Both the position numbers and the translations under genes were made by a program. Positions 1 to 41,842 of a stretch of 41,842 nt of DNA are shown here, one piece after another. Location: NCBI GenBank assembly GCA_946415525.1, contig CAMKSZ010000003.1, positions 1-41,842 on the forward strand. The letters are read 5' to 3'. The notes beneath the pieces are model-generated. The model was not told the DNA's origin. It was given only the letters and a program-made list of their open reading frames with translations, and ran no database searches. The DNA is from an uncultured Prevotellaceae bacterium. Lineage in GTDB: Bacteria; Bacteroidota; Bacteroidia; Bacteroidales; Bacteroidaceae. Within the stretch, counting starts at the first letter, position 1, and each line of letters starts with the position of its first letter.

Positions 1-76
1 ACTAAATAAATTATCATATTAGGGAAAAAAAAACAAATTATGGATAAGAATCTATTAAAAATGTGCACAAAAGTTA

Positions 77-105
77 TTTGGTTGAGCAATTTTTTAGTAA
101 TTTTG
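77..105 (+). promoter_or_regulatory. Candidate Bacteroidota-type promoter (TTTG ... TAATTTTG, matching TAnnTTTG) upstream of the exchanger gene
   Basis: TTTG at 77-80, exact TAnnTTTG match (TAATTTTG) at 98-105, 17-bp spacer, start codon at 138. Confidence 0.5.
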
Positions 106-137
106 CAGACGTTTTTTTGAAAACTCTTCATTAATTT

Positions 138-1829
138 ATGGATTGGCTTATCAATTTGTTCACTGATACAGATTCCGTGGCACATGTTGTATTGCTATAT
201 GCGATAGTGATTGCTGTGGGTGTCTATTTGGGCAAGATAAAAGTTTTCGGCATCTCTTTGGGTGTCACATTTGTTTTGTTTGCCGGCATTGTTGCTGGGC
301 ATATTCACTTTACGGCACCTACGACGATTTTGAATTTCTGTCAAGATTTTGGCTTGATTCTTTTCGTTTTCATGATAGGCATGCAGGTGGGACCAGGTTT
401 CTTTGAAAGTTTTAAGAAAGACGGTCTAACGCTCAATGGTCTGTCTGTTGCCATTATCTTGCTCAATATCGTGACGATGTTTGCTTGCTACTACATTTTC
501 TTTGATACATCCGACAAGTTCAACCTTCCTATGATGATAGGTACTCTCTATGGTGCCGTGACCAACACACCTGGTTTGGGAGCGGCGACCGAAGCCATCG
601 GTACCGTCTTCCAAGATATTGAAGCACCTCAGATTGCGTCGGGTTATGCATGTGCCTATCCTTTGGGTGTTACCGGTATCATCCTTGCAACAATAGCAGT
701 GCGTTATCTGACAAAGAGTCGTCTTGAAATCGAAGAGGAAAAACTCTCCGAAGAAGAAGCGGAGAATCCTCATGCCAAACCTCACATGATGCACCTAAAG
801 GTGTCCAACTCATACCTTGCAGGTCGTACACTCATGCAAATCAGCGAGTTTCTTAACCGTGACTTTGTCTGCTCGCGATATTTGCACGACGGACAAGTGA
901 GCATTCCCTATCGCAACACCATTTTTGAAGTGGACGACGAATTGCTAATCGTTTGCGCTGAAGCCGATGCCGAACCAATTAAAGCCTTTATTGGTCCTGA
1001 AATCGACGCAGAATGGAATGTGGAACTTGAAAAACAACCTATGGTGTCGAGGCGTATAGTCGTGACCAATCCTTCTATGAATGGAAAGACTTTGGGCAAG
1101 ATGCACTTTTCCAGTGTTTATGGCGTCAATGTCACTCGCATCACCCGACATGGTATCGACTTGTTTGCTGGGCGTAATCACCATTTCCATATTGGTGACC
1201 GAATCATGGTTGTTGGCCCCGAAGACAACGTCAACCGTGTGGCAGACATGATGGGCAACTCTGTCAAGCGCCTTAATGCCCCCAACATTGCCACCATTTT
1301 TGTGGGAATCATGGTGGGTATTATCTTTGGTAGTTTACCCATAGCCCTTCCATTAATGCCTGTGCCCATGAAGTTGGGGCTTGCTGGTGGTCCGTTGATA
1401 ATAGCCATTCTTATCGGTCGTTTTGGCTATCGTGTGAAATTGGTCACTTATACCACCACCAGTGCCAACATGATGCTTCGGGAAATAGGACTGGTCCTGT
1501 TCCTTGCCAGTGTTGGAATCAAGGCGGGTGCCAATTTCTGGGACACTGTCGTAGCGGGTGATGGTTTAAAATATGTTTACACTGGTTTTATCATCACTGT
1601 TATCCCAATACTTATAGTAGGAACCATTGCAAAATTGGTTTATAAATTCAATTATTTCTTAGTAATGGGCATGATAGCGGGCACTTATACCGATCCACCA
1701 GCATTGGCTTACGCTAACCAAGTTTGTTCACGCGAGGCCCCAGGCGTTGGATATTCCACGGTCTATCCTCTTTCCATGTTTTTGAGGATTCTGACAGCGC
1801 AGATTCTTGTTCTGTTTTTCTGTGGTTGA
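138..1829 (+). CDS. AspT/YidE/YbjL-family putative transporter with two membrane halves flanking two TrkA_C-like domains
   Basis: 563-aa ORF; hydrophobic halves around a soluble centre with two RCK-C-like segments ([16 protein letters not shown]..., [18 protein letters not shown]...); [16 protein letters not shown] / [12 protein letters not shown] motif pair typical of this family. Confidence 0.85.
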
Positions 1830-1867
1830 TGGTTACTTTAATAGAGAAAGCTTATATATACATTCAA

Positions 1868-2821
1868 ATGAAAAAAATCAAATTACTGGCTGCTGTATTT
1901 GTCTTGTGCCACCTTACTGTTTTCGGTCAAGGTGCAAAAAACATCAAGATTAATGAGGTGATGACAAACAATACGGCAAGTATCGTGGATGAATACGACT
2001 GTCATTCCCCATGGGTGGAGTTGGCTAATGTTTCGTTCACCACCTTCAATGTGCGAGGGATGTATATCGCCACGGACACCGCCGTGTTGAATCCCCATCT
2101 TTCCGTTCCGGAACGTGTTGCCATGATGAGTTGCATTCCCAACAACGAGACCCGTACCAATATGGGGGGAAGGCAGCATTTGGTCTTGTTCCTCAACAGC
2201 AATCCTGCAAAAGGGTCCCGTCATTTGGCGTCGTCTATTGATGCTTCACGTCCTGTTTGGATAGGGCTTTATGATGGCAATGGAGTAGATTTGATCGACT
2301 CTGTGACTGTGCCTGCAGTCCTGAATGAGAACACCTCTTATGCTCGTGAAAAAGACGGTGCTGCTGAGTGGGAAATCAAGGCAAAGGATGCTGTCACTCC
2401 TGGCATTGAGAATTACATCCATGTGGCCGAGTCGAAGATAGCAAAAATCAAGCACGACGACCCTCATGGTTTCGGTATCACTGTCCTTTCAATGGGTATT
2501 GTATTCTCTTGCTTGGCTTTGCTTTGGATATTCTTCACCATTTTCGGTCGCATTATGAGCCGGAAGCAACAAGAAAAGCATAAATCGGCCAAGCAAGCAC
2601 ACAAGGAACGTATCATCGCCGCTCAAGAAGAGGATGAGGATGAGCGGGCGTTCCCCAAAGTGACTACAAGTAATGCCCCCGACTCTGCCAATGATGCAGA
2701 AGATGATGTTTATGTAGCAGTCATTTCCATGGCCATCAAGGAATATCTGGATGACATTCACGACCATGAAAGCGGCATTATCACTATCTCGCCCAAATAT
2801 ACGAAATGGACAAGAATTTAA
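1868..2821 (+). CDS. OadG-family (Na+-pumping decarboxylase gamma) protein with N-terminal lamin-tail-like domain
   Basis: Start moved from the ORF-track 1724 to the ATG at 1868 (MKKIKLLAAVFVLCHLTVFGQ signal peptide). INEVMTNN...DEYDCHSPWVELAN...SYAREKDGAAEWE...TPGIENY resembles a lamin-tail domain. C-terminal single TM (GFGITVLSMGIVFSCLALLWIFFTIFGRIM) followed by a charged tail is OadG-like and sits next to carrier and beta genes. Confidence 0.75.
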   Translation: MKKIKLLAAVFVLCHLTVFGQGAKNIKINEVMTNNTASIVDEYDCHSPWVELANVSFTTFNVRGMYIATDTAVLNPHLSVPERVAMMSCIPNNETRTNMGGRQHLVLFLNSNPAKGSRHLASSIDASRPVWIGLYDGNGVDLIDSVTVPAVLNENTSYAREKDGAAEWEIKAKDAVTPGIENYIHVAESKIAKIKHDDPHGFGITVLSMGIVFSCLALLWIFFTIFGRIMSRKQQEKHKSAKQAHKERIIAAQEEDEDERAFPKVTTSNAPDSANDAEDDVYVAVISMAIKEYLDDIHDHESGIITISPKYTKWTRI

Positions 2822-2845
2822 TAACGAATCTAACACCCTATCAAA

Positions 2846-3289
2846 ATGAGCAATTATCAATATAAGGTTAATGGCGTAGACTACAACGTAGTTATCGAAG
2901 AAATAGAAGGCAATGTGGCCAAAGTAACAGTGAACGGAAAACCTTTTGATGTGGAACTTTCACAACCTGTTAAAGCCAAACCCCAACAAAAGAAAGTACA
3001 AAAGGTCGCTCCTGCTCCTACAAGCAGCAACACAGAGAAGGCTCCTGCCATCAAGCCGAAAGCAGCCGTAGGTGCCGGCAACAAGGTCTTGGCTCCACTT
3101 CCTGGCACTATCACAGATGTGAAAGTGAACGTGGGCGATGCTGTGAAAACTGGCGACACAGTGATTGTCTTGGAAGCCATGAAAATGCAGAACAACATTG
3201 AAGCCGATTGTGACGGCAAGGTCACATCTATCTTAGTAACTCGAGGCGACACGGTGATGGAAGGCGCAGTCCTCGTAACAATTGAATGA
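2846..3289 (+). CDS. Biotin carboxyl carrier subunit of Na+-translocating decarboxylase
   Basis: 147 aa; Pro/Ala/Lys linker, then VLAPLPGTITDVKVNVGDAVKTGDTVIVLEAMKMQNNIEA with the EAMKM biotinylation motif. Confidence 0.93.
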   Translation: MSNYQYKVNGVDYNVVIEEIEGNVAKVTVNGKPFDVELSQPVKAKPQQKKVQKVAPAPTSSNTEKAPAIKPKAAVGAGNKVLAPLPGTITDVKVNVGDAVKTGDTVIVLEAMKMQNNIEADCDGKVTSILVTRGDTVMEGAVLVTIE

Positions 3290-4449
3290 CTATGGGATTT
3301 ATAGAGTTCATATCGACGAAATTCTTCGATTTCCTGTCATACACAGGATTCGCAAATGCCACCATACCCAACCTGCTTATGATTATAGTGGGTAGCATCT
3401 TTATATGGCTGGCTATCAAGAAAGACTTTGAGCCATTGTTGTTGGTTCCTATCGGGTTGGGTATTATTTTAGGTAACATTCCTTTCAAGGCTGATGCGGG
3501 ACTGGAAATTGGTTTGTACGAAGACAATTCCGTACTCAATATTTTCTATCAAGGTGTCAGGCAAGGATGGTATCCCCCATTGGTGTTCCTTGGCATTGGT
3601 GCAATGACCGATTTCTCGTCATTGATTAGTAATCCCAAACTTGTGCTGATTGGTGCGTCTGCCCAGTTTGGCATCTTTGGTGCCTATATGGTGGCTTTGG
3701 CACTTGGCTTTGAACCCAACCAGGCTGCAGGCATTGCCATTATCGGTGGTGCTGACGGTCCTACTGCCATCTTCCTTTCTTCCAAGTTATGTCCCAATTT
3801 GATGGGTGCCATTGCGGTTTGTGCCTATTCTTATATGGCGCTTGTTCCCGTTATCCAACCTCCCCTTATGCGTTTGCTGACCACCCAGAAGGAACGTGTG
3901 ATTCACATGAAGCCGTCTCGCCACGTGAGCCAAACAGAGCGTATCCTTTTCCCCATCATCGGTTTGCTCTTGACAACTTTCCTGGTGCCTTCCGGCCTTC
4001 CTTTGCTCGGTATGCTGTTCTTTGGCAATCTTTTGAAAGAGAGTGGCAAGACTACTCGTTTGGCCAAGACTGCAGGAAGTGCGCTTAATGACATCGTCGT
4101 GATTCTGCTGGGTCTGACCGTAGGATGCTCCACACAGGCCAGCGAATTCCTTACTTTGAACACCATCAAGATTTTCTTCTTGGGAGCCATGGCATTCATT
4201 ATCGCCAGCGCAAGTGGTGTTTTGTTTGTGAAACTGATGAATCTTTTCTTACCGGAAGATAAGAAAATCAATCCGCTGATTGGCAATGCCGGTGTGAGTG
4301 CTGTTCCCATGAGTGCCCGTATTTCCAACAATTTGGGTCTTGAATACGATCGGCATAATTTCTTGCTCATGCATGCCATGGGACCGAATGTGGCAGGTGT
4401 GATTGGTTCTGCTGTTGCTGCGGGTACACTGCTTGGATTTTTCTCTTGA
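3286..4449 (+). CDS. Na+-translocating decarboxylase beta subunit (OadB/MmdB/GcdB family)
   Basis: 387-aa polytopic protein; GIAIIGGADGPTAIFLSSKL and GNAGVSAVPMSARISNNLG motifs; 4-bp ATGA overlap with the biotin carrier gene. Confidence 0.93.
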   Translation: MTMGFIEFISTKFFDFLSYTGFANATIPNLLMIIVGSIFIWLAIKKDFEPLLLVPIGLGIILGNIPFKADAGLEIGLYEDNSVLNIFYQGVRQGWYPPLVFLGIGAMTDFSSLISNPKLVLIGASAQFGIFGAYMVALALGFEPNQAAGIAIIGGADGPTAIFLSSKLCPNLMGAIAVCAYSYMALVPVIQPPLMRLLTTQKERVIHMKPSRHVSQTERILFPIIGLLLTTFLVPSGLPLLGMLFFGNLLKESGKTTRLAKTAGSALNDIVVILLGLTVGCSTQASEFLTLNTIKIFFLGAMAFIIASASGVLFVKLMNLFLPEDKKINPLIGNAGVSAVPMSARISNNLGLEYDRHNFLLMHAMGPNVAGVIGSAVAAGTLLGFFS

Positions 4450-4470
4450 GAAATTAGTACAATCATAAAA

Positions 4471-4524
4471 GAGGAGTGTGGGAAAACGCATTTGTAACAA
4501 TGCTTTTTTCACACTCTTTTTTTC
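4471..4524 (+). terminator. Intrinsic terminator of the decarboxylase operon
   Basis: GAGTGTG (4474-4480) pairs with CACACTC (4510-4516), inner GCATT/AATGC hairpin, followed by a T-tract. Confidence 0.7.
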
Positions 4525-4549
4525 CAAGTCCAAAAGACTCTTTCCAATT

Positions 4550-5761
4550 ATGAAAAAGAAAAACAAATTAGTGGATCGGCGTTATCTGGTTCCGTTTATA
4601 TTGATTACGTCGCTATTTTTCCTATGGGGATTTGCAAGAGCCATCCTCGATGTGCTCAACAAGCATTTTCAAGATGAGTTGCACATATCCATCACACAAT
4701 CTTCTCTCATTCAGGTGACCACCTATTTGGGATATTTCTTGATGGCTATTCCTGCCGGTATGTTCATCAACCGCTATGGCTACCGAAAAGGCGTCATTTT
4801 CGGTCTTTCCATTTTTGGACTGGGGGCTCTTTCATTCATTCCCGGCATGCATGTGGGCACTTTCTATGCCTATTTGGTGTCCCTTTTTGTCATTGGTTGC
4901 GGACTTGTCGTATTGGAAACTGCTGCCAATCCCTACTCCACCGTCCTTGGCCCCGAGTCAACGGCTTCGAGCCGCCTCAACCTTTCCCAAACTTTCAATG
5001 GTATGGGGTGCTTCATGGCAACATTTCTTGTTGGGCAGTATTTATTTCGTTCCGATGGTGGAAGCGGCGATGTGACTGTTCCCTACATGGTGATGGGTAT
5101 TGTTGTCTTGTGTGTGGCTGTCGTCTTCGCCTTCGTGGATTTACCCGAAATACAAGGTCAAGACAATTCCAGCGAAGACAATGAACGGCCATTGACTTTG
5201 TCTTCGAGCATTACTTCATTATTCCGTCACAATGGCTTCAAATGGGGACTGATGGCATTGTTGGCATATGAGGTGGCCGAAATATCCATCAATAGTTACT
5301 TCGTCAATTTCGTGACAGGAGAGGGGTGGATGGACAAGAACGGCGCTTCCGTGGTCATTAGTTTTGCTTTGGTGATATTTATGGTGGGTCGTTTTGTCAG
5401 CAGTGCCATTATGCGCTATGTCCGTGCGGAAAAATTGTTGTTAATATGCGCTTTGGGGACAGTAATTTGCATGCTCATCATCTTGCTATATCCTGGCAAG
5501 TTGTCGCTTTATGTTTTGATCCTAAATTATTTGTTGGAAGCCATGATGTTCCCCACCATTTTCTCCATTGCGCTGAGAGGTTTAGGACGTTTGACCAAAA
5601 GTGCCTCATCGCTGTTGATGATGACTCCTGTTGGAGGTTGTGGATTCATGCTGATGGGGCTCGCTGCCGACATGACGGGCAGCATGACATTGCCATTTAT
5701 TATCCCTTTATTGGGATATTCCGTCATCGCCCTCTATTCGTTATATATCGTTAAATCCTGA
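4550..5761 (+). CDS. MFS transporter, FucP-like sugar:H+ symporter family
   Basis: MKKKNKLVDRRYLVPFILITSLFFLWGFARAILDVLNKHFQ N-terminus, 12-TM pattern, ETAANPYSTVLGP motif. Start moved from ORF-track 4478, which lies inside the preceding terminator. Confidence 0.85.
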   Translation: MKKKNKLVDRRYLVPFILITSLFFLWGFARAILDVLNKHFQDELHISITQSSLIQVTTYLGYFLMAIPAGMFINRYGYRKGVIFGLSIFGLGALSFIPGMHVGTFYAYLVSLFVIGCGLVVLETAANPYSTVLGPESTASSRLNLSQTFNGMGCFMATFLVGQYLFRSDGGSGDVTVPYMVMGIVVLCVAVVFAFVDLPEIQGQDNSSEDNERPLTLSSSITSLFRHNGFKWGLMALLAYEVAEISINSYFVNFVTGEGWMDKNGASVVISFALVIFMVGRFVSSAIMRYVRAEKLLLICALGTVICMLIILLYPGKLSLYVLILNYLLEAMMFPTIFSIALRGLGRLTKSASSLLMMTPVGGCGFMLMGLAADMTGSMTLPFIIPLLGYSVIALYSLYIVKS

Positions 5762-5788
5762 GCGCTCCACCTTCATCCAAATGAAATC

Positions 5789-5820
5789 AAAGCCCAAGTG
5801 GATTGTTCCACTTGGGCTTT
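5789..5820. terminator. Bidirectional terminator between convergent genes
   Basis: Perfect 13-bp stem AAAGCCCAAGTGG / CCACTTGGGCTTT with 6-nt loop ATTGTT, between a + gene ending at 5761 and a - gene ending at 5844. Confidence 0.8.
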
Positions 5821-5843
5821 ATAAATACAGAAGATGCGAAGAA

Positions 5844-8800
5844 TCATTTCATGAACTTGCAAGCCACCTTATTCTGGTTGTTGTCGGCAGCCTTTGCAAT
5901 GTAGAATCCAGAAGGCAGGTGACTGACATCCACCTTGGCTGTACCAAGGCCGACTTCCACCATTTGTGATTCCACTTTGCGGCCATCTGCAGTGAAGATT
6001 TCAACCTTCACTGAGCCTTTCTCTTCACTCTTCACCATCAAGTATTGATTGGCATAACAGATGTGGAGGCCGTTGGCCGAGGCAATCATCATGTCGTGCT
6101 CTTCAACACGGTCGGTCTGGTCAATCACCTTCATGTTGCTTGTCAGAATGTTGCTCTTCCCAATGGTAGGAACATCCATCAAATAAACATTGTTGGTTCC
6201 ATCAGGGAAACGGCCAACCGTTGAATTGCCATCATGCCCACTATAGGCGATAACATCCGTCCAACTACGATTGGCTGCTGTCAACAAAATGACCCCGCCC
6301 TGCCCTGAAATTTTGAACGAAGCATGGAGAGCCTGGGAGGTTGTGGCCAAATTGTCGCACCAAACCAATAGGTGTCCATGGGCGGGAATAATCGTGTTGG
6401 CATTAGTGCTGCCTTTGGAGATTTGACATTTAAGCGGTTTTTCAACATTGTCCGATAGATACATTCCTTCGATGTCGATTTTCTGGTCGGTCGTATTGTA
6501 AAGTTCCAACCAGTCCCCTTTCTTTCCATATTCGTTCACATAGCAGTCGTTGGAACCGCTCACTTCATTGATGCAGACGGGATTGACACGCGCTTCCGTC
6601 TTCTCTGCCTCAGTCAATTCTCGATAACTGGCTGTGAGATTAACATCGCCATCGGGAAGTTGAATCTCTGCATCGGTGGAATAGAAAGATTTTGGTTGAG
6701 AGTTGTTGGTAATAACCAGCGACATGTCCCACAACAGGTCTGTGGAAGTGGCGCTATTGTTGTGCACCTCCACGGCAATGACATTGTTGCCACTATGGAA
6801 CAAACCCGGCGAGAGGCTCATTGTGCCATAGTCTGGATTACCTTGCGCGTAGGTCGTGGCAAATGTATTATAGCCGACACTTCCAGAAGGCATATTGTAA
6901 CGCCCAGCCTCGCTGCCATTGACATAGACGATAAAACCATCGTCGATGGTGAAACGCATTAGCACTTCGTCCTTGCTTCCCGGTCCTTTATCCAAGTTGA
7001 ATGACGTGCGGAAATATGCCGTTGGACGCTTGTTGCTGCTATTGCCGTAATTGAGGGTTGTACGAACTTCGGACTTGCCGTATCCTAATGGAGAATTGCC
7101 TGATTTCCACCCATTCTCTGCATACGACGGCGAAGACCAATTGGAACCATCAAGCGAACCTTGGTCATAATATCGCCAGTTGGCACCGGAAGCAACTACT
7201 TCAGTACCATCGCCGCTGCCGTTCAGCCAACCTTGGAAGGCATACCCTGCAGGGGCGACAGCCCTCAATTTCATCGGTTGATACAAATAGCCGTCGAAAG
7301 AACCTGTTGGCACCTGAATTCCATTGACAAGAATCTGTGCTCCATCAGTGTCGCTACCGAGTCTGACGCGCTGGGCTTGTTTGTCATAGAGTTCAAAGGA
7401 CGAAAAGTATTGCAGCGACATGTTGACCTGTCCCAATCTACTGGAGAGGAAATTTTTGATGCTGTTGGCGGTGTTGTTGGCGCTTCCACCCTCCAACTGC
7501 ATCGCAGGATTGACTCTTGCGACCAAGCGATTGACGATATCAATCGAACGGTTGGCCTCTAATACGCTTCCACCTATTAGGCAGAATGTGTCGATGAATT
7601 TTTTCCTGAATTCGGAATTGTTAAGCAGATTGCGGAACAATGTGACGAAGCGGATTTGGTCGGTAATGCGGCCAAGAGAACGTGGATAAAGTTGGTCGAA
7701 AGTATATATCTCCTTGCCCATGAAGCCACTGAAGGGATCGCCACCATTAAACGAGCCGTCAAGGTCGAAAAGAACGAATCGATATTTTCCGTCCTCGCTT
7801 TTTCTGAAGCCCTTCACATTGTTTTGAGGCCAGTCCCAGTTGCCTAAATAGAACTCTGTGGCCATGTAGTACACGTATTCATCTATATCCAGCAACTTAC
7901 AAATCTCCGCATAGGTATCGCTGTTGGCAGCATCGACAGAAAGATTATCTACCAACTGTATGTAGGAAGCCTCCGTTCCACATTTTTGTACATAGCCAGA
8001 GTCGGGAGACATCTCGAACTGGTCGATTTCGTCATCATCCCAACCATAATTGGCGTAAACGTAATGTTTGTTGTTAGGTTCGCGCACATTGAGCACGCCT
8101 ATGTATTGGCCGTTGATGAACTCATGGACTGGTTGATAACTTTGGCAATCGATATTGGCTCCTGAAGATTGAATGATGTATTGTAGGGCAGGATCCTTGA
8201 TACGGCAAACATTGTCGTTGCCACCGTTACGCACCTGTAGGGTTCGGTTGCGTATATAAGGCTTGTCTTCGAAGAACGGATAAGGCAAGTTCTTGTCTCC
8301 GCCCAATTCCTTACTGCCCTTCAGTTTGAAAGCATGGGGGGTAAATGCCCTGCTCCATCCGCCACACATCTCGAGATTGGCGTCCTGATTAAGTACCATT
8401 TCCCCATCTGTATTCAGATAGGAGAAATTGACGGGACGGTCCCAACTCATGTTCCAGTTGCAGTTACTGGATTGTCCATTTCCTGGCCTGCCATTAGTGC
8501 CTCTCACCATCACCCCCAAGGTGTTGTCATAGAGAAATTTCGGATCGGAAACGACAGAAAGGATGGGTAGCGTATAGTCTTGGTCATGATAAATGAACGA
8601 GCGAGTAGTCACCCGTGAAGGAAGCATCCCGTCGGCAAAGAGTCGGAAACGATAGCACAAAGTGGCAGATACAGTAAACTGACCTGTCTGATTGGTGCTG
8701 CCGTTGGTCATGGTGGGCAATGAACCATCTGTGGTGTATCTTAGTGTGCACCCAGCAGGTATTGTCACATTGACACTAAGGGGACTGTTGAACAGTTGGG

Positions 8801-10991
8801 AGGGTTGGTCCACTACAGGAGCGGCGATTTGAACAGAAGCAAAAGTGGCGTCGGCATTCGACTTGCCTGGTGTCGGTGTCCCACAATGTTCCCATGCGTC
8901 ATTACCATCAGTTTTCCTGGCATAACTAACACGCTCCAACGACTGGGGATAACTTTGTGAGAGCAGCGTCTTTCCTGTCTCGTCGCATAAATAGATGGTT
9001 CCTCCATCCACATCTAAGGAGAATGGTGCATTGATGGATGATATGTCGTTGCTATCGAACCAAACAACATAATACCCATTGGCGGGGACAACTCCCATTT
9101 CGCCGGGCATACGCCACTTTTGGGGCTGAGCCGGGTCGTCGGTGAGGTAGCATCCAGCCAAGGCGACGGGTCGGCTTGTAGGATTATAGAATTCCATCCA
9201 ACCGTCAAAATTGTAGGCAGGACTGACAAATTCATCCACATTCGAAGCCATGATTTCATTGATAAACAAGGCCTCGGGACCAGCAATGCTACTCACTACC
9301 CGAATTGTCAACGAGGCTTTCACCCCACTACCATCTACGGCTGTTGCCGTGATTTCGCAGGAACCGATGCCAACGCCTCTCACCAAACCATCTTGGTTTA
9401 CTGTAGCCACATTCTCATCGCTCGACGACCATTCCACATTCTTCATGAGGGCGTTCTCAGGCAAAACCACGGCTTGGCACTGGGCTGTCTCTCCTTCTAT
9501 GATTTCTTCCTTATCGATACTGAGTTCGATACTATTCACATTGACGATATTTCCACTATATTCCAGTTTGAAATTGTCGAAGATGCACCAATTTGAATAG
9601 GTATATTGGTCGGACGAAATCAAGATTAAATCATCAGGATATTCCGGATCGCTCTCGAATAGCAGTTGGTTTTGATAGGCACCATTGGCAAATGCCGTGC
9701 TGGCACTCTCCATATTGTCAGGGAAATAAGGGCCACCAAACCAATTGGGCGACCAGCACCCGTTGGTGTCGTCGTCGAAGGAGTAGTCGTAAATACTTTT
9801 CAAAGGCACCTCATTGCCACCTGCATAAAGCGTGGCGGGAATCTTCTCTGTTCCGTCAACATGTTTTCTATAGGCAGGTTCCTGGTCGCCATCTCGGTAG
9901 AAACCTTGGACTGACAAACGATAGTACCCTGGTTGGAGTCCCTTCAATTCTTGGTAGAAACTGAAAGTGCCATTCCAAAACTCAAAACATCCGAAGTTGG
10001 CTGTTTGTGAAGAGGCATTGCTCCACCAAGTCCATTCATCTGTGGAGTTATTGTCGAATCGAGGATTCTGGATATATAGATCAGTAACGTCAATCCAATC
10101 CAATTCATCGGTAGATTTAACGGTGATAGTTTTTGATGCCGATAGATTGGAACCGTCGGTGGTCGTGGCGGTGATGGTTGCTTGACCTGGGGAAATGCCC
10201 AAAACACGACTGTATCCAATCACTTTTGCCACGGTTTCATCGGAAGATGACCATTGAATGTTATGTGAACTTACATCGTCGGGACTAAGTTGGTATGAGA
10301 AAAACGTGCTCTCGCCGACATAAATTTCCGATTTGGCTGCCTCTATACTTAAATCTGTTGCCAACGTCAATTCGCCATCGTATTCGAGTTTGAAATTACT
10401 GAAAATACACCAATTGGAATATTGGTATTCATCGCATACGATATGGATGACAAAACCTTCGTCGGCCTCAAACTCAATGACATTTGTGTACTGTTCTCCA
10501 TAAAATGCATCAGACGCTGTTGACATTTGGTTGGGATAATTGTGAATCCCATCAGGCGACCAACTTCCCCAAACAGATTGTTCGAAGGAAAAGGAAAACA
10601 CACTGAGCAATGGCTTCTCGGCAATGACATTGGTTTGTTCGTTGTCCATAATCCTCACGTACGCAGGAATGGTTTCGTTGCCACGCTCGTAATTTTCGTA
10701 GATGGCATCGAAGTCGCCAGCCCTGTAGAAACCTTGGAAAGAGAGGCGATAACGTCCTTTGTGCGTTCCGATAGTATATTGCCACATGTCAAAAGTTCCG
10801 TTCCAAAACTCAAAACAATTATAGTTGGCTGTTTGTGAACTGGCATTGCTGTTCCAATTCCAACCGTCTGTTTGGTTGTTTCCGAAATCAGGGGAAGACA
10901 AGTGGTAAGCGGTAACGTCCTTCCATTCCGCCTTGGCGACAACCGCTGTCGCCAATAGCAATATGAAGAGAATAGTTTTCTTGCTGCTCAT
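5844..10991 (-). CDS. Giant secreted multidomain protein: two repeated GW/FYR modules, two Big_2-like domains, two lamin-tail domains, chitobiase-like beta domain, CotH kinase-like domain and T9SS-like C-terminal tail
   Basis: 1715 aa, signal peptide; CotH-like block (GGWSRAFTPHAFKLKGSKELGG...LQVRNGGND...GQYIGVLNVREPNNKHYVYANYG...FVLFDLDGSFNGG); lamin-tail blocks LFINEIMASN...GWMEFYNP and VCINEVSGSND...GDWLELYN; Big2 WSSSDETVAKV and WSSSDENVATV; C-terminal VEIFTADGRKVES...LPSGFYIAKAADNNQNKVACKFMK. Confidence 0.85.
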   Translation of the reverse strand: MSSKKTILFILLLATAVVAKAEWKDVTAYHLSSPDFGNNQTDGWNWNSNASSQTANYNCFEFWNGTFDMWQYTIGTHKGRYRLSFQGFYRAGDFDAIYENYERGNETIPAYVRIMDNEQTNVIAEKPLLSVFSFSFEQSVWGSWSPDGIHNYPNQMSTASDAFYGEQYTNVIEFEADEGFVIHIVCDEYQYSNWCIFSNFKLEYDGELTLATDLSIEAAKSEIYVGESTFFSYQLSPDDVSSHNIQWSSSDETVAKVIGYSRVLGISPGQATITATTTDGSNLSASKTITVKSTDELDWIDVTDLYIQNPRFDNNSTDEWTWWSNASSQTANFGCFEFWNGTFSFYQELKGLQPGYYRLSVQGFYRDGDQEPAYRKHVDGTEKIPATLYAGGNEVPLKSIYDYSFDDDTNGCWSPNWFGGPYFPDNMESASTAFANGAYQNQLLFESDPEYPDDLILISSDQYTYSNWCIFDNFKLEYSGNIVNVNSIELSIDKEEIIEGETAQCQAVVLPENALMKNVEWSSSDENVATVNQDGLVRGVGIGSCEITATAVDGSGVKASLTIRVVSSIAGPEALFINEIMASNVDEFVSPAYNFDGWMEFYNPTSRPVALAGCYLTDDPAQPQKWRMPGEMGVVPANGYYVVWFDSNDISSINAPFSLDVDGGTIYLCDETGKTLLSQSYPQSLERVSYARKTDGNDAWEHCGTPTPGKSNADATFASVQIAAPVVDQPSQLFNSPLSVNVTIPAGCTLRYTTDGSLPTMTNGSTNQTGQFTVSATLCYRFRLFADGMLPSRVTTRSFIYHDQDYTLPILSVVSDPKFLYDNTLGVMVRGTNGRPGNGQSSNCNWNMSWDRPVNFSYLNTDGEMVLNQDANLEMCGGWSRAFTPHAFKLKGSKELGGDKNLPYPFFEDKPYIRNRTLQVRNGGNDNVCRIKDPALQYIIQSSGANIDCQSYQPVHEFINGQYIGVLNVREPNNKHYVYANYGWDDDEIDQFEMSPDSGYVQKCGTEASYIQLVDNLSVDAANSDTYAEICKLLDIDEYVYYMATEFYLGNWDWPQNNVKGFRKSEDGKYRFVLFDLDGSFNGGDPFSGFMGKEIYTFDQLYPRSLGRITDQIRFVTLFRNLLNNSEFRKKFIDTFCLIGGSVLEANRSIDIVNRLVARVNPAMQLEGGSANNTANSIKNFLSSRLGQVNMSLQYFSSFELYDKQAQRVRLGSDTDGAQILVNGIQVPTGSFDGYLYQPMKLRAVAPAGYAFQGWLNGSGDGTEVVASGANWRYYDQGSLDGSNWSSPSYAENGWKSGNSPLGYGKSEVRTTLNYGNSSNKRPTAYFRTSFNLDKGPGSKDEVLMRFTIDDGFIVYVNGSEAGRYNMPSGSVGYNTFATTYAQGNPDYGTMSLSPGLFHSGNNVIAVEVHNNSATSTDLLWDMSLVITNNSQPKSFYSTDAEIQLPDGDVNLTASYRELTEAEKTEARVNPVCINEVSGSNDCYVNEYGKKGDWLELYNTTDQKIDIEGMYLSDNVEKPLKCQISKGSTNANTIIPAHGHLLVWCDNLATTSQALHASFKISGQGGVILLTAANRSWTDVIAYSGHDGNSTVGRFPDGTNNVYLMDVPTIGKSNILTSNMKVIDQTDRVEEHDMMIASANGLHICYANQYLMVKSEEKGSVKVEIFTADGRKVESQMVEVGLGTAKVDVSHLPSGFYIAKAADNNQNKVACKFMK
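9552..10100 (-). repeat. GW/FYR module, copy 2 in the CotH protein
   Basis: WIDVTDLYIQNPRFDNNSTDEWTWWSNASSQTANFGCFEFWNGTFSFYQELKGLQPGYYRLSVQGFYRDGD...YSNWCIFDNFKLEYSG. Confidence 0.85.
10374..10928 (-). repeat. GW/FYR module, copy 1 in the CotH protein
   Basis: EWKDVTAYHLSSPDFGNNQTDGWNWNSNASSQTANYNCFEFWNGTFDMWQYTIGTHKGRYRLSFQGFYRAGD...YSNWCIFSNFKLEYDG; also conserved at DNA level with copy 2. Confidence 0.85.
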
Positions 10992-11023
10992 TTTGTTGTG
11001 ATTGCGTTATGTTTGTAATAGAG

Positions 11024-14000
11024 TTATTTCTTGACAATTTTGCGTGCCTTGTGGCCTTTTGATACAATCATAAGTCCTTTTGAAGCATTGGTGCGCTGAC
11101 CGGAAATCGAGAAGTTAACGACGGGGGATTGTTGAGATTCACTTTCAATTGTTGATATGCCATCGGGATCTTCAACAATATTCATCGTTAGTCCATCCCA
11201 CGAATTGATTTCCTCTATTCCATCAAGTTTGTAAATAAAGGCAGTGTAGTTCTCTATGACTGGACGCTCATCAGACACTTTACACCATTTTCCGTCGCTC
11301 AGCACATAACTGCCAAGAGGAACCCGGGCAGAAGTGACAAAGAAACCTCGCAAATTGTTCTCGTTTGCATAATAGGATGCGCTGGATGCTTTTTCACCAT
11401 ATTCATAGAAAATCAGGTTGGGAGAAGAAGCCAAGAAGATACAGGGCTGTCCAGCAGCGACATTGGCCATCTCCTCAATGCAAATCTTGGAATGGTCGGG
11501 CAAGATGCCAGCGATGCGGAAACATCTCACACCTTGCGGTACGTCGAAAGCATACGGACGACAAATGGTGCCCCACTCTCCTTCCGCCACAGCCATTTTG
11601 TGAATAGGATGATACTTAAGTACAAAATCAGTAGCGCACCACCATCCTTCACGCTTGTCGCCTGTGTTGTTGGTGTCTCCGAAGCGATGCCATGCATTGT
11701 CGATTGCTCCTTGTTTCGAACTGGTAAACCCAATGGTCAATTCACCGTCTTGAGGTACATAGACCGGAGTGGTAGTCAGCGTCTGCCAAATATTCCCAAC
11801 CGTTGGGAGGTCGAAATAGTCTGCTTTCAAAGAAGGAGTGTTGACCGTTTCGCTACCATTGGAAATATATCCTCTTTGGTCGCTGAGACAATAATGTTCG
11901 GTCGTAGCCTTACATTCAAGAGCGTAAAGACCTTCTTCGAGTTTTTCAATCTTTTGTCTTACTCCCATGGTTTTGGAAAGTCCTTCGGATGCACTGATGC
12001 CGCTCCACCATGCATTCCAACAACTTTTTCCATTGACAGTGTTGACACGTTGGTCGCCACCTGTATAGGTGCCGGTTTTCACTTCCCATCCGTTGGATGT
12101 GGCAAAATTGGGTTGCACGGGTTGGGTTTCTGCATCAGTCATGGGGAAAAAAGCATTAAGGGCATCCTCAAGAGCCGTTTTCGCTGCCATGATTCCTTCG
12201 GCTGTTGCTGCGGCATGGGCTGCATTCACAGCATCATCCAGGCGTTCTCGACCAGCAAATTGCATGCCGTTAAGGGCGGAAACGACATTCATCATAGAAT
12301 CGATAGCCAATTTGTCGGAAAGGGCTTGCTTGAGGTTGTCGATAGCCGCTTGTGCTTGATAATAAGATTGCTCACCTTCTGGCTGCAACGAAGCAAGAAT
12401 CGTTTCTAATTCATCGTTTAGGAAAGGCAGTTCTTGATTGCTCTTAGAGGTCAAACTGGCCATGGCGACCAACTCTTCAAAGCCATCTATCATGGCTTCC
12501 TTCTGGGTGGCAAATAACTGTCGAAGTTCGACTTTGTCGATTTGTCCTGTGGCATTCAGCCAGCGGAAAGCCAAGAGGAGTTGGGAATAATCCTGGCTGT
12601 TGAACACAAACGATTGTTTCTGCCAATCGGAAGTTTCGGCTGCCGTAGCCACGGCCACCGACTCGCTTTTACCGTCTTTCGACAGAGCGGCCTTCACATA
12701 CTTGCCGGCCTTCCGGGTGGCGATACTAAAGACGTACTCCTTGTTTGGTTCTATTTCCACCACACGTTTAAGCGAAGCGGCATGGTCGATTCCCCCAGAA
12801 CCATATGCTTGGAGGTAGGCTCCTCCTCCATGTCCTCCCACGGGAACAACCTGGAAATATGGTTGGGCAATGTCTGTTCCTGCACCGTTTTTCCAGTCGG
12901 TTGTACCCCAATCAAATTCGCCATTAAAGATAATGTTGCCGCCCATGTAACGATTTTCGCCTTTCGAGTCTGTGATGATGTCGCCAACTTCAAAATCATC
13001 GTTGGTGAAATAATCTACACCGTTGAGGTCCACAATATGTACGCGATATTGAGCACCTTCTGGAGAGTCGGTATCTTGAAAAACATAGTTGGCGGCAGCC
13101 TCTTTTTGCTCAATGGTGGCCAGCACTTGCCATTGTCCCCCCCTTGTTTTCCGTTGCACTTCCATCAATTGGTTGTATTCACCATTTTGGTCGTGCCATT
13201 TCAAGACAGCGATGCCATTGGCGATGGAAATGCTATAATTGGAGATGCCGTATTGTCTCGGGGTGGTAGGAATGAATTCATATTTGCCATTGTAGCCAAC
13301 ACCTGTATTCATGCTGGCATAGTATTCGCCAGCAGGAGTCAACGTGCCGTTGCTCAGATATAATTTGGAACAGTTGGCTTCGCTGTTCCAATAGAAATAG
13401 CGCTCTATATAGTCCCAAGAGTTGAGTTTGGTGCAAATGCTCTGGATTGCAGTTTTATTTTGGTTGAGTTGGCTGGTCGTTGGATTGTTGCGGTTGTCGC
13501 CTGTGGCAATACCGAAGATGCCGTTGTTGTTCCACGATGCACCCCACACCCATTCAGAAATCCAGATAGGGCGCTTGTACCTGTCCACCCAACTACCTTT
13601 GATGTTGTTGAAACTGCCCTCGGTCCAATAACAATGTAAGTCGATGATGTCGCATCTCCAGCCTCGTGCATCGATGGAGTCCATGAAAGCCCTTAAATGA
13701 TTGAGGCTTCCATCGTGTGAAGACGGAGAGCAAAGCCGCATACCTGTGGCCATCAAGTTTTCCCAGTTGGCCAAGATGTCGTCCACGCTTTGTGGGTGGT
13801 CGTCGGCAGAGTTGCCCGGCTCATTGTTGGTCTTCATGTGTGGTGAGTAGGTTACACTTCCACAGGCACTGGCAGACGGCCAGTCTTCGTATATGTGATG
13901 GGGGACACATTCTGTATTCAATCCCCTGTCTTCGCCAAGTCCAAAAGAGTAGCAACTTGTAACATTGAGTTTGCTGCATGGATCTGCCCTTGTGTCATTG

Positions 14001-14659
14001 GCCAACCCCGACTTGCTGTTGTAATTCCACTTGAAGATACGGTAAGAAGAAATCCGCCCGGATAGGATTTGGGGGAGTTCTGCAAACTCAAGGTCGCCAT
14101 CGGCAGCGATGAAGCATCTGCTATAGCCTCTTCCACGAGGAAGGGTGGAGAATGTCACCATGTATCCTCGTTTCAATTTGAAACTTTTAATCCGGTTGTT
14201 GAGTTTAGCGTCACTTAATGTGTTCATAAATCCACCGCTATTCTCTAAACCGAAATCATCGACAGCGTCACCGCCAAAATCTTTTTCCGAAAATACGGTC
14301 AATGGCTTGACATTGTTGCCGTATGGGAGGATAATGGCACCGATATTGTGTATCCTCACCTGGCAGTTAGCGCCGATGCTTGCCCTTGTACCATTGATTT
14401 TGACATGGGAAAGATAGGAAGAAACTTTCGAGGGCTTTACTTTGTTTAATATAAGAACGGCTTGCTCGTTTGCGATATCTACCCAACCATCATTGCCAAA
14501 AGGTGTATCGGAAGTAATGATGAAATCCATGGCGTCGTTGACTACTACCTGTTCGTTCACACTGATAACAGTCTTTTGGGCATTTGCCATGCCATTATTG
14601 GGCACCAGCAATAATAGCAATGCCACAAGAGATGATTTGACCTGTTTTAGAATATCCAT
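11024..14659 (-). CDS. Secreted GH128-like / Asl1-like glycoside hydrolase with C-terminal CBM-like domains and T9SS-like tail
   Basis: 1211 aa; catalytic-like MKTNNEPGN (E280) and RPIWISEWVWG (E369) with YIERYFYWNSEANCSKLY, characteristic of the Glyco_hydro_cc/GH128 group; middle beta-sandwich NIIFNGEFDWGTTDWKNGAGTD...; helical FIVAR-like segment; tail SISGQRTNASKGLMIVSKGHKARKIVKK. Confidence 0.75.
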   Translation of the reverse strand: MDILKQVKSSLVALLLLLVPNNGMANAQKTVISVNEQVVVNDAMDFIITSDTPFGNDGWVDIANEQAVLILNKVKPSKVSSYLSHVKINGTRASIGANCQVRIHNIGAIILPYGNNVKPLTVFSEKDFGGDAVDDFGLENSGGFMNTLSDAKLNNRIKSFKLKRGYMVTFSTLPRGRGYSRCFIAADGDLEFAELPQILSGRISSYRIFKWNYNSKSGLANDTRADPCSKLNVTSCYSFGLGEDRGLNTECVPHHIYEDWPSASACGSVTYSPHMKTNNEPGNSADDHPQSVDDILANWENLMATGMRLCSPSSHDGSLNHLRAFMDSIDARGWRCDIIDLHCYWTEGSFNNIKGSWVDRYKRPIWISEWVWGASWNNNGIFGIATGDNRNNPTTSQLNQNKTAIQSICTKLNSWDYIERYFYWNSEANCSKLYLSNGTLTPAGEYYASMNTGVGYNGKYEFIPTTPRQYGISNYSISIANGIAVLKWHDQNGEYNQLMEVQRKTRGGQWQVLATIEQKEAAANYVFQDTDSPEGAQYRVHIVDLNGVDYFTNDDFEVGDIITDSKGENRYMGGNIIFNGEFDWGTTDWKNGAGTDIAQPYFQVVPVGGHGGGAYLQAYGSGGIDHAASLKRVVEIEPNKEYVFSIATRKAGKYVKAALSKDGKSESVAVATAAETSDWQKQSFVFNSQDYSQLLLAFRWLNATGQIDKVELRQLFATQKEAMIDGFEELVAMASLTSKSNQELPFLNDELETILASLQPEGEQSYYQAQAAIDNLKQALSDKLAIDSMMNVVSALNGMQFAGRERLDDAVNAAHAAATAEGIMAAKTALEDALNAFFPMTDAETQPVQPNFATSNGWEVKTGTYTGGDQRVNTVNGKSCWNAWWSGISASEGLSKTMGVRQKIEKLEEGLYALECKATTEHYCLSDQRGYISNGSETVNTPSLKADYFDLPTVGNIWQTLTTTPVYVPQDGELTIGFTSSKQGAIDNAWHRFGDTNNTGDKREGWWCATDFVLKYHPIHKMAVAEGEWGTICRPYAFDVPQGVRCFRIAGILPDHSKICIEEMANVAAGQPCIFLASSPNLIFYEYGEKASSASYYANENNLRGFFVTSARVPLGSYVLSDGKWCKVSDERPVIENYTAFIYKLDGIEEINSWDGLTMNIVEDPDGISTIESESQQSPVVNFSISGQRTNASKGLMIVSKGHKARKIVKK
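11605..12110 (-). repeat. Divergent GW-type module within the GH128-like protein (possible relative of the GW/FYR module)
   Basis: NGWEVKTGTYTGG...CWNAWW...KLEEGLYALECKATT...GELTIGFTSSKQGA...GWWCATDFVLKYHP has the same motif order as the other modules but lacks FYR..G. Confidence 0.45.
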
Positions 14660-14741
14660 GATTGACTTATTTTATAAAAGGCTAAAAACTAATTATCGAA
14701 CTTACGTTAGTAATTGTATAGATTGTAGTTATATATGGGTG

Positions 14742-14749
14742 CAAAAATA
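14742..14749 (-). promoter_or_regulatory. Candidate -7 element for the 14659-5844 minus-strand gene pair
   Basis: Minus-strand TATTTTTG (TAnnTTTG), ~80 bp upstream of the 14659 start; no clear -33 element. Confidence 0.35.
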
Positions 14750-14813
14750 ATAAAAAAAACACATAATGTGAAATTAAGCATTCTAAAAAGTTAGGTGATA
14801 ATGATTTTTTGGT

Positions 14814-14821
14814 TAATTTTG
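14814..14821 (+). promoter_or_regulatory. Candidate -7 element for the 14847 gene
   Basis: TAATTTTG matches TAnnTTTG, 25 bp before the ATG; -33 element unclear. Confidence 0.4.
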
Positions 14822-14846
14822 CCGTAGATAAAAAACAATCGCCACC

Positions 14847-17636
14847 ATGAAATATTTTCTCTGTCTTGTCTCTTGTGTCTTGATGGCTGTCGCTGCATAT
14901 TCCCAATCCCATGTTGATAGTATCTGCAGTATGCTCAAGGGAGTGCCTGTACAGGAGAAGGTTTATCTCCACCTCGACAATAATTGTTATTTCAAAGGAG
15001 ATACCATTTGGTATAAAGCATATGTTGTCAGGGCCGACAATAACCAGTTCACCGACATGAGCCGCCTGCTTCATGTTGAGTTGGTGTCACCCGACGGAAT
15101 GATGGTGGAGCGGCAGCAAATCATCATCTCCAATAATGGGTTTTGCTGTGGTAACTTTGAACTAAAAGACTCTCTCTATTCGGGTTTTTACGAAATTAGA
15201 GCCTACACACGCTGGATGATGAATTTCGATGTGACGGAACATCCTTTCTGGCAAAAGGATAGATATATGTTTTATTCTTTAGACATGGCTCGTGATTTTT
15301 TTCGCCAATATGGCATTGTCCATTCACGTGTGGTGCCAGTCTATGAGCGTCCTGACGAGACGGGTGACTACCGCAATAGATATTTCCAAAGTCGGCCGAA
15401 AGAAACCATTGCCAAGGAGGTTAAAGACCGTCTTAATGTCACATTCTACCCTGAAGGTGGCCATTTGATTGCCGGCGTCTCTTGCCGTGTTGCTTTTGAA
15501 GCCACCAACTCAAGTGGCGAGCAGGTAAATGTGAAGGGCTATGTAGAAGGTAGGGAAATAAGCACCACCCATCAAGGGCGAGGAGTATTCGACGTCAAGG
15601 TTCCTGAAGCAAAGAAACTCCAAGCAGAATTTATCTATCAAGGTAAAACTTATCATTTCGACTTGCCGCCCGCATCTCCTATTGGATGCTCTTTGGCCTT
15701 GGAAGTAGCAGACAACAAGATAAAGGCAAATATGGTTGACTGCAATTTACCTGATGACAGGACATATCTTGCCTTGGTGCTTCATGGTGGAGTTTGCCAA
15801 CAATGCCAGCCGATAAATTGGGATGGAAAAGGTATGGCAAACTTAACGTGGGACGCGCAAGAGTTGCCCACTGGGGTCAATGACCTTATTGTCATCGACA
15901 ATCAGGGCAATCCTTTAGCCGACAGATTGTTTTTTGTCAATAATCACGACATTACCAACAACTATGTGGAGGTGGAGGGGTTGAAAGACGAGTATGCCCC
16001 ACATTCGCTTATATCCCTTGATTTCCATACAGCAGCAGATGCGGGAACGATTTCCATCTCAGTTCGCGACCACTCGTCAGAGTCTGCTACTTTCGACGAT
16101 GGCAATATTATGACAGAATTGCTCCTTTCGAGTGAACTCAAAGGCTTCATCCCCCACCCCTCTTACTATTTTGAATCGTCTGACGATTCACACCAAAAAG
16201 CATTGGATTTGCTCATGATGGTGCAAGGATGGCGTCGCTACGACATCAAAGACCTATTGTCTAACAAGCCAATGCGATATACCCCGGAGAAAGATATTAC
16301 TGTAGAAGGGCAAATCTATAAGACAATCTACCTCAACGACAAAGACTATTCTGCCGATGAGCAATGGGCAGACGAGTTTTTTAATTCAGGAGGCATAGAA
16401 AACCTCTCGAAAAACGATGGGTCATCAAATACCTCCGACTATGATGACTCAGAAGCCACCACCAGTGTGTCGCCTGTCAATCCAATTAATAATAATGTGG
16501 ATGAACAGTATTTGATGAACTATGGCGGTCTCAAAAAAGAAGTGGCTTTGGAGAGTGAGTTGATATTGGGAAATGATGTCTATACCGTAAGCACCGAAAC
16601 CCATGATGGTGGGAAATTTTCATTCCATGTTCCGCCTTTTTACGGTAAGGGAATCCTCACCATGTCCGCACACAAAAAGGGAATGAGTGAGAAAGAACTC
16701 AAGAATTACGCCATAAAAGGAAGACTTGACGAGGACCAATATCCTGCTTTTTACGTCAAGCGTCATCTCTTCTATCCCATTTTTGCAAAGAAATACTCCT
16801 TCTATCAATGCCATGTACCTTGGGATGAAACAATGGTCAATGAAGAATCGTATGAAGTTCCTGATACCGTGCACTTATCATCGATGGACAAAACGTTGAA
16901 AAGCGTTGAAATAAAAGGAAAAAGGAGACGTGGACGTCGTTCAATTGATTATACCCGCCCTCTTTGTTCCTATGATGCTGTTGAACTCTATAACCTTGCC
17001 ACTGATTATGGCCTCTCGTATGGGAAATTCATATCCAGCATATTCCCAAGGCAAGTTACTATGTTGCTATTGGGCAATTTGAACACTCCCAGAGACCTCA
17101 CTATAAAGAATAGCATCAACTATTACTTGAGATATCTGGAGAGCATTTACAAAGACAGCACGGATGCCGCTCGGGAAAAAATAGAAATCATGAAAATAGG
17201 CGGTTACGACAGTATGGGTTTTAGGGAAATCAAATTGAAAAGACTCAAGACTATTCATATCTTCTCTGATTTTGAATTGCGCAATGAGGACATTCCAATG
17301 GTGCATGCCCAGGACAACAGTATAAGCAACGATTATGACGTAACCATTGACTATCGTAGTTTGCTCAATGACGCTGTGCGCCCTACTTTCCGTGATAGAT
17401 GGATGGTCTTTCCCGGTATATATGAGCCAGATGACTTTTATCATCCCGATTATTCGAATGCTCCCCCATCGAATGAAATGGAAGATTATAGAAGAACGCT
17501 TTATTGGAATCCCAATGCCCAACTTGACAAGGACGGCTATTATCGTGCGCGTTTTTACAACAATAGCAATACGACCAAAATCACCATATCCATTGCAGGC
17601 ATAACTCGTGATGGTAAACCTATAACGAACAGGTAA
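14847..17636 (+). CDS. Secreted MG2-like (macroglobulin-type) beta-domain protein, TonB-plug-like C-terminal segment
   Basis: 929 aa; signal peptide; PVQEKVYLHLDNNCYFKGDTIWYKAYVV...SGFYEIRAYTRWMMNF is MG2-like; DLLMMVQGWRRYDI; KTLKSVEIKGKRRRGRRSIDYTRP resembles the start of a TonB plug, but no barrel follows. Confidence 0.6.
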   Translation: MKYFLCLVSCVLMAVAAYSQSHVDSICSMLKGVPVQEKVYLHLDNNCYFKGDTIWYKAYVVRADNNQFTDMSRLLHVELVSPDGMMVERQQIIISNNGFCCGNFELKDSLYSGFYEIRAYTRWMMNFDVTEHPFWQKDRYMFYSLDMARDFFRQYGIVHSRVVPVYERPDETGDYRNRYFQSRPKETIAKEVKDRLNVTFYPEGGHLIAGVSCRVAFEATNSSGEQVNVKGYVEGREISTTHQGRGVFDVKVPEAKKLQAEFIYQGKTYHFDLPPASPIGCSLALEVADNKIKANMVDCNLPDDRTYLALVLHGGVCQQCQPINWDGKGMANLTWDAQELPTGVNDLIVIDNQGNPLADRLFFVNNHDITNNYVEVEGLKDEYAPHSLISLDFHTAADAGTISISVRDHSSESATFDDGNIMTELLLSSELKGFIPHPSYYFESSDDSHQKALDLLMMVQGWRRYDIKDLLSNKPMRYTPEKDITVEGQIYKTIYLNDKDYSADEQWADEFFNSGGIENLSKNDGSSNTSDYDDSEATTSVSPVNPINNNVDEQYLMNYGGLKKEVALESELILGNDVYTVSTETHDGGKFSFHVPPFYGKGILTMSAHKKGMSEKELKNYAIKGRLDEDQYPAFYVKRHLFYPIFAKKYSFYQCHVPWDETMVNEESYEVPDTVHLSSMDKTLKSVEIKGKRRRGRRSIDYTRPLCSYDAVELYNLATDYGLSYGKFISSIFPRQVTMLLLGNLNTPRDLTIKNSINYYLRYLESIYKDSTDAAREKIEIMKIGGYDSMGFREIKLKRLKTIHIFSDFELRNEDIPMVHAQDNSISNDYDVTIDYRSLLNDAVRPTFRDRWMVFPGIYEPDDFYHPDYSNAPPSNEMEDYRRTLYWNPNAQLDKDGYYRARFYNNSNTTKITISIAGITRDGKPITNR

Positions 17637-17799
17637 CCATGTCTCTTCGTGTACCATTGATGAAGTGATTGGCATGGAATAATCCTTATAAGTTGAACAT
17701 CAGGCCCAACTGGACATCCAATTTCTATTAATAATTGTTAAAACACAAGTTGAGTGTGCTTCTTTCGATGGAATGTTTCTTTTTTAGCGGGAAAATTGC

Positions 17800-17807
17800 T
17801 ATCTTCG
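17800..17807 (+). promoter_or_regulatory. Candidate -7 element (TATCTTCG) for the 17836 gene
   Basis: One mismatch to TAnnTTTG, 28 bp before the ATG. Confidence 0.35.
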
Positions 17808-17835
17808 CAGAACATACTTTAAACCTACTACCATC

Positions 17836-20544
17836 ATGTTACGAAAAATCCCGACAATTCTATTGTTTTCATTATTTGCATTTTGTCCTGCTTTTGCCCA
17901 AGAAGAGCGTGTGTTGTCATCAAGCGACTTTCTAATACCTGTTGCTCCCGGTGGCGTACCTGTAGCCTTTTCAATTTCTGGCGAAGGCAAACGATTCTCG
18001 CCTATTTGGGGATTGGACCAAGCATGGATCAATGAACAAAACCTCCGGAAAGGCATCAACCACATGGGCAAGGAGAACATTGGCATTGGCAGATCTGCCT
18101 TTCGCGTGACAAAGGCATTGGTGAATGACAGCGAGTTGGCCACCGACCCCATCAATCATCTTCGCCAACGCAATACAATATTCAATATCGTTAGCGACAC
18201 ACTTCCCTTGGTGCTTACATGTGACCAAGAAGCGGGCGTGGATTCTTATTACCGCACAGGCAACACTGCCAATGTTGAGCGCTGGGCGGCTATGCTCAAT
18301 GCTCATGTAAAATGGCTGAAAGAAAACTCAAAACATCGCGTGGCGGGTGTCTCTCCTTTCAACGAACCCGACTATTGGACTTCCGAGGGAGCAACCATTA
18401 ACAACAGCCGTGACATTGCGAAAAAGATAAGGGACGACTATCCACAATTGTCTGATGTGGCCATTGTGGGTGCCAATACTTTGAATGACGACAAGGCTGT
18501 CAGTTGGTATAATGCGGGCAAAGAATACTACGATTGGGGCAACACACATCAGTTGGCTGGGTCAATGGACAATTACAAGGCATTCTATCAATTGTTGGCC
18601 AAAGACGGGAAAATTGGCTACAACGATGAAATGCACAATGTTGCGGAGGCCTTTATTGGCTTGGAATATGGGATGACTGTTGGCATTTGGTGGGGATTCG
18701 ACAGCCGTGCACGGGGTGAATTTTGCGATATCAGTCGGCATGGTGCTCGTCTTGGCTATGCAGAGCATCCCAATAATTGGACTGCCGCCACTGTCTATCG
18801 CCATGACGACGGCCGGGTGAAAGCCTTCTTGGGTTCCAGTGAGCGTCAGGCCTATACCACTCAGTATAGACTGATTTCTACAGACCATGAAGTGTATTAT
18901 GATGGTGTAGGCCCCACTCGAGAGATTCTTCAAACCATCCATGGTGGTACAGGCTATCAAAAAGGCCAGAAAAATGCAGAAAAGGTGATTGATGTCACAT
19001 GGGGGGCAGATGTTCAACCAAGTACCATTGACGGAACCTACAAAATAATGAACAAACTCACTCAAATGGTCGTGGCTGAACACGGTGAATTGAACGGCCA
19101 CCCCAATATCGCACAAGTCAACTACAACGGCAATGCCAAGCAACATTGGGAGGTGTATCCTGCCGGGAACTCTGTCGATGGCGACTATAGTTTCTATATT
19201 ATCAAGTCTGTGAACGACGGCAAGTTTATGGATGTGCTCAATTTCTCCACCCAAAGTGGAGCCAATGTCATTTCGTTTGGGTCGGGTACTCCTTCCAGCA
19301 ACGAGCAATGGTATTTGGAATATGCGGGAAATGGCTATTACTATATCCGCAATCGCGAAACCGCTCTCTATCTTACGTTGGCCAACTCCAACAAATTGCA
19401 AGGGGTTAATATTAATCAACAAACGAAACTCGACAATCCCGACCGTCAGTTATGGCGCTTCCTTCCCATTGACGCTTCTTGTGAGACAATTCCACCAGAG
19501 ACACCTACTGGTCTGACCTTGACCCCTCAAAGTGCAAGTATTTTGCTTGAATGGGAAGCCAATCAGGAAGCGGATATTGATGGGTACATGATATTGAGAG
19601 CCGAACAAGGAAAGGAAAATTGGAATACCATAGCAAGAAAACTGAAAACCACCAAATTTGTTGACAATTCTTGTCGGCAAGGAATTGATTATATTTATTC
19701 TGTCAAGGCCATTGACTTTAGTGAAAACATGTCGGAACCTTGCGAAGCAAAGGCTGCTTCGACAACCGGCGTTTCAACGATGACCACGAGATTGACGATG
19801 GACAATCATTTATTGGATGCCACTTCAAACCAAATGGATGCGGTAGCCTATGGCAACCCGCCATATGTCATTTCCAATTTGGCTGCCGAAGGAACACATG
19901 CACTCAACTTAAATGGCACCAACCAATTCGTACAATTACCCTACGAAATCACTTCCACCCCCGAAAGGACATTTATGGCTTGGGTTTATTGGCGAAACAC
20001 CAGTACTGCAGGGCAAAGACTATTTGATTTTGGAAATGGTCCTGACCAAAGTCTTTATTTGACTCCTTCGGACGGTAACTCCTTGGCCTTGGTTTACAAA
20101 AACGGGGAGAATACAGAGAATTTAAGGGGGGCGTCAAAGTTGGTATCACTACGATGGAAACATGTAGCCGTCACCATTGGAAAAGACAGTACCGTGGTTT
20201 ATGTTGATGGAGAAAAAGTGGCTCATTCAACATCTTTGACTTCTGATAATTTGAATTTTCATTCATCCCTCAACTTCCTTGGACGTGGCCAAGACTCGTC
20301 CAGTCCTTTGCTGAAAGCATATATAGATGATGTCAGATTTTATAATTACTCCCTCGAAGCAGAAGAAGTAAAAACTGCCATGCTGTCTGCTACAGACAAA
20401 ATTGAGACGATAGAAACGATGGACAACACTTCTATAGACGAGTTTTTTACCATTGGAGGTGTCAAAGTTGGCCAACCACACGATAAAGGAATCTATATTC
20501 AAAAATCCAAAGGAAAAAGAGCCCAAAAGGTCATCGTTCAATAA
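17836..20544 (+). CDS. Secreted putative clan-A-like glycoside hydrolase with RICIN-type, FN3-like and LamG-like domains
   Basis: 902 aa; signal peptide; GVSPFNEPDYW (E177) and GYNDEMHNVAEAFIG (E265) followed by GIWWGFDSR suggest a retaining TIM-barrel; GTYKIMNKLTQMVVAEHG...KQHWEVYPAG is RICIN-like; FN3 PPETPTGLTLTPQSASILLEWEANQEADIDGY; LamG-like HALNLNGTNQFVQLPYEI...RTFMAWVYWRN; tail FTIGGVKVGQPHDKGIYIQKSKGKRAQKVIVQ. Confidence 0.7.
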   Translation: MLRKIPTILLFSLFAFCPAFAQEERVLSSSDFLIPVAPGGVPVAFSISGEGKRFSPIWGLDQAWINEQNLRKGINHMGKENIGIGRSAFRVTKALVNDSELATDPINHLRQRNTIFNIVSDTLPLVLTCDQEAGVDSYYRTGNTANVERWAAMLNAHVKWLKENSKHRVAGVSPFNEPDYWTSEGATINNSRDIAKKIRDDYPQLSDVAIVGANTLNDDKAVSWYNAGKEYYDWGNTHQLAGSMDNYKAFYQLLAKDGKIGYNDEMHNVAEAFIGLEYGMTVGIWWGFDSRARGEFCDISRHGARLGYAEHPNNWTAATVYRHDDGRVKAFLGSSERQAYTTQYRLISTDHEVYYDGVGPTREILQTIHGGTGYQKGQKNAEKVIDVTWGADVQPSTIDGTYKIMNKLTQMVVAEHGELNGHPNIAQVNYNGNAKQHWEVYPAGNSVDGDYSFYIIKSVNDGKFMDVLNFSTQSGANVISFGSGTPSSNEQWYLEYAGNGYYYIRNRETALYLTLANSNKLQGVNINQQTKLDNPDRQLWRFLPIDASCETIPPETPTGLTLTPQSASILLEWEANQEADIDGYMILRAEQGKENWNTIARKLKTTKFVDNSCRQGIDYIYSVKAIDFSENMSEPCEAKAASTTGVSTMTTRLTMDNHLLDATSNQMDAVAYGNPPYVISNLAAEGTHALNLNGTNQFVQLPYEITSTPERTFMAWVYWRNTSTAGQRLFDFGNGPDQSLYLTPSDGNSLALVYKNGENTENLRGASKLVSLRWKHVAVTIGKDSTVVYVDGEKVAHSTSLTSDNLNFHSSLNFLGRGQDSSSPLLKAYIDDVRFYNYSLEAEEVKTAMLSATDKIETIETMDNTSIDEFFTIGGVKVGQPHDKGIYIQKSKGKRAQKVIVQ

Positions 20545-20567
20545 GTTTTTTTATTTAAATAGGATAA

Positions 20568-20603
20568 AAGCGGGCGGAGGCTAATAAGCATTTCCGTCCG
20601 CTT
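20568..20603 (+). terminator. Intrinsic terminator downstream of the 17836-20544 gene
   Basis: AAGCGGGCGGA (20568-20578) pairs with TCCGTCCGCTT (20593-20603, one G-T), then CTTTTTG. Confidence 0.8.
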
Positions 20604-20691
20604 CTTTTTGTAGCGAAATGTATTCAAAACGACAAATCGACAGCGTAAAAGTGTAAAAATTACACGATTTGAAGTTTTTTTTCCTAAAAAA

Positions 20692-20723
20692 TGTGAGAGT
20701 ATTCTAAATTTTTATTATCTTTG
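20692..20723 (+). promoter_or_regulatory. Candidate promoter (TGTG, 20-bp spacer, TATCTTTG) for the 20935 gene
   Basis: TATCTTTG at 20716-20723 matches TAnnTTTG; weak -33 TGTG at 20692-20695; implies a ~205-nt leader. Confidence 0.6.
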
Positions 20724-20767
20724 CAACTGTTACAGAAATTTTAAAATAACCTACGCCTATAGGTCGT

Positions 20768-20786
20768 CATGATATTTGCTATCATG
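20768..20786 (+). other. Hairpin in the 5' leader of the 20935 gene
   Basis: Perfect 7-bp stem CATGATA/TATCATG with loop TTTGC. Confidence 0.5.
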
Positions 20787-20934
20787 TAAGACCACAAAAG
20801 ATTTACAACTGGCTTGTCCAGCCTTCAATCTTCGCTTTAAGCAAGGAAAACAAAAACCTTATAATAAAAATCTTTTTAACTAATGCATTTGCTTCGGCAT
20901 CTGCGCGATTATTAACTTTTTAAATTTAACCTTT

Positions 20935-23900
20935 ATGAAAATTGCAAAACTACTTGTTTTGGGCGCATTGTTCCTTATGGGCAGCAATGCAGTCAAGGCT
21001 GTGGACGGCAGTGTTTGGAGCAAACCTACGGTCACAGAGTTCGCAAGTTTGGTGAATGGGGAAGTTTACTACTTCTACAACACCGGCAGTCAGCTTTTCT
21101 TCACTCAGGGCAATGCTTACGGCACACAAGCAAGTGCCGGAACTATTGGCCTTCAAGTGAGAGTGGAGGAAGTGGACAAAGGAGTTTACACCCTCACCGA
21201 CTATGTGAAAACCCAAAGTGCATGGAAGATGTGGTGGTTTGTACAAGATGCCAACATCATGTACGTCGACTACAACAACCAGCCCGACTTCCTTTGGGAA
21301 ATCAAGGACATGGGCGGGAATGTCTATCGTCTTTCCCCATCTGCCCTCAACCCCAACTGGAATGACAACACCAAGTTTGTTGGTTTGAATCGTGTCACCG
21401 ACCCAGAGAACACGGTACTGAATTCCGACTGTACAGCCGATGATGGTTCGTTCATTGATTGGCAGTTGGTGCCCCTGGCTGCAGGCGAAGCATACGAAGC
21501 CCAAATTACTATTTATGAAGCCGCCATGGCCCTCAAGGAAGTACTTGACAGAGGCGAGGAAATCGGAGCCAATATCGCTGCTCAAGTGGCTGTTTACAAC
21601 AACACCTCCAGCACCCTCGAGGAATTGAATGCTGCCATTGAGGCTGCAAAGAAGGCTGTTGAAGCACGCGAGGAAGAGTTGGTTGCAGAGAATTACGGCA
21701 ATGCAACTGTTGACAATCCTGTAAACGTGACCAAACTGTTCATCACCAACCCGACATTCGTCGGTAGTAAATATGATGGTTGGAGTGGCTCTGCATTTGG
21801 AGGTTACAACCCGAAAGAGAACGCTGAGCACTACAACAAGAACTACGACACATATCAGGTACTTTCCGAACTTAAGGAAGGTGTTTATAAGGTAAATGTG
21901 AATGCCTTCTATCGTGCCGGCAATGCACAGCCTGCCTACGACAACTACAAAGCTCAAAACGAGGAGTCGAAATATGCCAAGATCTTTGCAGTAACCGCTA
22001 CTGATAGCCTTGTGGTCAGTATTGCATCACCTTACACCGCTGGTCTGACAGCCAACATGACCACAGGCTCCTGGAGCACCGCCACAGATGCAGAGACCGG
22101 TGAATCGTTCGTCATCCCCAACAACATGGAGGCTGCCGACGAATTCTTCAAGGCAGGATATTGCAACGACAACAGCATCTTCATTGCCGTAACTGACGGC
22201 AACTTGAAGATTGGTGTTCGCAAGGACAACACCATCAGCGGTGACTGGAGTATCTTCGACGACTTCTCGCTGACTTATTATGGCAACAGCGATGAGGCTT
22301 ACAAGTTGATTCTCGCTTCCGCTCTCGAAAACATCAAGGACTTTAGTGATGCTTTCTGTACCCAATCTTATTTGGATGCCTACAATGCAGCAGCCAATGC
22401 CATCCGCAACGCCTCCACCAAAGAGGAAATCATGGGTGCTTTGAGCAATTATCAGAATGCTGTCGCCGAGTTGGAGAAGAATATCAAACTCTGGGAAGAA
22501 TTCATTAAACTTCGTGAGACAGCCAAGTCTGTGGCAGCCGACGAGAACTATGCCGAAGAGAACAGGTATGACCTTGGCGACTGGGCAGAATTGGAGGCAG
22601 AGGACATTCTCAAAAGCCATGAATTGACCAATGAAGAGTTGGAAGCCGAGATGGCCCGTGTGCAGGAAATGATTCAGAAAGTTTGGTCGGAGCCTTTCAA
22701 TGGAGCCGACATGACTAAACTGCTTGTCAATCCCGACTTTGAGAACAGCGATAATGGTTGGACAAAGCAAGCAGCCAGTGGTGGCAATGTGGCTATTGGT
22801 GGCAACAGCGACAACCACTGTTTCGAGGCTTGGAACAACGCCAACTTCGACATCTATCAGGTGGTGAAGAATGCTCCTATGGGTGTGTATGAGATTTCTG
22901 TGAAGGGTTTCTATCGCTATGGTCGTACAGCCTTCCAGGCTTACCTCAACAAGGAGCAATATACCACCAAGGAGACCTGCCCGGTATTCATCTACATGAA
23001 TGCCAACTCCACCCCGTTCACCAATGTCTATGGCGACCCCGTGCAAATCACCGACCCCGAATTCTATGCAGGCACTGGTACACAATCGGAGATGCTTGAG
23101 GACGGTACCACTGTTTATTTCCCCAACGACATGGCCAGCGCCGCCATCGCCTTTAAGAATAATATGTTCATGCAGTCGGCTTATGGTCTTGTGGCCCAGG
23201 AGGGAGATGAGATTCGTATTGGTGCCAAGGGTTGTTCCAACCAGTTGGGTGACTCTTGGTGTATTTGGGATGACTTCAAACTTACTTTCCGTGGCTTCCA
23301 AGCCGATGTTGTGAAACCAGTACTTGAGCAAGCCATTGCCGACGGTGAGGCTGCCCTTGGCAGTGCCATCGGTAAAGATGTGGTCGGCGATTTGCAAGCC
23401 GCCATCGACGAAGCAAAGGCTCTCGTGAATGGTGATGATGGAAGGGCAATGTTTGCCGCTCTGACCAAACTCTTCGATATGCAGGATGCTGTAAATGCCT
23501 CCAAGAACCTCTTCGCTAAGTTGGAGCAAGCCAATGAGAAACTTGCCCTTGCCATCCAGAGTGCTGTTGCTTCAGCAAGCATCGTCAACGAAGCCAAGGC
23601 TCTCAATAGCCAGATTACCAGTGGACTTGACAACCACGACTTCTCCAATAGCGATGTGGAAGAACTCATCAATCAAATCAACAAGATGATCAACCGCCTC
23701 GGTCTGCCGCAGGATATCGAGAGCGCAAGCGACAACAATCCTGTTATCTGCTCCACTGTCATCGTCAATCCGGCTTATGTCGAGGGTACCGACGACGGTT
23801 GGACTGGCACAGCATCAGTCAATGCTACTGCCAACGACGCCGAGATGTTCAATAAGAACTTCAACTACTACCAACTTATCCAAGGTCTTCCTGCTGGTAC

Positions 23901-24507
23901 TTACAAGGTGGTGCTTCAGGGCTTCTACCGTGCCGGTGGCTATGCCAATGACTATACCACTTGGACTGAGAATGCCGATGCCAACAACAACGCATTCTTG
24001 TATGCCACTGCTGGAGAAGACACTGTCAGTGTCGCTCTGCACCGCTTGGCTTCGCAAGCCTTCGTCATGGAAGAGTTGACAGACGGTTGGGTTTATGTAT
24101 CTGAATCAGAAGAGAACAAGTTGGCTGTCCCCAACAGCATGACAACTGCTGCCGATGCCTTCCAGACACCTGGTGCTGACGGCAAGAACCTCTACTCTGA
24201 CAATAGCGTGATTGTGAAGGTTGGCGAAGAAGGCAACCTGACCATCGGTCTGAGGAAGGACGTTACCCTCACCGATGACTGGACAATCTGGACCAACTGG
24301 CAGTTGATTTACTACGGCAAGAACAGCAGCCTTGATGAGAGTGGCAACCCGCTGAGCATCGAGACCATGAATGCCCAAGACATTGTCAATGCCGAGATCT
24401 TCACTGTTGATGGCATACGTGCCAACAAGTTGCAGAGGGGTGTAAACATCGTGCGTGAAACCCTGAGCGACGGCACCACCAGAGTCAGGAAAATCAGCGT
24501 CAAATAA
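20935..24507 (+). CDS. Large secreted protein with N-terminal RICIN-like region, three GW/FYR modules separated by helical FIVAR-like linkers, and T9SS-like tail
   Basis: 1190 aa; signal peptide MKIAKLLVLGALFLMGSNAVKA; three modules (see repeats); helical linkers such as ALENIKDFSDAFCTQSYLDAYNAAANAIRNASTKEEIMGALSNYQNAVAELEKNI; tail AEIFTVDGIRANKLQRGVNIVRETLSDGTTRVRKISVK. Confidence 0.85.
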   Translation: MKIAKLLVLGALFLMGSNAVKAVDGSVWSKPTVTEFASLVNGEVYYFYNTGSQLFFTQGNAYGTQASAGTIGLQVRVEEVDKGVYTLTDYVKTQSAWKMWWFVQDANIMYVDYNNQPDFLWEIKDMGGNVYRLSPSALNPNWNDNTKFVGLNRVTDPENTVLNSDCTADDGSFIDWQLVPLAAGEAYEAQITIYEAAMALKEVLDRGEEIGANIAAQVAVYNNTSSTLEELNAAIEAAKKAVEAREEELVAENYGNATVDNPVNVTKLFITNPTFVGSKYDGWSGSAFGGYNPKENAEHYNKNYDTYQVLSELKEGVYKVNVNAFYRAGNAQPAYDNYKAQNEESKYAKIFAVTATDSLVVSIASPYTAGLTANMTTGSWSTATDAETGESFVIPNNMEAADEFFKAGYCNDNSIFIAVTDGNLKIGVRKDNTISGDWSIFDDFSLTYYGNSDEAYKLILASALENIKDFSDAFCTQSYLDAYNAAANAIRNASTKEEIMGALSNYQNAVAELEKNIKLWEEFIKLRETAKSVAADENYAEENRYDLGDWAELEAEDILKSHELTNEELEAEMARVQEMIQKVWSEPFNGADMTKLLVNPDFENSDNGWTKQAASGGNVAIGGNSDNHCFEAWNNANFDIYQVVKNAPMGVYEISVKGFYRYGRTAFQAYLNKEQYTTKETCPVFIYMNANSTPFTNVYGDPVQITDPEFYAGTGTQSEMLEDGTTVYFPNDMASAAIAFKNNMFMQSAYGLVAQEGDEIRIGAKGCSNQLGDSWCIWDDFKLTFRGFQADVVKPVLEQAIADGEAALGSAIGKDVVGDLQAAIDEAKALVNGDDGRAMFAALTKLFDMQDAVNASKNLFAKLEQANEKLALAIQSAVASASIVNEAKALNSQITSGLDNHDFSNSDVEELINQINKMINRLGLPQDIESASDNNPVICSTVIVNPAYVEGTDDGWTGTASVNATANDAEMFNKNFNYYQLIQGLPAGTYKVVLQGFYRAGGYANDYTTWTENADANNNAFLYATAGEDTVSVALHRLASQAFVMEELTDGWVYVSESEENKLAVPNSMTTAADAFQTPGADGKNLYSDNSVIVKVGEEGNLTIGLRKDVTLTDDWTIWTNWQLIYYGKNSSLDESGNPLSIETMNAQDIVNAEIFTVDGIRANKLQRGVNIVRETLSDGTTRVRKISVK
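21718..22284 (+). repeat. GW/FYR module A
   Basis: PVNVTKLFITNPTFVGSKYDGWSG...YDTYQVLSELKEGVYKVNVNAFYRAGNAQPAYDNY...GNLKIGVRKDNTISGDWSIFDDFSLTYYG. Confidence 0.85.
22702..23295 (+). repeat. GW/FYR module B
   Basis: GADMTKLLVNPDFENSDNGWTKQ...CFEAWNNANFDIYQVVKNAPMGVYEISVKGFYRYG...DEIRIGAKGCSNQLGDSWCIWDDFKLTFRG. Confidence 0.85.
23740..24318 (+). repeat. GW/FYR module C
   Basis: PVICSTVIVNPAYVEGTDDGWTGTAS...FNYYQLIQGLPAGTYKVVLQGFYRAGGYANDY...GNLTIGLRKDVTLTDDWTIWTNWQLIYYGK. Confidence 0.85.
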
Positions 24508-24565
24508 ATTGTTACGAACGAACATCTTAGATTTTGAAACCATTCAATAATCAATGACTATCCAT

Positions 24566-24606
24566 AAGGAACTGGTGGCGGGCTAATGTCTGTCCACTGG
24601 TTCCTT
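24566..24606 (+). terminator. Intrinsic terminator between the 20935 gene and the SusC/D operon
   Basis: AAGGAACTGGTGG (24566-24578) pairs with CCACTGGTTCCTT (24594-24606), two G-T, followed by TATTCTTTTT. Confidence 0.8.
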
Positions 24607-24807
24607 TATTCTTTTTACAATTCTTTAAGGCATGTTGGCTCTTCCTTGTGGCGCCATCCTATAAAAGGCGGATAGATAACATTGTCTGTGGTCAATGATA
24701 TCCATCTGAAAATGGAGCAAAGGAAACAAAATACACCTTATATTATATATACAAAAACGAATAAGACAACCGAACAATCATCAAACCTAATAATAACAAG
24801 AAACACT

Positions 24808-27465
24808 ATGAGACTAACAAAGCAAGAACACAAGTCATTAAGGCGAATGTCAAGGTTCGCGTTGGCCTGTTGTGGTTTGCTGATGGGTGCCTGGTCGTTG
24901 CAGTCTTGTGAAGACGAGTATCTGCTGACGGGCCAACCGTCATGGTTGGGCAACTCCATCTATGAGCAACTACAAGAAGATGGTCACTACACGACCTTGT
25001 TGCGCTTAATTGACGACCTGGGGCAAAAGGAAGTCCTTAGCCACACGGGTTCCAAGACCTTGTTTGCTGCCAACGATGACGCTTTCCAAAAGTGGTTTGG
25101 CGGCAATACATGGGGAGTGAACAATTACGGTCAGTTGTCAACAGCACAAAAGAAATTGCTGCTAAACAACTCTATGATTAACAACGCTTATCTTATCGAG
25201 TTGCTTTCCAACGTAAGTGGCAATCCACCAATGGAAGGCATGTGCATGAGGCGTGAGACAGCCTCCTCCATCTACGATTCCGTTTACATTATGAAACCGA
25301 CGGAAATGCCCAAGACTGCATCCTGGCAGAAGTTTAGGGATAAGGGGCAAAGCATTCCCATCATGAAAGATGCCACATCCGCCCCGATGATTCATTTCTT
25401 ACCCGCTTTTATGAACTATTATAACATAAGCGACAACGACCTAAGTATCCTGACCAACCATCAGGCCACTTCCACTGCTGAGTCATGGGTGAACGGGCAA
25501 CGCATCGGCGAGAAAGACATTACATGCAAAAACGGGTACATCCAAAAGGTGGATGGCGTGATTGAAGCATCTACCAACATGGCAGACATCATTCGCAACC
25601 ATTCCAACATGTCGATGTGGTCGTCATTGCTTGATCGTTTCTCTGCACCCTTCTTTGACGCTAATTCCACAAGGGAGTACAATCGTCTTTACAACAATCA
25701 AGACTCGGTCTATACACTCCGCTATTACAGCAGACGTTCCGCAGGCAGCACTGCCTCGCAAAGTTACAGAGTGGAAACTGACCCCAACGGCGATGCCGTA
25801 TCGGCAGTCCTATCATTCGACCCAGGGTGGAACCAATATATTTATGCCAATACGATGAACTATGACTTGCATTATGATGCCGCTGCAATGATTGTCCCGA
25901 CTAACGAGGCTTTGGAACACTGGTGGAATCATGAAGGCAAGGATTTGCAGACAGAATACCATACTTGGGATAGTATTCCCGATGCTACCTTGGCAAAGTT
26001 GCTCAACGTGAATATGCTGCCAACATTCACCGATGCCATACCTTCCAAGTTTGACCATGTACTCAACGACGCTAAAGAACCTCTTGGCATTACCGTTGCC
26101 AATGTCGATTCTTGTTTCATGGGCTGTAATGGTGTGGTTTATCTTGTCAACAAAGTGTTCACGCCAGCAGAATATTCTTCCGTGGCTTATCCTGCTCTTG
26201 CCCACGAATCGACTATGAACGTCATCTATTGGGCTATCGACCAGTTGAACTTCCTGCCCTACCTGCTCTCCATGGACTCGAAGTATAGTTTGCTTTTGCC
26301 CACCAACAATGCCATGTTGTCCTATCTTGACCCTGCTTTTTATGGCAATATAGAAAACAGCACAGGGTTGGAAGCACCTTCCCTCATTGAATTCTACTAC
26401 GACAAGTCAAAACCATTGACCGACCGTGTGCAAGCACGCCGTTACAGCAGTACGGTTGATGAAAATGGTGTTGTCACCATTGGCCCACGTACCCAAGCCA
26501 CTGTTGCAACCAATGTCATACGCGACCGATTGAGAAGGTTGATGGACCAACTGATTATCGTTGGTGACGTGGAAGACGGACACGAATATTATAAGTCAAA
26601 AGGCGGCACGTTGCTTAAGGTGTCACGGACACCCGACGGACGCTTGGCCTTCTCCGGTGGCTGGGATATTGAGCATAACAACATCCAGTTGGCAGTGAAT
26701 AATAATGAAATCTACGAAAAAGTCAATGGTAAGTCATACCAATTAAATGACCGTATGCCGCTTAGTGCACAGCAAACCCTCTATACCACCCTCATAGGCA
26801 ATGAAAATTTCTCGAAATTCCTTGACTTGATTGATCATGACGGTAGTGAACTGATGACCACCAAACTCAGCAACAAATACAACGCAGGCATGACCAATCA
26901 GGGCAGCAAGAACTTCCGTTTGTTCGACAACTACAACTATACTGTTTACGTTCCGACCAACGATGCCATCCAACGCTTGATTGACGACGGCATTCTCCCT
27001 ACATGGGAAGACTATGAGGCCCAAACAGAGCAGGTATGGGGAACTGAAGAAGCAGCAGAGGAAGCCCGTCAGACCATCAAGAACATAATTGTCAACTTCA
27101 TCCGCTATCATGTACAAGACCATAGTGTAGCCATCGGAATGGCTCCAGAGTCGGGCAGCGACGTGAATGTCTATGAGAGTATGCTTCGCAATCCTGAAAC
27201 AGGACGTTTCTACCCCCTGACATCCGATGCTTCAGGCAACCAATTGACGGTTACGGACATCATGGGCAATTCCCGCCATGTCATCAAGACAGCGGGCCTT
27301 TATAACCAAATTTGTCGCGACTATTGGTTTGAAGGCAACATTAGCAGTAACAATGCAGTCATCTTCATGGCTTCCGACGCTGTGGTTCACCAAATCGACG
27401 GTTGCCTGATGGCTGAGCAAATGACCCCCTGGAAGCAACAACTTAATAAGATTAGGAGGAAATAA
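24808..27465 (+). CDS. Fasciclin (FAS1) repeat lipoprotein, about four FAS1-like domains
   Basis: Start moved from ORF-track 24682 to the ATG at 24808; lipobox LQSCEDE; FAS1 H1-like motifs TLFAANDDAFQKWF, AMIVPTNEALEHWW, SLLLPTNNAMLSYL, TVYVPTNDAIQRLI. Confidence 0.85.
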   Translation: MRLTKQEHKSLRRMSRFALACCGLLMGAWSLQSCEDEYLLTGQPSWLGNSIYEQLQEDGHYTTLLRLIDDLGQKEVLSHTGSKTLFAANDDAFQKWFGGNTWGVNNYGQLSTAQKKLLLNNSMINNAYLIELLSNVSGNPPMEGMCMRRETASSIYDSVYIMKPTEMPKTASWQKFRDKGQSIPIMKDATSAPMIHFLPAFMNYYNISDNDLSILTNHQATSTAESWVNGQRIGEKDITCKNGYIQKVDGVIEASTNMADIIRNHSNMSMWSSLLDRFSAPFFDANSTREYNRLYNNQDSVYTLRYYSRRSAGSTASQSYRVETDPNGDAVSAVLSFDPGWNQYIYANTMNYDLHYDAAAMIVPTNEALEHWWNHEGKDLQTEYHTWDSIPDATLAKLLNVNMLPTFTDAIPSKFDHVLNDAKEPLGITVANVDSCFMGCNGVVYLVNKVFTPAEYSSVAYPALAHESTMNVIYWAIDQLNFLPYLLSMDSKYSLLLPTNNAMLSYLDPAFYGNIENSTGLEAPSLIEFYYDKSKPLTDRVQARRYSSTVDENGVVTIGPRTQATVATNVIRDRLRRLMDQLIIVGDVEDGHEYYKSKGGTLLKVSRTPDGRLAFSGGWDIEHNNIQLAVNNNEIYEKVNGKSYQLNDRMPLSAQQTLYTTLIGNENFSKFLDLIDHDGSELMTTKLSNKYNAGMTNQGSKNFRLFDNYNYTVYVPTNDAIQRLIDDGILPTWEDYEAQTEQVWGTEEAAEEARQTIKNIIVNFIRYHVQDHSVAIGMAPESGSDVNVYESMLRNPETGRFYPLTSDASGNQLTVTDIMGNSRHVIKTAGLYNQICRDYWFEGNISSNNAVIFMASDAVVHQIDGCLMAEQMTPWKQQLNKIRRK

Positions 27466-27468
27466 GCC

Positions 27469-30400
27469 ATGAGAAAATTCCAATCCATCATATTGACACT
27501 ATTGATGTTGGTTGTGGGTATCGACATCCACGCCCAAGGCATCACTTCCGTCCACGGCACCGTGAGCGACGACGTTGAGCCCTTGATTGGAGCAACTGTC
27601 TGCGAGATCGATGCCAACGGTCGTATTATCGAAAGTGCGATCACCGACCTCAATGGTAACTTCACCATGAAGGTGCAAAACCCGAAAGACAAGATTCGTT
27701 TCACCTATGTTGGTATGAAGAACGTCACACTTCCCATCGACCGGACTACATACGAGATTAAGATGGAGTCGGCCACCTCGTTGCAAGAGGTCACCGTGGT
27801 CTCCAAGCGTCGTGCGAGAGGCAACTCGCTGCCGATACCAGAACGTGAACTTTCTTCCGCTACCCAACGACTTAATATGCAAGAGTTCGAAGGACTTGGC
27901 ATCACCTCCGTCGATCAAGTGTTGCAAGGTCAGGTGGCAGGTCTTGACCTTATCAGTAATTCTGGCGACCTTGGATCCGGTTCCACCATGCGTCTGCGTG
28001 GTGCCACCTCTCTCTCCACACTCACCAACTCCAACCCATTGATTGTTGTCGATAGCAACATTCGTGAAGTCAACCTCGACAATTTCGACCTCGCTTCCGC
28101 CAATAATGAAAAATTCGCAGAGTTGCTGAACATCAACCCTGAGGACATCGCCAGCATCAATGTCTTGAAAGATGCTGCCGCAACAGCACAATATGGCTCC
28201 TTGGGTGGCAACGGTGTTATCGAGTTGACCACCAAGCGTGGTGTGCCAGGCCCACCGAAACTCACTTACACTCTGAAAATGACAGGCACCTATCTTCCCA
28301 AGGGATATGAAATGCTTAATGGCGACGACTACACCATGCTGCTCAAGGAGTCGTATTTCAATCCGACCCAGAACGACAATGCTTCAGCCAATGTGCCTGA
28401 AATCAATTATGACCCCACGTTTTCGGAATACGAGCAATACAACAACAACACAGACTGGCGTGACGCAGTCACCCAATGGGGACTCCGCCAAAATCACTAC
28501 GTCACAGTCAGTGGTGGTGGCGAAAAGGCATCCTTCCGTATTGGCGGTGGTTTCGACCATGAGACCGGTACCATCATTCAGCAGAAACTCAACCGCTTCT
28601 CCACCCGTGTCGCCCTTGACTACAACATCAGCCGCCGTATTCTTGTGAGCACCAACTTTGCGCTCACCTATACGAAGAACAACATGAACTACCACGATCT
28701 GTTGAATATTGCCTTGAAGAAGATGCCCAACATGAGCATTTACGAGCAGGATCCCCTGACAGGTGCCGACACCGACACTTATTACACGATGCTCCAGTCT
28801 GCTTCCAGCGTGTTTGACAAGAATCAGAAAGACTACATCAACCCTGTAGCATCTGCTTATCTTGCCATGAACCAGCGCCGCACTTATGACATGTCGCCCG
28901 AATTGGTTATCAATTACCAACTTTTGGGCACCGACTTTGAACATACTCAACTCAATTGGCGTGGTTCGATGTATATGAACATTTTCAACCAATACGATGA
29001 CAAGTTCGACCCCCAGGAGTTGCATGGAACCCAGTTGAGAGACAACAAGAAAATCAATAACAGTTATTCTGGTTCTTCGAAAAGCGTCTCGTTGAACACC
29101 AAACAGACAATTACCTTCATCCCCGCATTTAGAAACAAGGATCACTCGCTGATGTCGCACGTCCGTATGGAACTCACTTCCGGTTCTTCAAACAACCAAG
29201 GAACCTCGAGTTACCTCAATCCCTCAGGCGGCATCACCAGTCCCAATGCAGGCGGTATGACAGACGGACTTTCCTCGGGCTATAGTGAATGGCGTTCGCT
29301 CTATTTCACCTTCTCAACTCACTATGCTTATAAGGAGCGTTATATTGCCGACTTCACTGTCCGCGCCGATGGTACCACTAAGTTTGGACCAGGCAATCGT
29401 TGGGGCTATTTCCCCTCCGTCTCTGCCAAGTGGATTATCAGCGACGAGCCTTGGATGAAGTGGTCGAGAAAATGGCTCTCCATGTTGGCCATTCGCCCCA
29501 GTTGGGGACGTGTGGGCAACCAACCTGGTTCCAATTACCTATATACGTCGAAGTACCGTAGTTCCTCCGACAAGTATATCGACATGTCAGTGATGTATCC
29601 TGAAAACATACGACTCACTGACCTCAAGTGGGAAATCGTTTCCAGTTACAACCTGGGATTCGACTTGGGCTTTTTCGACGGACGCCTCACCATGGCCATA
29701 GAAGGCTATCGCAGCACTACCTCTGATATGCTGATTAGCAATTACCGTATCCCCTCAAATGTCGGTTTTAGCACCCTGCCTTATAGAAATAGCGGCAAGA
29801 TGAGAAACACTGGTTGGGAATTCCATGTCAACACCAACAAACTCATCAAGAAGGGCAAATTCTCCCTTGACTTTAACATCAACTTTGGCAACAACCGAAA
29901 CGAGATTCTTGAAATGGATGAATATGTGCTCAGCAACTATAACTCTGTTTTTGGCTACAATAATGCAGAAACCTTGCGCCGTGTGCAACTCAACAACCCT
30001 TTGGGGGCCATCTACGGTTTCCGTTACAAAGGCGTTTACCAATATAACTATAACACATTCAGCAAGATGAGCCGTGAAGAGCAAGAACAGTTTATTGCCA
30101 GTGGCAAAACCGCCCCTGTCGCAATAAATGCCAACGGTGAGATTGTCAGGGACGGCCAAGGCAACCCAGTCCGTATGATGTACAACTACACCAACGACGG
30201 AACTGGCAAGAACTTCCGATTCTCCGGTGGTGACGCTATCTATGAGGATGTGAACCACGATGGTCAAATCAATGCACTCGACATCGTCTATTTAGGCAGT
30301 TCACTTCCTAAACTCACAGGCGGTTTCGGTCTCACCATTAATTATGGCGATTGGCGTTTCACTACGCAGTTCACATATCGTACGGGCAACAACATCATCA

Positions 30401-30801
30401 ACATGGCCCGTCTGAGAGCCGAGGCCATGACAGGTAATGACAACCAAAGCCAAGCAGTGAACTATCGCTGGCGCAAGGAAGGCGATGTCACTTCCATCCC
30501 AAGAGCCATGTATGGCAACGAATCCAACTACAACTCATTGGTGAGCGACCGTTTTGTGGAGGATGGCAGTTATCTACGAATGGGCTTTGCACAGATTTCA
30601 TACGTGCTAAGGCAGAAATTCATCAAGGCCATGGGCCTCAACAAAATTTCGCTCTATGCCAGTGCCAATAACCCGTTTGTTATCACTAAATATTCCGGCG
30701 TTGACCCTGACATTTCCGCAAGGGGATACGACCCCGCCATCGACAACGCACAAACACCGCGCTCGCGTTACTATACCTTCGGTATCACCGTAGACTTCTA
30801 A
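27469..30801 (+). CDS. SusC/RagA-family TonB-linked outer membrane protein (pair 1)
   Basis: 1110 aa; carboxypeptidase-regulatory-like N-domain (VHGTVSDDVEPLIGATVCEID...), plug (SVDQVLQGQVAGLDLIS...MRLRGATSLSTLTNSNPLIVVDS...INPEDIASINVLKDAAATAQYGSLGGNGVIELTTKRG), C-terminal TPRSRYYTFGITVDF. Confidence 0.97.
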   Translation: MRKFQSIILTLLMLVVGIDIHAQGITSVHGTVSDDVEPLIGATVCEIDANGRIIESAITDLNGNFTMKVQNPKDKIRFTYVGMKNVTLPIDRTTYEIKMESATSLQEVTVVSKRRARGNSLPIPERELSSATQRLNMQEFEGLGITSVDQVLQGQVAGLDLISNSGDLGSGSTMRLRGATSLSTLTNSNPLIVVDSNIREVNLDNFDLASANNEKFAELLNINPEDIASINVLKDAAATAQYGSLGGNGVIELTTKRGVPGPPKLTYTLKMTGTYLPKGYEMLNGDDYTMLLKESYFNPTQNDNASANVPEINYDPTFSEYEQYNNNTDWRDAVTQWGLRQNHYVTVSGGGEKASFRIGGGFDHETGTIIQQKLNRFSTRVALDYNISRRILVSTNFALTYTKNNMNYHDLLNIALKKMPNMSIYEQDPLTGADTDTYYTMLQSASSVFDKNQKDYINPVASAYLAMNQRRTYDMSPELVINYQLLGTDFEHTQLNWRGSMYMNIFNQYDDKFDPQELHGTQLRDNKKINNSYSGSSKSVSLNTKQTITFIPAFRNKDHSLMSHVRMELTSGSSNNQGTSSYLNPSGGITSPNAGGMTDGLSSGYSEWRSLYFTFSTHYAYKERYIADFTVRADGTTKFGPGNRWGYFPSVSAKWIISDEPWMKWSRKWLSMLAIRPSWGRVGNQPGSNYLYTSKYRSSSDKYIDMSVMYPENIRLTDLKWEIVSSYNLGFDLGFFDGRLTMAIEGYRSTTSDMLISNYRIPSNVGFSTLPYRNSGKMRNTGWEFHVNTNKLIKKGKFSLDFNINFGNNRNEILEMDEYVLSNYNSVFGYNNAETLRRVQLNNPLGAIYGFRYKGVYQYNYNTFSKMSREEQEQFIASGKTAPVAINANGEIVRDGQGNPVRMMYNYTNDGTGKNFRFSGGDAIYEDVNHDGQINALDIVYLGSSLPKLTGGFGLTINYGDWRFTTQFTYRTGNNIINMARLRAEAMTGNDNQSQAVNYRWRKEGDVTSIPRAMYGNESNYNSLVSDRFVEDGSYLRMGFAQISYVLRQKFIKAMGLNKISLYASANNPFVITKYSGVDPDISARGYDPAIDNAQTPRSRYYTFGITVDF

Positions 30802-30834
30802 TTATATTAAATAAAAGAAGAAAGACCAACTATT

Positions 30835-32640
30835 ATGAGACAATTTCATCTATATAAAAAATGGAAAGACATCGCATTCATGGCTGTTGCGACCCCAATA
30901 GCCGCCTTGTCATTTTCCAGTTGTTCCGACTTTTTGGAGATAGAGCCACGCGATGTCATCGTCCTCGAACAGTTCTGGAACGAGAAGAGCGACGTCGATG
31001 GCATCGTGGCAGGCTGCTATACGGCATTACAATCAGATCCTTGCATCCGAAGAATGATTATCTGGGGTGAGGCACGCAGTGAAAACATCTCTCCGGGTAC
31101 TAACTGCAACCTCGACGGCAACTTGTTGAATGTCCTCAACGAAAACATTACCGCCAAGAACGCCTATACTACTTGGGTGGATTTCTACAGTGTCATCAAC
31201 AGATGCAATACCGTCATTAAATTCGCTCCTGGCGTTGCCGAAGGTGACCCAGGCTACACTCAGAGCGAACTCCAAGCCACCATTGCCGAGATGACTGCCT
31301 TGCGCTCCCTATGTTATTTCTATTTGATTCGTACGTTCCGTGACGTCCCCTTTACGCGTGAAGCCTATACTGACGACGACCAACAACTGATGTTGCCTGC
31401 CACATCGTTCGATAATGTCCTCGACTCGTTGATATATGACTTGGAGAGTGTGAAGAACATGGCTATAGAGCGCTATCCGACCACCACACCCAGATACCAA
31501 ACCGGCCGTATCACCAAAGATGCCATCCACGCCATGCTTTGCGAGATGTACCTTTGGAAAAATGACTATGCTAACTGCATTAAATATGCCGATCTTGTGA
31601 TTGAATCCAAGAAAAAGATTGCCGAAGAATTAAGAAACGGCACATTAGGCTCATCGCGTGGTAGATCAAGTTCAATGAACAGTAGTGAAGCCCTCCTCCG
31701 TACCAATGGTTTTCCCTTGGTAAACAACATGACAACGAGCAATTATTTTGGCAATGCCTTTGACGTATTGTTCTCCGGCGATGACGACTATACCGAGGAT
31801 GCACAGCAAGAGATTATCTTCCAACTCATCTTTAGTGATCGACCTGATGCCGAGAGCATGCCAAACAATTCTGCCGTAAGCCTCTTCTATGGCAATAGCA
31901 CGCTTAATAATACGAGTGGCTACATGGCACCTTCTGATTTCGTCATCGAGGACATCGGAAAGGAAAGCGGACGCAACGTATTTGAGGACAAAAACAAGAA
32001 AGTGGACGCCCGTCTTTACATCAATTGTGACCCAAGTGCAAAGTCCATCTGCAAGTTCGTTTCCGAACAAATGACCATCAATGCCCAGTCTAAAGACCCT
32101 GAAGCATCCGGTTATTCGCTGAAATGGGGAGAAAAGACCAACGGTAGCAATTGGATTATCTACCGCCTCGCCGACATCATGCTCTTGAAGGCTGAAGCCC
32201 TTGCACAGCAATTGCGCGAAGGCAGCGATTTGGAGACCATCAATTTTAACAGGCCTATCATCGATACCGCCTTCTCGCTCATCAACGCCGTCAACAAGCG
32301 TTCCGTTTGCCAGACCACCCTTGTCGATACGTTGGTAGCCGGTGACTATGTGACGAAGTCGCAGTTGGAAAACCTTGTCATGAAAGAGCGTCAGCGTGAA
32401 CTCATGTTCGAGGGCAAACGTTGGTATGACCTTGTACGCCAAGCACGTCGTGAGGGGGCAACCACCAGCCTCTCTCAAGCCGCCCTCCATAAAGTGACAA
32501 CTGGTTCATCGCTTATCGCCAACAAACTGACGAAGATGGATGCCATCTATTGGCCGTATAACTACGAGGAACTGAAAGTGAATACCTTGCTGGTGCAGAA
32601 CCCCGCATTCAGTAGTGGCGTGAGTGATAGTTACGAATAG
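30835..32640 (+). CDS. RagB/SusD-family nutrient uptake lipoprotein (pair 1)
   Basis: 601 aa; lipobox FSSCSDFLEIEPRD; ALRSLCYFYLIRTFRDVPFTRE; YRLADIMLLKAEALAQ; ERQRELMFEGKRWYDLVRQ. Confidence 0.97.
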   Translation: MRQFHLYKKWKDIAFMAVATPIAALSFSSCSDFLEIEPRDVIVLEQFWNEKSDVDGIVAGCYTALQSDPCIRRMIIWGEARSENISPGTNCNLDGNLLNVLNENITAKNAYTTWVDFYSVINRCNTVIKFAPGVAEGDPGYTQSELQATIAEMTALRSLCYFYLIRTFRDVPFTREAYTDDDQQLMLPATSFDNVLDSLIYDLESVKNMAIERYPTTTPRYQTGRITKDAIHAMLCEMYLWKNDYANCIKYADLVIESKKKIAEELRNGTLGSSRGRSSSMNSSEALLRTNGFPLVNNMTTSNYFGNAFDVLFSGDDDYTEDAQQEIIFQLIFSDRPDAESMPNNSAVSLFYGNSTLNNTSGYMAPSDFVIEDIGKESGRNVFEDKNKKVDARLYINCDPSAKSICKFVSEQMTINAQSKDPEASGYSLKWGEKTNGSNWIIYRLADIMLLKAEALAQQLREGSDLETINFNRPIIDTAFSLINAVNKRSVCQTTLVDTLVAGDYVTKSQLENLVMKERQRELMFEGKRWYDLVRQARREGATTSLSQAALHKVTTGSSLIANKLTKMDAIYWPYNYEELKVNTLLVQNPAFSSGVSDSYE

Positions 32641-32669
32641 TCAATCATCAACTGTAATCAAGGATAAAA

Positions 32670-34745
32670 ATGAAAAAGTTTAGATATAACATACTGTGCC
32701 TCTTGGGTCTGGCCGCCATGCTGTCGGGGAGCCTTGCTTCCTGCTCAGACGAGCCATCCGCAGAGAATTTCTATACCTTTACGGGCGAGATGGCCAGCGA
32801 TTACCTGAAAAACCGGCCTCAATTTAGCGAGTTTCAAGAAATTGTGGAAAGAGCCGGCATGATGGACTTGTTGTCCACTTATGGTCACTATACCTGCTTT
32901 GTGCCTAACAACGATGCCGTCAACACCTTCTTGAAGAGCAAGGGACTGTCGAGTGTCAGCGACCTGTCAACCGCCGACTGCGACACCATCGCGCGCACCC
33001 ACTTGGTGAACAACATGTACACTACGATGGAAATGAACCAAGACCGTCTGCCGACAGCCAACATGCTCGGCCGATATATCGCCACGTCATCCGGCCTCGA
33101 TGACAAGCAGAATGCGGTCATCTTCCTTGAGGGCGTTAGCCACATTTATTTTGACTTGGCCGACGATTCTGTGGAAAACGGTATCATGCAACCCATTGAC
33201 AAGGTGATTGAAAAGTCTAACAACTACATCTCCGACCTGCTGCGTGACAATCCCAAAATCTCTACATTCTACCAGGCGCTGGTGGCTACCGACGTGCTAA
33301 AGCAAGTGCTCTTGGTGGAAGATGAAACGTGGGACAACAAAAAGTATCCGAAGTACTACTACAAGTCACATACTTGGAGTGAGGTGGCATGGGTGCCTGA
33401 CACCAAAAGATATGGCTTTACTGTCTTTGTTGAGCCAGATGCGTTGCTGCAAAGTAAATATGGTATTGCCCCTGGCGACATCAAGGCTCTTTACGACTTG
33501 GCTTGCTCTATCTACGACCCAGTCTATCCTGAAGATGTCAACAAGGAAGGTCATTCTTTTGAGCATCTTACCGACAGTATCAACCCGCTCCGTCGCTTCG
33601 TGCAATACCACATTCTCACCCGATACACGGCAGGTACTTCTGACCTAACCCCGATGGATGTAAACATCGGTGTCGTGAAGGGAGCCTTTGGGTTTGAGGA
33701 GACTCTCATCAATCCCATTGATTGGTTTCACACCCTTCTCCCCCACACCATGCTCAAGGTTGAGAAACTCACCGTGACCGACTTTGTGGGCAATGGCGTT
33801 AAAGGCGAAAGATACATCAACCGCAGGTATGACAAGTCTTATAAGATAGAGGGTATTCATATCGACCCGACCATCGAGACAGACATAACCCACGACGGTC
33901 TCAACGGACACTACTTCTATGTTGACGACATTGTAGCCTTCTCCTCCGACGTTCAGAACAAAGTGCAGAACATGCGTATCCGCATGGATTTCTCTACCGT
34001 GTTCCCAGAAGTGATGACCAATGGCCTGCGTTTTGAAGGCGACCCAACCCAAGATGACGATGCAGGTACCCCCGACGACTCTGCTACTCCTAAAAATGGG
34101 CGCAACTACTATTTCCCGTTGGGCTATCTCGATGGTGTCACTTTCACCAACTGCAACGTAGTTTTACGCCGCCCCCACATCAACTTCTGGTCTTGGCAAG
34201 GAGATGAATGGAACTTGTTCGGCGACTATGATTTCACCTTCCGCCTGCCCCCGATACCTTACAGCGGCGACTGGCAGGTTAGATTGGGCTTCTGTGCCAT
34301 TGAAACTCGTGGCGTGATGCAAGTGTATTTCGACGGTGTGCCGCAAGGCATCCCACTTGACATGACAAAATTCCTCAATTCCGACCTCTATATAGGCGAC
34401 CGATTCGTCACCGACGAGGGCCCGGGCGACTACGACAAGATGACCGACGAAGAGAAAGCCGAGGAGCAGAAACTCCTCAAGAACCTTGGCGCCTACCGCG
34501 CACCGCGTTCTCTCTTCCATTTTAGTACTTCTCAGAAGAATTTCTTCGTAGGCAACGAACGCACTTACCGTCGCATTCTCTGCCAGACTTACATGGATGC
34601 CAAGAAGGATCATTACATCCGTTTCCGCGTAGCCTCCGACGGCAAGCAAGGCAACAACAACGAGTTCATGCTCGATTACCTTGAACTTGTGCCGAAGAGC
34701 GTCTATGGTGTCGATAGTGACGGCGAGATGGAAGACGACCTCTAA
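32670..34745 (+). CDS. Fasciclin-domain lipoprotein with C-terminal beta-sandwich-like domain
   Basis: 691 aa; lipobox SLASCSDE; FAS1 motifs YTCFVPNNDAVNTFLKSKG...ARTHLVNNMY and YGFTVFVEPDALLQSKYG; C-terminal INFWSWQGDEWNLFGDYDFTFRLPPIPYSGDWQVRLGF...IRFRVASDGKQGNNNEFMLDYLELVP. Confidence 0.8.
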   Translation: MKKFRYNILCLLGLAAMLSGSLASCSDEPSAENFYTFTGEMASDYLKNRPQFSEFQEIVERAGMMDLLSTYGHYTCFVPNNDAVNTFLKSKGLSSVSDLSTADCDTIARTHLVNNMYTTMEMNQDRLPTANMLGRYIATSSGLDDKQNAVIFLEGVSHIYFDLADDSVENGIMQPIDKVIEKSNNYISDLLRDNPKISTFYQALVATDVLKQVLLVEDETWDNKKYPKYYYKSHTWSEVAWVPDTKRYGFTVFVEPDALLQSKYGIAPGDIKALYDLACSIYDPVYPEDVNKEGHSFEHLTDSINPLRRFVQYHILTRYTAGTSDLTPMDVNIGVVKGAFGFEETLINPIDWFHTLLPHTMLKVEKLTVTDFVGNGVKGERYINRRYDKSYKIEGIHIDPTIETDITHDGLNGHYFYVDDIVAFSSDVQNKVQNMRIRMDFSTVFPEVMTNGLRFEGDPTQDDDAGTPDDSATPKNGRNYYFPLGYLDGVTFTNCNVVLRRPHINFWSWQGDEWNLFGDYDFTFRLPPIPYSGDWQVRLGFCAIETRGVMQVYFDGVPQGIPLDMTKFLNSDLYIGDRFVTDEGPGDYDKMTDEEKAEEQKLLKNLGAYRAPRSLFHFSTSQKNFFVGNERTYRRILCQTYMDAKKDHYIRFRVASDGKQGNNNEFMLDYLELVPKSVYGVDSDGEMEDDL

Positions 34746-34811
34746 TCATCTGCTAATTGAATATTGATGATGCAATAGACAATTGAAGTTATCATTAGAA
34801 TCAAGAAATAT

Positions 34812-36533
34812 ATGAAACGAAATCACATATACAAGACAGTGTTGGGGATCGCCATGGTGGCCTTGACACTGACATCGTGCTCTGACGAATGGGACAACCA
34901 TTACAATGCTACGGCCCAAGGGACACTGAACGGCACGTTGTGGGAGGCCATTCAGAGAGACCCTAACTTGAGCAACTTCGCCAGTGTGGTGAGTGCTTGT
35001 GGCTACGACAAGTCGCTGGGAGGAAACCAGGTGTTCACCGTGTTCGCCCCCACCAACAACAATTTTTCTGCGGAGGAGGCACAACGCCTGATTCAATCCT
35101 ACAATGCGGAGAAAGGAAAAATGGATGATGACGATATCACCACTGTGAAGGAATTTGTCCAAAACCACATTGCCCTCTACAACTATTCCGTTTCAAGCAC
35201 GAGCAACGACTCCATAGTGCTGATGAACGGAAAATATGCAAAACTCACCCATGATGCCATTGACGGTATAAAGTTCTTGACTTCCAACCAACACTATGGC
35301 AATGGTGTGCTTTTCACATTGGAAAATAAGGTGCAGTTCTTCTCCAACCTCTTTGAGTACTTGCGCAAAGACACCGATCTTGACAGCCTGCGTAGTTTCT
35401 TCTACAATAGCATGTTCTATCGCCAGGAATTCCAACCCGATAAAAGTGTGGCTGGTGGCATCGTTGACGGAAAGACTATTTACCTCGACTCTGTTTTCCT
35501 GCAACAGAACGACCTTTTCGAGGAAGAATTCTTGGATGCCAAACTCAATACTGAAGACAGTACATATCTGATGGTTGCTCCCACCAACAGGGTTTGGAAG
35601 GAGTTGGTGGAAGAATACGGCAACTATTTCAATTACGACAATACCGTTCAAGACCGCGATTCCCTTGTCTATACCAACACACGACTTGGCATTGTAGGGG
35701 GCACCATTTTCAGCCGCACATTCAATAGCGATGCTGTGCTTCGTGACTCTGCCATGTCAACCAACTGTGTGATGAACCCCAACTACCGTAGGAGTAGGTG
35801 GGGAGCCGATAGTCTGCATTACTATCAGTACTACAAACCATTGTCCGCTCCTGACGGTGTGTTGACTGGTGCCGCCAACATTGCGTGTAGCAATGGTACC
35901 ATGTTCAAGTCTGACAACTGGAAATTTGACAAACTGAACACGTTCCACCGGATTCGCATCATCGAGGCGGAAAAAGGTGGAAATATCCGTGAAGTCAGCA
36001 AGGTGAAAAATACCTCCACACAAGAAGATGAGGAAACCGTCACTCCCAAAGTACGCTATGTGGTGACAGGCAACAAGTTCTATAATAAGGTGTCTAACAA
36101 TGGGTTCGTCGAATTTGATCCCCAAAAGACCACAGTCAATCACACTGTGTATTTCAACATCGATAACGTGCTTTCCAATGTAGGTTACGACATCTACTTG
36201 GTGACCGCTCCAGCCTTGGCTGCCGACAGTAACGCTACTGCCATCCAACGTCTCCCGACCATTTTGAGGTGCACGCTCGGTTATCACAACCAGGAAGGCA
36301 ACGAAGAGAGCAAGGAACTCATTTCGAGCGTTACAACCCAACCCGATATCGTGGATGCCATTCTCCTTGCCAAAGATTTCAAATTCCCGGTCTGTACCTA
36401 TGGCTTGGTGGAAGAAAAGCCCCAGGTGTGGCTGAAATTGGAAACCCGCGTATCAAGCACCCAGTTGCGCAACAACACCCATACTCGAACGATGCGCATT
36501 GACTGCATCCTCTTAAAACCCCATGAGGAATAA
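34812..36533 (+). CDS. Fasciclin-domain lipoprotein, two FAS1-like domains plus C-terminal beta-rich region
   Basis: 573 aa; lipobox LTLTSCSDEWDNHY; QVFTVFAPTNNNFSAEEAQRLIQ...FVQNHIALYNY; STYLMVAPTNRVWKELVEEYGNYF. Confidence 0.85.
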   Translation: MKRNHIYKTVLGIAMVALTLTSCSDEWDNHYNATAQGTLNGTLWEAIQRDPNLSNFASVVSACGYDKSLGGNQVFTVFAPTNNNFSAEEAQRLIQSYNAEKGKMDDDDITTVKEFVQNHIALYNYSVSSTSNDSIVLMNGKYAKLTHDAIDGIKFLTSNQHYGNGVLFTLENKVQFFSNLFEYLRKDTDLDSLRSFFYNSMFYRQEFQPDKSVAGGIVDGKTIYLDSVFLQQNDLFEEEFLDAKLNTEDSTYLMVAPTNRVWKELVEEYGNYFNYDNTVQDRDSLVYTNTRLGIVGGTIFSRTFNSDAVLRDSAMSTNCVMNPNYRRSRWGADSLHYYQYYKPLSAPDGVLTGAANIACSNGTMFKSDNWKFDKLNTFHRIRIIEAEKGGNIREVSKVKNTSTQEDEETVTPKVRYVVTGNKFYNKVSNNGFVEFDPQKTTVNHTVYFNIDNVLSNVGYDIYLVTAPALAADSNATAIQRLPTILRCTLGYHNQEGNEESKELISSVTTQPDIVDAILLAKDFKFPVCTYGLVEEKPQVWLKLETRVSSTQLRNNTHTRTMRIDCILLKPHEE

Positions 36534-36556
36534 CCCACAATCAATAATTTACGATT

Positions 36557-39500
36557 ATGAAGATGAAACTCAAGAATACAACATCCCTACACAGATGGCA
36601 AGACATTTTGTCAAGAGTTAATTGTCAATTGTTGATTGCCATGGGACTGCTGATGGCCATTCCCACCACGGCACTGGCCCAGTATGATGATGAAGAAGAA
36701 GGCGAAGCCAAGGCCAATACAGTAAAGGCCATCGTCCAGAAGAAGAAACAATATGAGACACGTACCGTACAAGGCCGTGTGCTCGACGCCACTACACACC
36801 AACCCATTAGTGGCAGCATTGTGGCTGCCGACGGTGTGGAAGGTTATAGCACACTCACCAATGATGATGGTACCTATGAATTGAAGGTGCCCGTATTCTC
36901 TTCTTCCATTTACGTAGTATCACCCGATTTCAACCCTCTTCGGGCCGGTCTTTCGGGCGAAGAGTATCAAAACGACGTGATGCTCTATCCCACCACATTC
37001 TCGGCTGACTACGCCAAGGAGAATAACATTCGCAACGAGCATGCCGCACAAGATTTTCAATACACCAACTCTGTCAACATCAAGGACGAGGTGCAAAAAC
37101 AACTTGGCGGACAGGCCTACACCATCACTCGCAACGGCATGCCAGGTGTGGGTAGTGTGATTTTCATGCAAGGCATCAACTCCCTCAATGCCAATGCCCA
37201 GCCCTTGATTGTTGTTGACGATGTGGTTTATGACCAACAATATGGGCGCACCATGCTCCATGATGGTTTCTACAATGACATCATCTCTAACATCAACCCT
37301 GCAGACATAGAAAAAGTAACCGTATTGCGCAACGGTACCGCTCTTTATGGTGCTAAGGGTGCCAACGGCGTGATTCTCATCCAGACGAAGCGCAACAAGA
37401 CGATGGCCACTCGAATCACTGCCAGTGTCTCTGCCGGCGTGGTTTTGGAGCCCAAGTTCATCTCTGTGATGGATGCAGAACAGTATAGAAGTTATGCCTC
37501 TGAGTTGTTGAAGACAACCAACACAAACATTCAGACCTTCAAGTTCCTCAACGAGGATCCCAACTATTACTACTATACCCAGTATCACCAGAATACGGAT
37601 TGGAAAGACCTTGTCTATCACACTGCCATGACACAGAACTATGGCATCAACGTGTCGGGTGGTGACAATATCGCCAGTTACAACCTTTCCGTGGGTTATA
37701 CCAATCAAGCCAGCAACTTGAAATTCAATGACATGGGGCGCATCAACATCCGCTTCAACACCGACATTCAGTTACTGAAGAGACTCGACATCCGATTCGA
37801 TGCCTCCTTCTCCAACATCACTCGCAATATTCGCGATGACGGTGCCCCCATGAGTTACGATGAGGGGACACCCACCAGCCCTTCGTTCCTTGCATACGTA
37901 AAGAGCCCCTTCCTCAGCCCCTATAGTTATGGCCGAGGCGTGCTGAGCGACAGCCATTTCGACATCAATGAGGAGAGTTATCTCTCGGAGGCATTGGCCA
38001 ACTACAACAGTTATAACTGGAAGTTGGGCAACCCCGCCGCCATCAACGAATATGGAGACGCCGAGAATAAGAACCACTTCGAGAACTCCATGCTCAACTT
38101 AACCGTTACGCCCAAATGGACTTTCAGCCCACATCTTTCGCTCCAAGAGCACTTCAGTTACAACTTGGTGAACACCAATGAAATGTTCTACATCCCAATC
38201 AACGGAACCCCCAGTTATTATGTTAGCAAGATTGGTGCTACACGTGAGAATGAAGTGCGCTCATTGGCCTCTAAACAAAATTCTGTGATGAGTGACACGC
38301 GAGTGGATTGGAAAAACAGATTCTACGCCCATGACTTGCATTTATTTGCGGGTGCCCGTATCAATTGGGAAAGTTATACCATGAACTCTCAGTTGGGCTA
38401 TGACACAGGCAACGACAAGACTCCCTACATGAGCAGTAACTTGAAGGACGCAACCACTCAAGGAACCAATGACAGTTGGAACTCCATCGCATGGTACGCT
38501 CAAGCAGAATACAGTTTCAAGAGCAGGTATTTCCTGCAAGCCAACCTCACCATGGAAGGTTCGTCTCGCTTTGGCCGCGATGGTGGTGACCTCAATTTCT
38601 TGGATGCAGCCTGGGGATTGTTCCCCGGTGTCCAAGCCTCATGGGTGATTACCAACGAACCATGGATGGCCAAACAGAAGATTGTCAACTATTTGCGTTT
38701 GACCGCCGGCTATGATATTAGTGGCAACGATGAAATCGACTACTATGTGGCCCGTAGTTTCTTCCGTACCCAGAAATATCTCAAGACTTTGACCGGCTTA
38801 TCCCTCGACGGCATCGGCAACACAAAGATTCAATGGGAACGTACAGGAAGGATGAATGTAGGTCTTGAAGCCCGACTCTTGAACAATCGCATATCTATCG
38901 AAGCCAACCTCTTCAAGAGCAAGACTTCCGACCTGCTCACTTACCAGTCACTTGGTTTCCTCTCAGGACTTGACCAAAACTGGAACAATGGCGGCAAACT
39001 TGAAAACAAGGGATTTGACATCAGTGCCAGTATTAAGGTACTCGCTCTTCGTGATTTGCAATGGCAAGTGGGCGGAAGCATTGGACACTACAAGAACAAG
39101 ATAACTGAATTGTCCGAGGGTGCAACTTTCATTGACAACGATGTGTATGGCGCCACCATCCGCACAGCGGTAGGCAATGCAGCCAATCTGTTCTATGGGT
39201 ACAAGACACAAGGTGTTTTCGCCTCTTCTGAAGAAGCCAAGGCTGCCAACTTATACGTTTTGGGAAGTAATGGTGTCGATAAGAATTACTTCGGTGCCGG
39301 CGACATGCATTTTGTGGACAAGGACAACAACGGGCTTATCAACGAGGCTGACCGCGACATCATTGGCGACCCCAATCCAGATTTTTATGGCAACATCTTC
39401 ACTACTGTCAACTACAAGAGATTCAAACTCGATGTCCGCTTCAACTATTCCGTGGGCAACGATGTTTACAATTACATGCGACAGCAGTTGGAAAGCGGCA

Positions 39501-39865
39501 CTCGCTTCATGAACCAAACGACGGCTATGCTCCGCCGTTGGCAGGTGGAAGGCCAACAGACCGACATCCCCAAAGTTACCTTCCAAGACCCAATGGGCAA
39601 CTCTCGTTTCAGTGACCGTTGGATAGAGGACGGCAGTTACCTCAAACTGAAGACTGTCACCCTCAGTTACGAACTTCCGCTTAAATCGCAGTTCATTCAA
39701 GGTCTCCAGTTCTGGATCCAAGCCAACAACGTCTTCACAGTGTCGAAGTACTTGGGTAGTGATCCGGAGTCAACCATGACCTCTGCCGTTATTGGTCAAG
39801 GCATAGACTTGGGAAGAATTGGACAAAGCCGCTCGTTTGTGGCTGGCATGAAAGTCAACCTCTAA
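36557..39865 (+). CDS. SusC/RagA-family TonB-linked outer membrane protein (pair 2)
   Basis: 1102 aa; TVQGRVLDATTHQPISGSIVAADG...; plug IFMQGINSLNANAQPLIVVDDVVYD...INPADIEKVTVLRNGTALYGAKGANGVILIQTKRN; C-terminal LGRIGQSRSFVAGMKVNL. Confidence 0.97.
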   Translation: MKMKLKNTTSLHRWQDILSRVNCQLLIAMGLLMAIPTTALAQYDDEEEGEAKANTVKAIVQKKKQYETRTVQGRVLDATTHQPISGSIVAADGVEGYSTLTNDDGTYELKVPVFSSSIYVVSPDFNPLRAGLSGEEYQNDVMLYPTTFSADYAKENNIRNEHAAQDFQYTNSVNIKDEVQKQLGGQAYTITRNGMPGVGSVIFMQGINSLNANAQPLIVVDDVVYDQQYGRTMLHDGFYNDIISNINPADIEKVTVLRNGTALYGAKGANGVILIQTKRNKTMATRITASVSAGVVLEPKFISVMDAEQYRSYASELLKTTNTNIQTFKFLNEDPNYYYYTQYHQNTDWKDLVYHTAMTQNYGINVSGGDNIASYNLSVGYTNQASNLKFNDMGRINIRFNTDIQLLKRLDIRFDASFSNITRNIRDDGAPMSYDEGTPTSPSFLAYVKSPFLSPYSYGRGVLSDSHFDINEESYLSEALANYNSYNWKLGNPAAINEYGDAENKNHFENSMLNLTVTPKWTFSPHLSLQEHFSYNLVNTNEMFYIPINGTPSYYVSKIGATRENEVRSLASKQNSVMSDTRVDWKNRFYAHDLHLFAGARINWESYTMNSQLGYDTGNDKTPYMSSNLKDATTQGTNDSWNSIAWYAQAEYSFKSRYFLQANLTMEGSSRFGRDGGDLNFLDAAWGLFPGVQASWVITNEPWMAKQKIVNYLRLTAGYDISGNDEIDYYVARSFFRTQKYLKTLTGLSLDGIGNTKIQWERTGRMNVGLEARLLNNRISIEANLFKSKTSDLLTYQSLGFLSGLDQNWNNGGKLENKGFDISASIKVLALRDLQWQVGGSIGHYKNKITELSEGATFIDNDVYGATIRTAVGNAANLFYGYKTQGVFASSEEAKAANLYVLGSNGVDKNYFGAGDMHFVDKDNNGLINEADRDIIGDPNPDFYGNIFTTVNYKRFKLDVRFNYSVGNDVYNYMRQQLESGTRFMNQTTAMLRRWQVEGQQTDIPKVTFQDPMGNSRFSDRWIEDGSYLKLKTVTLSYELPLKSQFIQGLQFWIQANNVFTVSKYLGSDPESTMTSAVIGQGIDLGRIGQSRSFVAGMKVNL

Positions 39866-39896
39866 GAAAGAACTTTAAAGTAAAAGACCAAAGATC

Positions 39897-41702
39897 ATGA
39901 AAAAAATCAGTATATTCATCAGCATTTTCTGCATGGCTTGTGGCTTCAGTGCTTGCTCAGACTTCTTCGACCAAGAGTCTGACCAATTGACCTTTACCGA
40001 CAACCACAAGTTAGACAATGCCACCGACTCGGTTTACAGCATGGTGGGCATCTTGAACAAACTGCAAGCCATAGCCGACAGGACTATCCTGCTTGGAGAA
40101 GTTAGAGGTGACCTTGTCAGCCTAACCAACAGTTCCAGCCGTGACCTTCGCGATGTGGCTCAGTTCAATGTCGGGAGCGATAACATGTACAATGTCCCTC
40201 GTGATTATTATGCAGTCATCAACAACTGCAACTACTTGATAGCAAATGCCGACACTGCACTGAAAGACAACCGCAACAATTACATCTTCATGAAAGAGTA
40301 TGCAGCGGCTAAATCCATTCGTGCATGGACTTACTTGCAATTGGTGCTCAACTATGGCAAAGTTCCTTTCGTGACCACTCCTATTGTCACCAAAGAACAA
40401 TCGGAGGCCCAATACGACAACTACGACATCCAAGCCATTTGTGAATACTTTATCAACGACTTGTTACCCTTGGCGGAAAAATATGGTCGCGAATACCCCT
40501 ATTATGACAACAGTTCCGTCTATCGCCTTATTTGGTTCCCCATCAACATCGTCTTGGGTGACCTCTACCTATGGGCTGGTAGTGTAAGCGGCAATAAAGA
40601 GTATTACAAGCAGGCTGCTCTTCGATACTACAAGTACATCTCCGAACGTAATGGCGACAACTCATACTATCCCATAGGTACCGGTCGCGTGGAATGGCCA
40701 ACCAACAGCACGGCGTGGAACACGACTATTGACGGTTGGTCAAGCAGTTTCATGAATGAAAGTTATGGATCCAACTCGGAGTTGATTACTATTATCCCCA
40801 GCAACACCAATAAAGCCGATGGCAACTACAGTGAACTTTACGACTTGTTTAACTCAAATGAGGAAAATGACTTTAAAGTGAGCATCACACCATCTACCAG
40901 AATGCAAGAGATTTCTGAGGCTCAAGATTATTGTCAGGTAAGTTCCAATGGCAAGACAGTGCAATATGCCCCCAAAGGCTTGTCAAGGCACCGTTCTGGC
41001 GACTTGCGTCTTAGTGCAACTTGGTATGAGGCGTATGGTGTCAATTATCTAACCAATGAGCGAGTGGAGATGCAAAGGATCTACAAACACCCCTCCAGCC
41101 ATCATGTGCACATCTACCGCCGACAAATGGTTTATCTCCGTTTGGCAGAGGCAATCAATCTTGCTGGTTATCCCCGCATGGCTTTCCAGTTCCTCTCCAG
41201 GGGGGTCAATAATTCTGTGCTGCAAGAAGAAGTTTATCCATATTATTCTCAGAGCGACTCCCTTTTCATCAGCCAGTTTGATTTCCCTGCCTCACGCTAT
41301 GTTGAGATGGACGTAGAAAATTGGATTGGTTCGGGAGGAGGACGTCAAAACTACAACATCATGGGTATCCACAATCATGGCTCGGGATTCACACCGCTCA
41401 ACGAGAATTATCAATTGCCTATCGACACGTTACGCACGGAAGCAGACCAGACTCCCGATTTGCAGAATTATGTCAACGAATTGATTCTCACAGAAGGGGC
41501 TCTGGAATTGGCTTTTGAAGGCACTCGCTTCTACGACATCATGCGTTTTGCCCTTCGTTCCTCCAATCCTGGTGAGTATCTTTCAAAGCGCATCTATATG
41601 AGGCGTGGAGTTAACAACAGCGATATCGTTAGAGGTGAAATGAAAGACCTCAACGACCAGAAGAACTGGTACCTCAATTGGAATGGGAAAATAGGCATGT
41701 AA
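39897..41702 (+). CDS. RagB/SusD-family nutrient uptake lipoprotein (pair 2)
   Basis: 601 aa; lipobox GFSACSDFFDQES; AKSIRAWTYLQLVLNYGKVPFVT; VYLRLAEAINLAGYP; LILTEGALELAFEGTRFYDIMRFALR. Confidence 0.95.
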   Translation: MKKISIFISIFCMACGFSACSDFFDQESDQLTFTDNHKLDNATDSVYSMVGILNKLQAIADRTILLGEVRGDLVSLTNSSSRDLRDVAQFNVGSDNMYNVPRDYYAVINNCNYLIANADTALKDNRNNYIFMKEYAAAKSIRAWTYLQLVLNYGKVPFVTTPIVTKEQSEAQYDNYDIQAICEYFINDLLPLAEKYGREYPYYDNSSVYRLIWFPINIVLGDLYLWAGSVSGNKEYYKQAALRYYKYISERNGDNSYYPIGTGRVEWPTNSTAWNTTIDGWSSSFMNESYGSNSELITIIPSNTNKADGNYSELYDLFNSNEENDFKVSITPSTRMQEISEAQDYCQVSSNGKTVQYAPKGLSRHRSGDLRLSATWYEAYGVNYLTNERVEMQRIYKHPSSHHVHIYRRQMVYLRLAEAINLAGYPRMAFQFLSRGVNNSVLQEEVYPYYSQSDSLFISQFDFPASRYVEMDVENWIGSGGGRQNYNIMGIHNHGSGFTPLNENYQLPIDTLRTEADQTPDLQNYVNELILTEGALELAFEGTRFYDIMRFALRSSNPGEYLSKRIYMRRGVNNSDIVRGEMKDLNDQKNWYLNWNGKIGM

Positions 41703-41724
41703 GCATTTCCTGTCACTTACTTTA

Positions 41725-41768
41725 ATGTCGCAACTATCCAAACATGATGGTTGCGACATTTTTATTTG
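41725..41768 (+). terminator. Intrinsic terminator at the end of the dual SusC/D operon
   Basis: 15-bp stem AATGTCGCAACTATC (41725-41739) / GATGGTTGCGACATT (41747-41761, one G-T), then TTTTATTT. Confidence 0.88.
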
Positions 41769-41831
41769 ACTTTATTTTGTGTCAATCTAAATATTTTTTG
41801 CTTTTAACATTATTAAGTCAAGGAAAAAGAC

Positions 41832-41839
41832 TACTTTTG
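41832..41839 (+). promoter_or_regulatory. Candidate -7 element of a gene beyond the window end
   Basis: TACTTTTG matches TAnnTTTG; no convincing -33 element. Confidence 0.35.
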
Positions 41840-41842
41840 TAG

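Follow-up and report, generated by a model that had tools for sequence, protein, structure and literature searches.

A recurrent seven-gene cassette of FAS1 lipoproteins and two SusC/SusD pairs in Prevotella and its relatives: a candidate uptake module for plant cell-wall polysaccharide

The closest described counterparts of the locus presented here are the Sus-type PULs, for which the stated minimum is a SusCD pair and a surface endo-acting glycanase together with at least one SGBP (PMC7618045). A gene for a FAS1-domain protein is listed among the members of a cellulose/hemicellulose-like PUL of Gramella portivictoriae (PMC4891872, Fig. 6 legend). Annotation of PULs is driven by their enzymes, so that a transporter cassette free of enzymes is easily left without a substrate. 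What should then be made of a cassette in which the adjacent SusC/SusD pair is present twice and the surface endo-acting glycanase is absent? Such a cassette lies in the window, that is, the whole analysed stretch of 41,842 nucleotides, which comes from a rumen Prevotella-type genome of 3.4 Mb in 351 contigs. The papers searched on fasciclin or FAS1 together with SusC or SusD held no published account of a FAS1 double-SusCD cassette. On balance, we lean towards reading the seven genes as one Sus-type uptake module for plant cell-wall polysaccharide, with RG-I-type pectin as the likeliest substrate of the family and the FAS1 proteins as surface glycan binders.

The first-pass annotation had described seven co-directional genes with gaps of 3-66 bp, encoding two SusC/D pairs and three FAS1 lipoproteins between strong hairpins, and all of this was borne out. 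The ORFs run in the order F1-C1-D1-F2-F3-C2-D2, all on the (+) strand and each open at its expected coordinates, with intergenic gaps from F1 through D2 of 3, 33, 29, 66, 23 and 31 bp. F1 (24808..27465, +) is a FAS1 lipoprotein of 885 aa, identified by Pfam Fasciclin (2.6e-14), the domain profile and a lipobox, LQSC. It is followed by C1 (27469..30801, +), a SusC/RagA TonB-dependent transporter with Pfam Plug and NCBIfam TIGR04056 matches and a clade of its own, and by D1 (30835..32640, +), a SusD-like lipoprotein (Pfam SusD_RagB, 4.2e-22). F2 (32670..34745, +; 691 aa) and F3 (34812..36533, +; 573 aa) are both FAS1 lipoproteins by Pfam, each with a C-terminal domain that appears CBM-like in AlphaFold2 and Foldseek. 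C2 (36557..39865, +) is a second SusC/RagA TonB-dependent transporter, assigned by the same Plug and TIGR04056 matches and placed by trees in a clade distinct from that of C1, while D2 (39897..41702, +) is a SusD-like lipoprotein whose Pfam matches, to SusD-like_3 and SusD_RagB, are each barely above the cut-off. The source genome holds two more cassettes besides the window copy; these, the CBM-like domains of F2 and F3 and a conserved upstream gene at 20935-24507 had not figured in the first-pass annotation.

Both hairpins bounding the gene set are terminator-like, and each has a T-rich stretch directly after it. The first, at 24566..24606 (+), lies between the upstream gene and F1 (-26.9 kcal/mol, z -6.4 vs shuffles) and is followed by TTTATTCTTTTT; the other, 3' of D2 at 41724..41760 (+), has 15 pairs (-21.1 kcal/mol, z -8.1 vs shuffles). 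The upstream gene (20935..24507, +) encodes a large secreted protein of 1190 aa and is a conserved neighbour, 51 named loci having a homologue upstream in the same orientation. Its product has no Pfam family and no PDB match, and its candidacy as an enzyme was rejected on those grounds. As the first hairpin sits between this gene and F1, F1 probably starts its own transcript, with the upstream gene probably transcribed separately from the cassette.

A contig scan for relatives of F2 gave 542 stretches, the best 80 of which were retrieved as named loci; the query of the F2 genome scan was the closer-relative subset of the alignment. The cassette order was found in 80/80 of these best loci, 69 of them full and 11 as pieces cut by contig ends, and the median gaps across relatives were 4-34 bp. 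Apparent breaks in the order in some close relatives turned out to be ORF-calling artefacts or contig ends. Most of the 80 loci belong to ruminant Prevotella MAGs, as do the closest named matches to the window copy, and the cultured carriers are Xylanibacter brevis ATCC 19188 and Prevotella communis E15-14. Among 100 sampled genomes of the genus, 43 contain F1, in 1-5 copies each. Beyond the genus, at least eight other Bacteroidales families have complete cassettes, as do two families that belong to other orders of the class; there are also rearranged variants and a six-gene form, F-C-D-F-C-D. The FAS1-SusC-SusD synteny that the first-pass annotation had proposed to check is thus kept even in distant lineages. 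Its suggestion that each transporter has a FAS1 set of its own agrees with the gene order and with the six-gene variant, although neither amounts to proof. Because the order recurs in every one of the 80 loci, once contig ends are allowed for, it is not due to chance, and the cassette is one conserved unit.

The genes also share a history. In trees of 47 cassettes, C1 and C2 each have a clade of their own, and the same is true of D1 and D2. SusC proteins of other loci in the window's genome fall outside both the C1 and the C2 clade; node support is 0.997 for C1 and low, at 0.35, for C2. The divergence of all seven genes is correlated (r 0.91-0.98, vs at most 0.29 in permutations). Taken together, the separate clades and the correlated distances indicate that the seven genes have long travelled together, either inherited vertically or transferred as a complete set.

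Fasciclin scores above the Pfam cut-off in F1, F2 and F3, so that the HMM search finds FAS1 in all three proteins. By domain profile, F1 has three clear FAS1 domains and one degenerate stretch, four domains being found in about half of its relatives, and F2 and F3 have two each; the total of 7-8 agrees with the earlier count of about eight. No match to the SusE or SusF families was found: F2 and F3 match Fasciclin alone in Pfam at E up to 0.1, and neither of the two additional, sub-cut-off Pfam matches of F1 is to SusE/F. AlphaFold2 models of F2 and F3, built from 19-member alignments, reached pLDDT values of 82.1 and 85.5, and by fold both match TGFBIp, periostin and fasciclin I (Foldseek). 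Further fold matches are to MiXBM and CBM35 for F2 and to CBM22 and CBM11 for F3, one matched CBM35 entry being a structure solved with delta-4,5-anhydrogalacturonic acid. This likeness to CBMs is one of fold only (E ~1e-4), and we assign the matches to the C-terminal beta-rich parts of the two proteins. Lipoboxes are found in most members of F1, F2, F3, D1 and D2, and of the five residues that follow, two or more are usually acidic. Acidic residues after the lipobox are a type of surface-export signal known for Bacteroidota lipoproteins, which those behind the lipobox cysteine of these five proteins fit, and we infer that F1-F3 are exposed at the surface. The earlier proposal that FAS1 lipoproteins replace SusE/F-like surface binders gains support from these lipoboxes, from the CBM-like domains of F2 and F3 and from the lasting association with both SusCD pairs.

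Among the window proteins scanned with Pfam, no enzyme or regulator was linked to the window copy, and neither RG-I lyases nor rhamnosidases are among the proteins adjoining it. Window-type cassettes of close relatives likewise show no consistent downstream gene or enzyme, only a scatter of unrelated families, and the downstream gene is on the same strand in 38 cases and on the opposite one in 34. The first description, with no enzyme in the operon, is thus true of the window and of its nearest relatives, but elsewhere enzymes do adjoin cassettes. A cassette in genome G227 is surrounded by PL4, GH115, GH106, GH28 and GH2, one in G472 by GH95 and GH106 (with two PL11 genes ~20 kb off), one in G253 by GH2 and a fused class-II aldolase/dehydrogenase of the rhamnose-catabolism type, and one in G166 by two PL11 genes and a fusion of this same type. 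PL11 also adjoins a cassette of G052, and a PL11-like gene adjoins a Prevotella cassette (L054). One cassette of P. communis is preceded by PL11 and followed by a GDSL esterase and GH97, while another is adjacent to an HTCS regulator; a Reg_prop protein adjoins a cassette of G022. Paralogous cassettes also adjoin GH98 and GH43, and GH10 genes lie near two cassettes of G134.

Carriage was compared across 197 Bacteroidales genomes, one or two per family from ~120 families, a sample that lessens kinship bias without eliminating it; carriers were the 18 genomes with a long F1 match. PL11 is present in 13/18 carriers vs 11/179 non-carriers and GH106 in 16/18 vs 33/179, whereas GH92, taken as a control, is if anything depleted (7/18 vs 119/179). 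A second control, GH10 xylanase, is present in 14/18 carriers vs 24/179 non-carriers. When stratified by GH10, the associations of PL11 (common odds ratio 11, p 0.002) and GH106 (common odds ratio 20, p 5e-5) both stay; that of GH10 is lost when stratified by PL11 (p 0.12) and kept when stratified by GH106 (p 4e-4). Linkage within 20 kb is modest (PL11, 4 vs 1.5 expected; GH106, 5 vs 1.2 expected), in a count for which cassette ends are approximate and contig fragmentation is limiting. Since GH10 is also associated, presence and absence alone do not prove a substrate and RG-I specificity is not established; the idea of RG-I as sole target is weakened by this control. The plant cell-wall link of the family is nevertheless well supported, and RG-I is the likeliest of its candidate substrates, though not the only one.

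How far do these data bear on other readings? The association of GH10 with carriage, the GH10 genes near the G134 cassettes, the GH98 and GH43 neighbours of paralogues and the FAS1 gene in the Gramella PUL figure (PMC4891872) would all suit a general plant-polysaccharide uptake core whose window copy imports hemicellulose (xylan, mannan or mixed glycan) and not RG-I. We regard this as a possible but less probable account, since the PL11 and GH106 associations outlast GH10 stratification, that of GH10 does not outlast stratification by PL11 (though it does by GH106), and several families have lyases and rhamnosidases next to the cassette.

The first-pass annotation had suggested a non-standard substrate, such as matrix or glycoprotein. 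FAS1 is a widespread fold, best known from the animal adhesion proteins whose solved structures come nearest in fold, and F1-F3 could accordingly be imagined to bind host or matrix glycoproteins (for adhesion or as a mucin-type substrate) for import by the SusCD pairs. Precisely because the fold is so widespread, however, a match to it is uninformative on the ligand; some carriers have their cassettes inside loci of ordinary plant pectin enzymes, carriage tracks PL11, GH106 and GH10, and GH92 points, if anywhere, the other way. As a leading idea it was set aside after these neighbourhood and carriage tests, and we now consider it very improbable. At least as improbable is a non-nutritional SusCD system, for instance in envelope or surface-protein assembly, with structural FAS1 proteins. 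The window-type clade, with neither linked enzymes nor a consistent downstream gene and yet a very stable order, is what such a system might look like, but carriage is patchy (43/100 genomes in the genus, 18/197 in the order), the paralogues have diverged and one P. communis cassette adjoins an HTCS sensor-regulator, all of which fits a dispensable nutrient system and not a core function.

Returning to the uptake of plant cell-wall polysaccharide, the observed gene content, order, conservation, clades, folds and neighbourhoods suggest how binding, complex formation and transport might proceed. Secreted enzymes encoded elsewhere would cut the polysaccharide, and F2 and F3 would retain it at the surface via their CBM-like C-terminal domains. 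The FAS1 arrays of F1-F3, taking over from SusE/F-type binding proteins at the cell surface, could serve as stalks or docking modules that space the cut chains and present them to the SusD lids; D1 and D2 would then hand fragments to C1 and C2 for TonB-driven import. The two SusC/SusD pairs would be distinct, anciently separated transporters kept together, and they may take up different fragments of one polymer. A bolder and rather unlikely version has the FAS1 arrays physically join the two unlike SusCD pairs in one mixed machine, importing two kinds of fragment of one branched polysaccharide side by side. If true, FAS1 would serve glycan uptake as a scaffold domain and would not be an adhesin.

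The cassette thus has a fixed composition, is carried by 43 of the 100 sampled genomes of the genus and by distant lineages, and has neighbours elsewhere that suggest plant pectin. For the FAS1 domains of bacteria it would offer a part in carbohydrate uptake that can be put to the test, and with P. communis E15-14 and X. brevis ATCC 19188 as cultured carriers the cassette is directly testable. Murovec and Accetto (PMC11107044) report PULs in two rumen relatives that earlier bioinformatic prediction had missed and that were induced most on rhamnogalacturonan; these could be the FAS1 double-SusCD cassette, which we offer as a lead only.

Among known proteins, TGFBIp, periostin and fasciclin I share the FAS1 fold with F2 and F3 at a sequence identity of 10-21%, but unlike the cassette proteins they are animal adhesion proteins, with neither CBM-like domains nor SusCD partners. 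The Gramella portivictoriae PUL resembles the cassette in including a FAS1-domain gene; it differs in its association with GH5, GH9 and GH26, and the excerpted text mentions neither a double-SusCD cassette nor a role for FAS1 (PMC4891872). The levan and dextran utilisomes of Bacteroides thetaiotaomicron (PMC7618045) are, like the cassette, built on a SusCD core with accessory surface lipoproteins. They are complexes in which a single SusCD pair is joined by a surface endo-glycanase and one SGBP, whereas the cassette encodes two SusCD pairs and three FAS1 proteins but no enzyme. In the utilisomes at least one accessory lipoprotein acts as an SGBP, and this is the candidate role of the FAS1 proteins in the cassette.

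The seven-gene cassette (FAS1, SusC, SusD, FAS1, FAS1, SusC, SusD) has as its immediate 5′ neighbour a gene (window 20935-24507) for a secreted protein of 1190 amino acids, to which a Pfam search assigned no family. This gene is kept directly upstream of the cassette at 51 loci of named relatives, and in Xylanibacter brevis ATCC 19188 and Prevotella communis E15-14 too; its product may be a secreted partner of the cassette. Large secreted proteins are also clustered at 5844-20544: a CotH protein that additionally carries Big_2, LTD and a T9SS tail, one combining a glycosyl-hydrolase core with CBM_4_9, an MG2 protein and a ricin-B-lectin/LamG protein. The stretch 138-5761 encodes two transport proteins, an Asp-Al_Ex permease and one of the MFS type, together with gamma, biotin and beta subunits of the oxaloacetate-decarboxylase type.

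Among more distant class members, L169 and L172 have a six-gene form in which each SusCD pair comes with one FAS1 protein (F-C-D-F-C-D), and in other Bacteroidota (L170, L171, L173-L177, L179) FAS1 proteins of about 570-590 amino acids occur with no adjoining SusCD genes. In two unrelated genomes, cassettes set among rhamnogalacturonan-I/pectin enzymes (L161, L185) are each flanked by a DUF4450 protein, possibly an unassigned pectin enzyme.

The window's own genome (G000) carries two further cassettes. The one on contig C26 (L009) is followed by a CHB_HEX_C_1/Fn3_assoc protein. Downstream of that on C33 (L011), whose start is cut off, comes first a protein of no assigned family and next to it a GH98 protein. 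These dissimilar downstream neighbours suggest that the paralogous cassettes differ in their ligands.
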